NCBI RefSeq assembly: GCF_000633535.1
Contig: NZ_AYMR01000007.1
Coordinates: forward strand, 124,001-188,000
Reading direction: 5' to 3'
DNA from: Leifsonia aquatica H1aii
GTDB taxonomy: Bacteria > Actinomycetota > Actinomycetes > Actinomycetales > Microbacteriaceae
Length of the DNA: 64,000 nucleotides
The first letter of the stretch is position 1. Each line of letters starts with the position of its first letter. Positions 1-64,000 of this stretch are shown here, piece after piece. The position numbers were made by a program, and so were the translations under genes. The notes below the pieces were generated by a model. It did not search any database and was not told the origin of the DNA. It saw only the letters and a program-made list of their open reading frames with translations.

Positions 1-773
1 TTGAGCTTGTTCATGCCGTGGCCGGGCACATCCACCCAGGAATCGCGCGGCAGCGAGATCAGGGTCGCCGACTTCCCGTCCGCCGGGATGTGCAGGATCA
101 TCATCGTGTCCGTGTTGGTGCCGCCGCCGTCGTCGGTGGTGCTCAGCTGCGCGAGCTCGGCGGCCGATGCGCCCTCCGGGCGGTGGTCGTCGCCGACGAG
201 CAGGATGTTCTGCGCCGTGCCGTCGACATCCTTGCCGGACTTCGAGATGACGTCCACGTGGCTGACGCCGTTGACGAAGCGGAAGTAGCTGTAGGCCGCG
301 TACCCGCCGAGGACGACGAGCAGCACCGCGAGGGTGCCGGCCGTCCAGGCGACGATCCGCTTGGTGCGACGCCGCTTGCCTGCCGGGCGACCGCGCCGGC
401 CGGGGCGGTTGCCGCCGCCGTCGCCGCCCGAGCCGTCTCCGCCGCGCCCGTCTCCGCCGTGCCCATCCCCGCCGCGCCCATCCCCGCTGCGCCCGCCGCC
501 GCGCCCGTCTGCGCCACGCCCCGGGCCGCGACCGCCGCCGGAGCGATCACCGACGGCCTGGCCGCTGCCGAAGGGGTCGAACCCGCTGCCGGACGCACCG
601 GACGCGGCTCCCGCCCCTCCCGCACCCGAGCGCACCTGCGACGCGGGCCGGGTGGCCCGGACCGGCCGCCGGGGGTCGACCGCGGGCGCGCGTCCGAAGA
701 CCTCGGTCGCCGGCTCGCGGGGTTCGTCGCGGCCGTCGGCGCCGGGGTTCTCGGGGAGGTTCGGTCGTCGCAC
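1..773 (-). CDS. LytR-CpsA-Psr (LCP) family cell-wall glycopolymer ligase, C-terminus cut by window edge
   Basis: LCP proteins transfer undecaprenyl-linked glycopolymers to peptidoglycan on the outer face of the membrane. About 257 codons are visible. Residues 1-135 are a cytoplasmic, disordered Arg/Gly/Asp tail with repeated GDGRGG-type units. A single membrane segment lies at about 139-161 (IVAWTAGTLAVLLVV). The LCP domain follows, with NILLVGDD, DTMMILHIP and SLPRDSW, which are typical phosphate/polyprenyl-binding motifs. The frame runs off the left edge, so the rest of the domain is not seen. The GTG start at 773 is fixed by an in-frame stop five codons upstream. A -10-like TAGCGT ends 6 nt before it, which suggests a leaderless transcript. 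Confidence 0.88.
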   Translation of the reverse strand, partial: MRRPNLPENPGADGRDEPREPATEVFGRAPAVDPRRPVRATRPASQVRSGAGGAGAASGASGSGFDPFGSGQAVGDRSGGGRGPGRGADGRGGGRSGDGRGGDGHGGDGRGGDGSGGDGGGNRPGRRGRPAGKRRRTKRIVAWTAGTLAVLLVVLGGYAAYSYFRFVNGVSHVDVISKSGKDVDGTAQNILLVGDDHRPEGASAAELAQLSTTDDGGGTNTDTMMILHIPADGKSATLISLPRDSWVDVPGHGMNKL

Positions 774-901
774 ATCAGAACGCTAGAGGGCGCAGCCTGA
801 AGAGCCCCTGGTTTCCGCGGCGTTCCCGACGAATCGCCAGGGTTTCCGGTCGTCGCTCCCAGGCGGACTCCAGCGAGGGCCGGCCCCCGCTGCGAGAACG
901 C

Positions 902-1411
902 TCAGTCCCCGTCGTCTCCGGGGCAGGTCTCGTCGTCGGCTCCGGTCATCGCACGGGTCATCTGCTCGGAGATGGCGAGCAGGGCCTCCTGCTGCTCGGG
1001 GGTGAGCGCGTCGTACAGGATGCGCCGGATGGTGGCGGTGTGCTCGGGCAGCGCGCGCACGACCACGCGGCGGCCCTGCCCGGTGAGCTGGATCCAGCTG
1101 GCCCTGCGATCCTCGGAGCACTCCTGACGCTCGACCAGCCCCCGACCGGCCATCCGGGTCACCTGGTGCGAGACACGGCTCTTCTCCCAGCCGGTCACGG
1201 CGACGAGGTCGCGCACCCGCAGCCGGCGCCCGGGGGAGCGCACGAGCGCCATGAGCACCTCGAGCTCCGAGATCGAGATGCCGTCGTCGCGCTGGAGCTG
1301 CGCATCGAGCGTCCGGTCGAACCCGCGGCGCATCAGATAGAACGCGTGGAAGAGCTGCTCTTCGTCGGCGCTGAGCTTGCGCGGGTCCGGCTGCGTGCGC
1401 GCGGTGGGCAT
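902..1411 (-). CDS. MarR family winged-helix transcriptional regulator
   Basis: This 169-residue protein has the MarR layout. An N-terminal helix (LFHAFYLMRRGFDRTLD) is for dimerisation, and a winged helix-turn-helix lies at about 45-112 with ISISELEVLMAL, the recognition region GWEKSRVSHQVTRMAGRGLV and the wing ECSEDRRASWIQLT. A C-terminal dimer helix follows and an acidic tail ends the protein. MarR dimers usually repress nearby efflux or oxidative-stress genes and respond to phenolic ligands; no ligand can be named here. An AAGGA Shine-Dalgarno precedes the ATG. The neighbours (LCP gene and a membrane protein, same strand) are separated by more than 100 nt, so it is probably its own unit. 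Confidence 0.88.
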   Translation of the reverse strand: MPTARTQPDPRKLSADEEQLFHAFYLMRRGFDRTLDAQLQRDDGISISELEVLMALVRSPGRRLRVRDLVAVTGWEKSRVSHQVTRMAGRGLVERQECSEDRRASWIQLTGQGRRVVVRALPEHTATIRRILYDALTPEQQEALLAISEQMTRAMTGADDETCPGDDGD

Positions 1412-1593
1412 ACGCCATCCTTGCACGCGGTCGCGCTGCCCGGGCCGGCTCTCCCCTTCAGCGCCCTCCCCGCCATCGCCCGCGCATTCCGCCGCCACCC
1501 GCGCATTCCAGAGATCCGCCGGGATCGGGTCGCGATCTCCGGCCGAGAACTCCGGATGAACGGAGGCAGCCCGCGCGGAGCACGTCCCTGCGA

Positions 1594-2142
1594 TCAGTGC
1601 GCGAGCTGCTCCAGGAACACGACCAGCACACCGAGGGCGACGATCGCCACAAGGACGAGCAACTGCTTCCACCCGCCGAGGCCGGTGCGCGACACGGCGA
1701 TCCTGGCCACCACGGCGAGGGAGGCGATCAGCGCGACGATCGCGGTGATCATGGCGGCACGGATGCTGATCGTGCCCGTGATCGCGAGCAGGAGGGCCGC
1801 CACGGGCACCACCATCACGGCGAGGGCGCGCGACGCGACCGCAACCAGGTGGCGGAACTCGCGCGGGGTCGGCAGCGTGTTGTGGACGATCATGTGCGAC
1901 ACGAGATCGGACGCCAGTCCGGCCAGCAGCACGCCGACGACCGAGATCAGCAGCGTCCACAGCACGGTCGGCGGGTCGAGCGATTCGCCGTGCGCGTTCA
2001 TCGCCATGAGGATCGCGAGGGCGGTGAAGGTGACGTAGATGCGCTCCCGCAGCCGGTCGCCTGCCTGGCGCCGCTCCTCCTCCGAGGCGTCGGAGGGGAG
2101 GTTGATGTCGTCGTCGGGCTGGGGCGGGTGCCGCGGATCCAT
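1594..2142 (-). CDS. Hypothetical five-helix membrane protein
   Basis: I do not recognise a family. The 182-residue protein has a charged cytoplasmic N-terminus (residues 1-33, rich in Asp/Glu/Arg). Five hydrophobic segments follow at about 35-50, 57-80, 106-125, 128-150 and 159-180. A short polar loop with TLPTPREFRHL separates helices 2 and 3. There are no catalytic motifs. The start ATG at 2142 lies 6 nt after TAGGCT on the minus strand, which suggests a leaderless mRNA. It is flanked by a MarR gene downstream on the same strand and a divergent FMN reductase gene. Confidence 0.7.
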   Translation of the reverse strand: MDPRHPPQPDDDINLPSDASEEERRQAGDRLRERIYVTFTALAILMAMNAHGESLDPPTVLWTLLISVVGVLLAGLASDLVSHMIVHNTLPTPREFRHLVAVASRALAVMVVPVAALLLAITGTISIRAAMITAIVALIASLAVVARIAVSRTGLGGWKQLLVLVAIVALGVLVVFLEQLAH

Positions 2143-2246
2143 GCGACGAGCCTAGTCCGGCGCATTCCGTCGGCGTGCCGGGAATGCCGCGCGGGATTCC
2201 ACGGTTCGCACACGGTGACACGTCACCTAAAAATCGAAGGATGGAC

Positions 2247-2825
2247 ATGACGAAGATCGCGATCATCATCGGCAGCACCCGCCCGGGACGCAACGGCGAG
2301 GCCGTCGCCCGCTGGGTCCACGAGCACGCCGCGAAGCGCACGGGCGTCGAGTACGAGCTCGTCGACCTCGCCGACTGGAACCTCCCGCACCTCGACGAGG
2401 CGATGCCGGCCGCGATGGGACAGTACGCCAACGACCACACCAAGGCCTGGGCGGCCAAGATCGCCGAGTTCGACGGCTACCTGTTCGTGACCCCGGAGTA
2501 CAACCACAGCACGTCCGGCGCGCTCAAGAACGCGATCGACTTCGTCGGCGCCGAGTGGGCCAACAAGGCCGCCGGCTTCGTGAGCTACGGCGTCTTCGGC
2601 GGCGCCCGCGCCGTCGAGCACCTGCGCCTCGTGCTGTCGCAGCTGCAGGTCGCGACCGTCAGCGCCTTCGTCGGTCTGAGCCTCGCCCACGACTTCGAGA
2701 ACTGGTCGCTCAAGCCGACCGCGCAGCAGGAGGCCGCCCTCACCCCGCTCTTCGAGCAGCTCGAGTCCTGGTCGGCCGCCCTCGAGACCGTCCGTACCGG
2801 CGCCCTCGAGACCGCCGCAGCCTGA
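2247..2825 (+). CDS. NAD(P)H-dependent FMN reductase family protein
   Basis: This is a 192-residue flavodoxin-like oxidoreductase of the NADPH-dependent FMN reductase family (related to azoreductase and chromate reductase ChrR). The FMN phosphate loop is GSTRPGRNGEAVARW near residue 9, and the second flavin loop is TPEYNHSTSGALKNAIDF near residue 85. Both are family signatures. Such proteins reduce flavins or quinones in the cytosol with NAD(P)H. Two start codons are possible. ATG 2247 is preferred because AAGGA lies about 5 nt upstream, whereas the ATG at 2241 directly abuts that sequence. Confidence 0.88.
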   Translation: MTKIAIIIGSTRPGRNGEAVARWVHEHAAKRTGVEYELVDLADWNLPHLDEAMPAAMGQYANDHTKAWAAKIAEFDGYLFVTPEYNHSTSGALKNAIDFVGAEWANKAAGFVSYGVFGGARAVEHLRLVLSQLQVATVSAFVGLSLAHDFENWSLKPTAQQEAALTPLFEQLESWSAALETVRTGALETAAA

Positions 2826-2831
2826 TCGGCG

Positions 2832-2898
2832 ACCGCCGAGTACGCGGATTCTCCGCGTACTCGGCGGTCTCGACCTCACTTCCTGCGTACTCGGCGGG
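2832..2898. repeat. Palindromic intergenic repeat, family A copy 1
   Basis: A perfect 16-bp inverted repeat (arms 2832-2847 and 2853-2868, loop ATTCT) is followed after 16 nt by a third partial arm, GCGTACTCGGCGG. The same three-arm layout occurs at 5828-5892. Both copies lie between convergent genes, so each could act as a bidirectional terminator. Confidence 0.85.
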
Positions 2899-2905
2899 CC
2901 CGCTC

Positions 2906-3787
2906 TCAGGTCTCGGGCGCCGGGGTCGCGGCACGGTCCGCCGCCTGCGTCGCCGCCCACGCGGCGAGCAGGGTGAGGGCGTCCTCCGACGGGGTCCCGG
3001 GGTCGGCCGTGTAGACGTTCACCCGCAGACCGGGATCGCCCGGCAGCTCCAGCGCCTCGAAGGCGAGATCGAGATCGCCGACGATCGGGTGGTGGATCCG
3101 TTTGCGGCCCGTGCGGTGGTAGCGCACGTCGTGCCGCGCCCACCGGACGCGGAACTCCTCGCTGCGGGTGGAGAGCTCGCCGATCAGATCGGTGAGGTCG
3201 CGGTCGTACGGGTTGCGGCCCGCCGCCTGCCGCAGGATCGCGACGATGTCGTCGGCGGCCTGCTCCCAATTCGAGTAGAAGTCGCGGGCCTTCGGGTTGA
3301 GGAACGTGAACCGCGAGTTGTTCGGCGGCTGCACGGTCTCCGCCATCAGGTCCAGGTAGAGCGCGCGCCCGAGCTCGTTGGCGGCGAGCACATCGCCGCG
3401 ATCGTTCCTGATCCAGGCCGGGGCGGTCACGATCGCGTCGATCACCCGCTGGAGGCTCGGCCGCACCGTCGTCGGGCTGCGCCGCCTCCGAACGCGCGGC
3501 GCGACATCCGCCGCCCGCGCCAGATCGTACAGGTGGGAGGTCTCCGCCTCGTCGAGCTGCAGCGCCCGGGCGAGGGCCTCCAGCACGCTGTCCGAGGCGC
3601 TGGAGAGGCCGCCGCGCTCGAGGCGGGTGTAGTAGTCGACGCTCATGCCGGCGAGCATCGCGACCTCCTCGCGGCGCAGCCCCTTCACCCGGCGGTTGCC
3701 GCCGTACGCGGGCAGCCCCGCCTGCTCGGGCGTGATCCTCGCGCGACGGGAGGTCAGGAACTCCCGCACGTCGTCGCTGTGCGTCAT
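2906..3787 (-). CDS. XRE/MmyB-type transcriptional regulator
   Basis: This is a 293-residue regulator with an N-terminal XRE helix-turn-helix (about 39-60, RREEVAMLAGMSVDYYTRLE). A C-terminal MmyB-like ligand-binding domain (about 105-270) contains WIRNDRGDVLAANELG and NPKARDFYSNW. This architecture is common in actinobacteria beside short-chain dehydrogenases or aldo/keto reductases, whose genes it is thought to control. Here it diverges from an aldo/keto reductase gene, and the 87-nt spacer has a mirror-symmetric promoter pair. Its own -10-like TAGCGT ends 7 nt before the ATG, so it is probably leaderless and autoregulated. Confidence 0.9.
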   Translation of the reverse strand: MTHSDDVREFLTSRRARITPEQAGLPAYGGNRRVKGLRREEVAMLAGMSVDYYTRLERGGLSSASDSVLEALARALQLDEAETSHLYDLARAADVAPRVRRRRSPTTVRPSLQRVIDAIVTAPAWIRNDRGDVLAANELGRALYLDLMAETVQPPNNSRFTFLNPKARDFYSNWEQAADDIVAILRQAAGRNPYDRDLTDLIGELSTRSEEFRVRWARHDVRYHRTGRKRIHHPIVGDLDLAFEALELPGDPGLRVNVYTADPGTPSEDALTLLAAWAATQAADRAATPAPET

Positions 3788-3874
3788 GGTCTCGACGCTA
3801 GCCCCGAACGGGCGGGCGAGGGAGGCTCTGTCGTGGCCTCCCTCGGACCGGATCACCCTCCTAGCGTGAACAGC
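3788..3874. promoter_or_regulatory. Symmetric divergent promoter/operator between MmyB regulator and aldo/keto reductase
   Basis: A perfect 9-bp inverted repeat, GAGGGAGGC (3818-3826) and GCCTCCCTC (3836-3844), sits in the centre. On each strand, TCCCTC from the repeat is followed by exactly 17 nt, then TAGCGT (3862-3867 on plus, 3800-3795 on minus), then exactly 7 nt, then ATG. The two promoters are therefore mirror images and one regulator dimer could cover both -35 regions. Confidence 0.75.
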
Positions 3875-4762
3875 ATGGTCATGGAACTCACTCTGAACAA
3901 CGGCATCACCATGCCGGCCCTCGGCCTCGGCGTCTTCCAGTCGCCGCCCGAGGAGACGACCGCCGCGGTCGCGGCCGCGCTCGCCACCGGCTATCGCCAC
4001 ATCGACACCGCCGCCGCGTACGGCAACGAGCGGGAGGTCGGCGAAGGCATCCGCCGGTCCGGACTCCCGCGCGAGGATGTCTTCATCGAGACCAAGGTGT
4101 GGGTCTCGGACTACGGCCACGACGAGACGCTGCACGCCTGGGAGAAGGCGACCGGCAAGCTGGGCGTCGAGACGCTCGACCTGCTCATCCTGCACCAGCC
4201 GGCGCCCGACCGGTTCGAGAAGACGATCGCCGCCTACGCAGCCCTCGAGGAGCTGCTCGCCGACGGACGCGTCCGCGCGATCGGGGTCAGCAACTTCATG
4301 CCGCACCACCTGGAGCGCCTGCTGGCCGAGACGGACGTCGTCCCGGCGGTCAACCAGATCGAGCTGCACCCCTACTTCACGCAGCCGGACGTGCAGGCGG
4401 CCGATGCCGCGAACGGCATCGTCACCCAGGCGTGGTCGCCGATCGGCGGCATCACCTTCTATCCCGGCTGGGGCGGGGAACGCCGGAATGTCATGCAGGA
4501 TCCGGTCCTGGCGGAGATCGCCGCGGATCACGGCAAGACCCCGGCCCAGGTGATGCTCCGCTGGCACCTGCAGCAGGGGCGCTCGGCCATCCCGAAGTCG
4601 GTGAACCCCGGGCGCATCGCCGAGAACTTCGCGGTCTTCGACGTCGAGCTCTCGCCCGAGGAGCTGGCGCGCATCGACGGGCTGGACGCCGGTGTGCGCA
4701 ACGGCCCCGACCCCGACGAGCCGCGTGTCGAGCGGTTCGCCATGGTCATCCCGGAAGCCTGA
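3875..4762 (+). CDS. Aldo/keto reductase (AKR, 2,5-didehydrogluconate reductase-like)
   Basis: This 295-residue (beta/alpha)8 NADPH-dependent reductase acts on aldehydes or ketones in the cytosol. The AKR tetrad is visible: Asp and Tyr in HIDTAAAYGNE, Lys in FIETKVWV, His in LLILHQPAP. The cofactor region AIPKSVNPGRIAENF is near the C-terminus. The N-terminal LNNGITMPALGLGVF is typical of the 2,5-diketogluconate reductase/YvgN branch. ATG 3875 is chosen because a TAGCGT hexamer ends 7 nt upstream, consistent with leaderless expression; ATG 3881 and GTG 3866 are alternatives. It is divergent from an MmyB regulator, which probably controls it. A second AKR gene follows after 18 nt. Confidence 0.9.
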   Translation: MVMELTLNNGITMPALGLGVFQSPPEETTAAVAAALATGYRHIDTAAAYGNEREVGEGIRRSGLPREDVFIETKVWVSDYGHDETLHAWEKATGKLGVETLDLLILHQPAPDRFEKTIAAYAALEELLADGRVRAIGVSNFMPHHLERLLAETDVVPAVNQIELHPYFTQPDVQAADAANGIVTQAWSPIGGITFYPGWGGERRNVMQDPVLAEIAADHGKTPAQVMLRWHLQQGRSAIPKSVNPGRIAENFAVFDVELSPEELARIDGLDAGVRNGPDPDEPRVERFAMVIPEA

Positions 4763-4780
4763 ACGCGAGGAGATCACGAC

Positions 4781-5797
4781 GTGGAACACCGCCTTCTCGG
4801 CCGCACCGGAGTGCGGGTCAGCCCGCTCTGCCTGGGCGCCATGATGTTCGGCCCCTGGGGCAACGACGACCGCGCGGACGCCATCCGCATCATCCACCGC
4901 GCCCTCGACGGCGGCATCGACTTCATCGACACCGCCGACGTCTACTCCGGAGGGGTGTCGGAGGAGATCGTGGGGGAGGCCCTGCGCGGCCGACGCGACG
5001 ACGTCGTCCTCGCCACGAAGTTCTTCATGCCGATGGGCGACGACCCGAACCACCGCGGCGGATCCCGGCGCTGGATCATGCAGGAGGTCGAGAACTCCCT
5101 GCGCCGGCTCGGCACCGATCACATCGACCTCTACCAGGTGCACCGGCCGAGCCCGGACACCGATGTGGAGGAGACCCTCGGCGCCCTGACCGACCTCGTG
5201 CGGCAGGGCAAGGTCCGCTACATCGGCTCGTCGTCGTACTCGGGCTCCCAGATCGTCGAGGCGCAGTGGGCGTCGCGCACCCGCAACCTGGAGCGGTTCG
5301 TGACCGAGCAGCCTCCGTACTCGATGCTCGTCCGCGGGATCGAGGAGGACGTGCTGCCCACTCTGCGGCGGCACGGGATGGGCGCGCTCACGTACAGCCC
5401 GCTCGGCGGCGGGTGGCTCTCGGGCCGGTGGCGGACGGGCGCGGCCGGCACTCCGACGTCGGCGGCACGCCCGTCGGCGCGCTTCGACATGAGCACGCCG
5501 GCCAACCAGCGCAAGCTCGACGCCGTGGAACAGCTCGCCCTGCTGGCCGAGGAATCGGGGCTGACGCTGATCGAGCTGGCGATCGCCTTCGTGATCGCGC
5601 ACCCGGGCGTCACTTCGGCGATCGTCGGCCCGCGCACGATGGAGCAGCTGGAGTCGTACCTCCCCGCCGCGGAGGTGACGCTCACCCCCGAGATCCTCGA
5701 CCGGATCGACGCGATCGTCGCCCCCGGCGTGACCATCAACCCCGACGACAACAGCTACGGCGCCGCGGAGCTGACCCCCGCCTCCCGCCGCCGCTGA
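4781..5797 (+). CDS. Aldo/keto reductase (Tas/YghZ-like)
   Basis: This is a 338-residue aldo/keto reductase of the other main bacterial branch (Tas/voltage-gated K channel beta-like). Catalytic residues appear in DFIDTADVYSGGVSEEIVG (Asp, Tyr), LATKFFMP (Lys) and DLYQVHRPSP (His). AIVGPRTMEQLESYL is the C-terminal NADP-binding loop. The GTG start has a good GAGGAG site 8 nt upstream. It lies 18 nt after another AKR gene, so both are probably transcribed together from the promoter controlled by the MmyB regulator. The substrate cannot be told from the sequence. Confidence 0.9.
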   Translation: MEHRLLGRTGVRVSPLCLGAMMFGPWGNDDRADAIRIIHRALDGGIDFIDTADVYSGGVSEEIVGEALRGRRDDVVLATKFFMPMGDDPNHRGGSRRWIMQEVENSLRRLGTDHIDLYQVHRPSPDTDVEETLGALTDLVRQGKVRYIGSSSYSGSQIVEAQWASRTRNLERFVTEQPPYSMLVRGIEEDVLPTLRRHGMGALTYSPLGGGWLSGRWRTGAAGTPTSAARPSARFDMSTPANQRKLDAVEQLALLAEESGLTLIELAIAFVIAHPGVTSAIVGPRTMEQLESYLPAAEVTLTPEILDRIDAIVAPGVTINPDDNSYGAAELTPASRRR

Positions 5798-5827
5798 CCG
5801 TGCCGCCCGCCCGTTCCGCTCCGCAAG

Positions 5828-5892
5828 CCGCCGAGCACGCGAATTCTCCGCGTACTCGGCGGTTTCGCCCCCACTTTCCGCGTACTCGGCGG
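5828..5892. repeat. Palindromic intergenic repeat, family A copy 2
   Basis: The arms 5828-5841 and 5849-5862 match with one mismatch. A third arm, CCGCGTACTCGGCGGTT, follows near 5878-5892. The copy at 2832-2898 has the same core GCGTACTCGGCGG and the same spacer hallmark CACTT. It lies between convergent genes. Confidence 0.82.
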
Positions 5893-5920
5893 TTCGTCGG
5901 TGCGCGGCGGGAGGAGCGGC

Positions 5921-6697
5921 TCAGATCTGGCAGGTAGGGCAGAAGTAGGTGACGCGCTCCTCGAGCTCGGTGCGCCCGAGTTCGGTGCGGCGAATGCGGG
6001 TGCCGCAGCGGCGGCACGGCCGGCCGCCCCGGCCGTAGACCCAGGTGTTGCGGCCGCGGCGGGTGTCTCCGGTGGTGACCCGGAGCGGTCGGTCGCGGTT
6101 CGCGACGATGAGGCGGTGGCCCAGGTCGACCGCGGCGGGGACGTCGGCCTCCGCCACCGGACGGGTGGGGAGCATCCCGCGCAGGAAGCACAGCTCGTTC
6201 GCGTAGACGTTGCCGAGGCCCGCGAGGTTCCGCTGGTCGAGCAGGGCAACGCCGATCGGGGTCTCCGGATGCGCGGCGATGCGCCGCACGGCCTCTTCCG
6301 CATCCCAGTCCGGGCCGAGCAGGTCGGGGCCGAGGTGTCCGACGACCTCCTGCTCCTTCGACAGCGGCACCACTTCGAGGATGCCGAGCAGGAAGCCGAC
6401 CGCGTCGGCCTCCTCGGTCCGGAGCACCGCGCGCGCCTGGAACGCGGGATGCCGCCACCGCTCACCCGGCCGGTACACCTCCCACGAGCCCTCCATCTTG
6501 AGATGCGAGTGGACCGTGTGCTCGCCGACCCGCATCAGCAGGTGCTTGCCGCGGCTGAGCACCCCGTCGACGCGCTCGCCGGAGAGGTCGACGGTCGCGT
6601 AGCGCGGCACCCGGAAATCGGTGGCGGTCAGCACCCGCCCCTCCAGCGCCTCCCGGAGCCGACGAGCCGCCTGGTAGACGGTGTCACCCTCGGGCAC
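5921..6697 (-). CDS. nei: Fpg/Nei family DNA glycosylase (endonuclease VIII, Nei2 type)
   Basis: This 258-residue base-excision repair enzyme removes oxidised bases and cleaves the strand by beta/delta elimination. It begins MPEGDT: the catalytic Pro2 and Glu3, with the GDT sequence typical of Nei rather than Fpg. The core shows SRGKHLLMRV and HSHLKMEGSW. The helix-two-turn-helix contains LLDQRNLAGLGNVYANELCFL. A C-terminal zinc finger has CRRCG and CPTCQ. The lhr helicase gene ends 39 nt upstream on the same strand. The same lhr-nei2 neighbourhood exists in mycobacteria, so the two probably form a DNA repair operon. Confidence 0.94.
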   Translation of the reverse strand: MPEGDTVYQAARRLREALEGRVLTATDFRVPRYATVDLSGERVDGVLSRGKHLLMRVGEHTVHSHLKMEGSWEVYRPGERWRHPAFQARAVLRTEEADAVGFLLGILEVVPLSKEQEVVGHLGPDLLGPDWDAEEAVRRIAAHPETPIGVALLDQRNLAGLGNVYANELCFLRGMLPTRPVAEADVPAAVDLGHRLIVANRDRPLRVTTGDTRRGRNTWVYGRGGRPCRRCGTRIRRTELGRTELEERVTYFCPTCQI

Positions 6698-6736
6698 GGT
6701 GCCTCCCGTGTCTCCGACTCGGAGCCGACGCCGGCG

Positions 6737-9700
6737 TCACGAGCGCAGGCGCAGGCCGCGCGGGATGGGCAGGAAGCCGGCCTCGGCGAGAGCGTCGCCG
6801 GTCGGTGTGCCCAGGATGAAGCCGCCGTTGACGCTCTCGACGGCGAGTTTGTCGACCCGGCGGCCGGTGACCAGCGCGGCGAGGGCGCGGGAGGCCGCGG
6901 CCGACCGCGCCGCCGCCTGGGGCTCGTCCGCGTCCACGAAGGACAGAAGGCTTTTGCCGCCGCGCTCGACGTACAACGTCAGCTCGCCGTCCACGAGCAC
7001 GACGAGGGCGCCCGCCTTGCGGCCGGGCCGGTGCCCGGTGCCGGTCTCGCCGGGCACCGCCGGCCAGGGGAGGGCGGCACCGTACGGGTTGGCCGGATCG
7101 GTCGCGGCCAGTGCGATCGCGGCGTGCTCACGCTCCTGCAGGGGGTCGCGGGCGAAGCCGCGGAGCCGGTCGACGGTGGCGCCCGCCGCGAACTGTGCCG
7201 CTCCGAGCGTCTCGACGAAGTAGCCGCGGCGGGCACGCCCCGTCTCCTCGAAACCGCTCAGCACCTTGTAGGCGAGCGCGAAGCCGCCCGGCGTCCCCTC
7301 GTTCATCACGGAGCCGCGCGTCACCACGCCGTAGCGGTCGAGCAGGGTCTCCGCCTGTCCGTGCGCCCGCACCGTCGAGTCGAGGTCGCGCTCGGGCAGC
7401 AGCGACCAGCGCCCGGCGACGGTCGGCGGCCCCATCCGGGTGACCATCGCGGAGCGGGCGGCGGCGCGCCCCCGGTACATCCGGGCCCGCGACGGTTGGC
7501 GCGGCCGCTTGTGCGCGCCCGACCCGCCGCCCGTGAGGGTGCGCAGCGGAGCGAGGGTGTCGTTGGTGAGGAGCCCGGCCCAGACCAGGTCCCAGAGCGC
7601 GGTCACGAGTGCGGCGTCGTCCACCGGTCCGCCCGCGGCGGCGCCCATGGCGTCGGACAACTGCCGGAAGAAGTAGCCGCCCCCGCGGGACAGCGCTTCG
7701 AGCACACCGCGCTGCAGCTCGTCCGGCTCGTGCTCGGCGGGCGGAGCGAGCGTCAGTGGTGCGGAGTCAGCCAGGTGGAGGCTCATCCAGCCGTCCGAAC
7801 CGGGCAGCGAGCCATCGCCCGCCCAGATCACCTCGCCGGTCGCCGTGAGCTCGTCGAGCATCGTGGGACTGTAGTCGGCGACCCGGCTGGGCAGGACGAG
7901 GGACTCCCACGCGGAGGCCGGGATGCGGGCGCCGGCGAGCTGCTCGACCACCGACGCGACCGCATCGACGCCCCGCAGGGTGGAGCCGACGTGCTGCCAG
8001 TCGGGCAGGAACCGGGCGAAGGTCGCCGTGTCCACCGGCTCGACCTCGTGGCGGAGAGCCGCGAGCGACATCCTCCGCAACCGTCGGAGAACCTCGGCGT
8101 CGCTCCATTCGCTGCCGTGCGCGTGCGGCCGGAACTCGCCCTCGACCACACGGCCGTCGTGCGCGAGCCGGCGCAGCGCGTCGTGGACGATGGCGGTCCC
8201 GAGCCCGAAGCGGGCGGCGACCTCGGTCGTGTCGAACGGGCCGTGCGTGCGGGCGTAGCGGCTGACCAGATCGCCGAGCGGATCGTCGACCGGCTCGATG
8301 AACGCCACCGGGACGCCGATCGGCAGCGGCACCCCGAGGGCGTCGCGCAGGCGGCTCGCATCCTCGATGGCGGAGAAGCGCTCGACACCGGCGATGGTGA
8401 CGGCCAGCGCCCGCTTCGTCTCCACTAGGGCCGCGAGGTGCAGCGCGGCCTCCTCCGGCGATGCCGGCGGCGCGGCGAGCCCGAGCTCGTCGTCGGCGCC
8501 CGGCTCCCCGCCCTGCAACCGCGCCGCGACCTCTTCCACGCTCAGCGGGCCGAGCAGGCGCAGCAGGTCGGCCACGCCTTCGACCCCGCGAACCCGGCGC
8601 TCCGGGTCGAGCCGCTGCAGCTGCAGCTCGACGCGGTCGATCACCGCGGGGTCGAGCAGCTCCCGCAGCTCCGCACGACCCAGCAGCTCGGCCAGCAGCC
8701 CGGCATCGAGCGAGAGCGCCGCCGCCCGGCGTTCGGCGAGCGGACTGTCGCCCTCGTACATGAACGCCGCCACATAGCCGAAGAGCAGGGAGCGGGCGAA
8801 CGGCGACGCGGTCTCCGTGCTCGCCTCGACGATGCGGATGGTCCGCTGCTCGATCTGCTTCGCCACCTCGTCCAGTGCCGGCAGGTCGTAGACATCCTGC
8901 AGGCACTCCCGGATGGTCTCGAGGATGATCGGGAAGCTCGGGTACTTGCGCGCGACGTCCAGCAGCTGCGACGCCTTCTGCCGCTGCTGCCAGAGCGGCG
9001 ACCGCTTGCCCGGGTTGTACTTCGGCAGCAGCAGAGCCCGCGCCGCGCACTCGCGGAACCGTGAGGCGAACAGTGCAGAGCCCCCGACCTCGCTGGTGAC
9101 CAGCTCGTCCAGCTCCTGCGGTTCGAACACGAACAGCTCCCCGCCGGGAGGCTGGGATTCCGTGTCGGGAATACGCACGATGATGCCGTCGTCGGCGGCC
9201 ATCGCGCCCGCGTCGATCCCGTAGCGCTCGCGCACCCGGGCCTGCACGGCCAGTGCCCACGGGGAGTGGACCTGCATGCCGTACGGGGAATGCAGGATGA
9301 CCCGCCAGTCGCCCAACTCGTCGCGGAAGCGCTCGACGACGAGGGTGCGGTCGGTGGGGACGTGCCCGGTGGCCGTCTTCTGCTCGGCGAGGAACGCCAG
9401 CAGGTTGTTCGTGGCCCATGCGTCGAGCCCGGCCTCCACGCAGCGCAGTTCCGCGTCGGCCGGGGAGGCCGCGCTCACCTCGCGCTGGAAGGCGCCGACC
9501 GCGCGGCCAAGCTCGACCGGCCGGCCCAGTCCGTCGCCCTTCCAGAACGGCAGCCGTCCCGGCTCGCCGAACGCCGGGGTGACGAGCACCCGGTCGTGGG
9601 TGATCTCCTGGATGCGCCAGCTCGTCGAGCCGAGCGCGAACACGTCGCCCACACGCGACTCGTAGACCATCTCCTCGTCCAGCTCGCCGACCCGGCTGGC

Positions 9701-11383
9701 CTTCTCGCCGACCATGTAGACGCCGAAGAGCCCGCGGTCGGGGATCGTGCCGCCGCTGGTCACCGCGAGGCGCTGCGCGCCGGGACGCCCGGTGATCGCA
9801 CCGGTGTCGCGGTCCCACACGACGCGGGGCCGCAGCTCGGCGAACTCGTCGGAGGGGTAACGGCCGGCCAGCAGGTCGAGTGTCGCGTCGAAAGCGCTGC
9901 GCGGCAGCGTCGCGAAGGGTGCGCTGCGCCGGACGGTGTCGAACCAGTCGTCCGCATCGAGCGCTTCGAGGGCGCAGGCGGCGACCGTCTGCTGCGCCAG
10001 GATGTCGAGCGGATTCGCCGGCACCCGGAGGGTCTCGATGAGGCCCGACATCATCCGTTCGGTGGCGACGGCGGAGTGGATCAGATCGGCCCGGTGCTTC
10101 GGGAACACGACCCCGCGGCTGATCTCGCCCACCTGGTGGCCGGCGCGGCCCACCCGCTGCAAGCCGCTCGCGACGGAGGGCGGGGCCTCCACCTGGACGA
10201 CCAGGTCGACCGCGCCCATGTCGATCCCGAGCTCCAGGCTGGAGGTCGCGACGACACAGCGCAGCCGCCCGCTCTTCAGGTCGTCCTCGATGAGCGCGCG
10301 CTGCTCCTTGCTGACCGAGCCGTGGTGGGCGCGGGCCAGTACGAGCGCGTCCGCGTCGTCGGCGACCGCCTGGGTGCCCCGGGTCTGGCCGGAGCCGCCC
10401 ATGAGCTCGGCGGGAGCGCGGCGCGGCGCGGCCGGGTCGAGGGCGCCGCCGAGCACGCGCTCCTCGTAGATCTCGTTCAGGCGGGCCGTCAGGCGTTCCG
10501 CCAGCCGGCGCGAGTTCGTGAACACGATCGACGAGCGGTGTTCGACCACGCGGTCGACGATCGCCTCCTCCACGTGCGGCCAGATGGATCCGGCCTGCGG
10601 CGGCGAGCCGTCGTCGTTCCCGCTGGCGAAGGTGGACGTGCCGAGCTCGCTCATGTCCTCGACCGGCACGACGACGCGCAGGTCGAACCGTTTGCCCGCG
10701 GGCGGAGCCACGACCTCCACCGGTCCGCGACCGCCGAGGAACCGTGCGACCTCCTCGGGAGGCCGCACGGTCGCCGACAGACCGATGCGCTGCGCGGGCT
10801 TCGGCAGCAGGGCGTCCAGGCGCTCCAGGGACAGCGCGAGGTGAGCTCCCCGTTTGGTCGATGCGACCGCGTGCACCTCGTCGACGATCACCGTCTCCAC
10901 GGAGGTGAGCGTCTCGCGCGCCTGCGAGGTCAGCATGAGGAACAGCGATTCGGGGGTGGTGATCAGGATGTCGGGCGGGTTCGTCACCAACGCTCGCCGA
11001 TCGGCAGACGGCGTGTCGCCCGATCGCACGCCCACGGACACGTGCGGCGGCTCCGCACCTAGACGCTTGGCCGTCTGCGTCACCCCGACGAGCGGTGCGC
11101 GCAGGTTGCGCTCGACGTCGACGCCGAGCGCCTTGAGCGGGGAGATGTAGAGGACGCGCGTCCCCTTCGGCGCGTCCGGCGGACGCTGCTCGCTCGCGAG
11201 CCGGTCGATCGCCCAGAGGAACGACGCCAGGGTCTTGCCGGACCCGGTCGGTGCGATGACGAGGGCGTGCCGGCCGTGCGAGATGGCCTCCCACGCCCCC
11301 TCCTGGGCGGGCGTGGGCGCGGCGAACGCCCCGCGGAACCATTCACGGGTCGCGGGGGAGAACCGATCGAGGACGTCGCCCAT
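6737..11383 (-). CDS. lhr: Lhr-like ATP-dependent superfamily 2 DNA helicase
   Basis: This 1,548-residue protein is Lhr, the long superfamily 2 3'-5' helicase of actinobacteria, which unwinds DNA and RNA-DNA hybrids during repair. Walker A APTGSGKT is near residue 50. Motif II VDEVHAVAS, motif III GLSATVRP, and C-terminal RecA motifs SLELGIDMGAVDLV and QRVGRAGHQVGE are intact. The winged-helix and Lhr-core domains fill the middle, and a long C-terminal region of about 650 residues follows as in full-length Lhr. The start at 11383 is chosen for an AGGA 8 nt upstream; ATG 11392 is possible. The nei gene follows 39 nt downstream. Confidence 0.94.
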   Translation of the reverse strand: MGDVLDRFSPATREWFRGAFAAPTPAQEGAWEAISHGRHALVIAPTGSGKTLASFLWAIDRLASEQRPPDAPKGTRVLYISPLKALGVDVERNLRAPLVGVTQTAKRLGAEPPHVSVGVRSGDTPSADRRALVTNPPDILITTPESLFLMLTSQARETLTSVETVIVDEVHAVASTKRGAHLALSLERLDALLPKPAQRIGLSATVRPPEEVARFLGGRGPVEVVAPPAGKRFDLRVVVPVEDMSELGTSTFASGNDDGSPPQAGSIWPHVEEAIVDRVVEHRSSIVFTNSRRLAERLTARLNEIYEERVLGGALDPAAPRRAPAELMGGSGQTRGTQAVADDADALVLARAHHGSVSKEQRALIEDDLKSGRLRCVVATSSLELGIDMGAVDLVVQVEAPPSVASGLQRVGRAGHQVGEISRGVVFPKHRADLIHSAVATERMMSGLIETLRVPANPLDILAQQTVAACALEALDADDWFDTVRRSAPFATLPRSAFDATLDLLAGRYPSDEFAELRPRVVWDRDTGAITGRPGAQRLAVTSGGTIPDRGLFGVYMVGEKASRVGELDEEMVYESRVGDVFALGSTSWRIQEITHDRVLVTPAFGEPGRLPFWKGDGLGRPVELGRAVGAFQREVSAASPADAELRCVEAGLDAWATNNLLAFLAEQKTATGHVPTDRTLVVERFRDELGDWRVILHSPYGMQVHSPWALAVQARVRERYGIDAGAMAADDGIIVRIPDTESQPPGGELFVFEPQELDELVTSEVGGSALFASRFRECAARALLLPKYNPGKRSPLWQQRQKASQLLDVARKYPSFPIILETIRECLQDVYDLPALDEVAKQIEQRTIRIVEASTETASPFARSLLFGYVAAFMYEGDSPLAERRAAALSLDAGLLAELLGRAELRELLDPAVIDRVELQLQRLDPERRVRGVEGVADLLRLLGPLSVEEVAARLQGGEPGADDELGLAAPPASPEEAALHLAALVETKRALAVTIAGVERFSAIEDASRLRDALGVPLPIGVPVAFIEPVDDPLGDLVSRYARTHGPFDTTEVAARFGLGTAIVHDALRRLAHDGRVVEGEFRPHAHGSEWSDAEVLRRLRRMSLAALRHEVEPVDTATFARFLPDWQHVGSTLRGVDAVASVVEQLAGARIPASAWESLVLPSRVADYSPTMLDELTATGEVIWAGDGSLPGSDGWMSLHLADSAPLTLAPPAEHEPDELQRGVLEALSRGGGYFFRQLSDAMGAAAGGPVDDAALVTALWDLVWAGLLTNDTLAPLRTLTGGGSGAHKRPRQPSRARMYRGRAAARSAMVTRMGPPTVAGRWSLLPERDLDSTVRAHGQAETLLDRYGVVTRGSVMNEGTPGGFALAYKVLSGFEETGRARRGYFVETLGAAQFAAGATVDRLRGFARDPLQEREHAAIALAATDPANPYGAALPWPAVPGETGTGHRPGRKAGALVVLVDGELTLYVERGGKSLLSFVDADEPQAAARSAAASRALAALVTGRRVDKLAVESVNGGFILGTPTGDALAEAGFLPIPRGLRLRS

Positions 11384-11482
11384 CCTCACCATCCTGCCCC
11401 CGACCGCCGACACCCGGAACCCGGAACCGACACCCGGAACCCGCGCGCGGCTCGCCGACGGCGCTGTGCGTGCTGTCGCCGG

Positions 11483-12142
11483 TCAGCGGGGGAGCTGGGC
11501 GCGGATGAACTTGGAGATGTCGCCGAGCTCGAGCGGCGAGATGCTGTGACCCATCCCCTCGTAGATCCGGGCATCCAGCGCGGAGTGCTCCGGCAGCCAG
11601 GCGGCGGTGCGGTCGATCGAGGAGGCCGGGATGGTGTCGTCCAGGGTCCCGCGGCCCCAGAACACCGGGACCGGATCGCGGCGGAGGGTGTCGTCGCCCT
11701 CCTGCTCGCCCTGCACCACGAAGCCGGAGAGCTGGACGGCGTAGTCGAAGCGCTCCGGTGCCAGCCGCAGCAGTTGCAGTGCCATCGCGCCGCCCTGGGA
11801 GAAGCCGAGCAGGCCGGTGGGGGCGACCGGCTGCTCGTCGAGCCAGTCGAGCACGGCGCGAGCGGCGGCGTCCGCGTTGCCGGCGAGCGGATCGCTGGGC
11901 ACGTTCGTGAACCGCGAGAACCAGGCGAAGCCCGGCCCCTCCGGGATGGGCGCGCGCAGGGAGGCGATCACGGGCTCGAGCGGCAGGTACGCGGCGATGC
12001 CGAAGAGGTCCGCCTCGTCCGAGCCGTAGCCGTGCAGGAGCACGAGGAGCGGCCGGCCCGCCCGATCCTTCTCGCCGGCTGACCAGAGCACGGCATCGCG
12101 GTCGATATGGAGGTCGGGTGTGGGAAACGGCACACTGATCAT
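11483..12142 (-). CDS. Phospholipase/carboxylesterase family alpha/beta hydrolase
   Basis: This is a 219-residue serine hydrolase of the phospholipase/carboxylesterase family (PF02230-like), cytosolic with no signal peptide. LVLLHGYGSDEADLF forms the oxyanion loop, and GLLGFSQGGAMAL holds the nucleophilic Ser. The catalytic Asp is probably in GTLDDTIP and the His in GMGHSIS near the C-terminus. The full triad is present and the length is normal. ATG 12142 is preferred because AGGGGGGA lies 4 nt upstream. The natural ester substrate is unknown. The lhr gene lies downstream on the same strand with about a 100-nt gap. Confidence 0.88.
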   Translation of the reverse strand: MISVPFPTPDLHIDRDAVLWSAGEKDRAGRPLLVLLHGYGSDEADLFGIAAYLPLEPVIASLRAPIPEGPGFAWFSRFTNVPSDPLAGNADAAARAVLDWLDEQPVAPTGLLGFSQGGAMALQLLRLAPERFDYAVQLSGFVVQGEQEGDDTLRRDPVPVFWGRGTLDDTIPASSIDRTAAWLPEHSALDARIYEGMGHSISPLELGDISKFIRAQLPR

Positions 12143-12237
12143 TCTGTCCCCCCTGCGTAACCGCATCACAGCCCCCGATCGCGTGTCGCCTGTCCACAGA
12201 TCCGTGGCAGCCCGGTGGTGGCGCGGCGCGGATTCCG

Positions 12238-12249
12238 TACTATCGACCC
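12238..12249 (+). promoter_or_regulatory. -10 element placing the NUDIX gene transcript start at its ATG
   Basis: TACTAT (12238-12243) ends 6 nt before the ATG at 12250 and no Shine-Dalgarno is present, so the mRNA is probably leaderless. No good -35 is visible. Confidence 0.55.
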
Positions 12250-12834
12250 ATGAGCGTTCGCACCCCGGATCCCGATCCGACCCCCGATCCGCTGCCCGGC
12301 GACGGCGGGCAGCCCGGTCCGGCCTGGCTGAGCGACATCGAGCTGGAGCAGATCCGTCGGCGGCTGCCGCTGCTGTACGTCGAGGCGGTGCCGGTGCGGG
12401 TCGACGGCCTCGGGCAGGTGACGCATGTCGGAATCCTGCTGCGTGCGAACGCGATGGGCGAGATCACCCGCACCCTCGTCTCGGGCCGGGTGATGTATGG
12501 CGAGACGCTGCGCGAGGCGTTGTTCCGGCACCTGGAGAAAGACCTGGGTCCGATGGCGTTCCCCCTGCTCCCGGCCAGCCCCGTCCCGTTCCACGTCGCC
12601 GAGTTCTTCCCCATGCCGGGCGTCACGGCCTTCACCGACGAGCGCCAGCACGCGGTGTCGCTGGCATACGTCGTCCCGGTCACCGGCACGTGCGAACCGC
12701 GGCAGGATGCGCTCGAGCTCACCTGGATGACGCCGGAGGAGGCGGTGTCGCCCACCGTCGCCGAAGAGCTGGAGGGTGGCCGCGGCGCCCTGGTCAAGGC
12801 CGCGATGGCCTCGGTCGGCTGCATCGCGCCGTAG
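12250..12834 (+). CDS. NUDIX-fold protein, DUF4916-like, with degenerate catalytic box
   Basis: The 194-residue protein has a Pro/Asp-rich N-terminus and then a NUDIX-like domain (about 40-185). The box at 77-98 begins G-x5-E correctly (GRVMYGETLREALF). The REUxEExGU core reads RHLEKDLG, so the two metal-binding Glu positions are Lys and Asp. This pattern belongs to the actinobacterial DUF4916 group. Hydrolysis of nucleoside diphosphate derivatives is therefore doubtful, and a regulatory or altered activity is possible. The gene stands alone, with a probable leaderless start and a hairpin just downstream. Confidence 0.8.
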   Translation: MSVRTPDPDPTPDPLPGDGGQPGPAWLSDIELEQIRRRLPLLYVEAVPVRVDGLGQVTHVGILLRANAMGEITRTLVSGRVMYGETLREALFRHLEKDLGPMAFPLLPASPVPFHVAEFFPMPGVTAFTDERQHAVSLAYVVPVTGTCEPRQDALELTWMTPEEAVSPTVAEELEGGRGALVKAAMASVGCIAP

Positions 12835-12848
12835 CGGCGGCGCGACGG

Positions 12849-12864
12849 CCTCGGCCCACCGAGG
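12849..12864. terminator. Hairpin between convergent genes
   Basis: CCTCGG-CCCA-CCGAGG forms a 6-bp stem in the 82-nt gap between the convergent NUDIX and YdcF-like genes, and a near copy of the CGGCCCACCGAGG segment follows immediately. There is no U-tract. Confidence 0.4.
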
Positions 12865-12916
12865 CTTCGGCCCACCGAGGGAGCCTCGCCCGGTCGGGTG
12901 CCGACCGACGGCGTGC

Positions 12917-13552
12917 TCACGGCATCGACGCCGGATCCGCCGTCGTGCGCAGGCGGGACAGTGCGCGCAGGCCGACGACCGCTGCGATCGGCTTGATCAG
13001 GAGGATCTCCCCGATGCGGTCGTCCGCCGCCCGCCGAAGCCGGTCGGCGAAATCCGGCCGCTGGAGGGTCAGGTACCGTCGTCCCTTCTCGGCGTGCACG
13101 GCGTTGGAGGCGATGACGATCGCGTCGGCGTCGGCGAGGAGAGGGAGGGCGTTGCGGATGTTCTCCCACGTGCTCCTGCTCTCGGTGTCGAGGAGGATCC
13201 GGCCCGCGTAGCCGCGCTCGCGGGCGTAGCGCGCCAGCAGCTCGGCTTCGTAGACGGGCCCGCCGACCGCCCCGCCGCAGAGGATGAGGACCGAGCGGTC
13301 CGCGCGCGGGTCGCGCGAGCGCAGTCCGACACGCACCCGGTAGCGGTTCACGGCATTGGCTCGCGGCCCGCGGTTCCGGAACCCGAGGACGACGACCGCT
13401 TCCGAACGCGGAGCGGGCCCGCGGCCGCCGCCGGGGCCGAAGCCGCGGCGGGACGCCCGCCGGTGCACCGCCTCCGACCACACGAGCACGCCCGCGGCAC
13501 CGATGGCGGCGCCGGCGAGGGTGAGCAGACCGGTGCGGGTGCGTGACCGCAT
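12917..13552 (-). CDS. YdcF/SanA-like DUF218 membrane-anchored protein
   Basis: This 211-residue protein has an N-terminal membrane anchor (about 7-25, GLLTLAGAAIGAAGVLVW) and a DUF218 domain. Typical motifs are EAVVVLGFRNRG, LILCGGAVGG, YEAELLARYARERG and LDTESRSTWENIRNA. The last matches the E-x-x-S-x-x-T-x-E-N signature of the YdcF/ElyC/SanA family. E. coli members act in envelope maintenance, but their chemistry is not settled. The start at 13552 lies one nucleotide after the stop of the upstream TetR gene, so the two are probably co-transcribed. Confidence 0.85.
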   Translation of the reverse strand: MRSRTRTGLLTLAGAAIGAAGVLVWSEAVHRRASRRGFGPGGGRGPAPRSEAVVVLGFRNRGPRANAVNRYRVRVGLRSRDPRADRSVLILCGGAVGGPVYEAELLARYARERGYAGRILLDTESRSTWENIRNALPLLADADAIVIASNAVHAEKGRRYLTLQRPDFADRLRRAADDRIGEILLIKPIAAVVGLRALSRLRTTADPASMP

Positions 13553-13553
13553 G

Positions 13554-14213
13554 TCAGTCCTCCGCGTCCATTCCGGCGAGCAGGGCCGTCAGGATGCGGG
13601 TGAGGCGCGGGCCGACATCGACGATCGCGTGTCGCAGCCGGGGGTCGCTGCGGTAGAGCGCCTCGAGCTCCGGGCCGGGCGTGGCCATCTGCCACTGGGC
13701 TCCCGCCATGCTCGTCGCGGTGGCGATCACGTCGATCGCCTGCAGCTCGGTGAGGCCGGGTCGCAGCCGACGGAGTTCGCCCGCGATGGCCTCGACGTGC
13801 ACGTGCACGTCGAGCTTGAAGTCGCGCACCACCTCGACCGACACGTTCCGCTCGAGGGTGAGGGGCGTGTGCGCGAGCAGGTCGCAGAACAGGGGCCGCG
13901 CGACGAGGGTGTCGCTGAGTGCGGCGGCCAGTCGGCTCGGGGAGGCGCTGCGCCACGACGACAGCAGCGGGAGGAGCCAACCCGCCCACGATCGCCACTC
14001 GTCGGCGGTGAGGCGCAGATAGATCTGCTCGCGCGTCTCGAAGTAGCGCAGCAGCCCGGACTTGTGCATGCCGACAGCGTCGGCGATGTCGGTGAGGGTG
14101 ACCGCCCGAGTGCCTCGGCGCTCCGCTTCCGACCGTGCCGCGCGCAGGATCGCGTCCTCGCGGGCGCGCTTGGCGTCGGCGGAACGGGCGCGCTCGAACG
14201 GTGCGGTGCTCAT
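13554..14213 (-). CDS. TetR family transcriptional regulator
   Basis: This is a 219-residue TetR repressor. The N-terminal helix-turn-helix (about 20-65) includes ILRAARSEAERRGTRAVTL and IADAVGMHKSGLLRYFETREQIY. The rest is an all-helical ligand-binding and dimer domain. The gene diverges from a short-chain dehydrogenase. Its own -10-like TAGCAT ends 6 nt before the ATG, and a perfect inverted repeat lies just upstream of that hexamer, overlapping both promoters. The probable target is therefore the SDR gene and itself, with the YdcF-like gene carried in the same transcript. Confidence 0.9.
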   Translation of the reverse strand: MSTAPFERARSADAKRAREDAILRAARSEAERRGTRAVTLTDIADAVGMHKSGLLRYFETREQIYLRLTADEWRSWAGWLLPLLSSWRSASPSRLAAALSDTLVARPLFCDLLAHTPLTLERNVSVEVVRDFKLDVHVHVEAIAGELRRLRPGLTELQAIDVIATATSMAGAQWQMATPGPELEALYRSDPRLRHAIVDVGPRLTRILTALLAGMDAED

Positions 14214-14272
14214 GCCCCTATGCTAGCGCAACGAGGTTGCGTTATTAACGAAACGGTGTTGTACTAAACGCC
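14214..14272. promoter_or_regulatory. Divergent TetR/SDR promoters with operator CGCAAC-GAG-GTTGCG
   Basis: The perfect inverted repeat at 14227-14241 (6-bp arms, 3-bp centre) lies directly upstream of TAGCAT (14225-14220, minus strand) for the TetR gene. It also contains the TTGCGT that could be the -35 of the SDR promoter, whose -10-like TACTAA (14262-14267) ends 5 nt before the SDR ATG. It is the likely TetR operator. Confidence 0.7.
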
Positions 14273-15142
14273 ATGTCCGATTTCACCTGGTTCATCACTG
14301 GTTCGTCGCGTGGCTTCGGCCACGCCCTCGCCGAGGCGGCCCTCCGCCACGGCGATCGTGTCGCCGCCACCGCGCGCCGGCCCGAGCAGCTCGCCGATCT
14401 GGTCGCCTCGGGAGGCGCCGACCGCGTCGTCGCCCTCCCGCTCGACGTCACGGATGCCGCCGCGGCCGCGTCGGCGCTGGCCTCCGCCCGCGAGCACTTC
14501 GGCCGCATCGACGTCGTCGTCAACAACGCCGGATACGCCAACGTCGCGCCGATCGAGACCGGGCCGGCAGACGACTTCCGCGCTCAGTTCGAGACGAACT
14601 TCTGGGGCATCTATGCCGTCACCACGGCGGCGATCCCGCTGCTGCGCGCGCAGGGCGGCGGGCTCGTCGTGCAGTTCTCGTCCGTGGGCGGGCGCGTGGG
14701 CGGCTCGGCCGGCATCGGCTCCTACCAGGCGGCGAAGTTCGCCGTCGACGGTTTCAGCCGCGTCGTCGCCGCGGAGACCGCGCCCTTCGGAATCCGCGTG
14801 ATGGTCGTCGAGCCGAGCGGCTTCGCGACCGACTGGGCCGGATCCTCGATGGCGGTCGGCGACATCCCGGCCGACTACGCGTCGACCGTCGGGGCGATGG
14901 GCGGCCTACGCGGCCGGGCCATGGCGGGGGATCCGTCCCGGGCGGCCGACATCCTCGTGCGCGTCGCACACGCCGAGCGGCAACCCTCCCATCTGCTGCT
15001 CGGGCGCACCGCCGCCACGATGGCGATCGCGTACTCCGAGCGGCAGCTGGAGGAGGCGATGGCCTGGCGCGACGTCAGCATCTCGGCGGACGCCGGGGAG
15101 GCGTTCCCGGTGCCGCTGCCGGTCGACCCCGTCGAGCCGTGA
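14273..15142 (+). CDS. Short-chain dehydrogenase/reductase (classical SDR)
   Basis: This is a 289-residue NAD(P)-dependent oxidoreductase with a Rossmann fold. The cofactor loop is TGSSRGFGHALAEAAL (TGxxxGxG), the NNAG motif appears in VVVNNAGYANVAP, and the active site has Ser in VQFSSVGGRVGG and Tyr-x-x-x-Lys in SYQAAKFAV. Arg in the TARRPEQL segment after beta-2 suggests an NADP preference. It diverges from a TetR gene whose likely operator overlaps its promoter, so it is probably induced by a TetR ligand. The start codon is 5 nt after TACTAA with no Shine-Dalgarno. The substrate is unknown. Confidence 0.9.
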   Translation: MSDFTWFITGSSRGFGHALAEAALRHGDRVAATARRPEQLADLVASGGADRVVALPLDVTDAAAAASALASAREHFGRIDVVVNNAGYANVAPIETGPADDFRAQFETNFWGIYAVTTAAIPLLRAQGGGLVVQFSSVGGRVGGSAGIGSYQAAKFAVDGFSRVVAAETAPFGIRVMVVEPSGFATDWAGSSMAVGDIPADYASTVGAMGGLRGRAMAGDPSRAADILVRVAHAERQPSHLLLGRTAATMAIAYSERQLEEAMAWRDVSISADAGEAFPVPLPVDPVEP

Positions 15143-15194
15143 GTGGCGGACGGGCGCCTGCATCGACGGTTTACGACAGGGGTTGCGCCGAATG

Positions 15195-15209
15195 GCTAAT
15201 GATATTAGC
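15195..15209. promoter_or_regulatory. Inverted repeat GCTAAT-GAT-ATTAGC, probable TetR operator
   Basis: A perfect 6-3-6 dyad lies 9 nt upstream of the chosen start of the alpha/beta hydrolase gene, where the core promoter should be. The TetR gene that overlaps the end of that hydrolase gene is the natural candidate to bind it. It has the same 6-3-6 geometry as the site at 14227-14241. Confidence 0.65.
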
Positions 15210-15218
15210 TTTACGGCT

Positions 15219-16076
15219 ATGAACACTTCCATCGCTTCGCAGGTCCACTACCTGCAGCGCCCCGAGGGACGCGTCAGCTACACCGTCGAGGGCTCCGGCC
15301 CGCTCGTGGTCGCCGTCCCCGGGATGGGCGACCTCCGTTCCAGCTACCGGGAGCTCGTCGGCCCGCTGGTCCAGGCCGGCTACCGTGTGGCCGTCACCGA
15401 CCTCCGTTCCCACGGGGACTCGGACACCGGGTTCCGCACCTTCGGCGACATCGCCACCGGTGAGGACCTGATCGCGTTGATCGACGAGCTCGGCGGCCCG
15501 GCCGTCGTCCTGGGCAACTCCATGGGCGCGGCGGCCGCCGCCTGGGCCGCGGCCGAGCGACCCGATGCGATCGCCGGGCTCGCGCTCTACGGGCCGCTCC
15601 TGCGGGACCCCGCGACGAGTCGCGTGACGGCGCTGTTCCAGAAGGCGCTGTTCGGTGTCGTGCTCGCCCGGCCGTGGGGAGCCGCCTTCTGGGCCGGCTA
15701 CTACAAGAAGCCGCTGAATGCGGGCCGGCCGGCCCCGTGGCTCGACGAGCACGTCGCGGCCATCCGCGCCGGCCTGCGCGAGCCCGGCCGGCTCCGCGAC
15801 TTCCGCCGGCTGGCCCTCCGGCTGACGCACTCCGTCGTGGAGCCGCGGCTGCCCGAGGTCCAGGCGCCGATGCTCGCGTTCGTCGGCGAGCTCGATCCCG
15901 ACTTCCCCGACGCCGCGGCGGAGGCCGACTGGATCGAGTCGCTGGGCGCCCGCGTCGTCCGCGTCGCCGACGCCGCCCACTACCCGCACGCCCAGCGCCC
16001 CGACATCACCGTCCCCGCCACGCTGGAGTTCCTGCAGGAGCGGCGCGCGGCCGGATGGGGAGCCGGGCGTGCCTAG
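15219..16076 (+). CDS. Alpha/beta hydrolase
   Basis: This is a 285-residue alpha/beta hydrolase. The oxyanion region is VVAVPGMGDLRSSYREL (HG replaced by PG, as in many members). The nucleophile elbow is VVLGNSMGAAAAAW, the acid is probably in VGELDPDFPD, and the His in DAAHYPHAQ. It looks like an epoxide hydrolase/haloperoxidase-type enzyme, but the substrate is not known. ATG 15219 is preferred because it lies downstream of the operator. ATG 15192, with AGGGG upstream, would place the operator inside the coding region. The TetR gene downstream overlaps its end by 8 nt, so the regulator is co-transcribed with its likely target. Confidence 0.85.
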   Translation: MNTSIASQVHYLQRPEGRVSYTVEGSGPLVVAVPGMGDLRSSYRELVGPLVQAGYRVAVTDLRSHGDSDTGFRTFGDIATGEDLIALIDELGGPAVVLGNSMGAAAAAWAAAERPDAIAGLALYGPLLRDPATSRVTALFQKALFGVVLARPWGAAFWAGYYKKPLNAGRPAPWLDEHVAAIRAGLREPGRLRDFRRLALRLTHSVVEPRLPEVQAPMLAFVGELDPDFPDAAAEADWIESLGARVVRVADAAHYPHAQRPDITVPATLEFLQERRAAGWGAGRA

Positions 16077-16674
16077 GGCCGGCCTGAGCCGCCCGGCCGT
16101 GACCGCGGTCGCCCTCGACCTCGTGGACGAGGGCGGGGTGGCCGGCTTCGACCGGCTCACCCTCGCCGCGGTCGCGTCGCGGGCGGGCGTCGCCGTCCCG
16201 AGCCTGTACAAGCACGTATCCTCCCTCGACGATCTGCGTCGCCTGGTCGCCACGGACGCTGTGGCCGAACTGACCCGGACGCTCGCGGCGGCCACCATCG
16301 GCAGGTCGGGCGCGGAGGCCGTGCGTGCGGCTGCTGTCGCCCTCCGTGGCTACGCGCGCGTGCATCCCGGGCGCTACGCGGCCACGCAGGTCGCTCCGCG
16401 CCTCGCCGACCCCGCCGACGCCGAGCTGGCGGCCCGCGCCGAGGAGACCCTGCAGGTGCTGTCCGCGGCCCTCCGCGCCTTCGGGTTGCCGGACGACGCG
16501 AACGTGGACGCCATCCGTATCCTGCGCAGCTCCCTCCACGGCTTCATCAGCCTGGAGCTGGGCGGCGGCTTCGGTCTCCCGGACGACCTCGACCGCACCT
16601 TCGACCGCCTGATCGACGGCATCGTCGCCGGGTTGGCGGGGCTCGCCGCACTGACCGTGCAGCCCGCCTCGTAA
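16069..16674 (+). CDS. TetR family transcriptional regulator with WHG-type C-terminal domain
   Basis: This is a 201-residue TetR regulator. The helix-turn-helix at about 10-55 includes VTAVALDLVDEGG and AAVASRAGVAVPSLYKHVSSLDDLRRLV. The C-terminal half, with SSLHGFISLELGGGFGLPDDLDRTFDRLIDG, matches the WHG domain of TetR proteins. The GTG start overlaps the preceding hydrolase gene by 8 nt, which implies translational coupling. The operon arrangement and the dyad at 15195-15209 suggest autoregulation of the hydrolase-tetR unit. Confidence 0.88.
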   Translation: MPRAGLSRPAVTAVALDLVDEGGVAGFDRLTLAAVASRAGVAVPSLYKHVSSLDDLRRLVATDAVAELTRTLAAATIGRSGAEAVRAAAVALRGYARVHPGRYAATQVAPRLADPADAELAARAEETLQVLSAALRAFGLPDDANVDAIRILRSSLHGFISLELGGGFGLPDDLDRTFDRLIDGIVAGLAGLAALTVQPAS

Positions 16675-16703
16675 GCGCCCGCGCGACCGAGGTCGCCGGC
16701 GCA

Positions 16704-16762
16704 GGGGCCCCATCCCGTCGCTTCGCGCGTCGCGGAGCGACGAAGTGGGACCCCGGTGGGGC
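16704..16762. repeat. Palindromic intergenic repeat, family B copy 1 (diverged)
   Basis: The core arms are CGTCGCT (16716-16722) and AGCGACG (16736-16742), flanked by outer CCCA/TGGG pairs. The string CATCC-(T/C)-GTCGCT and the GGAGCGACG half match the tandem repeat at 36772-36902. It lies between convergent genes. Confidence 0.6.
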
Positions 16763-16770
16763 GGAGACGA

Positions 16771-16808
16771 CGACAGCGGGCCGCGACGGAGGTCGCGGCC
16801 CGCTGTCG
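16771..16808. terminator. Bidirectional hairpin terminator
   Basis: A perfect 17-bp stem (16771-16787 with 16792-16808, 4-nt loop) lies between the convergent TetR and DEAD-box helicase genes. It has no long U-tract, as is usual for high-GC actinobacteria. Confidence 0.7.
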
Positions 16809-16831
16809 AGAGGAGCCGAGGAGGGCGGAGA

Positions 16832-18574
16832 TCAGCCGCGCGCGCGGCGCGAGCCGAGCCCGCGGCTGGTGCTCGAGTTCACCAGATCGCCCATACGGAT
16901 CGGGCCGCCGGAACGACGACCGTCGCCGCCGCGCGAGGGAGCCTGCTTCGCGGAACGCTCGCCGGAGTGGCGGTTGCCGTCCGAGACGGCGTCGCGACCG
17001 CGACCGCCGTGAGCACCACTCGCACCCTGGCCGCTGCGGCCCTGGCCGTTCTGGCCCTGGCCGTTCTGGCCCTGACCGCCCTGGCCCTGACCGCCCTGGC
17101 CGCCGCGCCGACGGCGGCCCTGGCCGGCCTGCTGCTGGCCGCCCTGCTGACCGTCGCGCTGGGTCGCGGCGTCGCCGGAGCCGGCACCGCGGCCGTCACG
17201 ACGGCGTCCGCCACCGGTCGACTCCGCCACTGCCGCCTGGCCGCCGGAGCGCTGGCCGTCTCGGTTCTGACCGCCGCGGCCGCCGCGGCCGCCCGAACGG
17301 CCGCCGCCGGACGAGGCACCGCCCTGGCGGGAGCCGCCCTGGCGTCCACCGCCCTGCTGTCCGCCGCCCGTGGCCGCCGGGGCGGCGCTCGGGGCGACGC
17401 GCTCAGCCGGCTCGCCGACGAGCGCGGTGACGGCCGGGGAGTCCGCGGTGACCTTCTGCGGGGCGACGGTGATGGCCGCATTGCGCAGCAGGACCTTCAC
17501 GTCGCCCGCCTGCTCCGTGAGCATCACCGTGACGACGTCACCGGCGCTGCCGGCGCGCGCGGTGCGGCCGGAGCGGTGCAGGTACGCCTTGTGCTCCGCC
17601 GGCGGGTCCACGTGGACCACGAGCTCCACGTCGTCCACGTGCACACCGCGCGCGGCGACGTCGGTGGCGACGAGCACGCGCACCTCGCCCGAGCCGAACG
17701 CGGCCAGGTTGCGGTCGCGCGCGGGCTGGGAGAGGTTGCCGTGCAGGTCGACGGACGGGATGCCCGACGACGTCAGCTGCTTGGCGAGGCGCTTGGCCTG
17801 GTGCTTGGTTCGGGTGAACAGGATGCGACGGCCGCGGCCCGAGGCGAGGGCCGTCACGAGGTCCTTCTTGGCGTCGGGGTCGCAAACCTCGAAGACGTGG
17901 TGGGTCATCGCCGCGACGTGGCTGGTGGCCTCGTCGACGGAGTGCATCGCCTCGTTCTGCAGGAACCGCTTCACGAGCTTGTCCACGCCGTTGTCGAGCG
18001 TGGCGGAGAAGAGCATGCGCTGACCGCCGGACGGCGTCTTGTCCATGATGCGCGTGACGACGGGGAGGAAGCCGAGGTCGGCCATGTGGTCGGCCTCGTC
18101 GAGGACGGTGATCTCGATCCGGTCGAGGGAGATCTCGCCCTGCTTCATCAGGTCGTCGAGGCGGCCGGGGCAGGCGACGACGATGTCGACGCCGGCGCGC
18201 AGGGCCGCGACCTGGCGGCTCTGCGAGACGCCGCCGAAGATCGTGGTGATCGCCAGTCCGGCCGAGTCGGCCAGCGGCTTGAGGGTCGCCGCGATCTGGG
18301 TGGCCAGCTCACGGGTCGGGGCGAGCACGAGGCCGCGAGGCCGGCTGCTGCGGCCGCGGCTCGGCGCGCCGTGGGAGAGGCGGGCGACGAGCGGCAGGCT
18401 GAACGCGATGGTCTTGCCGGAGCCGGTCTTGCCACGGCCGAGCACGTCGCGGCCGGAGAGGGTGTCGGGGAGGGTGTCGGCCTGGATCGGGAAGGCCTCG
18501 GTCTTGCCGTCGGCCGCGAGGACGGCGACGAGAGGAGCGGGCACGCCGAGGTCGGCGAAGGTCGTGGTGGTCAC
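16832..18574 (-). CDS. DEAD-box RNA helicase with long Arg/Gly/Gln-rich C-terminal tail
   Basis: This is a 580-residue ATP-dependent RNA helicase (DeaD/RhlE-like). It shows the Q motif region EAFPIQADTLP, Walker A GKTGSGKT (Lys54), PTRELATQI, VLDEADHMADLGF, FSATLDN, and the C-terminal motifs VLVATDVAARGVHV and HRSGRTARAG. The catalytic core ends near residue 370. The last 180 or so residues are low complexity, with RGG-like and GQG/NGQG units, probably disordered and RNA-binding. GTG 18574 is chosen for GAAAGG 5 nt upstream. Such helicases act in ribosome assembly or RNA decay, often under cold stress. Confidence 0.92.
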   Translation of the reverse strand: MTTTTFADLGVPAPLVAVLAADGKTEAFPIQADTLPDTLSGRDVLGRGKTGSGKTIAFSLPLVARLSHGAPSRGRSSRPRGLVLAPTRELATQIAATLKPLADSAGLAITTIFGGVSQSRQVAALRAGVDIVVACPGRLDDLMKQGEISLDRIEITVLDEADHMADLGFLPVVTRIMDKTPSGGQRMLFSATLDNGVDKLVKRFLQNEAMHSVDEATSHVAAMTHHVFEVCDPDAKKDLVTALASGRGRRILFTRTKHQAKRLAKQLTSSGIPSVDLHGNLSQPARDRNLAAFGSGEVRVLVATDVAARGVHVDDVELVVHVDPPAEHKAYLHRSGRTARAGSAGDVVTVMLTEQAGDVKVLLRNAAITVAPQKVTADSPAVTALVGEPAERVAPSAAPAATGGGQQGGGRQGGSRQGGASSGGGRSGGRGGRGGQNRDGQRSGGQAAVAESTGGGRRRDGRGAGSGDAATQRDGQQGGQQQAGQGRRRRGGQGGQGQGGQGQNGQGQNGQGRSGQGASGAHGGRGRDAVSDGNRHSGERSAKQAPSRGGDGRRSGGPIRMGDLVNSSTSRGLGSRRARG

Positions 18575-18834
18575 TGGTGCCTTTCGGGCATAAGGCCCCG
18601 GCGCGGGTGTTCTCGGACGCACGGGACGAAAAGGGCGAAGGTGCGGGATGCACGTTTCGTTCGCCGTGAGAAAGTGGCGCAGGCGGGGCGGGGCCCGTCG
18701 CTCGCGCGGTGCGTTCTACGACGCAGGAGCCGTCGGATGGCTCGCAGTCCTCCCAGCATACAGTGCCTTGCTGTGAGCGCAGTCCCGGGTGGAGGTCGTA
18801 GACTTTCGGCCCGGAATCGAGAGGCGGTCATCGG

Positions 18835-21066
18835 GTGCACGAATCGGAGCTCGATCGCGAACGCGCGGTCGTCGACGGCCTGTACGAGCGGCTGGACATC
18901 CTCCGTGCCGAGACGGCGGAACGTCTGAGCCGGGTCCGCCGGGAATCCGTGGGCAGCAACCACCAGGCACGCAGCGAGCGGGACGCGTTCGCCCGGCTCT
19001 ATGAGGATCAACTCACCCAGCTGCGCGATGTGGACGCCCGCCTCGTCTTCGGCCGGCTGCTGCTGGAGGAGCCGGCCGGCGACTCGCCCCACCGGTACAT
19101 CGGCCGGATCGGCCTGCGCGACGACGACCAGCGTTCGCTGCTGGTCGACTGGCGCGCGCAGCAGGCGAGCGCCTTCTACCAGGCGACGGCGAGCGAGCGG
19201 ATGGGCGTCCGTGCCCGGCGCCACCTCACGATGACCGGCCGTCAGGTGGTGCGCATCGACGACGAGGTCTTCGACGAGGCGCTGCTGTCCGGTGACCGGG
19301 CCTCCGGTGAGACGGTGCAGGGGGAGGGGGCGCTCCTCGCCGCCCTCTCCGCGCAGCGCACCGGCCGGATGGGCGACATCGTCGCGACCATCCAGGCCGA
19401 GCAGGACCGCATCATCCGTTCCGATCTGCGCGGCGCGCTCGTCGTGCAGGGCGGGCCTGGCACGGGCAAGACCGCCGTCGCGCTCCACCGCGCGGCGTAC
19501 CTGCTGTACGCGAACCGGCAGCGACTGGGGTCGTCCGGCGTGCTCGTCGTCGGGCCGTCGACCGCGTTCCTGCGCTACATCGAGGCCGTGCTGCCCTCGC
19601 TGGGGGAGACCGGCGTCGTGCTCCAGACGCTCGGCGAGCTCTTCCCCGGGGTGGCGGCGACCAGCGACGATGCTCCGGAGGCGGCCCGGCTGAAGGGTGC
19701 TGCGCAGATGGCCCGGCTGCTCTCGCGGGCGGTGCGGTCGAGGCAGAAGGCGCCGGCCGAGGAGCAGACGGTCGTGGTGGACAACGAGCGCCTCGTCGTC
19801 CCGCCGGACCTCATCCAGCGGGCCATCGCCAAGGCCCAGCGCACAGGCAAGCCGCACAATCTCGCGCGGGTCACGTTCGTCAAGCAGGCGCTCGCCGAGC
19901 TGACCGACCGGCTCGCCGCCCAGCTGCGGGCATCCGGCTCCACGATCGACGACGCCGATCTGAAGGTGCTGCGGGAGGACCTCCGCACCTCCTACGATAT
20001 CCGGGTGCTGCTCAACACCGCGTGGCTGCCGCTCACCCCGCAGAAGCTCCTGCAGGACCTCTACGCCCGTCCCGCGTGGCTGGCCGAGCTCACGCCGCGC
20101 TGGACGGAGGGTCAGCGTGCGGCGCTGCACCGCGATCGTTCGGCGCCGTTCACCGTCTCGGACGTGCCGCTGCTGGACGAGGCGGCGGAGCTGCTCGGGG
20201 ACTTCCCCGGCAAGCCGGACACCGGTTCGCGCGAGCGGGACAGGCAGCGCAAGCGCGACCTCGAGAACGCGAAGGCCGCCATCCGGAACATGGGCGTGGA
20301 AGGTCTCGTCAGCGCCGAGCAGTTGGCCGACGGGTTCGCCGAGCGGGAGGACCGGGGCACCACCGCCGAGCGCGCGGCGTCGGACCGCACCTGGACCTAC
20401 GGTCATGTGGTCGTCGACGAGGCGCAGGAGCTCTCGCCGATGCAGTGGCGGGTGCTCGTCCGCCGGTGTCCCATGAAGTCGTTCACGATCGTCGGCGACG
20501 TCGCACAGGTCTCCTCGCCGGCCGGAGCGACCAGCTGGGCGGACGCGCTCCAGCCGTACTTCAAGGACGCCTGGCGCTTGGAGGAGCTCACCGTCAACTA
20601 CCGCACGCCCGCCCAGATCGCCGGCGAGGCGGAGCGGATGGCCCAGATCGCCGGTCTGCCGATCACCCCCACGCGCTCCGTCCGCGAGGGCGACTGGCCC
20701 ATCCGCCGGGTGAGCGCGACCGGTCCCGACCTGGCCGCGGCCGTCGTCGCGGCCGTCGAGCACGACCGCGCCATCGATGCCGAGGGCACGCTCGCGGTCA
20801 TCGTCCCGGTGCGTGAGGTGGAGGGCGTGGCCGCCGCCGTCGCCGAGCACTACGGCGACCGTGTCGGCCGGGGCGCGGCAGGGCTGACGCGCCCGATCGC
20901 GGTGCTCAGCGGCTACGAGGCCAAGGGGCTGGAGTTCGACGCGGTCGTGCTCGCCGACCCGGACGGGCTGGCGGGGGAGTCCCCGCGCGGGGCGGCCACC
21001 CTGTACGTCGCGATGACACGGCCGACGCAGCGGCTCACCCTCGTCGGACGCGAGTCCGCCGGCTAG
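18835..21066 (+). CDS. helD: HelD-like RNA polymerase recycling ATPase
   Basis: This is a 743-residue UvrD-like superfamily 1 protein of the actinobacterial HelD class. The N-terminus (about 1-80) is a charged antiparallel coiled coil, the part of HelD that inserts into the RNA polymerase secondary channel. Walker A GGPGTGKT has Lys212, motif II is VVVDEAQELSP (Asp528), and late helicase motifs include VLSGYEAKGLEFDAVVLADP and LYVAMTRPTQRL. HelD releases stalled RNA polymerase from DNA, and some actinobacterial homologues give rifamycin tolerance. The start is GTG with GAGAGGCGG upstream. rpoB and rpoC are about 20 kb away in this window. No rifamycin-associated element is visible upstream. 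Confidence 0.9.
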   Translation: MHESELDRERAVVDGLYERLDILRAETAERLSRVRRESVGSNHQARSERDAFARLYEDQLTQLRDVDARLVFGRLLLEEPAGDSPHRYIGRIGLRDDDQRSLLVDWRAQQASAFYQATASERMGVRARRHLTMTGRQVVRIDDEVFDEALLSGDRASGETVQGEGALLAALSAQRTGRMGDIVATIQAEQDRIIRSDLRGALVVQGGPGTGKTAVALHRAAYLLYANRQRLGSSGVLVVGPSTAFLRYIEAVLPSLGETGVVLQTLGELFPGVAATSDDAPEAARLKGAAQMARLLSRAVRSRQKAPAEEQTVVVDNERLVVPPDLIQRAIAKAQRTGKPHNLARVTFVKQALAELTDRLAAQLRASGSTIDDADLKVLREDLRTSYDIRVLLNTAWLPLTPQKLLQDLYARPAWLAELTPRWTEGQRAALHRDRSAPFTVSDVPLLDEAAELLGDFPGKPDTGSRERDRQRKRDLENAKAAIRNMGVEGLVSAEQLADGFAEREDRGTTAERAASDRTWTYGHVVVDEAQELSPMQWRVLVRRCPMKSFTIVGDVAQVSSPAGATSWADALQPYFKDAWRLEELTVNYRTPAQIAGEAERMAQIAGLPITPTRSVREGDWPIRRVSATGPDLAAAVVAAVEHDRAIDAEGTLAVIVPVREVEGVAAAVAEHYGDRVGRGAAGLTRPIAVLSGYEAKGLEFDAVVLADPDGLAGESPRGAATLYVAMTRPTQRLTLVGRESAG

Positions 21067-21126
21067 CCGGCGCCACAGGCCGCCGTTCCGCCAGGAGCGT
21101 TCCGCCAGCAGCGCTAGGCGCCGGCT
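21065..21126. terminator. Long inverted repeat between helD and the convergent DUF1684 gene
   Basis: AGCCGGCGCC (21065-21074) pairs perfectly with GGCGCCGGCT (21117-21126) across a 42-nt loop that contains two copies of CGTTCCGCCAG. The second arm overlaps the last codons of the DUF1684 gene. Confidence 0.45.
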
Positions 21127-21821
21127 TCGACAGAGCTGCCCGCGTACCGCTCCCCGACGGGGACCTCGGTCGCCAGCGTGTTGCCGGCCTGCGCGAGCGG
21201 GCAGGCCCAGGCCGGATCGTAGGCGCACGACGGGTTGTAGGCGAAGTTGAAGTCGAGGACGATGGTCGCGTCGCCGCCATCCCAGTCGAGCCCGAGTTCG
21301 GCGCCCTTGATGCTGTCGATCAGATAGCGTCCGCCGCCGTAGGTGCCGCCGGGGCGCCCGGCCAGGGCGTCCTTCACCGGGACGAAGATCCCGCCGCCGT
21401 AGGAGGAGAGCCGCCAGACATCGAGGGTGCCCGCGAGCGGGACGCGCACGGTGCCCAGGAGCTCGAACGGGACGATGCCATCGGTCCCCGTCTCCACGTC
21501 CATCCGGCGAGGTTCCGCGGGCGCGTGGACCGCCAGCTCGAACCGCCACTCCGGGTCGTACGTGGCGACCGGCAGTCCGGTGAACCGCGCCCGGTCCTCC
21601 GGCAGCAGCGGGGAGGCGGGATGCGACGAGAACAGCTCGTCCCGGCACGAGACCCAATGCGCGTGCGCGGCCGCCGGGTCGGAACCGGCCAGGCGGCGGA
21701 CGGAGGCGTAGAGCGCGAACACCCGGCGGCGCCAGTCGGCGGTCTGCGCGGCCGTGACGGAGGCCGGCACGGGGCGCGACTCCCCGGCTCCTGCTGCGGG
21801 CTGGTCCTCCACGGTGCTCAT
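21114..21821 (-). CDS. DUF1684 domain-containing protein
   Basis: This 235-residue protein has the DUF1684 pattern: an N-terminal helical part with ADWRRRVFALYASVRR, then SPLLPEDRARFTGLPVATYDP, a beta-rich middle, YGGGRYLIDSIKGAELGLD, and the signature FNFAYNPSCAYDPAWACPL near the C-terminus. The function is unknown; the conserved Asn/Cys/Pro cluster suggests a binding or catalytic site. It has no signal peptide. Its start overlaps the stop of the upstream SRPBCC-like gene by 4 nt (ATGA), so the two form a coupled pair. Confidence 0.85.
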   Translation of the reverse strand: MSTVEDQPAAGAGESRPVPASVTAAQTADWRRRVFALYASVRRLAGSDPAAAHAHWVSCRDELFSSHPASPLLPEDRARFTGLPVATYDPEWRFELAVHAPAEPRRMDVETGTDGIVPFELLGTVRVPLAGTLDVWRLSSYGGGIFVPVKDALAGRPGGTYGGGRYLIDSIKGAELGLDWDGGDATIVLDFNFAYNPSCAYDPAWACPLAQAGNTLATEVPVGERYAGSSVEAGA

Positions 21822-22396
21822 CGTGCCTCCTCGGTTCGGCCGGCCTCACCGGCCTCGTACGTCACGCTACCGCGCTCGGGGTCGCGTTCGGGGTCGTACG
21901 CCCAGGTGGGTGCCAGCCGCCGCAGCCGGTGGCCACGCCACTGCCAGAACGCCCACAGGGTGTACCAGGCGACCGGTGTCAGCACGCCCGCGCGGACGAT
22001 CAGCTGGTCGCGGTAGAGGGTGCGCACGCGCCCGTCCAGTCCCGGGCCGGCCGGGTCCGGTGCGATCGCCATCCGATGGTCCAGCCGCGGGAGCGCCGAC
22101 AGTGCGCCTCCCGTCCCTCCTCCGCTGTCCCGCAGGATGCGGGTCTCGGACTCGCCCGCGCCGACGGGTCGCAGGGTGTCGAGCCGGATCGCCTGGGTCC
22201 CGACCGTGAACGCACCGAGCGCCCGCACCCGCACCCGGTGCTCGCCGTCGCCCCAGACGGTCGGGAACACGGCGTCGCCGTCGGGCTGGAAGTCCAGCCA
22301 GGGCAGAGCGACCTCGCGGAAGGCGGTCGGGCTCTGCAGGGCGCGCCAGGCGGCGTCCGGATTGCAGTCGAGGAAGAGCTTGAGCAGCACGCGCAT
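21818..22396 (-). CDS. SRPBCC-like hypothetical protein
   Basis: This 192-residue protein begins MRVLLKLFLDCNPDAAWRAL, which resembles the first strand and helix of START/SRPBCC ligand-binding proteins. It continues with alternating strands and ends with an aromatic, basic helix (WYTLWAFWQWRGHRLRRLAP). I do not recognise a named family. It is translationally coupled to the DUF1684 gene through a 4-nt overlap, which suggests a shared role. ATG 22396 is chosen as the first start whose product begins with the domain. Confidence 0.65.
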   Translation of the reverse strand: MRVLLKLFLDCNPDAAWRALQSPTAFREVALPWLDFQPDGDAVFPTVWGDGEHRVRVRALGAFTVGTQAIRLDTLRPVGAGESETRILRDSGGGTGGALSALPRLDHRMAIAPDPAGPGLDGRVRTLYRDQLIVRAGVLTPVAWYTLWAFWQWRGHRLRRLAPTWAYDPERDPERGSVTYEAGEAGRTEEAR

Positions 22397-22498
22397 GACC
22401 CCAGTGTCGCCCCGGAACCGCCGGTGCGGACCGACTTCCCGGCGCATTCCCGCCTGCGCCTGGTCGGCGGTGTCGGCGGGATGCGCTACAACGGGAGC

Positions 22499-22996
22499 AT
22501 GGCGATCCGCTATTGGCTGGGCGTGGTGCAGCGCGACCACGTGCTCCGTGGCGTCGCGGGAGGGTTCGCGCAGGTGAACCACGGTGCCCGCGGCCCGCTG
22601 GAGTCGATGGGCCCGGCCGACGGCTTCGTCTACTACTCACCGAAGACGACGTACCCGGACGGCGAGCCGCTCAAGGAGTTCACCGCCGTCGGCCGGATCG
22701 CCGACGGCGAGGCGTTCCAGGTGACCCAGGGGGAGTCCATGCGCGGCCCGGCCGCTGACTTCCGGCCGTGGCGGCGGCGCGTCGAGTGGGATCATGACGC
22801 GGTCCCGACACCGATCCGTCCGCTGCTGCCGTCGCTCGACTTCACCCGGGACAACCGCGACTGGGGGTACCAGCTGCGCCGCGGGGTGATCGAGATCACG
22901 CGCCACGACTTCGAGCTGATCCGTCGGCAGATGCGGCCGTCACCCGGCGAAACACAGCGGGGGCGCCTCTCCGGTCGCACTACGATGGCCCGGTGA
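22499..22996 (+). CDS. EVE domain (PUA-like, UPF0310) protein
   Basis: This 165-residue protein consists of one EVE domain: MAIRYWLGVVQRDHVLRGV at the start, NHGARGPLESMGPADGFVYYSPK, FTAVGRIADGEAFQV, and the C-terminal ITRHDFELIRRQM. EVE domains have a PUA-like fold thought to bind modified nucleotides in DNA or RNA. The ATG follows TACAAC by 6 nt, so it is probably leaderless. Its stop overlaps the next start (GTGA), and the ComB-like gene is coupled to it. Confidence 0.82.
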   Translation: MAIRYWLGVVQRDHVLRGVAGGFAQVNHGARGPLESMGPADGFVYYSPKTTYPDGEPLKEFTAVGRIADGEAFQVTQGESMRGPAADFRPWRRRVEWDHDAVPTPIRPLLPSLDFTRDNRDWGYQLRRGVIEITRHDFELIRRQMRPSPGETQRGRLSGRTTMAR

Positions 22997-23595
22997 CCGA
23001 GCCGAGCGCCCTCCCGACCACGACCGCCTCCGACGTCTCCGCCGCGCACCGCCAGGCGAAGTACCAGGTGCGGTTCGACTGGGCCGCCGACGGCGCCCGG
23101 GCGATCGCCGGCGACGCCGACGTCGTGATCTGGGTGGACGCGATCGGCGTGTCCGCGATCGCTGCTCCGCCGCCCGCCCTCGCCGCGATCCCGGGCCGGG
23201 GTGCCGTCGTCGCGGCCGGCCTCGCCTCCGCCGCCGCCGTCGCCTCCTGGGCGCTCGCGGAGCAGGTGCGCCTCGGCCGCCGCGCGATGATCTCGGTCGT
23301 CGCGGCGGGAGGCACGACCGCGAGCGGGGGAACCCGATTCGCGGTGGAGGACCTGCTGGCCGCCGGTGCGGTGATCGACGCGCTCGCCGCGCTCGGAATC
23401 GACTACAGCTCGCCGGAGGCCGCCGCCGCGTGTGCCGCATTCACGGGCCTGCGCGGCGCCGTCGCGCACCTGCTCACGGCCTCCGTGTCCGGTCAGGAAC
23501 TCGTGGCGGCCGGCGTCGCCACGGCCGAGATCGCGCCCGCGGGCCGCCTCGGAACGGTCGACACGGTCGGGGTGCTGCGCGGTCCCGCCGAGTGA
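22993..23595 (+). CDS. 2-phosphosulfolactate phosphatase (ComB)-like protein
   Basis: This 200-residue protein matches the ComB family: KYQVRFDWAADGARAI, then DADVVIWVDAIGVSAIA, a central glycine-rich stretch MISVVAAGGTTASGGTRFAVEDLLAAGAVIDALAAL, and a C-terminal domain with LLTASVSGQELVAAG. ComB hydrolyses 2-phosphosulfolactate in coenzyme M synthesis in archaea. Bacterial actinobacterial homologues lack that pathway and their real substrate is unknown. Translation is coupled to the EVE gene through a 4-nt overlap. Confidence 0.75.
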   Translation: MTEPSALPTTTASDVSAAHRQAKYQVRFDWAADGARAIAGDADVVIWVDAIGVSAIAAPPPALAAIPGRGAVVAAGLASAAAVASWALAEQVRLGRRAMISVVAAGGTTASGGTRFAVEDLLAAGAVIDALAALGIDYSSPEAAAACAAFTGLRGAVAHLLTASVSGQELVAAGVATAEIAPAGRLGTVDTVGVLRGPAE

Positions 23596-23678
23596 GGGGT
23601 CGCCTCCCGGTCGACGGGAGTACCCTCGCGGAATGATCGGGCCGCACCGCGCGTTCCGCACTGCGAGGAGGTTGCATC

Positions 23679-23981
23679 ATGAAAGCAGTCTTGAACGACA
23701 CCGTGATCGCCGAAGCTCCCGAGGAGGAGCTCATCCGCATCGAGGGCAACTGGTACTTCCCGCCCGCGAGCGTGAACACGGACTACCTGGTCGAGAGCGC
23801 GACGCCGTACACCTGTCCCTGGAAGGGCGAGTGCCAGTACTTCTCCGTGAAGGATGGCGACACGCTCCTGCAGGACCGTGCCTGGGCTTATCCCACCCCG
23901 TACCCGAGCGCGTTCGATCGCGTCGGCAAGGATTTCAGCGGCTACGTCGCCTTCTGGAAGGACGTGCAGGTCGTCGAGTGA
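23679..23981 (+). CDS. DUF427 domain-containing protein
   Basis: This 100-residue protein is a single DUF427 domain. Its hallmarks are KAVLNDTVIAEAPEEELIRIEGNWYFP, TPYTCPWKGECQYFSV and WAYPTPYPSAFDRVGKDFSGYVAFW. The fold is a small beta-barrel with a conserved Cys/Trp/Glu pocket. Its function is not established. It has a strong GAGGAGG site 7 nt before the ATG and ends at a classic terminator, so it is a monocistronic unit. Confidence 0.88.
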   Translation: MKAVLNDTVIAEAPEEELIRIEGNWYFPPASVNTDYLVESATPYTCPWKGECQYFSVKDGDTLLQDRAWAYPTPYPSAFDRVGKDFSGYVAFWKDVQVVE

Positions 23982-23995
23982 TCGGCGCCTGACCA

Positions 23996-24039
23996 GGGGA
24001 CCGGCGGTGGGCTGCAGCCCACCACCGGTCCCCCTTTTT
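23996..24039 (+). terminator. Rho-independent terminator after the DUF427 gene
   Basis: GGGGACCGG and CCGGTCCCC close a long GC-rich stem with an inner GGTGGGCTGCAGCCCACC palindrome, followed by TTTTT. This is the clearest intrinsic terminator in the window. Confidence 0.9.
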
Positions 24040-24219
24040 GAGGACTGACACCCGAAATGGGGTACAGCTTCGGCTTTCCTGTGAGCGGTCGATGACGATA
24101 GGAATGAATAACGGAGGTACTCCTGGGACCCGACCGAGGAGTCGCCGATACGGGGGCTCACCCGACGCTGCCCCTGATCGGTGTTGCCCGAGCCTCCGTG
24201 TACCCGAATCGCTGGTCCC

Positions 24220-27200
24220 GTGCTCCGACGTGTCTTTCTGCATGCCCGAAACCCGTTCACAACCCGCTCCACGGCTCGACACCGTGGTCGCTCCCAGGCT
24301 CGACGAGCCCCCTCGCTGAAGGCCGCGGGGTTCGTCGCCGCCGGTCTCGCGCTGGCCCTCGTGGGCGGCGGGATGGTCGCCACGCCGGCTCTCGCCGCGA
24401 CCGCGTCGCTCACCGTCGACAAGAAGGTCGACGGCAAGGAGGCGACGACGATCGTGCCGGGCGCCGAGTTCACCTACACGATCATGGTGGGCTGCGACGA
24501 CAACGACTGCACCGGTGCGACGCTCACCGACCCGCTGCCGGCGCAGTTCGCCGGCTTCCCCATCGTCAGCTCCGCCGTGACCCCGGCGTCGAAGCCGGCG
24601 ACGGCCACGTTCTCCGGCTGCGACACCACGGTCACCGCGAACTGCAGCCTGACGGTGAAGTTCGAGGACGTCCTCCCCAGCGGCGGCACCGGCATCCGTG
24701 CGGGCGACACCTACCGCGTCGTGCTCACGCTCAAGGCGCCGCAGGATCTGACGCCCGCCTGGCCGTCCAACGGCGTCGCGATCACCAACACCGCCCGCGG
24801 AACCTCGGAGACGACCGACCCGGTGACCAACAGCGCCGACGTGACGGTCGACATCGCGACCAAGGTCGACGTCTCGGTCGCCAAGACCTGGACCCCCGCC
24901 ACCCAGCAGTTCCAGCCGGGCGCCGTCTCGACGGTCTCGCTCACGACCGGGAACACCTCCAACGTCCCGGCCACCACGCTCGTCCTGCAGGACCCGGTCT
25001 CCGCGAACGACGGCGCGACCGCACTCGACGCGGGCAACCCGTTCGCGCTGGTCGACTTCTCCGGCTTCGGCGGCACGACCCTCCCGCAGGGCGCCGCCAC
25101 CGTGCAGGTCTCGGCCTACGCCTTCGACAGCGGCACCGGGAAGTGGGCCTGGACGACCGGCCCGCCCGCGGCCACCGCAGCCCTCCCCGCCGGCGTCTCT
25201 CCGGGCGATGTCGGGGGCCTCCGCTTCACCTTCGCCTCTGCCGACGGCGCGCAGATCGCCGCGGGCGGAGCCGCCGGCTCGGTCGGCGTGCTCGTCGCCC
25301 AGCGCAGCACCAACCGGGTCACCGGCAGCGGTCTCGTCACCGGCGCCAGCACCACGAACACCGTCTCGAGCACCGTGACGGTTCCCGGCCAGGATCCCGT
25401 CACGAAGACGGCCTCGGCCCCGTATGCGATCGGCGGTCTCACCGTCGCGGTCGTCGCGGGCAAGACCATCGACCCGGCGCGCATCCCGGGCGGCGCGACC
25501 GCCACGGCACGCATCAGCGGGAAGAACACCTCGAACGGCACCGTCGACACCCTCACCCTGAGCGACCTCGACTACTTCACGGACACGCTCGGCTTCGGCG
25601 GGTTCGCCGCGCCGATCTCCTACCCGGCGGGGGCGACCGGAGCGACCATCACCTGGCACGCCTCGGACGGCCAGACGATCTCCGTCCCCGTCGCCGATCA
25701 GAGCACCCCGGCGGTTCCGCCGCTCGGCACGGGTGCGCACCTCACCGGGTTCGAACTGACCTACACCGGGGCGATCGCCGCGTCCGCGCAGGCAGACGCG
25801 ACCTTCTTGATCGCCCCCAGCCTGGACTTCGCCTCGCCCACGAGCCCGAAGAACGCCCCGAACACCGTCGCGGTCTCGGCGACCAACGGCGCCGGGACGG
25901 CGACGAAGTCCGCCACCGCGCCGCTGGCGGTCTACGAGCCCGACATCAAGCTCGCCATCAGCAAGTCGATCACTCCGAGCGCGCCGGTCTCACCGGGTTC
26001 GACCGTCGTCGCTCAGCTGCCCACCACGACCTCCACCGATTCGGCGTACGTGCGGCCCGACACCATCGTGGTCGAGGACGTGTGGCGCCCGGGGACGGCG
26101 GACGACTTCTTCAACGCCTTCGACCCGATCGCGATCGCCGCCACCCAGGTGCCGCTCGGCTCCACCATGACCGTCCAGTACACCACCGACGGGACGACCT
26201 GGCAGACCCTCACCATCGTCGACGCCCGCAGCCAGGCCCAGGTCTACCGCGGAAACCTCCCGGCGGAGCTGAAGGGGTCCATCACCGGCCTCCGGTTCAC
26301 CTTCCAGAACCCGTCCGGCTTCGCGCAGGGGACCACGGTGCGCCCCGCGATCACCGCCCAGGCCCGCGCCGACCTGCGTTCGGGGGACGGCCCCACCTCG
26401 GTGGCGGACAAGGCCGCCTCCAGCTACACGAACCTCGGCACCGCCACAGCCTCCGGAGTGGTGGGCGGTGAGCGCATCGACGCCGATCCCGTGACCGCGA
26501 CCGCGACCGGCCGTATCCAGAGCACGTCCGGGCAGGGCACGCTCGGTGCGGCCAAGAAGTGGACCAAGCCGGATCTGACCGGCGACGTCACCGAGCTCGA
26601 CTCGCAGTCGGGGCAGAAGGCTGGCACCGTCCTCTCCTGGGGCGTGACGACCACGGGCTACAGCAGGATCGAGATCGTCGACCCCGCCAGCGTCGGGGGC
26701 GGCATCTCGCCGGTCTTCCAGGCGTTCGACCTGCTCCAGGTCTCGCCGATGTCGTACACCTCCCAGCCGCTGCTGCGCTGGGACTCGGTCACGGCCGTCC
26801 AGCTCTACCGGTCGGGCGTCTGGCAGACGGTCACCGCCCCGACGGGCGGATGGATGACGGCGACCGGATTCGCCGGATACACGCTGTCGCCGCAGGAGAC
26901 CGCGGACACGACCGGTGTGCGCTTCGTGGTCGAGCCCAACGACGCCGCCAGGGCCACGACCACGGACCCGACCGCACCGCCCGTCGGCTCCGGCATCGCG
27001 ACCGTGCCGTTCGGCCAGTCGCGCGCCTTCGGCCTCGTCTGGCAGCTGCGCAACGTGCAGCGCGACGTCGTCGACCCGGCGCACCCGTGGGTGACCGCGG
27101 GCTCGGTGCAGAACACGGTCGGAGTGACGGGTGTCCTCGACGGCGACGTCGTCGGCCCGGTCACCGGCGAGGACACGGTCGTGCTGCTGGACCAGCCGCC

Positions 27201-30200
27201 GCTCGTCTCGCTCGACAAGACCAGCTCGCGCTCCACCATCGTCGTCCCGCACCTCGGCGACGTCGACCCGGCGGCCTACCCGACGAACTCCTTCACCCTC
27301 ACGGCGAAGAACCAGTCGACCGCGCGCGCCTCGTACATCCGGGTGACCGATCCGTCGCCGTGCTCGGCCGGGCAGGAAGGCTCCTGCCTGTCGGCCGCCA
27401 CGGACTGGGCGGCGGATCCGTTCGCCGGAGCGACCTACACGGCCGCGAACACCTTCGAGCGCTTCGACCTGACCCGCATCGTCTCCACGGCTCCGGCCGA
27501 TCAGGTGGACGTCGACGCCACGAAGGTCACGCTCTGGCACCGTGCCGCCGACGGGACGACCAGCGTCAGCGTCGTGTCGCTGCGCACCGCGACCGGGTAC
27601 GCCGCCGCCGACCTCGCCGACGTGGTGGGTGTCAGCGTCGTCTACCAGGGCGCCTCGCCGCAGACGACCGGCGGGACCATCGAGTCCGGCACCTCCCTGG
27701 TGCTGACGCTCGAGACCCGCGTCCGTGCCACCGTGCGCAGCGGGACCGCCGCGGTGACCGCCGCGACGGTGGACAACCACGCCTTCGCCCAGGGCTACGA
27801 CCCGGTCCTGTTCCCCTCCGGCCAGGGTTCGCAGCCCAGTGACGCGGACGACGCGACCGTCGCGCTGACGACGGCCGTGCTCGACGTGACGGCGGCGAAG
27901 TCCATCTCGCCGACCTCGCTGCTCGAGCGCGACCGGCACGCCCCTGTCGCGGTGACGCTCACCGCCACGCAGGGCGCGTCCACGGCGGCGACCCAGCAGG
28001 TGACCATCACGGACGACGACGCCGACTTCTGGAACGCGTTCGCGCTGACCGGTCTGGCGCCGTCGGATGTGACCCTGCCCGCGGGAGCCGACCAGGTCCG
28101 CGTCGACGTGAAGACGGACGGCGGCTCCACCTGGATCGCCGGCGTGCCGAGCGCGACCGCATCGCTCCCCACGGCGGCGGTCGGCAGCATCACCGGCATC
28201 CGGTTCGTGTTCTCCCGCGCCGACGGCGGCCTCCTGAGCCGAACGGCGGTCCCCGGCACCTACACGGCGCGTGCCGTGCTGCATGTCGGCCTGCTCGACA
28301 CCGCCCGTGACGGCTCGGCCATCGCCTTCCCGTCGCGCGTCGACGACACCGTGCAGACGCTGACGCACCGCTCCGACGACCCCGTCGTCTACGCGGACAA
28401 GACGGCCTCCGCCGACGCCGGCATCCGCCTCGACCCCGGCACGTTCTCGCTCGACGTCGCCAAGGCGCCGCAGGACAACGTGCACACGGTCAGCGTGGGC
28501 GACACGGTGCCCTGGACGATCACGTTCGCCAACACCGGCACCGGCTACCTGGACGTGACGCGTCTGACGGACACGCTGCCCACGGCGCTCGCCTGGGACG
28601 GCGAGAAGCCGACGTACGCCACGAGCGCGGGCGGCAGCCTGTCGACGTCGCCGACCTTCTCGGCGGACACCGCGTCCGGCACGCTGACGCTGACCTGGCC
28701 GACGGGCGCGTCCCGGATGGCGCCGGGCGAGCGGTTCACGGTCACCCTGGGCCTCGTCCTCGAGCCGGGGCTGAAGGACACCGATCGCGCCACCAACCGC
28801 TTCACCGTCTCGACCGCGCAGTCCCTCGCCACCTGTACGAACCAGTCCGGCAACGGCCAGGGCGTGCTCACCAGTCTCCCGGCGACGGAGTGCGGCTCCA
28901 GCAACTACGTGCAGCCCGTCACCGGGCCGTCCCTCTTCACGACGAACGGCGTGAAGGGCGATGTCACCGGCTCGGTGAAGCGCGGCGCGGTCAACCTGAC
29001 CGACCCCTCCGCGACCTGCACGGTCGACAAGTACGGCTACTACACGAGCCCGTGCGCGGCGAACACCGTCGTCGGCGGGACCGACGAGTGGCGCCTCGGC
29101 GCCGTGAACAGCGGCACCGTGCCGTACACGTCCCTCACGCTCGTCGAGCCGCTGCCCACCCCGGGCGACCGGATGCTCGCCACGGGCGCCGGACGCGGGT
29201 CCACCTACCGTCCCGTCTTCGCCGGGATCGACAGCCTGGCGACGTCGGCCCCGGCCGGCACGACCGTGACCGTCGAGGTGACGACCGCCGATTCGCCAGA
29301 GGTCTGCGTCGGCACCGGTGCCACGGCCTGGCCGAGCGACCCCACCTGCTCGGCCCACCCCGACGCGTCCGGCTGGACGAACGCCGCCGGATACACCGGC
29401 GACTGGGCTGCGGTGACCGGAATCCGGGTGACGCTCGACTTCACGACCACGGCCGACGGGCAGCTGCCCGCCGGCGGCGCGATCGCGGTCACCTACCGGA
29501 CGATCGACCGGCCGGCCACGGCCGCCGATCCGACCGGTGCCCCCGTGTCGATCGACGCAGGCACCTCGGTCGCGTGGAACCAGTTCGGGGCGACCGCCAC
29601 GCTGAGCGGAGGCATTGGCACGATCCGGCGCGCCCCCGTCAAGGCGGGTGTGACCCTGGCCACGGGTCCCCTCCGTGTCGACAAGGTGCTCGCCGGTGCC
29701 GCTGCTGCCACGGCCCCGGAGGAGTTCACGGCCGACATCGAGTGCACCGTCGCCGGCGCGCCCGTCGACCTCGGCGCCGCGGCGCACACCGTCCTCTCCC
29801 GGTCGACCGGGCTGACGGCGCGGATCGACGGCATCCCCGTCGGCTCCCGCTGCGTCGTGACCGAGGCCGGCGACGACGGCAGCTACGGCGAGGCGGCGCG
29901 GTCGGTGGACAACGGCACGATCGACGTCGACTCCGCCGCCGTGGACGGCGACGTGCCGACGGCTCAGATCGCGACCATCACCAACACGTTCGAATACGGG
30001 CGACTGGAGATCACGAAGACCGCCTCGACCGCGATCGCGGGGATGAACGCGCCGGTGACGTACACCATCACCGTCACGAACATCGGGTCGATCGACGCCA
30101 CGGCGTTCTCCGCCTCCGATCAGTTGCCGGCCGGTGCGACCTTCGTGTCCGCCGACCAGGGCGGCGTGCTGAAGGACGGCGTGGTCACCTGGCCGATCGC

Positions 30201-30513
30201 GAAGCTGCGGAAGGGGGCGTCCATCGACCTGCATGTGGTGCTGACCTACGCGGCCGAGGGCTATCCCGTCAACCACGCGAAGGTGACGGTGCCGCCGGTC
30301 GGGCCGTGGCAGCCTCCGCAGGTCGACAACGCCTGCACCGACGACGGATCCGCGGCCTGCTCGCAGATCTACGTCGACCCGCCGGTCCCCGCCACGCCCG
30401 GGACGCTGGCCTCGACAGGCTCCACCGGCGACGTCCTGCTCGTCGTCCTGTGGGCGGGCGTCCTGGCGCTCGTCGGCGCCGCCCTGGTCGGGTGGAGGCG
30501 CCGCCGGGCCTGA
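24220..30513 (+). CDS. Giant secreted repeat adhesin, DUF11/DUF5979 modules, LASTG sortase anchor
   Basis: This is a surface protein of about 2,097 residues. A signal peptide ends in VGGGMVATPALA. Then come repeated beta-rich modules of roughly 120-160 residues with the recurring pattern D-x-F-x-N-A-F near the start and I-T-G-I/L-R-F-x-F near the end. A conserved-repeat DUF11-like module (TYTITVTNIGSIDATAFSAS), a DUF5979-like module (LRVDKVLAGA, then GSRCVVTEAG), the motif LASTG, a hydrophobic helix and the tail WRRRRA complete it. It should be anchored to peptidoglycan by a class E sortase that reads LAxTG; no sortase gene is in the window. The start is uncertain: GTG 24220 or GTG 24181, both without a Shine-Dalgarno. 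The 180 nt upstream show no convincing promoter. Confidence 0.88.
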   Translation: MLRRVFLHARNPFTTRSTARHRGRSQARRAPSLKAAGFVAAGLALALVGGGMVATPALAATASLTVDKKVDGKEATTIVPGAEFTYTIMVGCDDNDCTGATLTDPLPAQFAGFPIVSSAVTPASKPATATFSGCDTTVTANCSLTVKFEDVLPSGGTGIRAGDTYRVVLTLKAPQDLTPAWPSNGVAITNTARGTSETTDPVTNSADVTVDIATKVDVSVAKTWTPATQQFQPGAVSTVSLTTGNTSNVPATTLVLQDPVSANDGATALDAGNPFALVDFSGFGGTTLPQGAATVQVSAYAFDSGTGKWAWTTGPPAATAALPAGVSPGDVGGLRFTFASADGAQIAAGGAAGSVGVLVAQRSTNRVTGSGLVTGASTTNTVSSTVTVPGQDPVTKTASAPYAIGGLTVAVVAGKTIDPARIPGGATATARISGKNTSNGTVDTLTLSDLDYFTDTLGFGGFAAPISYPAGATGATITWHASDGQTISVPVADQSTPAVPPLGTGAHLTGFELTYTGAIAASAQADATFLIAPSLDFASPTSPKNAPNTVAVSATNGAGTATKSATAPLAVYEPDIKLAISKSITPSAPVSPGSTVVAQLPTTTSTDSAYVRPDTIVVEDVWRPGTADDFFNAFDPIAIAATQVPLGSTMTVQYTTDGTTWQTLTIVDARSQAQVYRGNLPAELKGSITGLRFTFQNPSGFAQGTTVRPAITAQARADLRSGDGPTSVADKAASSYTNLGTATASGVVGGERIDADPVTATATGRIQSTSGQGTLGAAKKWTKPDLTGDVTELDSQSGQKAGTVLSWGVTTTGYSRIEIVDPASVGGGISPVFQAFDLLQVSPMSYTSQPLLRWDSVTAVQLYRSGVWQTVTAPTGGWMTATGFAGYTLSPQETADTTGVRFVVEPNDAARATTTDPTAPPVGSGIATVPFGQSRAFGLVWQLRNVQRDVVDPAHPWVTAGSVQNTVGVTGVLDGDVVGPVTGEDTVVLLDQPPLVSLDKTSSRSTIVVPHLGDVDPAAYPTNSFTLTAKNQSTARASYIRVTDPSPCSAGQEGSCLSAATDWAADPFAGATYTAANTFERFDLTRIVSTAPADQVDVDATKVTLWHRAADGTTSVSVVSLRTATGYAAADLADVVGVSVVYQGASPQTTGGTIESGTSLVLTLETRVRATVRSGTAAVTAATVDNHAFAQGYDPVLFPSGQGSQPSDADDATVALTTAVLDVTAAKSISPTSLLERDRHAPVAVTLTATQGASTAATQQVTITDDDADFWNAFALTGLAPSDVTLPAGADQVRVDVKTDGGSTWIAGVPSATASLPTAAVGSITGIRFVFSRADGGLLSRTAVPGTYTARAVLHVGLLDTARDGSAIAFPSRVDDTVQTLTHRSDDPVVYADKTASADAGIRLDPGTFSLDVAKAPQDNVHTVSVGDTVPWTITFANTGTGYLDVTRLTDTLPTALAWDGEKPTYATSAGGSLSTSPTFSADTASGTLTLTWPTGASRMAPGERFTVTLGLVLEPGLKDTDRATNRFTVSTAQSLATCTNQSGNGQGVLTSLPATECGSSNYVQPVTGPSLFTTNGVKGDVTGSVKRGAVNLTDPSATCTVDKYGYYTSPCAANTVVGGTDEWRLGAVNSGTVPYTSLTLVEPLPTPGDRMLATGAGRGSTYRPVFAGIDSLATSAPAGTTVTVEVTTADSPEVCVGTGATAWPSDPTCSAHPDASGWTNAAGYTGDWAAVTGIRVTLDFTTTADGQLPAGGAIAVTYRTIDRPATAADPTGAPVSIDAGTSVAWNQFGATATLSGGIGTIRRAPVKAGVTLATGPLRVDKVLAGAAAATAPEEFTADIECTVAGAPVDLGAAAHTVLSRSTGLTARIDGIPVGSRCVVTEAGDDGSYGEAARSVDNGTIDVDSAAVDGDVPTAQIATITNTFEYGRLEITKTASTAIAGMNAPVTYTITVTNIGSIDATAFSASDQLPAGATFVSADQGGVLKDGVVTWPIAKLRKGASIDLHVVLTYAAEGYPVNHAKVTVPPVGPWQPPQVDNACTDDGSAACSQIYVDPPVPATPGTLASTGSTGDVLLVVLWAGVLALVGAALVGWRRRRA

Positions 30514-30532
30514 GCCCGGCACCAGGCCCGGC

Positions 30533-30585
30533 GCGGGTCGGGGGTCTACCATGATCCCCGACCCGCCCCGGAGGGCCCCCTCCGG
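30533..30585 (+). terminator. Two consecutive GC hairpins after the adhesin gene
   Basis: GCGGGTCGGGG (30533-30543) pairs with CCCCGACCCGC (30556-30566), an 11-bp stem. CCGGAGGG (30568-30575) pairs with CCCTCCGG (30578-30585). There is no U-tract. They separate the adhesin from the downstream lipoprotein gene. Confidence 0.6.
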
Positions 30586-30603
30586 TTCGGAGAGGAGGCC
30601 ACG

Positions 30604-31782
30604 ATGCCCCGCGAACGGTCTGCTCGTGCCGCCGTCGTCGCCGTCGCGCTCGTCGCGCTCGTGACCCTCGTCGGGTGCACTCCCGGCTCCCCGCCGTCGT
30701 CGTCGGCTCCCGTGTCCCCGCCGGCCGCACAGCCGCGCCCGACCGGCACGTCGTCGCCCGTGACGGCGGTGCCGCTCCGGCCGGCCGGCGACGCGACCGT
30801 GCTGGAGACCGGGCTCGTGGCGCCGTGGTCGGTCGTCCCACTCCCGAGCGGCGCGGCCCTGATCAGCGAACGCGACTCCGGGCTGGTGCGGGAGCGCCTG
30901 CCGCAGGGCGGCCTGCGCGATGTCGGCACGGTGCCGGGTGTCGTCCACGCGGGCGAGGGCGGACTGCTCGGCCTCGCGGTGCCGCCCGGTCCGGCCCCGG
31001 CGCACCTCTATGCCTACGAGACGACCGCGCAGGACAATCGAGTCGTGCGGATGCCCCTCGACGGGGTCCCGGGCGACTACACGCTCGGCACATCCGAGAC
31101 CGTCGTCTCGGGGCTGCCGAAGGGCACCAACCACAACGGCGGCCGGATCGCCTTCGGACCGGACGGGATGCTGTACGTCACCGTCGGCGACGCCGGGACC
31201 ACATCGAACGCCCAGGACCTCGCGTCGTTGGGCGGCAAGATCCTCCGGGTGTCGCCGGACGGCCGGGTGCCCGGCGACAACCCGTTCCCCGGGTCGCCGG
31301 TGTGGAGCTACGGCCATCGCAACCCGCAGGGGATCGGGTGGGACGCGCACGGCACGATGTGGGCGAGCGAGTTCGGCCAGAACACTTGGGACGAGCTCAA
31401 CATCATCCGCCCGGGTGCCGACTACGGCTGGCCGGTGGTCGAAGGCATCGGCAGCGACCCGGCGTACACCGACCCGGTGCAGCAGTGGCGCACCTCCGAC
31501 GCGAGTCCGAGCGGGCTGGCCGTCGTCGGGGACACGATCTTCATCGCCGCGCTGCGCGGCGAGCGTCTCTGGACGGTGTGGTCGACGGCGGGTGGTGCGC
31601 CCGTGACGGCGGAGGCGTTCCTCGACGGGACGTACGGTCGCCTCCGTGACGTGGTGGCCCGCGGGGACCGGCTCTGGGTGCTGACGAACAACACGGACGG
31701 GCGCGGCGATCCGCGCTCCGGGGACGATCGGCTGCTGGAGGTGACGCTCGCGCCTGCGGACCCGGCGCGCCTCCCGGGCTGA
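30604..31782 (+). CDS. PQQ-type aldose/sorbosone dehydrogenase-like lipoprotein
   Basis: This is a 392-residue exported protein. The signal peptide ends in the lipobox LVTLVGC (Cys25), followed by a Ser/Pro-rich linker to about residue 50. The rest is a six-bladed beta-propeller of the soluble glucose/sorbosone dehydrogenase family: VAPWSVVPLPSGAALISERD, GEGGLLGLAVPP, GTNHNGGRIAFGPDGMLYVTVGD, YGHRNPQGIGWDAHGTMWASEFGQNTWDELNII and GADYGWPVVEG are all family blocks. Such enzymes oxidise sugars using PQQ. Whether this host makes PQQ is not visible. GAGAGGAGG precedes the ATG. Confidence 0.9.
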   Translation: MPRERSARAAVVAVALVALVTLVGCTPGSPPSSSAPVSPPAAQPRPTGTSSPVTAVPLRPAGDATVLETGLVAPWSVVPLPSGAALISERDSGLVRERLPQGGLRDVGTVPGVVHAGEGGLLGLAVPPGPAPAHLYAYETTAQDNRVVRMPLDGVPGDYTLGTSETVVSGLPKGTNHNGGRIAFGPDGMLYVTVGDAGTTSNAQDLASLGGKILRVSPDGRVPGDNPFPGSPVWSYGHRNPQGIGWDAHGTMWASEFGQNTWDELNIIRPGADYGWPVVEGIGSDPAYTDPVQQWRTSDASPSGLAVVGDTIFIAALRGERLWTVWSTAGGAPVTAEAFLDGTYGRLRDVVARGDRLWVLTNNTDGRGDPRSGDDRLLEVTLAPADPARLPG

Positions 31783-31894
31783 ACCCGCGCGGTCGTGGCC
31801 CGGTGACCGGCCGTGCGGCAGGTAGTCTGGATGCCGAACCGCACGATTCGGGAGCAGAACCCTGAACATCATCCTCGGATACGATCCGTCCACC

Positions 31895-32404
31895 TTGCGC
31901 GAGCGCGTCGACTTGCGCGCTGCCGGCGACCGGTTGGACGAGCTCGGCAACCTGCGCAGCATGAGCGCGCTCAACGAGAAGACCGTTCTGCTGCGCCTGC
32001 TCGACCGTCTCGACGAAGCCCTGACCATCGGCACGGAGGCCGTGCGCCAGGCCCGCTTCACCGGCGACCGCGAGCAGTTGATCGGGGCGCGCATCCGTCG
32101 CGCCCAGGTGCTCCAGTACCTCGGCAAGTACGACGAGGCCGTCGTCGAGCTCAGCGACTGTGTGATGGAGGCCCGCGGGCGTGAGTGGACGGCTCTGGAG
32201 GCGTTCGCGATCCAGAGCCGGGGCAAGGTCTACTTCGACATGAAGGACTACGACAACGCCCTCTCCGACATGACCGCCGCCGTCTTCCTGCGCGAGAAGC
32301 TCGGGGCGTCGCCCGCTGAGATCGAGGGCGCCCTCACGGCCGTCGCGGTGGTGCAGTCCCTCTCCGAGGCTCAGCACGCCGAGGGCGGCGACCGCGCGGA
32401 ATGA
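31895..32404 (+). CDS. Tetratricopeptide-repeat-like protein
   Basis: The 169-residue all-helical protein shows two to three TPR-like helix pairs: DRLDEALTIGTEAVRQARFTG, RRAQVLQYLGKYDEAVVELSDCV and IQSRGKVYFDMKDYDNALSDM. TPRs mediate protein contacts; no partner is evident. The start given is TTG 31895. The frame is open upstream to CTG 31862, which has GGGAG 8 nt before it and would add the plausible N-terminus NIILGYDPST. A -10-like TAGTCT lies at 31823-31828. Confidence 0.78.
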   Translation: MRERVDLRAAGDRLDELGNLRSMSALNEKTVLLRLLDRLDEALTIGTEAVRQARFTGDREQLIGARIRRAQVLQYLGKYDEAVVELSDCVMEARGREWTALEAFAIQSRGKVYFDMKDYDNALSDMTAAVFLREKLGASPAEIEGALTAVAVVQSLSEAQHAEGGDRAE

Positions 32405-32465
32405 CGGACCCCGTCTCGCGGGCGTGCTCTGGAACGCTCGCGCCCGCCCGCGTAGGATGCGGGGC

Positions 32466-32531
32466 ATGACCGGACGCACCGCCTCCCGCGCCGCCCGGAC
32501 GCGCGTGCTCACGCTGGAGGCGAGGCACTGA
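32466..32531 (+). CDS. Small basic ORF overlapping the SprT-like gene
   Basis: This 21-codon ORF (MTGRTASRAARTRV...) has an AGGA upstream, and its TGA overlaps the ATG of the SprT-like gene (TGATG). It may be a small peptide or a leader that couples translation. It is short and of strongly biased composition, so it may be fortuitous. Confidence 0.3.
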   Translation: MTGRTASRAARTRVLTLEARH

Positions 32532-33058
32532 TGGCGGAGCTGGACCGCGTGCGACACTGGGCCGATGCTCTGATCGCCCTCCACCTCGACCCGGCCGTGT
32601 GGACCTTCGGCTTCGACAACGCCAAGACCCGGGCCGGGCTGTGCAACTACACGACGAAGACGATCACCGTGTCGCGCTATCTGGCGACCCGCTACGACGA
32701 CGACGAGATCCACCAGGTGCTGCTGCACGAGGTCGCCCACGCGCTGGCGGGCTCGCGGGCCGGGCACGGTCCGCGCTGGCGGGCGATCGCGATCGACCTC
32801 GGCTACGAGGGCAAACGACTGCACGGCGGCGCCATCGCGGACGACCTGGCGCCCTGGGTCGGCACGTGCCCCAACGGCCACACGCACTACCGGTACCGCA
32901 AGCCCGCACGGGCATTGGCCTGCGGGGCGTGCAGCCGGCGCTTCGACGCCGCGAACCTCATCTCGTGGCAGCACCGTGAGGTGACGTCGGCCCAGCGCCG
33001 CACGGCCGCGGCCGCCGCGCGCGAAGCCGACGGCGCCGAGACGCGGGCGCTGCGCTAG
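32531..33058 (+). CDS. SprT-like zinc metallopeptidase domain protein
   Basis: This 175-residue protein has the SprT-like domain with the zinc site HEVAH (66-70, in VLLHEVAHALAG) and GHGPRWRAIAIDLG, which carries the third His. A C-terminal zinc ribbon-like part has CPNGH and CGAC. The family includes the DNA-protein crosslink protease Spartan in eukaryotes; bacterial members are poorly characterised. The start overlaps the stop of a 21-codon ORF, and GAGG lies upstream. It is convergent with the GNAT gene with only 12 nt between them. Confidence 0.88.
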   Translation: MAELDRVRHWADALIALHLDPAVWTFGFDNAKTRAGLCNYTTKTITVSRYLATRYDDDEIHQVLLHEVAHALAGSRAGHGPRWRAIAIDLGYEGKRLHGGAIADDLAPWVGTCPNGHTHYRYRKPARALACGACSRRFDAANLISWQHREVTSAQRRTAAAAAREADGAETRALR

Positions 33059-33070
33059 CCGTCGCGCCGG

Positions 33071-33679
33071 TCAGGCCGACTGGGCCGCCAGCCGTTCATC
33101 GAGCCCGGCGCGCACCACGGGCCATTCCTCGCTGAGGATCGAGTAGACGGCGGTATCGCGCCAACTGCCGTCGGCGCGCGGCTGCGTGTGCCGGAGCACG
33201 CCCTCGAACTGCGCGCCCAGACGGAGGATCGCCGCACGGGAGCGCTCGTTGAGCACATCCGCCTGCAGCTTGATCCGCTCGAAACCGTGGTCGAACGCCG
33301 CACCGAGCAGCAGACGCTTGGTCTCCGCGTTCACCCGGGTGCCCCAGACCTCGGGGGCGTAGGCGGTCCAGCCGATGTGGGCGGAGCCGTTCGCGAGGTC
33401 GAAGTCGCCCAGCGTGGTCGTCCCCACGATCCGGTCGCCGTCGCGCAGGGTCACCGCGGTCACGTTGCCGCTGTCCCAGGCGAGGTAGCGGAGGACGAAC
33501 GCGCGCCACTCCTCGTAGGTGTCGCGGTACGCGGCCGGGCCTCCGCCCCACCCGCCGGCGAAGACCTCGGGGCGCCCGATGGCGTCGAAGAGGTCCGGGA
33601 GGTCGTCGAGCGTGAGCGCGCGGAGGCGGACGGTGGCTCCTTCGAGCGCGGCGGCGGGATCGGGGCGGGTCGCGGTCAT
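33071..33679 (-). CDS. GNAT family N-acetyltransferase (RimJ/RimL-like)
   Basis: This 202-residue acetyl-CoA-dependent transferase starts with a typical VRLRALTLDDLPDLFDAIG segment. It contains IVGTTTLGDFDLANGSAHIGWTAYAPEVWGTRVNAETKRLLLGAAFDHGFERIKLQADVLNERSRAAILRLGAQFEGVLR (shown here only to mark the block), the RimJ/L-type acetyl-CoA binding and product region. Substrates of this branch are protein N-termini or small amines. GATACT lies 6 nt before the ATG on the minus strand, consistent with a leaderless transcript. It diverges from the CGNR regulator gene. Confidence 0.88.
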   Translation of the reverse strand: MTATRPDPAAALEGATVRLRALTLDDLPDLFDAIGRPEVFAGGWGGGPAAYRDTYEEWRAFVLRYLAWDSGNVTAVTLRDGDRIVGTTTLGDFDLANGSAHIGWTAYAPEVWGTRVNAETKRLLLGAAFDHGFERIKLQADVLNERSRAAILRLGAQFEGVLRHTQPRADGSWRDTAVYSILSEEWPVVRAGLDERLAAQSA

Positions 33680-33776
33680 CCCGTCAGTATCGCAGCCGAT
33701 CGGGCGGATGCGCCGTCCCGGCGCCGGCTCCCGGGTGCGATAGCCTGCTGGAGATCCGTCTGAGCGGGTGCCTCAC

Positions 33777-33801
33777 ATGTAACCGGATATATTGGTTACA
33801 T
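33777..33801. promoter_or_regulatory. Perfect 8-bp dyad ATGTAACC-N9-GGTTACAT over the CGNR gene start
   Basis: The dyad covers the -10-like TATATT (33788-33793) and runs into the ATG at 33800. A protein bound here would block initiation, so autoregulation by the CGNR protein is likely. The -10 ends 6 nt before the start codon. Confidence 0.7.
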
Positions 33802-34414
33802 GGCCACCGACTCCCTCCTCCCCCGCGGCACCGGACAGTGGATGGAGGACGCGGACGGCCCGCGCTGGTGGTTCGACTCCGGGTCCCTCGCTCTCGATTT
33901 CGCCTACACCGGCGGTCTCGACCGTCCCGACGCGTCCCAGCCGGTGAGCGATTCCGCCGGTCTCAACGAGTGGCTCGTCGACCGCTTCCCCGAGGTGGCC
34001 CCCACGGCCGGCGAGCGCGAGTTCCGCGACGCCTCCGCCCTGCGCTCCGCGATCGGCCGCCTCGCGCGGCACGCCAGCCGGGGCGAGGCGCTCGCGCCGG
34101 ACGACGTGGACGTCGTCAACCTCTTCGCCGCCACGCCGGACATCCCTCCCGTCCTTCCGGGCGGCGGACGGCAGGCCGGCCGCACCAACGCGCGGCCGCA
34201 TCAGGCGCTGGGCTCCGTCGCGCGCGACGCGGTGCGCCTCTTCGGTCCCGGGGCGGACGGCCGCATCCGCGAGTGCTCGGCGGACGACTGCGAGCTGGTC
34301 TACCTGGACACGTCGCGTAGCGGCAACCGACGCTGGTGCTCCATGCAGCGGTGCGGCAACCGGGCCAAGGTCCGCGCCCATCGTGCCCGCGCCGGAGCCC
34401 GCACGGCACGATAG
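33800..34414 (+). CDS. CGNR zinc finger / ABATE domain transcriptional regulator
   Basis: This 204-residue protein has an N-terminal ABATE-type domain ([46 protein letters not shown]) and a C-terminal CGNR zinc finger, with C-x4-C in ECSADDC and C-x4-C-GNR in [17 protein letters not shown]. These proteins are predicted one-component regulators, with the zinc finger binding DNA. A perfect dyad overlaps its own start. The pxpABC operon follows 104 nt downstream, so it may regulate 5-oxoproline use; this is inferred from position only. Confidence 0.88.
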
Positions 34415-34422
34415 CCGCGCCG

Positions 34423-34512
34423 CGACGGGTACGCCGTGCTCGACGGGCACGCCGTGATCGATGGGTACGCCGTGATCGACGGGTACGCCGTGATCGACCG
34501 GCACGCCACAAT
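34423..34512. repeat. Five tandem 18-bp repeats upstream of pxpA
   Basis: Five consecutive 18-bp units of the type CGACGGGTACGCCGTGAT lie back to back, at 34423, 34441, 34459, 34477 and 34495. The last unit diverges and ends in CACAAT, the likely -10 for pxpA, which lies 6 nt before the start. They could be a repeated protein-binding site or slippage-prone sequence. Confidence 0.9.
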
Positions 34513-34518
34513 AGGGGG

Positions 34519-35280
34519 ATGGCACGCTCCGTCGACCTGAACTGCGACCTCGGCGAGTCCTTCGGCGCCTGGACGATGGGGGACGACGACGCGCTGCTGC
34601 GGATCGTCACCAGCGCGAACGTCGCCTGCGGATTCCACGCGGGCGATCCCGCGACCATGCTCGCCACCTGCCGCACCGCTGCCGCCCGCGACGTGGCCGT
34701 CGGCGCGCACGTCTCCTATCGCGACTTGGCGGGGTTCGGTCGCCGCGCGATGGACGTCGCGCCCGACGACCTCCGGGCGGAGACGCTCTACCAGCTCTCC
34801 GCGCTCACCGGCATCGCCCGCGTCGCCGGCGCCCGGGTGGCGTACGTGAAGCCGCACGGCGCGCTCTACAACCGCATCGTCCACGACACCGCGCAGGCGC
34901 GCGCGGTGGCCCGGGCGGTCGCCGCCTTCGACCCGGCGCTCGCGCTGCTCGGGCTGGCCGGGTCCGCGATCGAACGGGAGGCGTCCGAGGCCGGGCTGCG
35001 GTTCGTGCGCGAAGCCTTCGTCGACCGCGCCTACCGGGCCGACGGCACCCTCGTCCCGCGCACCGAGCCCGGCGCCGTGCTGCACGGCGACTCCGGCATC
35101 GCCGAGCGCGCTCTGCGACTGGTCGCCGAGGGCCGCGTCGTCGCGATCGACGGCACGGACATCGCCGTCGACGTCGACTCCCTGTGCGTGCACGGCGATT
35201 CGCCGGGCGCCGTGGAGATGGCGCGCGCGGTGCGGAGCCGGCTGGACGACGCCGGGGTCGTGATCGAGGCGTTCGCGTGA
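34519..35280 (+). CDS. pxpA: 5-oxoprolinase subunit PxpA (LamB/YcsF family)
   Basis: PxpA is the catalytic subunit that, with PxpBC, cleaves 5-oxoproline to glutamate using ATP. The 253-residue protein begins with the family signature [14 protein letters not shown]. It also has [46 protein letters not shown] and [14 protein letters not shown], which carry the metal and substrate residues. The length is standard. pxpB and pxpC follow with 4-nt GTGA overlaps. The start at 34519 follows CACAAT by 6 nt, suggesting a leaderless start; GGGGG abuts the ATG and is too close to serve as a Shine-Dalgarno. Confidence 0.94.
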
Positions 35281-35894
35281 GCGTGCGCGTCCTCCCCTCG
35301 GGCGAGCGGGCACTGCTCGCCGAACTGGACAGCCTCGACGACGTCCTCGCCCTGTACCGCGCGCTGGATGCCGAGCGGCCGGCCGGTGTCGTCGATCTCG
35401 TCCCCGCCGCGCGAACCGTGGGGGTCGTCGTCGACCCGCGCGTGCTTCCGCTCAGCGCGGCCCAGGCCTGGATCGAGCGCACCCGCCCCCGCCCGGCCGC
35501 GCCGGCGGAGCAGACCGTGGTCGAGATCCCGGTGCGCTACGACGGCCCCGATCTCGCCGAGGCCGCCGCCCTGCTCACGCTCACGCCCGCGGAGCTGGTC
35601 TCGCTGCACACCTCCTCGCCGTGGCGGGTCGCCTTCGGAGGATTCGCCCCCGGCTTCGGCTATCTCGTCACCGATCACGAACGGCTCCGGGTGCCGCGCC
35701 GGGCGACACCGCGCACGTCCGTCCCGGCCGGGGCCGTCGGCCTGGCCGGCGAGTTCAGCGGTGTGTACCCGCGCTCGAGCCCGGGAGGCTGGCAGCTGAT
35801 CGGCACGACCGACCTGGTGCTGTGGGACGTCGCGGCCGATCCGCCCGCGCTGCTGCGGCCAGGCGTGTCGGTGCGGTTCCGGGAGGCGCCGTGA
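35277..35894 (+). CDS. pxpB: 5-oxoprolinase subunit PxpB (KipI-like)
   Basis: PxpB is one of the two subunits homologous to allophanate hydrolase subunits 1 and 2 that phosphorylate or activate 5-oxoproline. The 205-residue protein has the KipI-type core: [13 protein letters not shown] at the start, [17 protein letters not shown], and [12 protein letters not shown] followed by [28 protein letters not shown]. It overlaps pxpA and pxpC by 4 nt on each side, so all three are translationally coupled and should be made in fixed ratio. Confidence 0.92.
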
Positions 35895-36769
35895 CCCTGC
35901 GCGTGCTGGAGACGGGGCCGCTCGCCCTCGTCGAGGATCTCGGCCGACCCGGCTGGGCGGCGCTCGGCGTCAGCCCGTCGGGCGCACTCGACCGGGCGGC
36001 GCTCCGCCTCGGGAACCGCCTGCTGGGCAATGAGGAGGGGGCGGCGGGTCTGGAGCTGCTGCTCGGCGGGCTGGTCGTCCGTTTCGAGTCGGCCGCCTGG
36101 TTCGCCGTGACCGGAGCCGAAGGGGGCCTCGAGCTCGATGGCCGCCCTGTCGACCCGCATCTCGCTGTGCAGGCGCCGGCGGGTGCCGTACTGCGCGTCG
36201 GGAGGCCGGACCACGGGATGCGGCACTACCTGACCGTGCGGGGCGGCATCGACATGGACCCGGTGCTCGGCTCCCGCTCGTGGGACTCGCTGGCCGGTCT
36301 CGGCCCCGCCCCGGTGCGCGCCGGGGACCTGCTCCGACTCGGCGCCGAGCGCGGCGCGGTCGCCGCACTGGACTTCGTCCCGCTCAGCACGCCGACGCAG
36401 GGCCCGATCGAACTCCGAGCCCACCGCGGTCCGCGCGCGGACTGGTTCACCGACGCGGCTTTCGACGCCGTGCACGACGTGGCCTGGACCGTCAGCGCGG
36501 AGAGCAGTCGGGTCGGCGTGCGTCTCGACCCGCCCGCGGCGGGGCGGCACGCCGGACCCCTGCTCGAACGGCGCATCGCTGCCGAGCTCCCGAGCGAGCC
36601 GATGGTCGCCGGCTCCGTGCAGGTCTCGCCCGACGGCCGGCCCACCGTGCTGCTCGCCGACCACCCGGTCACCGGCGGCTACCCCGTCATCGTCGTCGTC
36701 GCCGAGGCCTCCCTCGACCTCCTGGCGCAGGCGCGCCCCGGCCAGACGGTCACCTTCCGCCGCGCCTGA
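35891..36769 (+). CDS. pxpC: 5-oxoprolinase subunit PxpC (KipA-like biotin-independent carboxyltransferase family)
   Basis: This is a 292-residue KipA/allophanate hydrolase subunit 2-like protein, the partner of PxpB. Family blocks are LRVLETGPLALVEDLGRPGW, GVSPSGALDRAALRLGNRLLGN, YLTVRGGIDMDPVLGSRSWD and the C-terminal VLLADHPVTGGYPVIVVVA. GTG overlaps the pxpB stop by 4 nt. The operon ends here and runs into a tandem palindromic repeat facing the convergent spermidine-synthase-like gene. Actinobacteria and Bacillus use PxpABC to remove the 5-oxoproline that forms spontaneously from glutamine and glutamate. Confidence 0.92.
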   Translation: MTLRVLETGPLALVEDLGRPGWAALGVSPSGALDRAALRLGNRLLGNEEGAAGLELLLGGLVVRFESAAWFAVTGAEGGLELDGRPVDPHLAVQAPAGAVLRVGRPDHGMRHYLTVRGGIDMDPVLGSRSWDSLAGLGPAPVRAGDLLRLGAERGAVAALDFVPLSTPTQGPIELRAHRGPRADWFTDAAFDAVHDVAWTVSAESSRVGVRLDPPAAGRHAGPLLERRIAAELPSEPMVAGSVQVSPDGRPTVLLADHPVTGGYPVIVVVAEASLDLLAQARPGQTVTFRRA

Positions 36770-36771
36770 CG

Positions 36772-36902
36772 GCGACCCCGCGACTGCCGGGGTCGCATCC
36801 TGTCGCTCCGGTGAGGGGGGAGCGACGTTTCGCGACCCCGCGACTGCCGGGGTCGCATCCTGTCGCTCCGGTGAGGGGGGAGCGACGTTTCGCGACCCCG
36901 CG
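36772..36902. repeat. Exact 60-bp tandem duplication, palindromic repeat family B copies 2 and 3
   Basis: Two identical 60-bp units (36772-36831, 36832-36891) and a third partial unit follow each other. Each unit has a 9-bp hairpin (GCGACCCCG with CGGGGTCGC, 7-nt loop) and an 8-bp hairpin (GTCGCTCC with GGAGCGAC, 9-nt loop). It lies between the convergent pxpC and spermidine-synthase-like genes and resembles 16704-16762. Confidence 0.93.
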
Positions 36903-36908
36903 GCGCGC

Positions 36909-37775
36909 TCAGTCGCGCCGGTTGCCGGTCTGGAAGATGCTCCGCGCGGGAGGCGGCGAGGGCACGCTGGTCGCATCCGTCACGATCGCGGCGCTCGCCG
37001 CGAACGCGCGCAGCTCCTCGCCCGCGACCGCCTTGGCCGGGTGCGGGCCGCTGGCGAGCAGGCGCGGCAGCCACTCCATCGGCAACGGTGCGTTCGAGCC
37101 GACCAGCACCACGTTCCCGAACCGGCGCCCCTTGAGCACCTGCGTCTCTGCCAGGGCCGCCACATGGTCGACGGCCGCGCCCAGCGTGGACACCTGGCTC
37201 CGCGCGAACGCGAGCGGCGGCCCGTCGGCGACGTTCACCAGCACGATCCCGCCGGGCTTCAGCAGCGACACCGCCGAGCGGTAGAACTCGATGCTCGTCA
37301 CATGCGCCGGAGTCCGTGCGCCGCTGAAGATGTCGATCACGAGCAGGTCGACCTCGCCGCGCAGACCCGCGGGCAGCTTGCCCACCACCTCGCGCGCGTC
37401 GCCGTGCCGGATGCGGATCTGCGCGTAGCGCGGCAGCGGCAGTTCCTGGCGCACCAGATCCACCAGCCGGCTCTCCAGCTCAACGACCTGCTGCCGCGAC
37501 CCCGGGCGTGTGTACGCGACGTACCGGGGGAGCGTCAGAGCACCCGCCCCCAGATGCACCGCCGTGATGGGTTCACCGGGCTCGCCGATCAGGTCGATCA
37601 CATTGCCCATCCGCTGCACGTACTCGAAGAACAGCTGCGCGGGATCGTCCAGGTTCACGTGCGACTGGGGCGTCCCGTCGACGACGAGCTGGTAGGCGCC
37701 GGGCACGAACCGGTCCGGCTCCACGCTGGCGGTGAAGCCGCTCTCGGACAGGACGACCGACGGGTTCTCTGGCAC
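36909..37775 (-). CDS. Spermidine synthase-like methyltransferase-fold protein
   Basis: This 288-residue protein has the spermidine synthase-like Rossmann core: SHVNLDDPAQLFFEYVQRMGNVID, then AVHLGAGALTLPRYVAYTRPGSRQQVVELE (the nucleotide-binding loop plus acidic end of beta-2), DLLVIDIFSGARTP, and LLKPGGIVLVNVADGPP. The canonical GGGDGG loop is HLGAGAL here, so true polyamine transfer is not assured; many actinobacterial members are simply called spermine/spermidine synthase-like. GTG 37775 has GGAG upstream. No polyamine genes are nearby. Confidence 0.8.
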   Translation of the reverse strand: MPENPSVVLSESGFTASVEPDRFVPGAYQLVVDGTPQSHVNLDDPAQLFFEYVQRMGNVIDLIGEPGEPITAVHLGAGALTLPRYVAYTRPGSRQQVVELESRLVDLVRQELPLPRYAQIRIRHGDAREVVGKLPAGLRGEVDLLVIDIFSGARTPAHVTSIEFYRSAVSLLKPGGIVLVNVADGPPLAFARSQVSTLGAAVDHVAALAETQVLKGRRFGNVVLVGSNAPLPMEWLPRLLASGPHPAKAVAGEELRAFAASAAIVTDATSVPSPPPARSIFQTGNRRD

Positions 37776-37951
37776 GGGCTCCAGCGTAGCCCGGTGCCGT
37801 CGCCGGACCTGGCCCCGCGCCGTCGGCCTGCACGCACCGGCCTCCACCCGCCGATCTCCACCCGCGTCTCCACCCCAGGGCGGTGCCGCCCGCGGCCGCC
37901 TCGCGTCACGCTGAAGGGGTAGGTCGGAGGCTCCGGCCGGGAAGGCTCGTC

Positions 37952-38470
37952 ATGACGGTTCAGACGCTCGGGAACGCGGTGCTCATCCTGCTGCTCATCG
38001 GATGGGTGGGATACAAGCAACTCGTGTGGCGGCCGGTCGTGGTGGCCCGGATGTGGCGTGGGCCGGCGATCCTCGCCATCGTGGGAGCCGTGCTGCTGGT
38101 GCAGCAGGTGAAGCCGACCCAGCTGACCGCGCTCGACCTCGCCGTGATCGTGGGGGAGCTGCTGCTCTCGCTCGGCATCGGCGCCTGGATGGGCTCGATC
38201 GCCCGATTCCGCCCGCTCCCGCAGCCGGTGGCCACCGGCAAGGACGGCCGCGACATCGCCGTGTACGAGTCGCGCACCGGTGTGCTCGGGCTGGTGCTGT
38301 GGGTGGCGGTCATCGCCGTCCGCGTCGGGGTGGACGTGGCGGCCACACAGGCGGGCTCGCACCTGGCCGCGGCGACCGGAGCCATCCTGCTGGTCTTCGC
38401 GGCGAACCGGGCGGCGCGCACCGCGGTCTTCGCGGCGCGTCTCGATCGGCACCGCGCCCTCGCAGCATGA
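37952..38470 (+). CDS. Five-helix membrane protein (CcdC/DUF1453-like)
   Basis: This 172-residue protein has five hydrophobic segments (starting LGNAVLILLLIGWVGYKQL) and a short soluble loop with VATGKDGRDIAVYESRTG. The fold and spacing recall CcdC-type/DUF1453 proteins, but I am not certain. It lies 7 nt before the histidine kinase gene and probably shares its transcript, so it may sense or be controlled together with the two-component system. GGGAAGG precedes ATG 37952. Confidence 0.68.
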   Translation: MTVQTLGNAVLILLLIGWVGYKQLVWRPVVVARMWRGPAILAIVGAVLLVQQVKPTQLTALDLAVIVGELLLSLGIGAWMGSIARFRPLPQPVATGKDGRDIAVYESRTGVLGLVLWVAVIAVRVGVDVAATQAGSHLAAATGAILLVFAANRAARTAVFAARLDRHRALAA

Positions 38471-38477
38471 TGGTGCT

Positions 38478-39689
38478 GTGACCTCTTCGACCTGGCCCGG
38501 CTGGCTGGCGCTCACGCTCAACATCGTGGGCGCCGGCTTCGTCGCGTACTCCATCGTCGGCTCCCACTCGGCGGACCGCCCGGGCTGGGTGCTGGTCCTG
38601 GGGCTGCTCGCCGTGGTCACCTGGATCGCCCGCAGTCTGTGCGCGGTCCTGGACGCCCGCCGCACGGCCCTGGTGCTCGCACTGGTGTCGGCCGCCGCGG
38701 GCGCGATCGCGACACCGGGGACGGACGGGATCGCCGTGGTGCCGGTGATCGTGGCGGTCCTGGCGCTGATCGGCGATGTCCGTCGACCCCTCCTCCTCGG
38801 GCTCGTCGTCGCCACGGCCTCCATCGCATTGATCGTGGCGGGCGCGCTCCCGTTCGACTCGCCGGTGGTCGCCGTGCTCGGCGAGCTCGCCGGCGTCCTG
38901 CTCGGCGTCTTCGCCGGGTTGAGCCGTCGCCAGTTCCGCCGTTCGGAGGAGCAGGCCGTCCTCCTGCGCGAGCGCGAGGCGGCCATCCGGGAGGAGACGG
39001 CACGGATCACCCTCGCCCGCGATCTCCACGATGTGCTCGCGCACAGTCTCGGCGGGCTGGTCGTCCAGCTCGACGCGGTCGACGCGGTGCTGGAGGCCGG
39101 GGACGTCGAGGCGGCGCGACGCCGGGTGATCGACGCCCGGGGCCTGGCGGTGGACGGCTTGGCGGATGCCCGGCGCGCGGTGGCGGCGCTCCGCGACCCG
39201 GGGGCGGCCGCGGCGGCGACGGTGGGCCCGGAGGCGTTCGCCGTCGACCTCGACGATCTGATCGGCGCCCACCGGGCGCTCGGCGGCGTGGCCGCCCTGA
39301 CGGTCTCGGGGACGCCGCGCGCGCTGTCGGCGGCCCAGGCCGCCGCGCTGCAGCGAGCCCTCCAGGAGTCGCTGGTCAACGCCCGCAAACACGCGCCGGG
39401 ACAACCCGTCGAGGGCGAGCTCTCCTGGCAGGATGACCGGGTGACCCTGCGCGTCTCCAATCCGCTCCCCGCCGGCACCGACTCCGGCAGTGCGCTCGCC
39501 GGCGACCCTCTCGCCCGCAGCACGGTCGCCCGCAGCACGGGCGCCCGGAGTCCGCTCGCCCGCAGTGGAGGGGGCCGTGGGCTGGAGGGCATGCGCGAGC
39601 GCTTCGCCGCCCTCCCGCTCGGCGGCGCGGCAACGGCGGACGCCGAGGGGGACCGGTTCACGGTGACCGTCGAGGCGAGGCTGGCATGA
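38478..39689 (+). CDS. Two-component sensor histidine kinase (NarL/LiaS-type, HisKA_3)
   Basis: This is a 403-residue membrane kinase. The N-terminal 140 or so residues hold four to five helices with no large extracellular domain, which suits sensing within or at the membrane. The dimerisation and phosphoacceptor motif ARDLHDVLAHSLGGLVVQLD contains His184. The ATPase domain has the N box LQESLVNARKHAPG and the G box GRGLEGMRERFA. Between them sits an unusual low-complexity ARSTVARSTGARSPLARS stretch. It pairs with the response regulator whose start overlaps its stop by 4 nt. Confidence 0.92.
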   Translation: MTSSTWPGWLALTLNIVGAGFVAYSIVGSHSADRPGWVLVLGLLAVVTWIARSLCAVLDARRTALVLALVSAAAGAIATPGTDGIAVVPVIVAVLALIGDVRRPLLLGLVVATASIALIVAGALPFDSPVVAVLGELAGVLLGVFAGLSRRQFRRSEEQAVLLREREAAIREETARITLARDLHDVLAHSLGGLVVQLDAVDAVLEAGDVEAARRRVIDARGLAVDGLADARRAVAALRDPGAAAAATVGPEAFAVDLDDLIGAHRALGGVAALTVSGTPRALSAAQAAALQRALQESLVNARKHAPGQPVEGELSWQDDRVTLRVSNPLPAGTDSGSALAGDPLARSTVARSTGARSPLARSGGGRGLEGMRERFAALPLGGAATADAEGDRFTVTVEARLA

Positions 39690-40360
39690 GTGACGAGCAG
39701 CGGACGATCCGCGTGATCGTCGCCGACGACCAGGCCATCATCCGCGACGGCCTCGTCACGGTCCTCGGGCTCCTTCCCGACGTCACGGTGGTGGGGGAGG
39801 CCGCCGACGGCGAGCAGGCGGTCGCGCTCGCCGTGGCCGAACGGCCCGACGTCGCCCTGATGGATCTGCGGATGCCGGGCGTGGACGGCGTCGCCGCCAC
39901 CGAGCGGATCACCCGCGAGGCGCCGGGCACCGCCGTCCTGGTGCTCACGACGTACGCCGACGACGAGTCCATCCTCGCGGCGCTGCGGGCGGGTGCCCGC
40001 GGCTACCTCACCAAGGACGCCGGACGCGCCGAGCTGGCCGCCGCCGTCCGGGCCGTGGCGAACGGCCAGTCCACCTTCGCGCCCGAGGTCGGGGCGCGCA
40101 TCGTCAGCTCGCTCACCTCTGCTCCCGCTCCCGCCGTCGCGCAGCCGGAGTCCCCGGCGGCGGGACTGCTCGCCCGCTTCCCCGCGCTCACGCCGCGCGA
40201 GGCCGAGGTCCTCGCGCTCGTCGGCGACGGCCGGAGCAATCCGGAGATCGCGGCGGCGCTGTTCGTCAGCGTGGCGACGGTCAAGACGCACATCAACGCG
40301 ATCTTCGCCAAGCTCGCCGTGCGCGACCGCGCCCAGGCGATCGCCCTCGTCCGCTCCTGA
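39686..40360 (+). CDS. NarL/LuxR family response regulator
   Basis: This is a 224-residue response regulator. The receiver domain (about 8-122) has the acidic pair ADD at 13-15, the phosphoacceptor Asp60 in ALMDLRMPG, Thr in LVLTTYAD and Lys in LTKDAG. A linker rich in Pro/Ala leads to a LuxR-type helix-turn-helix (about 163-216) with LTPREAEVLALVGDGRSNPE and SVATVKTHINAIFAKL. It is translationally coupled to its kinase. The targets are unknown; the upstream membrane gene or its own operon is likely. Confidence 0.94.
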   Translation: MSDEQRTIRVIVADDQAIIRDGLVTVLGLLPDVTVVGEAADGEQAVALAVAERPDVALMDLRMPGVDGVAATERITREAPGTAVLVLTTYADDESILAALRAGARGYLTKDAGRAELAAAVRAVANGQSTFAPEVGARIVSSLTSAPAPAVAQPESPAAGLLARFPALTPREAEVLALVGDGRSNPEIAAALFVSVATVKTHINAIFAKLAVRDRAQAIALVRS

Positions 40361-40428
40361 GCAGATCGCCGGTCCCGTCGCCCGCCCGGTGACTACCGCC
40401 GATCACCGAGGCGGAGGAGGATGACGGC

Positions 40429-41457
40429 ATGACGGACCGGGTGCTGGTGACGGGGGGATCGGGGTTCGTCGGAGCGCACTGCGTCGCGGCCCTCCTCCAG
40501 GCCGGCTACGACGTCCGCGCCAGTGTGCGCTCGCCCGCCCGTGCCGCCGACGTGCGCGCCCAGCTCGCGGTCGCCGGCGTCGACGACCCGGGGGAGCGCC
40601 TGACCTTCGCGATCGCCGACCTGACGCGGGACGACGGCTGGGCCGAGGCGGTGGACGGCTGCCGTTTCGTGCTGCACGTCGCCTCCCCGTTCCCGTCGCG
40701 TCAGCCGAAGGACCCGGGCGAGCTGATCGTCCCCGCCCGCGACGGCGCCCTGCGCGTGCTCCGCGCCGCCCGCGCCGCCGGGGTGGAACGCGTCGTGCAG
40801 ACGTCGTCGTTCGCCGCGATCGGTTACGGCCACGAGCCGGCCGACCGGCTGTTCACCGAGCGCGACTGGACCGAGCTCGACAGCGGAAGACCGGTGAGCC
40901 CGTACGCGCAGTCGAAGACGATCGCCGAACGTGCGGCGTGGCGGTTCGTCGAGAGCGAGGGAGGGGCGCTCCAGCTGGCCGTCGTCAACCCGGTCGGCAT
41001 CCTCGGGCCGGTGCTCGGTCCGGGCGTCTCGAGCTCGGTCGAGCTGATCCGCCTCGTGCGGGACGGCCGGCTCCCGCGCCTGCCCGACGTGTGGTTCGGC
41101 ATCGTCGACGTGCGTGACGTCGCGTCGCTGCACCTGCTGGCGATGACCCGGCCGGAGGCCGCGGGCGAACGTTTCCTCGCCGTCGCCGGGGAGGTGATGA
41201 GTGCGCAGCAGGTCGCCGCGTTCATCCGCGGGCGTCTCGGCGAGGAGGCCGCGCGGCGGGTCCCGACGAAGGTCATGCCCGAGTGGATGCTGCGCCTGAT
41301 CGCGCCCGTGAGCCGGACGGTCCGCGACGCGCTGCCCGACATCGGCGTGAAGCGCCGGGGCACCTCGGAAAAGGCACGGGATCTGCTCGGCTGGAGTCCG
41401 CGTTCGCGCGAGACGGCCCTCGCCGCGACGATCGACAGCCTCCCGACGCGGCGCTGA
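40429..41457 (+). CDS. NAD(P)-dependent epimerase/dehydratase family protein (dihydroflavonol reductase-like extended SDR)
   Basis: This is a 342-residue extended SDR. The cofactor loop is VLVTGGSGFVGAHCVAALL, followed by VRASVRSPARAADV, whose Arg residues suggest NADP. Catalytic Ser is in VQTSSFAAIGYG and Tyr-x-x-x-Lys in SPYAQSKTIAE. It resembles dihydroflavonol-4-reductase/aldehyde reductase proteins that reduce carbonyls. GGAGGAGG lies upstream of the ATG. It is the last gene before the rpoB leader and has a weak GCCCG/CGGGC hairpin after its stop. Confidence 0.9.
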   Translation: MTDRVLVTGGSGFVGAHCVAALLQAGYDVRASVRSPARAADVRAQLAVAGVDDPGERLTFAIADLTRDDGWAEAVDGCRFVLHVASPFPSRQPKDPGELIVPARDGALRVLRAARAAGVERVVQTSSFAAIGYGHEPADRLFTERDWTELDSGRPVSPYAQSKTIAERAAWRFVESEGGALQLAVVNPVGILGPVLGPGVSSSVELIRLVRDGRLPRLPDVWFGIVDVRDVASLHLLAMTRPEAAGERFLAVAGEVMSAQQVAAFIRGRLGEEAARRVPTKVMPEWMLRLIAPVSRTVRDALPDIGVKRRGTSEKARDLLGWSPRSRETALAATIDSLPTRR

Positions 41458-41545
41458 AAAGCCCGGGATCTCGCGGATTCGGGCGGAATAGCAGAGTCTT
41501 GCGCCGGGTTATACAGCACATCCACACCCCCGGTCAAGAAAAGAC

Positions 41546-41575
41546 TGGACACGGCGCGCCCTTTTGACATATAGT
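41546..41575 (+). promoter_or_regulatory. Probable rpoBC promoter
   Basis: TGGACA (41546-41551) and TATAGT (41570-41575) are separated by 18 nt, close to the housekeeping sigma consensus. Transcription would start near 41582 and leave a leader of about 200 nt. TTGACA at 41564-41569 lies inside the spacer and has no matching -10. Confidence 0.65.
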
Positions 41576-41581
41576 TGTTCT

Positions 41582-41781
41582 TTGCGCTCCCAGTCAGATC
41601 TTTCGCCTTCATATTGCGGTCGGCTTCGTCTTTCCCCGCGCGCGTCTGGGCTCGGTCATCCGAGTCATATACGGCGTCCGTGCATCGCTGGGAGTGGCTG
41701 TTCATCAGAACACTCGTCCTGACATCGACATATCACTGACCGACAGTAACCGGCCCGGCGGGGCCCACGGAGGTTATTTCA
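41582..41781 (+). promoter_or_regulatory. Structured rpoB leader RNA
   Basis: The leader can be closed by CTCCCAG (from 41587) pairing with CTGGGAG (41688-41694). Inside lies the hairpin CTCGG-TCAT-CCGAG (41651-41664), and TGTTC-ATCA-GAACA follows at 41699-41712. GGAGG precedes the TTG start. The leader could hold antitermination or feedback control, which is common for rpoBC. Confidence 0.5.
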
Positions 41782-45279
<3,498 letters not shown>

Positions 45280-45328
45280 CCCGGTAGCCAGACCCACCTG
45301 ACGAATTCTTAACAGGAGAGAGTGAACA

Positions 45329-49204
<3,876 letters not shown>

Positions 49205-49218
49205 GGTCCCGTACGATC

Positions 49219-49251
49219 GAAGGCCCTCGGCGCTCTGCGCCGGGGGCCTTC
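49219..49251 (+). terminator. rpoC terminator hairpin
   Basis: GAAGGCCC-t-CGGCG pairs with its complement CGCCG-g-GGGCCTTC around CTCTG, followed by CTCGTTCC with only a weak U-tract. It lies 15 nt after the rpoC stop. Confidence 0.7.
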
Positions 49252-49307
49252 CTCGTTCCCGGCCGCGGGCGTCCGCAGCGGCGGGGAACGTGGGGGAGAA
49301 TGGGAGC

Positions 49308-49538
49308 ATGTGGCGCCAGCTCCTCGAGTACACCGATTCGACCGGCCGTGCGATGGTCGGCTGCGCCGGCGTCGTATTCGTGATCGCCGTCGTCAGCTTC
49401 GTGCTCGGCATCGTGCAGGCGACCTCCGGCCATGCCGCGGGTTCCCTCCCGTATTGGCTGACCACCATGGGCTGCGCCGTGATCGCCGGCGTGCTGGTCT
49501 ACCTGGCGAGCCGCCGCGGAGACCTCCGCCGCCGCTGA
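49308..49538 (+). CDS. Small hypothetical two-helix membrane protein
   Basis: This 76-residue protein has two hydrophobic helices (AMVGCAGVVFVIAVVSFVLGIV and LTTMGCAVIAGVLVYLA) and a basic tail RRGDLRRR. The family is not recognised. GGAG motifs lie upstream of ATG 49308. It stands between rpoC and the pilus operon, on the same strand, but a gap of over 260 nt separates it from pilB. Confidence 0.6.
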   Translation: MWRQLLEYTDSTGRAMVGCAGVVFVIAVVSFVLGIVQATSGHAAGSLPYWLTTMGCAVIAGVLVYLASRRGDLRRR

Positions 49539-49679
49539 GCGACCCGGACGCCCGCGAGACGTGAGTCGTTGCGGGTCCACGGGGTGACGCACCCGCACCT
49601 TCTCACTTCTCGCGCCGCCGGCGCGCCGCCGCTGGCCCCCGGGCGCGTGGCACCCGTGGGCGGGGCACCTGTAAGCGGG

Positions 49680-49699
49680 GCTGTCACGTGTGTGACAGC
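49680..49699. promoter_or_regulatory. Inverted repeat GCTGTCAC-GTGT-GTGACAGC upstream of pilB
   Basis: An 8-bp perfect dyad in the 267-nt gap before pilB ends 6 nt before a -10-like TACGGT (49706-49711), so it would cover the -35 region of a possible pil operon promoter. The rest of the gap shows only GC-rich hairpins. Confidence 0.5.
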
Positions 49700-49805
49700 T
49701 GGGAATACGGTGACATCGCTTCGCCGCCTCCGGTATCTCGCCCGGGAGCGGCGCGGTCCGCCCGGGGCCCCCGACCCGGTCGGCCTTCCCCCCGAGGAGG
49801 TCCCT

Positions 49806-51470
49806 GTGGCGTCCATGACCGAGATCCTGATCCTCCACGGCCATCTGCCGATCGAGTACCTGGACACGGTGTCCAGCGAGCCCGCTGCCGACGAGTCGAC
49901 CGTGCGCGACCTCCTCGCGCGCGGGGCGATCACGGCCGGCCAGGTGGCGCGGGCGCGGGCTGCGCAGTCCGGCCTCCCGTTCGTCGAACTCGCCGACTAC
50001 CCGGTGGACCGCGCCGCGGTCGGGCTCATCCCTGGCACGCTCTGCCGGCGGCACGTCGTCCTGCCGATCGGGGTCCGGGACGGCACGGTCGTCCTGGCCA
50101 TGGCCGACCCGGGCAACGTGTTCGCCATCGACGACGTGCGTGCGGCCTCTCGGATGGGCGTGGCACCGGCGGTCGCCGACGTCCCGGACCTGCTCGCCGC
50201 GATCGACCGCTACGTGCGCGCCGACGACGAGCTGAGCGACCTCACCACGACGCTGGAGGAGGAGAGCGCGCCCGTCGAGGACACGTCCTTCGCCGACTCG
50301 GGCGACGACGACGCCCCGATCGTGCGGTTCGTGAACCTGCTCGTCAGCCAGGCCATCCAGGACCACGCCTCCGACATCCACATCGAGCCCGCCGAGCACG
50401 ACGTGCGCGTCCGCTACCGGATCGACGGTGTGCTGCACGCGATGCAGAGCGCGCCGAAGGCCATCCAGAACGGCGTGATCTCGCGCCTCAAGATCATGAG
50501 CGACATCGACATCGCCGAGCGGCGCAAACCGCAGGACGGCCGCATGTCGGTCGTGCACGGCGGCCGGCAGATCGACCTGCGCGTGGCGACCCTGCCGACC
50601 GTCTGGGGCGAGAAGGTCGTCATGCGCATCCTGGACAACACCAACACGGGCATGACCCTGCGCGACCTCAACCTGCTCGAGCGCAACTTCGAGACCTACC
50701 GCGCCTCCTACTCCAAGCCGTACGGGATGATCCTGGTCACCGGGCCCACCGGCTCCGGCAAGTCCACCACCCTCTACACGACGCTGAACGCCGTCGCCCG
50801 CCCCGAGATCAACGTCATCACCGTCGAGGACCCGGTCGAATACCGGATGCCCGGCGTCAACCAGGTGCAGGTCAACCCGAAGGCCGGCCTCACCTTCGCC
50901 AGCGCGCTCCGCAGCATCCTGCGCAGCGACCCGGATGTGGTGCTGCTCGGCGAGATCCGGGACCACGAGACCGCGCAGATCGCGATCGAGGCCTCCCTGA
51001 CCGGCCACCTCGTGCTCTCCACCCTGCACACCAATGACGCTCCGAGCGCCGTCACCCGTCTCACCGAGATGGACATCGAGCCCTTCCTCGTCGGCTCGGC
51101 CCTCGACTGCGTCGTCGCCCAGCGTCTCGCCCGGCGGCTCTGCGACCGGTGCAAGCAGCCGGCGGCCTACAGCGCCGACGATCTGCGCCGCCTCCGCTTC
51201 CCCCTCCCGGACGATCAGCCGGTCCCGCCCGTCTTCATGCCGGTCGGCTGCCCCACCTGCTCCAACACCGGGTACCGCGGGCGGATCGCGGTGCACGAGG
51301 TCATGGCCGTCACCGAGGAGATCGAGCGGCTGGCCGTGCAGCGCGCATCGAGCGCTGAGATCGCCCGGGTGGCGCAGGCACAGGGGATGCTGACGCTGCG
51401 CGCCGACGGCTGGGAGAAGGCCAAGCTCGGCCTGACGTCCGTGGAAGAGATCCTTCGAGTGGTGGCCTAG
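49806..51470 (+). CDS. pilB: Type IV pilus extension ATPase PilB
   Basis: This is a 554-residue GspE/PulE/PilB-family hexameric ATPase that drives pilin polymerisation at the inner face of the membrane. An MshEN-like N-terminal domain (about 20-130) is followed by the ATPase: SDIHIEPAEHDVRVRYRIDG, Walker A GPTGSGKST (Lys319), Asp box VITVEDPVEY, Walker B-like DPDVVLLGEIRD, His box TGHLVLSTLHTNDAPSA. The tetracysteine zinc site (CDRC and CPTC) is typical of PilB and absent from PilT. GTG 49806 is chosen for GAGGAGG 5 nt upstream. It is the first gene of the pilus operon. Confidence 0.94.
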   Translation: MASMTEILILHGHLPIEYLDTVSSEPAADESTVRDLLARGAITAGQVARARAAQSGLPFVELADYPVDRAAVGLIPGTLCRRHVVLPIGVRDGTVVLAMADPGNVFAIDDVRAASRMGVAPAVADVPDLLAAIDRYVRADDELSDLTTTLEEESAPVEDTSFADSGDDDAPIVRFVNLLVSQAIQDHASDIHIEPAEHDVRVRYRIDGVLHAMQSAPKAIQNGVISRLKIMSDIDIAERRKPQDGRMSVVHGGRQIDLRVATLPTVWGEKVVMRILDNTNTGMTLRDLNLLERNFETYRASYSKPYGMILVTGPTGSGKSTTLYTTLNAVARPEINVITVEDPVEYRMPGVNQVQVNPKAGLTFASALRSILRSDPDVVLLGEIRDHETAQIAIEASLTGHLVLSTLHTNDAPSAVTRLTEMDIEPFLVGSALDCVVAQRLARRLCDRCKQPAAYSADDLRRLRFPLPDDQPVPPVFMPVGCPTCSNTGYRGRIAVHEVMAVTEEIERLAVQRASSAEIARVAQAQGMLTLRADGWEKAKLGLTSVEEILRVVA

Positions 51471-51478
51471 GAGGGCAC

Positions 51479-53122
51479 ATGACGATCGATGACAACGCCT
51501 GGGGCGGCTATCCCGCGCCGACGGCCAAGCCGCTGTACGAGATCCCCGTCGTCCCGCCCGGGGCGACCGCTGACGGCTGGGCCCCCGGCGCCGGCGTGCC
51601 GCTGCAGCCGCCGACCTACGTGGCCCCGCCGGCGCCGCCGCTTGCGCCGCCGGCCTCGCCGCTCACGCCGCCGGCTGCGCCGCTCGCGTCGCCGATCGCC
51701 GCGCTCCCTCCGGTCGCGGCGTCACCCGCTGCGGCGCCGCTCCCTCCCGCGCCGCAGCCGGCGGCCCCGCCCGCCGCGGAGTTCCCGGCCCCCACCCTCT
51801 ACTCGCTCGACGAGGTTCCGGCCGGTCCTCGTCTGGTCCCGGCGGGCCGTCGGGCGGCCGTCGTCGCGGAGCAGGCAGCCGCCGCTCAGACGAAACCCGT
51901 CCCGCATCCCGACATCGACTACGACGCCGAGGTCGCCACCCTGACGGCCGCCGAACGCGAGGCCCTCGAGAAGGCGGACCCCGAGCTCGTCGCCGCGCTG
52001 CGGGAGGTCGTGCTCCAACGCGCCTCCGACCTCCACGTCACCGTCGGCGCGCCGCCGATGGTCCGCATCGACGGCGCGCTGACACCTGCCGGCCCCGCGG
52101 AGCCATGGGGACACGAGCGCACCCTTGCCGCGCTCACCAGCCTCCTCACCGAGCGGCAGGCCGAGCTGTTCAAGCGCGAGCTCGAGCTCGACTTCGCCTT
52201 CACCATCTCGGCGAACTCCCGCTTCCGCGTCAACTTCTACCAGCAGCGCGGCTCCGTCGGCGCCGCCTTCCGTCTCATCCCGACCGAGATCAAGCAGTTG
52301 CGCGAGCTCGGCGTCCCGGAACAGATCGGCGGCTTCTCGACGCTTCCCCGCGGCCTCGTCCTCGTGACCGGCCCCACCGGCTCCGGCAAGTCCACGACGC
52401 TGGCCGCCCTCATCGACCTCGTCAACTCCACCCGCGCCGACCACATCGTGACGGTCGAGGACCCGATCGAGTTCATGCACACCCACAAGCGCTCGATCGT
52501 CAACCAGCGCGAGGTCGGCCACGACACCCACAGCTTCAACAACGCCCTCAAGCACGTCCTCCGCCAGGACCCGGACGTCATCCTCATCGGCGAGCTCCGC
52601 GACCTGGAGACGATCTCCGTCGCCCTGACCGCGGCCGAGACGGGCCACCTCGTGTTCGCCACCCTGCACACCCAGGACGCCCCGCAGACGATCGACCGCG
52701 TCATCGACGTCTTCCCGCCCCACCAGCAGGACCAGGTGCGCGCCCAGCTCGCCGGCACCCTGCAGGGCGTCGTCTGCCAGACCCTCGTCAAACGCGCCTC
52801 CGGCCGCGGCCGCGTGGTGGCGACCGAGGTGCTGATGATGACCCCGGCGATCGCCAACCTGATCCGCGAGGGCAAGACCTACCAGATCGCGTCCGCCATG
52901 CAGGCGGGTCGCGGGGACGGGATGCACACGATGGACCAGCATCTGGCGGAGCTGGTCAACGTGGGCGCGATCACTCGTAAGGCCGCGCTGGAGAAGGCGC
53001 ACGACCTGGAGAGCATCACGCGGCTGATCCAGCGCGTGGAGTCGCCGGGCGACGCTTCGGGGCGTGCGATGGCATCGGGCGGCCCGGACTACGGGGACTC
53101 GTACTCAGGGATGGTGCGGTGA
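51479..53122 (+). CDS. pilT: Type IV pilus retraction ATPase PilT with Pro/Ala-rich N-terminal extension
   Basis: This is a 547-residue retraction ATPase. The core (from about residue 165) has ASDLHVTVGAPPMVRIDG, Walker A GPTGSGKSTT (Lys304), VTVEDPIEF, DPDVILIGELRDLETI, TGHLVFATLHTQDAPQT and the PilT signature AIANLIREGKTYQI near the C-terminus. The first 160 residues are unusual: long runs of Pro/Ala (APPAPPLAPPASPLTPP), probably disordered; ordinary PilT is about 350 residues. It lies 8 nt after pilB and overlaps pilC. Its presence predicts retractile pili. Confidence 0.93.
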   Translation: MTIDDNAWGGYPAPTAKPLYEIPVVPPGATADGWAPGAGVPLQPPTYVAPPAPPLAPPASPLTPPAAPLASPIAALPPVAASPAAAPLPPAPQPAAPPAAEFPAPTLYSLDEVPAGPRLVPAGRRAAVVAEQAAAAQTKPVPHPDIDYDAEVATLTAAEREALEKADPELVAALREVVLQRASDLHVTVGAPPMVRIDGALTPAGPAEPWGHERTLAALTSLLTERQAELFKRELELDFAFTISANSRFRVNFYQQRGSVGAAFRLIPTEIKQLRELGVPEQIGGFSTLPRGLVLVTGPTGSGKSTTLAALIDLVNSTRADHIVTVEDPIEFMHTHKRSIVNQREVGHDTHSFNNALKHVLRQDPDVILIGELRDLETISVALTAAETGHLVFATLHTQDAPQTIDRVIDVFPPHQQDQVRAQLAGTLQGVVCQTLVKRASGRGRVVATEVLMMTPAIANLIREGKTYQIASAMQAGRGDGMHTMDQHLAELVNVGAITRKAALEKAHDLESITRLIQRVESPGDASGRAMASGGPDYGDSYSGMVR

Positions 53123-54348
53123 TGTCGAATGCGACTGCGTTCGTCTACAAGGGGCGGAACGCCGACGGCAAGGTGGTGAAGGGCAAGCTCGACGCACCCG
53201 GCGAAGCCGCGGTGGCCGCACGGCTGCGAACGATGGGTCTCTCACCGATCGCCATCGAGAAGGCGCCGGAGGCGACCGGGCTGAACCGTGAGATCAATCT
53301 GAGTCTCGGGAGCGGTGTCGGACTGAAGGACCTCGCCGTGGCCAGCCGCCAGATGGCCACCATGATCGGCGCGGGACTCTCGTTGCTCAAGACGTTGAAC
53401 ATCCTCGCGGATCAGACGGCGAACAAGAAGCTCGCGACCGTGCTCGGGAGAGTTCGAGACGATGTCGAGACGGGCGTGTCGGTGGCCGACGCCATGCGCA
53501 AGGACGAGGCGATCTTCACACCGCTGATGGTCAACATGGTGCGTGCGGGTGAGACCGGAGGCTTTCTCGACGGTGCGCTTGAGTCGGTCGCGGCGAACTT
53601 CGAGAAAGAGGTGAAGCTCCGCGCCACGATCAAGTCCGCCCTGACGTATCCGATCATCGTCTTCATCATGTCGATCGTCGCCGTGGTGGCGATGCTGATC
53701 TTCATCGTGCCGGTGTTCGAGAACATGTTCAAAGGCTTCGGGAAGGAGCTCCCCCTTCCCACGCAGATCCTCGTCCTCCTCTCCCATGCGATGGTCTGGG
53801 TCGTTCCCGTGCTTCTGGTCGGGGGCGTCATCTTCGCCGTCTGGTGGAACAAGAACAAGAACGAGGAGCGAGTACGCCGCCGGATCGATCCGCTGAAGCT
53901 CCGGCTCCCCGTCTTCGGGATGCTGCTCAAGAAGATCGCGATCGCACGATTCGCCCGAAACTTCTCCAACATGATCGGGGCCGGTGTGCCCATCCTGAGG
54001 GCGCTTCAGATCGTCGGTGAGACCAGCGGCAACTGGGTGATCGAGAACGCTTTGGGGGCAGTACGAGAAGGCGTTCGCCAAGGCGAGGCGATCGCTGCTC
54101 CGCTGGCCCAGCAACCGGTCTTTCCCGCCATGGTGACGCAGATGGTCGCGGTCGGCGAGGACTCGGGGTCGTTGGAGACGATGCTCTCGAAGATCGCCGA
54201 CTTCTACGAGCAAGAAGTCGCGGCGGCGACCGAGCAGCTCACGGCGATGATCGAGCCGCTCGTGGTCGCCTTCCTCGGCGTGATCATCGGCGGCATGGTG
54301 ATCGCTCTCTACATGCCGATCTTCCAGATTGCGACAGTGGTCAAGTAG
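53122..54348 (+). CDS. pilC: Type IV pilus platform protein PilC
   Basis: This is a 408-residue polytopic platform protein with two T2SSF domains: LKDLAVASRQMATMIGAGLSL near residue 70, and ARFARNFSNMIGAGVPILRAL near residue 275. Membrane helices follow each (YPIIVFIMSIVAVVAMLIFIVP, VWVVPVLLVGGVIFAVWW, VVAFLGVIIGGMVIALYMPIF). PilC couples PilB/PilT rotation to pilin movement. The ATG overlaps the pilT stop (TGATG); GTG 53119 is an alternative start. A 176-nt gap with a structured leader follows before pilA. Confidence 0.94.
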   Translation: MSNATAFVYKGRNADGKVVKGKLDAPGEAAVAARLRTMGLSPIAIEKAPEATGLNREINLSLGSGVGLKDLAVASRQMATMIGAGLSLLKTLNILADQTANKKLATVLGRVRDDVETGVSVADAMRKDEAIFTPLMVNMVRAGETGGFLDGALESVAANFEKEVKLRATIKSALTYPIIVFIMSIVAVVAMLIFIVPVFENMFKGFGKELPLPTQILVLLSHAMVWVVPVLLVGGVIFAVWWNKNKNEERVRRRIDPLKLRLPVFGMLLKKIAIARFARNFSNMIGAGVPILRALQIVGETSGNWVIENALGAVREGVRQGEAIAAPLAQQPVFPAMVTQMVAVGEDSGSLETMLSKIADFYEQEVAAATEQLTAMIEPLVVAFLGVIIGGMVIALYMPIFQIATVVK

Positions 54349-54524
54349 ACGTGCCCAACCTGGGGGTCAGTTGCAAAATTCATCCCTCTAACTGGGGTAA
54401 TTCTTGGGAGAAAAACCCCCCAATCGTGGGATTCTGCCGAGATTTTGCTCCGAATTACCATCAAGCCACCGGACGGGGACTCGCACCCTTCCGTATCGAT
54501 TCCCCCGACCGAATGGAAACCGAA
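54349..54524 (+). promoter_or_regulatory. Structured, comparatively AT-rich leader before pilA
   Basis: GGTAATTC (54396-54403) pairs perfectly with GAATTACC (54452-54459). Inside, TTGGG (54404-54408) can pair with CCCAA (54419-54423), or CCCA (54419-54422) with TGGG (54427-54430); the two are mutually exclusive. This could be a regulatory RNA or hold the pilA promoter; TTGCAA at 54371 is a possible -35 without a clear -10. Confidence 0.5.
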
Positions 54525-54956
54525 ATGTACTTCCGACTCATGGGCAAGCTGAACGCTCGCCGCAAAGGCATGCTCGAGGAGAACGAGAACGGGTTCACCC
54601 TGATCGAGCTCCTCGTGGTGGTCATCATCATCGGCGTCCTCGCCGCAATCGCGATCCCGGTCTATCTCGGGGTCCAGAGCGGCGCGAAGGACAACGCCGT
54701 CAAGGCCGACCTCACCAACCTCAAAACGGCCGCGGTTGCTTTCGAGACGTCGCACAGCGGCGCACTGCCCACGTCGATCACGGATCTCACCAGTTCGGTG
54801 ACCATCAACGGCGACAACTACACCGTCACCCCGAAGCTCAGCTCGTCTGGCACGGGGTCGACCGCGACGTTCACCATTTGCGCTACCGGCAACAACGGAA
54901 ATTCGTGGAAGGTCACCGATACCACGGCGCCCGCCACTGCCACTTCCTGCCCGTAA
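54525..54956 (+). CDS. pilA: Major type IV pilin PilA
   Basis: This is a 143-residue prepilin. The class III leader of 23 residues ends NENG, and cleavage before Phe gives FTLIELLVVVIIIGVLAAIAI, with Glu5 and the classic hydrophobic assembly helix. The C-terminal globular domain is small and Thr/Ser-rich with two Cys (TFTICATG and TSCP) that can form the usual disulfide loop. ATG 54525 is chosen for GGAA 6 nt upstream; ATG 54513 and 54540 are alternatives. An in-frame extension further upstream is open but runs through the structured leader and is unlikely to be translated. Confidence 0.92.
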   Translation: MYFRLMGKLNARRKGMLEENENGFTLIELLVVVIIIGVLAAIAIPVYLGVQSGAKDNAVKADLTNLKTAAVAFETSHSGALPTSITDLTSSVTINGDNYTVTPKLSSSGTGSTATFTICATGNNGNSWKVTDTTAPATATSCP

Positions 54957-54970
54957 CTTCACCCTGCGAA

Positions 54971-55008
54971 GCGGGGGCGGGGAGCCGAGCTCGGCGCCCC
55001 GCCCCCGC
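54971..55008 (+). terminator. Very strong hairpin between pilA and the minor pilin genes
   Basis: GCGGGGGCGGGG (54971-54982) pairs with CCCCGCCCCCGC (54997-55008), and the enclosed GCCGAGCTCGGC is itself a palindrome, so almost all 38 nt pair. No U-tract. It probably terminates most transcripts after pilA, giving excess major pilin. Confidence 0.75.
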
Positions 55009-55062
55009 TGCATAGGTCCTCGTCCCACCCACCACCCGAACCCGATCCGAGGGAGGTGACCG

Positions 55063-56460
55063 ATGTTCCGCATTCAGTTCAGCCCCCGCCCCTGTTCTTC
55101 TTCGGACGCCGGCTTCTCCCTGATCGAGGTCATGGTCGCGATGTTCATCTTCGCCGTCGTCTCCCTCGCTTTCGCCTCCGCTCTCCTCACGACCATGCAG
55201 GTCTCCAGCGACTCACTCGCCCGTCAGACGGCGAGCAGCCTGGCCGCAGGCCAGATCGACCAGGTCAGGACCATCACCGATCTGACCGCGCTGGACTCGT
55301 CATCCGCTCCGACGGATGTCTCGGTGGCGGGGCGCGTCTATCACGTCTCCACCATCGTGCGCTGGACCGGTGCGGGGTCCGGGACCGACGCCCAATGCAG
55401 TTCCGGGACGGGGCCGCTCTTGAACAAGGCGGTCAAAGTCGTCGTCTCGTGGGACGGAATGGCCGCCTCATCTCTTCCAGCGGAAGCGGACACCGTCGTG
55501 GCACCCAAGAGCCGGATCAGCGACGTCAACAAGGGTGTGATCATCGTTTCCGTCAAGAACGCCCAGGGTGCCGGCAACTCCGCCGTCGCGATCTCCGTCG
55601 TTCCCAATCCCACGACGCCCAACGGTGCCTCGGCCATCTCAGGCACGATCGATCCGACCGACGCGCAGGGGTGCGGGTACGTCCTGAACGTCACGCCGGG
55701 CAAGTACGACGTCTCCATCACCAAGGGCGGGACCTCGACTCCCTCGGTCGATATCACGCAGTCCACCTCGCCGAAGCAGACCGTCGATGTGAGCGCTGGA
55801 GCCACGGCGACGGCGCCGTTCCAGTTCGACCAGTCCGCGACGTTCATCCCTCACTACGCCAGCAACGTCACGGGCACCGTCGTCCTCCCTCTGACGATGG
55901 ACACGACGTTCGTGAACACCTACGGCATCTTCACCACGACGTCCACCCCGACCCGACTCCACCCGTTCACGGCCGGATACACGGTGCTCGCGGGAGCTCT
56001 CGGCGTCAACGGCGGGACCGCTTCCAATTGCCTTGCCGTCGATCCTGGTGCTTGGCCCGCGACGACCGATTCGACCGGGACGTGGGCGGGAAAGCGTCCG
56101 GACGCGGTCGCGGCCGCCCCAGGAGGGTCGGCGGACGCGTACGTACCGATGGGGGCAGTCACCGTGTCCGGTCCGGCGAACGGATACCTCGCCGCCGCCG
56201 CGCAGACCACAGGGCCCTCAGGTTCGGGCAACCCGGGATGTGCAGTGCCGAAGACCTACCTCATCAAGCTGCCCGCGACGGGAACGGCGACCATCGCGCT
56301 CCCGTTCGGATCGTGGAAGATGACCAGTGGCACGACGGCAGGCTCGCAGACGACGAAGGTCACCGCGTCACAGCTGGCCCTTGTCACACGTGGCATGCTC
56401 GGGACCGCGAATGGCGACGCCGTTGTCACCTTGGACCCCCGCCAGTTGGTGACGCCGTGA
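55063..56460 (+). CDS. Large minor prepilin (PilV/GspI-like) with carboxypeptidase-regulatory-like domain
   Basis: This 465-residue prepilin has a 17-residue leader ending in SSDAG and the assembly helix FSLIEVMVAMFIFAVVSLAF with Glu5. The motif FSLIEVMVA is typical of PilV/GspI-type minor pilins. Residues from about 165 to 250 (GVIIVSVKNAQGAGNSAVAI ... GKYDVSITKGG) look like a carboxypeptidase-regulatory/Ig-like fold, and the rest is Thr/Ser/Gly-rich with several Cys. It is far larger than ordinary PilV (about 150-180). GGGAGGTGACCG gives a strong ribosome site. It overlaps the next gene by 4 nt. Confidence 0.85.
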   Translation: MFRIQFSPRPCSSSDAGFSLIEVMVAMFIFAVVSLAFASALLTTMQVSSDSLARQTASSLAAGQIDQVRTITDLTALDSSSAPTDVSVAGRVYHVSTIVRWTGAGSGTDAQCSSGTGPLLNKAVKVVVSWDGMAASSLPAEADTVVAPKSRISDVNKGVIIVSVKNAQGAGNSAVAISVVPNPTTPNGASAISGTIDPTDAQGCGYVLNVTPGKYDVSITKGGTSTPSVDITQSTSPKQTVDVSAGATATAPFQFDQSATFIPHYASNVTGTVVLPLTMDTTFVNTYGIFTTTSTPTRLHPFTAGYTVLAGALGVNGGTASNCLAVDPGAWPATTDSTGTWAGKRPDAVAAAPGGSADAYVPMGAVTVSGPANGYLAAAAQTTGPSGSGNPGCAVPKTYLIKLPATGTATIALPFGSWKMTSGTTAGSQTTKVTASQLALVTRGMLGTANGDAVVTLDPRQLVTP

Positions 56461-57143
56461 CGTCAGATCGACGATGTGCGCAGGGAGACGAGGGGATGAC
56501 CGCCGCCGAGTTGGTGATCGCGGCCTTCGTCACCGCGATCGTCCTGGTGATGGTCTCGAGCTTCTTCTTCCGCGGCACGACGGCCATCATGCAGTCCCGA
56601 AACACGGCACTCGACGCGGGAACCGTGTCCAGCGCAATGATGGAGGTCTCCAAGGTCATTCGCTCGGGAGCCCCGAACCCGGTTCTGAACAACTCGCTCC
56701 CGGACCCGGTCGTGCTCGCCGGAACAGCCGAATCCGTGACGATCTACTCCTATGCCGACGCGGCGGTGACCGGTACCAGCCCGATGATCATGCAGTTCTC
56801 CGTCGATCCCACATCGCGACAACTCATGGAGAAGCGCTGGGCGGCGACGTCCAGTACCGGTGGCTATTTCAGCTTCCCGAACTACGCCACTGCGACCCCG
56901 ACCTGGGCCCGCACCATCGCCGGCCCGATCGGGGCGACGCCGTCCGGCAAACCGCCCCTCTTCGTGTTCAACTCGGCAACCGGCCCGATCACGGTCGGCG
57001 GGTCGGGGCTGACCCTCACCCAGCGCAACAGCATCGTGTCGGTGCTGGTGACGATCCGCGTCAACGGAAGTGGGTACGCGGGCGCGACCGGGGCCGAGGA
57101 GCAGAACACCGTCGGACTCCCGAACCTGGGATTGGGGAACTGA
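56457..57143 (+). CDS. Minor prepilin (PilW/GspJ-like)
   Basis: This 228-residue prepilin has a 13-residue leader ending in GDEG, then MTAAELVIAAFVTAIVLVMV with Glu at +5. The +1 residue is Met rather than Phe, which is allowed for minor pilins. The body has RNTALDAGTVSSAMMEVSKVI, the long helical continuation typical of PilW/GspJ, then a beta-rich domain. GTG overlaps the preceding stop (GTGA), and 3 nt separate it from the next gene. Position and order (V, W, X) match GspI-J-K tip complexes. Confidence 0.83.
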   Translation: MTSDRRCAQGDEGMTAAELVIAAFVTAIVLVMVSSFFFRGTTAIMQSRNTALDAGTVSSAMMEVSKVIRSGAPNPVLNNSLPDPVVLAGTAESVTIYSYADAAVTGTSPMIMQFSVDPTSRQLMEKRWAATSSTGGYFSFPNYATATPTWARTIAGPIGATPSGKPPLFVFNSATGPITVGGSGLTLTQRNSIVSVLVTIRVNGSGYAGATGAEEQNTVGLPNLGLGN

Positions 57144-57146
57144 ACA

Positions 57147-58985
57147 ATGTCGATCCACCGCTTGCGCCTCCTCCGTCTCCGTCGACGCGCTGCCCGCGAT
57201 GATCGCGGGGTCGCGCTGGTCAGCGTCCTCGGGATGTCTGCCGTGCTCGTGGTGATGGTCACGATGGGGCTCGCCGTCGCGGCGACGTCGTCGAACACGG
57301 CGTCGACCGACGAGAACTGGGATGCGGCCGGCGCCGCAGCCTACGCAGGGATCTCCGACTACCAGAGCCGGCTCACGAACGACAACACCTACCAGAAGTA
57401 CGGCGACAAGTCCGCGCCATTCAGCGCGTCGACCGGGAGCACGACTCTCGTCCTGCCCACAGGAGCCTTGACGAATCCGGCGTTCGGCTGGATCGACGGT
57501 GGTTCCTGGGCGACCATCCCCGGCGCGACGGGAAACAGGGGCTTCCGCTATGAGATCGACAACTCGAAGTATTCGACCCAGGGCATCATCCGGGTGCTCG
57601 CGACTGGACGATCGGGCGCTGTCACGCGGAGCATCCTCGCAACCGTCCGCCAGAAAGGCTTCATCGACTTCTTGTATTTCACGGACTACGAGGTCCAGGA
57701 CCCCGCTATCACCGGCTATTCCCAGTCTGCGTGTGAGAAGTACTATCCGGCGCGCGTCGACTCCGATTGCGGAGGGGCGATCCAGTTCGGCGCCAGCGAA
57801 GTCGTCGATGGGCCACTCCACTCGAATGACGCTCTCTACATCTGCGGCGGCGACTTCAAGGGAAAGGTGACGAGCAACTACCAAACCGCTCCCTACTACA
57901 GGAACTGCGGTGCGGCCACCTTCGAGCAGGGCGCCCCTGCGCCGGCCGACAAACTCGTGATGCCCCCGACGAACACACAGATGAAGCAGGAGACTCGAGG
58001 CGACCTGACCACCACGGACGTCCCACGTCCAGGATGCCTCTACACGGGACCGACGTCGATCGTCTTCAATTCGGATGGCACCATGACCGTCCGTTCCCCC
58101 TGGACGAAGTTCGTCAACACCAGCGCGACCGGGGGCATGACGAATGCCGCTTGCGGTACGCCTGGGCGCGGGGCGAACGATGGGACGACCCTCGGATCGG
58201 ACGCCGGCCAGAAGATCACCGTGCCGGCCCAGAACCTGGTCTACGTCCAGACCGTGCCCGCCGTCTCGACGGACCCCAACTATTGGGCGCCCGGTGCTCT
58301 GCCATACGCCGGATTCGCGTGCGCAGCCAACGGAAACGGGATCGGATACCCGTATACGACCACCACAGGATCGAACCCGACGACCAATGGGACGACCACG
58401 ACGGAGTCGATCACAGCGACAGGCACCGGAACGAACTACTACGGGTGCTCCGCGGGCGACGTCTTCGTCAAGGGTCAGCTCAAGGGTCAGCTCACGATCG
58501 CGGCGGAGAACTACGTGTGGATCACCGGCAACATCGTGTACACAGACCAGGCGAGCGACATCCTCGGGTTGGTCGGACAGAATGCCATCTGGGTCTGGAA
58601 CCCGATCATCTCCACGACGACCTGCTCGACTGGGCGGTCGGGGACGACCTGCTCCACGGGCAGCTCGTCCAACTACTTGACGGACAGCGCGCGCACGATC
58701 AATGCCGCGATGCTCTCGGTCTCACACACGTTCCAGGTTCAGAACTACGACAAAGGCACGACGCGTGGCAACCTCAACGTTCTCGGGGCGATCGCTCAGA
58801 AGTTCCGTGGGACGGTCGGCACCGTGGGCTCCCGGGCGACGGGGTACACGAAGAACTACAAGTACGACGTACGCTTGCGCAACATCGCACCGCCGAAGTT
58901 CCTGCAGGCCGTGTCGACGACATACGGAGTGACGCAGTACGCGGAGGTAGCCTCGGCCTTCAGCTCGACGGGAGCGGCTCGATGA
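57147..58985 (+). CDS. Large minor pilin-like protein lacking Glu5 (PilX/GspK-like)
   Basis: This 612-residue protein has a basic leader ending in DDRG, then VALVSVLGMSAVLVVMVTMG, where position 5 is Ser, not Glu. Lack of Glu5, the G-x-A-L-V start and large size are features of GspK/PilX, which caps the pilus tip. The rest is Thr/Ser/Asn-rich and carries ten or so Cys in pairs; GGAIQFGASEVVDGPLHSNDALYICGG recalls proteins with beta-helix or adhesin folds. It is 3 nt after the PilW-like gene and overlaps pilD by 4 nt. I infer a tip adhesin. Confidence 0.78.
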   Translation: MSIHRLRLLRLRRRAARDDRGVALVSVLGMSAVLVVMVTMGLAVAATSSNTASTDENWDAAGAAAYAGISDYQSRLTNDNTYQKYGDKSAPFSASTGSTTLVLPTGALTNPAFGWIDGGSWATIPGATGNRGFRYEIDNSKYSTQGIIRVLATGRSGAVTRSILATVRQKGFIDFLYFTDYEVQDPAITGYSQSACEKYYPARVDSDCGGAIQFGASEVVDGPLHSNDALYICGGDFKGKVTSNYQTAPYYRNCGAATFEQGAPAPADKLVMPPTNTQMKQETRGDLTTTDVPRPGCLYTGPTSIVFNSDGTMTVRSPWTKFVNTSATGGMTNAACGTPGRGANDGTTLGSDAGQKITVPAQNLVYVQTVPAVSTDPNYWAPGALPYAGFACAANGNGIGYPYTTTTGSNPTTNGTTTTESITATGTGTNYYGCSAGDVFVKGQLKGQLTIAAENYVWITGNIVYTDQASDILGLVGQNAIWVWNPIISTTTCSTGRSGTTCSTGSSSNYLTDSARTINAAMLSVSHTFQVQNYDKGTTRGNLNVLGAIAQKFRGTVGTVGSRATGYTKNYKYDVRLRNIAPPKFLQAVSTTYGVTQYAEVASAFSSTGAAR

Positions 58986-59845
58986 TCGCCGTAGGCGCTG
59001 CGGGTGCTGCCTCGACCGTGATGGCTCTCGCGGCGGGACTCGCGGCGCTCGGGGTCCTCATCGGTTCGTTCCTGAACGTCGTCGTCTACCGTGTGCCACT
59101 CGGGATGTCCATCGTCCGACCGGCGAGTTCCTGTCCGACGTGCAGCGCCGAGATCAAACGCAGGGACAACGTGCCGATCGTGTCGTGGCTGTTGCTGCGT
59201 GGCAGATGCCGGAGTTGCCGCACGGCGATCTCGCCTCGATACCCCTTGGTCGAGGCCGGCACCGGCGCATTCTTCCTCGTCGTCGCCATCGCGTTCTCCG
59301 CCTCGATCCTCCATCCGACGGCGTCCGGTGCGTCACTCGGCGGACTCCTGTCGATGGTCGCCTACCTTTATCTCGCTGCGATCAGCGTGGCGCTCGCTCT
59401 TATCGATATCGATACGCACCGGCTTCCCAATGCGATCGTGCTGCCCTCGTACCTCATCGGGTTCGTCCTTCTCGCGGCGTCGGCCTTGGTCTCAGGCCGA
59501 CCCGGAATGCTGGTGCCGATGGTCGCAGGCATGGTGATCGCGTTCACGCTCTACCTTGTCCTCTGGCTCGTACATCCCGCCGGCATGGGGTTCGGTGATG
59601 TGAAGCTCGCCGGAGTCCTCGGCCTGTATCTGGGCTTCGTCGGTTGGCCTTCACTCGTCGTCGGCCTTTTCGCGGCCTTCGTTCTCGGCGGTGTGTTCGC
59701 GATCGCCCTGGTCGTACTGCGCAGAGCGGGTCGGCGTTCCGGGATCGCCTTCGGGCCGTGGATGCTCGTCGGCGCCTGGATCGGCGTTCTCGCCGGTGAC
59801 ACGGTGTGGTCGAGCTATATGTCGCTTATCGGTTTCGGGCAGTAA
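58982..59845 (+). CDS. pilD: Type IV prepilin leader peptidase/N-methyltransferase PilD
   Basis: This is a 287-residue polytopic aspartic protease that cleaves prepilin leaders and can methylate the new N-terminus. The cytoplasmic N-terminal zinc domain has CPTC and CRSC within SCPTCSAEIKRRDNVP and RGRCRSCRTAISPRYPLVE. The catalytic aspartates are in ALIDIDTHRLPN and MGFGDVKLAGVLG (GxGD). About eight membrane helices are visible. The start overlaps the preceding stop by 4 nt. It should process the prepilins encoded just upstream. Confidence 0.94.
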   Translation: MIAVGAAGAASTVMALAAGLAALGVLIGSFLNVVVYRVPLGMSIVRPASSCPTCSAEIKRRDNVPIVSWLLLRGRCRSCRTAISPRYPLVEAGTGAFFLVVAIAFSASILHPTASGASLGGLLSMVAYLYLAAISVALALIDIDTHRLPNAIVLPSYLIGFVLLAASALVSGRPGMLVPMVAGMVIAFTLYLVLWLVHPAGMGFGDVKLAGVLGLYLGFVGWPSLVVGLFAAFVLGGVFAIALVVLRRAGRRSGIAFGPWMLVGAWIGVLAGDTVWSSYMSLIGFGQ

Positions 59846-59856
59846 GGAGAGAGATC

Positions 59857-60909
59857 ATGGCGAACAGCATCGTCGGCCTCGACATCGGCAACTCCGTAGT
59901 CAGAGCGGTCGAGGTTTCCGAGTTATCGAAGGCGAAACCGCAGCTTGTGCGATTCCAGGAAGCCGTGCTCCCGGAAGGCGCGGTGAGCAGGGGAGAGGTC
60001 CTCGAGCCGAACACCGTCGCGGCGATTCTCCGGCAGATGTGGGGGCGGGGAGGGTTCCGCACCAAGGATGTTGCGCTCGGCGTCGGCAACCAGCGGGTTC
60101 TCGCTCGAGATCTGACCGTGCCGAAGGGGCCGTTGCAGCACATCAGGGAATCGTTGCCCTTCCATGTGCAGGATCTGCTTCCTGTCCCCGTGGCCGAGGC
60201 GCTTCTCGACTTCTATCCGGTCTCGGAGGGGATAGCGGAGAGCGGCCCTGTCGTCAACGGTCTTCTCGTCGCGGCGGTCAAGGAGGTCGTCCTCGGCAAC
60301 ATCAAGGCCATCGAGCTCGCGGGACTGCACCCTGTCGGAGTCGACCTCATTCCTTTCGCTCTGAACCGGCTCCTGGTCGGTGCGCGCGAAGACGTCTCGG
60401 ACACCGTGGTACTCGTTGACGTCGGAGCTAACACGACGAGCGTCGTGATCTCGTCCAACGGCGCCCCCCAATTCGTCAGGATCATCCCGACGGGAGGCTC
60501 CGAGCTGACCGAGGCACTCCGGTCGACCTTCGACATTCCTGCCGCCGACGCGGAAGCCAGAAAGCGGGCGCTCGGGCTGGCCGCGGAGGCCAACTCGCCG
60601 GACGAGCAGCGCACCCTTGAGGTCATCTATCAGGTGACCGGCGAGCTGCTCAGCAGCCTTCGGAACACCGTCAATTACTATGCGAACACGCGACCCGGTG
60701 ACAGGATGGCCCGGATCGTGCTCACCGGCGGTGGAGCAGATCTCCCCGGTTTCTCATCGGCCCTTGCCGAGATGACTCGGCTTCCCGTCGAGGTCGGCGA
60801 TCCGTTCGCGTCGATCGGGCTCTCGCGACGGGTCGATGCCGGGCAGCTCCGCACCCACCGATCGTCGATCGCCGTCGCGCTCGGCCTCGCACTGTGGAGG
60901 GCAGCATGA
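59857..60909 (+). CDS. pilM: Type IV pilus assembly ATPase-fold protein PilM
   Basis: This is a 350-residue cytoplasmic actin/FtsA-like protein that binds the N-terminal tail of PilN. Phosphate loops are VGLDIGNSVVRAVEV at the start and VLVDVGANTTSVVISSNG in the middle; the adenosine motif is IVLTGGGADLPGF. AAGGAGAGAG precedes the ATG. pilN overlaps by 4 nt. PilM-N-O together form the alignment complex that links the cytoplasmic ATPases to the pilus; the presence of PilM distinguishes this from Tad pili, which lack it. Confidence 0.93.
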   Translation: MANSIVGLDIGNSVVRAVEVSELSKAKPQLVRFQEAVLPEGAVSRGEVLEPNTVAAILRQMWGRGGFRTKDVALGVGNQRVLARDLTVPKGPLQHIRESLPFHVQDLLPVPVAEALLDFYPVSEGIAESGPVVNGLLVAAVKEVVLGNIKAIELAGLHPVGVDLIPFALNRLLVGAREDVSDTVVLVDVGANTTSVVISSNGAPQFVRIIPTGGSELTEALRSTFDIPAADAEARKRALGLAAEANSPDEQRTLEVIYQVTGELLSSLRNTVNYYANTRPGDRMARIVLTGGGADLPGFSSALAEMTRLPVEVGDPFASIGLSRRVDAGQLRTHRSSIAVALGLALWRAA

Positions 60910-61568
60910 GCAGTCAGAAGCCGGTCGAACTGGTCATCGGCGGTGAGCCGAGGGTCGATCTCTTACCGCCGGAGGTTCGCGCGTCCCAGCGGGGCCGGTC
61001 CACGCGACGCATGCTCGTCTACGCGGTGGTCGCCGTCGCCGTCGTCACGGCGGTCGCTGCTGGAGGGTCGACCATCGCCGCCGCTCAAGCGCAGGTGGAT
61101 CTGGTCACTGCTCAATTGGAGACCGGTAGCATCCTGGTCCAGCAGAAGAAGTTCCTCGAGGTGAAAAAGGTACAGAACGACGTCGCCGTGGTGCAGGCAG
61201 GCCAGCAGGTCGGTGCGTCGACGGAGATCCAATGGAAGGACTACCTGGACAAGGTCCAAGGAACATTGCCGTCCGGGGTGGCGATCCAGTCGGTGACGAT
61301 CGAATCGTCGACTCCGCTCGCGGCCTTCGCCCAGTCGACCGTCCCCCTGCAGGGCCCGCGTGTAGCGACGGTGACATTTGAAGTCACCAGCCCCGTGCTC
61401 CCTCAGCTGCCACAGTGGCTGGCCTCGCTTGGGACTCTTCCTGGTTTCGCGGACGCGACTCCGGATGCGGTCACTCTCGACAAGACGACCGATCAGTACA
61501 CGGCCAAGATCACGATGCATGTCAACAGTGCAGCGTTCGACAGCCGCTTCGCAGGCAAGGGGAAGTAG
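60906..61568 (+). CDS. pilN: Type IV pilus assembly protein PilN
   Basis: This is a 220-residue bitopic membrane protein. The cytoplasmic tail has RVDLLPPEV, the PilM-binding motif (usually INLLP). One membrane helix follows (LVYAVVAVAVVTAVAAGG, about 40-60), then a coiled-coil and a ferredoxin-like extracytoplasmic domain. GGAGG lies 7 nt upstream and the ATG overlaps the pilM stop. pilO starts 2 nt after it. Confidence 0.9.
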   Translation: MSSQKPVELVIGGEPRVDLLPPEVRASQRGRSTRRMLVYAVVAVAVVTAVAAGGSTIAAAQAQVDLVTAQLETGSILVQQKKFLEVKKVQNDVAVVQAGQQVGASTEIQWKDYLDKVQGTLPSGVAIQSVTIESSTPLAAFAQSTVPLQGPRVATVTFEVTSPVLPQLPQWLASLGTLPGFADATPDAVTLDKTTDQYTAKITMHVNSAAFDSRFAGKGK

Positions 61569-61570
61569 CC

Positions 61571-62320
61571 GTGGACAAGAACAAGCTGTGGATCATCGGG
61601 GCAGCGCTCGTGATGGTGGCCATCGTTGCCGGCGGGTGGTTCCTCGGAATCCAGCCACAACTCGCAAATGCGGCGGCCGCCGATGCCCAGCGTGCGCAGG
61701 TCGTGGCGGAGAACGCGCGGCAGACGGCTACGCTCGCGAAGCTCAAGACCGCCTATGCGCGGTTGCCGGAACTCAAATCCGACCTGGCGAGCCTGCGGGA
61801 GTCCATTCCCGAGGGCACCGACCTGCCCTCGTTCGTCGATCAAGTGACGGACCTCTGCGCATCGACCGGAGCATCCTTTACCGGTTACACCACAGCTGCC
61901 TCATTGCCATACGTCACGGCTTCGACTGGGAGTTCCGCGACGTCTCCGACCTCGACGGCGACCTCGACGCCCGCTCCCACCTCGGGTGCGACACCGTCCC
62001 CTGCGGCAACGCCGGAGGCGGGGACGCCTCCCGTGACGAACCGACTGGTGACTGAACAGAACTTCGTCGCGACACCGTTGACGGTGACCGTCGAGGGCGG
62101 ATACGCCAATGTGCTCCAGTTCATCAAAGGTCTCCAGACCGGGAAGCGCCTGTTCCTCGTGACGAACGTGCAGACCTCGGCAACGACCGATCCGAGCGCC
62201 GCGGGAACGTTCGACGCCACGGTCTCTGGGCTGATCTACTCCATCGTCGATTCGACACCCATCCCGGCGCCGCCCACGAACGCACCGACGCAGGCCGACG
62301 CATCCGCGAGCAAAGGCTGA
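61571..62320 (+). CDS. pilO: Type IV pilus assembly protein PilO
   Basis: This is a 249-residue bitopic protein, the partner of PilN. One membrane helix (about 5-25, LWIIGAALVMVAIVAGGWFL) is followed by a coiled coil (QRAQVVAENARQTATLAKLK) and a PilO-like domain with DLPSFVDQVTDLCASTGASF. A Ser/Thr/Pro linker (about 115-155) splits it from LTVTVEGGYANVLQFIKGLQTGKRLFLV, a typical PilO core. It ends the pilus locus; no PilP or PilQ follows. Confidence 0.88.
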   Translation: MDKNKLWIIGAALVMVAIVAGGWFLGIQPQLANAAAADAQRAQVVAENARQTATLAKLKTAYARLPELKSDLASLRESIPEGTDLPSFVDQVTDLCASTGASFTGYTTAASLPYVTASTGSSATSPTSTATSTPAPTSGATPSPAATPEAGTPPVTNRLVTEQNFVATPLTVTVEGGYANVLQFIKGLQTGKRLFLVTNVQTSATTDPSAAGTFDATVSGLIYSIVDSTPIPAPPTNAPTQADASASKG

Positions 62321-62341
62321 CCTCCGCCCGCTCCGCCTCCC

Positions 62342-62369
62342 TTCACATCCCGCGGCCCGTTGCTACAGT
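62342..62369 (+). promoter_or_regulatory. Promoter of the Ala/Pro-rich membrane protein gene
   Basis: TTCACA (62342-62347), a 16-nt spacer and TACAGT (62364-62369) lie between pilO and the next gene. A start near 62376 would leave a leader of about 33 nt with GGAGG. Confidence 0.5.
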
Positions 62370-62409
62370 GGGCACCACGATGGCCCGCCGGGCCGCTGGA
62401 GGTGCCACG

Positions 62410-63576
62410 ATGAGCGACACGACGCCTGATCCCGCGTCCGCGGACACGGGAGAGCAGCGGGCGACGCCCGTGGAGCCCGCGACGGGTGCGGCGTCGTCCG
62501 CCGCCGCCGAGCCGCACGACACCGACCCGGAGGTGGCCGATCCGCCGTCGAGTCCGGTCTCGGCCCGCGGGCACGTGAACCGCCCGGCTGCCGAGGCCGC
62601 CGACGAGCAGGCGTCCGCGAAAACGTCGGAGCCCGCTCCTGCTGCGGCACCCGCTCCCGCCGCGGCGCCCGCGCCCGCCGCCGTCACCGCGCCCGAGCCC
62701 GTCGTGAGCACCGAGGACGACATCGCCGCCGCGGTCGCCAGGACCGCCGCCCAGCCGGGAGAGCCGGGTGCCACGGCAGCCGGCACCGCCACGGTCGACA
62801 CCGCCTCGGCCGCCGAGGCCGCCGCTCCGGTCGTGGCCGCCGGCGCGGCCGCAGAGGCACAGACCGCCGCCTACGGGACCGCGCCCGCCTACGGGACCGC
62901 GCCCGCCTACGGGGCCGCCCCCGTCGCGGGTGCGACCTGGGCGCCGGAGCCCACGGGCGCCCCCGTCCCGCTGCAGCCGCAGCCGGTCGCACCGATCTTC
63001 CTGCAGCGTCCCGAACCGCCGAAGCGCAAGAGCAATCGGGGGACCGGGATCCTCATCGTCCTCGTCGGAACGGTGGCGTTCGCCCTGCTGTGGTGCGTCG
63101 CCGTGGTCGTGGTCGACTCGCTGCTGACGCCGAGCAATGACCTGCTGAAGGTGCTGCTCGAGTCCTTCACCCAGGTCTTCGCCGGCTGGGTGCCGATCAT
63201 CGCCTTCTTCGTGGGCATGGTCGTCCTGGTGCAGATCCTGAACCGCGCCCGCTGGTGGGCATACATCCTCGGCGGCCTCGTCGTGGCGGTGTTCGTCTAC
63301 TTCGCCTTCATCGGCGCGTACCTCATCGACGCCCACTACTGGGAGCGGACGCCCGAGGAGTTCGCCATCCTCCTCCGCAGCGCCTGGCTCAACCCGTTCG
63401 CCGTGCTCGCCGGCGTCATCGCCCGCGAGATCTCGGTGTGGACCGGTGCCTGGCTCGCTGCGCGCGGCCGCAAGCTGAAGGCACGCAACGCCGAAGCGCA
63501 GGCGGACTACGAGCAGCAGCTGGCCGACGCGCAGAACCAGGCGGTCGCCGCGTACGCCTCGCAGCAGGGGTACTGA
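62410..63576 (+). CDS. Membrane protein with long Ala/Pro-rich N-terminal region
   Basis: The 388-residue protein has about 210 residues of low-complexity Ala/Pro/Thr, with direct repeats of YGTAPA, then four hydrophobic helices (GILIVLVGTVAFALLWCVAV, GWVPIIAFFVGMVVLVQIL, YILGGLVVAVFVYFAFIGAYL, AVLAGVIAREISVWTGAWL). A charged C-terminal tail ends it. I recognise no family beyond a generic actinobacterial membrane protein; the membrane part is the better conserved region. GGAGG lies 7 nt before ATG 62410. A further membrane gene follows after 10 nt. Confidence 0.72.
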   Translation: MSDTTPDPASADTGEQRATPVEPATGAASSAAAEPHDTDPEVADPPSSPVSARGHVNRPAAEAADEQASAKTSEPAPAAAPAPAAAPAPAAVTAPEPVVSTEDDIAAAVARTAAQPGEPGATAAGTATVDTASAAEAAAPVVAAGAAAEAQTAAYGTAPAYGTAPAYGAAPVAGATWAPEPTGAPVPLQPQPVAPIFLQRPEPPKRKSNRGTGILIVLVGTVAFALLWCVAVVVVDSLLTPSNDLLKVLLESFTQVFAGWVPIIAFFVGMVVLVQILNRARWWAYILGGLVVAVFVYFAFIGAYLIDAHYWERTPEEFAILLRSAWLNPFAVLAGVIAREISVWTGAWLAARGRKLKARNAEAQADYEQQLADAQNQAVAAYASQQGY

Positions 63577-63586
63577 TCGGGCGGTC

Positions 63587-64000
63587 ATGCGTGACGAACG
63601 CGCGTATGCGACCGTCGTGGCGGTGTTCGCGGCGGGGCTCTACCTCGCGCTGATCGTCGCGGGGTTCGGCCTCCTCTCGCTGGCGACGAACACCGAGGTG
63701 GTCGCCGATCCGGCGGTCGGGACCCTGGTGGGGCCGGTCATGGCGGGTGCGGCGGTGCTGGCCCTGCTGCTCGCCCTGATCGGGATAGGGACGCGCGTGC
63801 CCGCGGAGCGCCAACGCGTCGCGCCCGGCACCGCCCTCGTGATCGGAGTGGTCTGCTACCTCGTCTACGTGGTCGCCGGAGCAGTGGCCGGCATCGCGGG
63901 CGACCCGTCGCAGTCGTTGCGCGCCGTGCTCTTCGCCGCCGGACAGTTCGGCAGCTGGTACGCCGTACTCGTCGGGATCGCCGCGTTCGTCGTCGTCCTG
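63587..64000 (+). CDS. Hypothetical multi-helix membrane protein, cut by window edge
   Basis: At least 138 codons are open to the right edge. Three to four hydrophobic segments are seen (VVAVFAAGLYLALIVAGFGLL, VGPVMAGAAVLALLLALIGIG, ALVIGVVCYLVYVVAGAV, then YAVLVGIAAFVVVL). There is no recognisable motif. It begins 10 nt after the previous membrane gene, so the two are probably co-transcribed. Confidence 0.65.
   Translation, partial: MRDERAYATVVAVFAAGLYLALIVAGFGLLSLATNTEVVADPAVGTLVGPVMAGAAVLALLLALIGIGTRVPAERQRVAPGTALVIGVVCYLVYVVAGAVAGIAGDPSQSLRAVLFAAGQFGSWYAVLVGIAAFVVVL

Follow-up and report, generated by a model that had tools for sequence, protein, structure and literature searches.

A type IVa pilus locus behind rpoB-rpoC in a relative of Leifsonia, with a tip-plus-base block that is probably replaced by homologous recombination

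We describe a type IVa pilus (T4aP) locus in a 64-kb window, the whole stretch of DNA that was analysed. The locus probably encodes a retractile pilus whose tip-plus-base block, pilC-pilO, is replaced by homologous recombination; its assembly, retraction and function, and the selective cause of the exchange, are what we infer. The host genome measures 4.58 Mb, its closest relatives at the pil locus are Leifsonia, and the named relatives are Microbacteriaceae. A complete type IV pilus locus had been claimed in the first-pass annotation, and this was confirmed: eleven plus-strand genes with intact catalytic motifs occupy 49,806-62,320, directly behind rpoB-rpoC, in the order pilB-T-C-A-V-W-X-D-M-N-O.

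41782-45279, + strand: rpoB, upstream neighbour of the pil locus
45329-49204, + strand: rpoC, upstream neighbour of the pil locus
49806-51470, + strand: pilB, extension ATPase (MshEN + T2SSE), GTG start
51479-53122, + strand: pilT, retraction ATPase, with a Pro/Ala-rich N-terminal extension of ~170 residues
53122-54348, + strand: pilC, platform protein, alternative start GTG at 53,119
54525-54956, + strand: pilA, major pilin, ATG at 54,525, cleavage G^FTLIE
54970-55009, + strand: GC-rich 13-bp stem in the pilA-pilV gap
55063-56460, + strand: pilV-like minor pilin, GspI-like pilin domain with a CnaB-like and other beta modules
56457-57143, + strand: pilW-like minor pilin, cleavage G^MTAAE
57147-58985, + strand: pilX, predicted ComZ-like/GspK-like tip pilin without Glu5, with a beta-solenoid domain, cleavage G^VALVS
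58982-59845, + strand: pilD, prepilin peptidase, methylase Cys pairs present
59857-60909, + strand: pilM, by family match
60906-61568, + strand: pilN, named by position, family evidence weak
61571-62320, + strand: pilO, starting at GTG 61,571

The tight spacing claimed for these genes holds at most junctions, where genes overlap by 4 nt or are separated by no more than 11 nt, and fails at pilC-pilA (176 nt) and pilA-pilV (106 nt), the only two gaps in the operon above 100 nt. A stem of at least 15 bp follows pilA in 44 of 87 loci and follows eight other operon genes in 2-21 of 60-93; a laxer criterion for hairpins (MFE under -35, stem 8) had been dropped, with hits after pilA in 78 of 87 loci but also in 26-52 of 60-93 elsewhere. 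The stem may govern how much major pilin is made relative to the minor ones. Downstream of pilO, 62410-63576 encodes an Ala/Pro-rich membrane protein that has no family match and is conserved in Leifsonia. Rfam and tRNA scans of the 64-kb window gave no match, and the pil locus is therefore not a tRNA-borne island.

Family, motif or fold evidence backs ten of the eleven pil proteins, and PilW is backed by its prepilin N-terminus and its homologues. PilB matches T2SSE (1.5e-136) and MshEN (5.8e-20), PilT matches TIGR01420 at 476.5 bits against a cut-off of 319.1, and among solved structures PilB aligns to PilB and PilT to PilT. The length of the PilT N-terminal extension follows from the TIGR01420 match, which begins at residue 171; the extension (51479-51990) varies in length and sequence among relatives. 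PilC is a single T2SSF protein with two domains (3e-63), PilD matches A24_N_bact (1.2e-33) and Peptidase_A24 (3.4e-15), and PilM matches PilM_2 (3.4e-49) and TIGR01175 (186.6 bits, cut-off 133). N_methyl was matched by PilA (2.9e-8) and by the first minor pilin, PilV (5.6e-8), while the second and third, PilW and PilX, have prepilin-like N-termini and gave no meaningful family match. PilO matches PF04350 (4.8e-8, above the family cut-off), and the PilO family was found in 19 of 19 homologues. For the PilN of the window there was no family match, PF05137 was detected weakly in three of 25 homologues (best E 0.016), and a PilN profile against PDB sequences returned chance-level matches only; because PilN has no family match of its own, it is named from where its gene lies, between pilM and pilO. 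Active-site loss in relatives had been raised as a possible objection; instead, the ATPase and peptidase motifs are kept, with Walker A, Walker B, His box and four Cys of PilB conserved in 66 rows and the key Walker, His-box and peptidase positions 98-100% conserved over 66 PilB, 87 PilT and 94 PilD rows.

The first-pass reading as T4aP-like is borne out by an extension and a retraction ATPase, a single platform protein, PilM and PilO. Glu5 is present in 88 of 88 PilA, 60 of 60 PilV and 52 of 52 PilW sequences; as in type IVa pili, class III prepilins with Glu5 (tip pilin excepted) go with a prepilin peptidase/methylase, PilM and PilO adjoin the pilin genes, and both ATPases have intact motifs. 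The annotated lack of a secretin also stood, PF00263 having no match in the genome while the same model matches in 6 of 14 control genomes. Both ATPases, one platform, PilM, PilO and no secretin naturally suggest a T4aP that would cross a monoderm wall and retract. It is highly improbable that the locus is a type II secretion (T2SS) pseudopilus or a Tad/Flp pilus misread as T4aP: the minor pilins do resemble T2SS GspI and GspK and the genome also carries a Tad locus, but PilT scores above its cut-off, the platform gene is single, a secretin is missing, the pilin carries GFTLIE, PilM is present, and neither the Flp pilin nor the two platform paralogues of a Tad pilus were found at the pil locus. 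Whole-genome profile searches returned one PilM, one PilB and one PilT; besides PilB and PilT there is a third clear T2SSE ATPase, of Tad type, on contig C30, and no N_methyl pilins occur outside the pil locus. At 2090-4313 of locus L043, on contig C30, a large serine recombinase gene directly adjoins a Tad ATPase gene whose T2SSE match begins only from position 100 of the profile, which would suit interruption of the Tad locus by a mobile element.

Like the T4aP of Streptococcus sanguinis as excerpts of PMC6916266 and PMC10191384 present it, the locus is a single cluster with PilB/T/C/D/M/O and, by position, PilN, with three minor pilins of modular build and no secretin. Unlike it, the Leifsonia locus has one major pilin gene, a predicted ComZ-like tip, a place behind rpoC, probable block exchange, and a normal-sized PilO that contains a Pro/Thr-rich insert. 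The Tad (Tfpc) pili of Bifidobacterium breve and Micrococcus luteus are likewise type IV superfamily pili in Actinobacteria, and differ in their Flp pilin, their two platform paralogues and their lack of PilM/N/O (PMC6916266, in part). The first-pass statement that the actinobacterial pili under study are Tad-type agrees with Pelicic 2019 (PMC6916266), in a passage of which the Tfp studied there are Tfpc (Tad). The implied rarity of a PilM/N/O pilus with PilT did not survive: at E 1e-3, PilM was found in 98 of 199 family genomes, spread over 50 of 85 genera, and in 240 of 396 genomes of the phylum. The PilT model passed its cut-off in 99 of those 199 family genomes; 96 of the 199 have both, two have PilM only and three PilT only. 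A PilM match alone is not proof of a pilus, because 9 of 14 control genomes match, Escherichia coli included. The rpoC end adjoins pil genes in 10 of 18 examined loci; the others ended too early or were without rpoC. A genome survey, Denise 2019 (PMC6668835, in part), had already placed T4aP in Actinobacteria, and an excerpt of a Curtobacterium genome note (PMC5054313) merely counts 12 type IV pilus genes. An experimental study of an actinobacterial T4aP was not found in the literature searched, which lacked most subscription papers. A complete T4aP in an actinobacterium is supported and not exceptional, being a known kind of pilus in a common host group; in genomes it is widespread, and in the searched literature it is unstudied at the bench.

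The first-pass annotation did not mention the divergent block, the differing tip cassettes or the predicted ComZ-like tip. The evidence for exchange begins with the alignment of the 64 kb to L. aquatica DSM 20146. Outside the pil locus, aligned stretches are 81-92% identical. Within it, pilC falls to ~75%, mostly 64-82%, and pilV-pilO to 70% or less or to no alignment (55-57 kb unaligned, 57-62 kb at 66-70%), with the pilC 3' end and the pilA N-terminus reaching 81-90%. The divergent block has two edges:

53000-53100, no strand: 5' edge, near 53,050, identity dropping from 91% to 67% between neighbouring 100-bp steps
62300-62400, no strand: 3' edge, near 62,350, identity rising from 56% to 77% to 89% in successive 100-bp steps

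Loci L064 and L124 show the same edges as the window against L. aquatica, while for L116 and L128 the drop begins inside pilC. Two other stretches of the window, ~2.8-5.9 kb and 24-30.7 kb, are absent from L. aquatica: the one is a 3.1-kb stretch (~2,803-5,922), and the other holds a gene (24181-30513) for a 2,110-aa surface protein with DUF11 and DUF5979 and, by eye, an LAxTG-like C-terminal anchor. A drop in GC was rejected as proof of import: the blocks of relatives are likewise lower in GC3, a value for which start codons in relatives were called mechanically, some frames being over-extended.

The same profile recurs between relatives. In tblastn searches of the window proteins on 98 loci, PilB identity was high and that of PilV, PilW and PilX low even in close kin. 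The identity table, which includes the window and omits five duplicate loci (L068, L074, L100, L107, L126) and proteins under length limits, covers 66 loci with PilB and 94 with PilM. In 17 disjoint pairs whose PilB identity is at least 92%, median identities were 97% for PilB, 88 for PilT, 87 for PilC, 58 for PilA, 40 for PilV, 33 for PilW, 49 for PilX, 63 for PilD, 71 for PilM, 54 for PilN and 45 for PilO; the two genes downstream of pilO return to 86 and 92 in the pairs that have them. Where PilB identity is at least 95%, PilM lies below 75% in 48 of 56 pairs and at 90% or more in two, and PilX is below 60% in 39 of 45 type A pairs. Across the 17 disjoint pairs, PilM is more than 10 points below PilT in only 10, and PilC likewise in two. 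PilT is also low in some pairs, so the edges of the block vary, and L062/L063 and L078/L083 keep most of it; L062/L063 (PilB 97, PilM 95, PilO 90) give the picture of undisturbed inheritance.

Tip genes differ in kind as well as in sequence. Of 94 loci, the window's included, 60 carry a window-like PilX, 30 another tip protein, and four are untyped; Leifsonia, Cryobacterium and Frigoribacterium each hold both kinds, and L088 and L105 differ in tip kind with PilB 98% identical. At E<=1e-3, a window-like PilX was found in 104 of 398 family genomes, two of these matches being very weak. A clean split into two cassette types, A and B, was rejected: type B tips form one loose BLAST group, yet their domains differ. 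Among 13 non-window-like tip proteins scanned, seven matched Ricin_B_lectin, two matched Bactofilin weakly, below the cut-off, and four matched nothing. In L080 and L139 the tip gene before pilD encodes a longer tip pilin (679 and 655 aa), and that of L139, with no Pfam match, is perhaps a further cassette kind.

Trees were built for PilB, PilT, PilC, PilX, PilD, PilM, PilN and PilO from 38 type A loci with ten genes; the groups tested were named beforehand from PilB identity, and a simpler model was used except for PilX and PilB. The window, L062 and L063 are united by PilB (99.7) and PilT (98.7), and this group is rejected by PilX (p 6e-19), PilC (1e-3), PilO (4e-3) and PilN (0.023, which would fail correction for six tests); PilM (0.198) and PilD (0.269) do not reject it. 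L064 and L124, strongly united by PilB and PilT, are rejected as a group by PilX (3e-43), PilC (2e-4), PilO (2e-4), PilN (1e-3) and PilD (5e-3), PilM (0.07) not rejecting them. For L116 and L128, PilB support is weak (76) and PilX rejects the pair (4e-6).

Because the PilC, PilX, PilN and PilO trees conflict with those of PilB and PilT, recombination is favoured over mere fast evolution. That pilA-pilO simply evolves fast under diversifying selection by phages, predators or surfaces, with vertical inheritance and no exchange, is in our judgement unlikely. It would suit the pilins being the most divergent members, the correlation of 0.79 between PilM and PilB distances in the 38 type A loci, and the PilM and PilD trees that do not reject the vertical grouping of the window with L062 and L063; against it stand, besides the tree conflict, edges within ~100 bp, the fall in identity of platform and cytoplasmic proteins as well, and the switch between non-homologous tip cassettes in L088 and L105. 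We think it similarly improbable that hidden paralogy accounts for the pattern, tandem duplicate loci having lost different copies with no transfer between species. G078 and G193 do carry several PilM and PilT copies close together, but the window's genome has a single PilM, and most genomes listed have one PilM match. Tandem T4aP locus copies, including as many as three neighbouring PilT copies, were seen in L061 and in G078/G193.

Homologous recombination would replace pilins, tip, peptidase and assembly base as a block, the conserved edges being pilT at one end and the genes that follow pilO at the other; the tip cassette would arrive in unrelated versions, and the motors, PilB and PilT, would for the most part be passed on with the chromosome. 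Distances inside the block correlate only moderately (partial correlations 0.14-0.67), and PilM distances still follow PilB; the block is thus not one clean unit, and several overlapping exchanges, or a separate exchange of the V-W-X cassette, are likely. A donor allele was not found: the nearest PilM is 68% identical among 27 other genomes of the genus, and the nearest PilX 54-55% among 398 family genomes, in the genus or outside it. In Pseudomonas aeruginosa, pilin and minor pilin sets vary between strains, and platform, peptidase and PilM-O are not known to vary with them. The variable pilin and minor pilin sets are shared with these allele groups; unlike them, the Leifsonia locus has platform, peptidase and PilM-O inside the variable block.

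The tip itself may bear on how DNA reaches the cell. An AlphaFold model of PilX on 37 homologues (pLDDT 82.6, pTM 0.76) had as its only PDB matches at E<=0.001 three chains of ComZ, 6qvi. By VIA-align, PilX and ComZ gave Z 15.2 over 309 residues but a poor global superposition (rmsd 10.7), followed by solenoid ice-binding proteins (Z 13, rmsd 3.1). In the model, the last strand (592-601) comes after the solenoid. Glu5 is missing from PilX in all 59 type A rows that have a letter at that position and in all 30 type B proteins, and the T2SS tip pseudopilin GspK is known for the same absence. The excerpted account of ComZ (PMC6561018) gives a pilin domain like that of GspK, into which a solenoid is inserted ahead of the final strand, a proposed place at the tip, and a DALI search that matched GspK and an ice-binding protein. 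On these models we predict PilX to be a ComZ-like tip pilin, a pilin domain plus beta-solenoid. Like ComZ of Thermus thermophilus, it would have a GspK-like pilin domain, a beta-solenoid and a last strand after the solenoid; unlike ComZ, it sits in a monoderm host, has PilV and PilW as partners instead of PilA2, and has no detectable sequence similarity to ComZ (identity 10-13%; no ComZ chain up to E 5 with the profile of 37 homologues against PDB sequences). For PilV, the model shows a pilin domain resembling GspI (Z 9.7 to XcpV, 8.7 to EpsI) and, at 156-258, a CnaB-like module. Multi-domain Gram-positive adhesins top its Foldseek results with low TM, and they are read only as CnaB-like modules. 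From the GspI-like PilV and a PilX that lacks Glu5 as GspK does, PilV, PilW and PilX plausibly form an I-J-K-like tip complex, the role of PilW resting on analogy.

Whether such a tip would capture DNA is evenly balanced in our estimate against an ordinary adhesion T4aP whose solenoid tip is not a DNA receptor. In relatives, ricin-lectin tips occupy the same slot, the solenoid has a second likeness in ice-binding proteins, and the comparison with ComZ, at 10-13% identity, is uninformative on DNA-binding residues. Against adhesion alone, ComZ binds DNA in vitro and is required for transformation (PMC6561018, in part), and the genome has ComEA-like and ComEC genes. The check for comEA/comEC suggested in the first-pass annotation located the genes for ComEC and a ComEA-like SLBB-HhH protein side by side on contig C4; they are needed for transformation, and their presence does not demonstrate it.

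In the retractile, block-exchanging pilus that we favour, PilD would process the pilins, a PilV-PilW-PilX complex would start and tip the filament with PilX as a ComZ/GspK-like cap bearing a beta-solenoid, PilB with PilC and PilM/N/O would extend PilA, and PilT would retract the PilA filament; its probable roles are adhesion and DNA capture. More tentatively, and with doubt outweighing belief, the pilus could be a self-renewing competence and recognition locus, whose tip captures the DNA of relatives, which then replaces its own pilC-pilO via the conserved edges. Exchange across genera would then involve not just pilins but a complete compatible haplotype, with tip, peptidase and assembly base included, and would leave the motors in place; pilus-binding phages may be the source of the pressure.

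A ComZ-like tip together with exchange of assembly genes along with the tip is a variant worth testing. If the tip is ComZ-like in a monoderm, tip-borne DNA capture would be separable from the outer membrane. If PilC, PilD and PilM-O travel with the pilins and PilB and PilT do not, a specificity boundary would lie between motors and platform, and the natural variation of the family could reveal which parts of the pilus must match.
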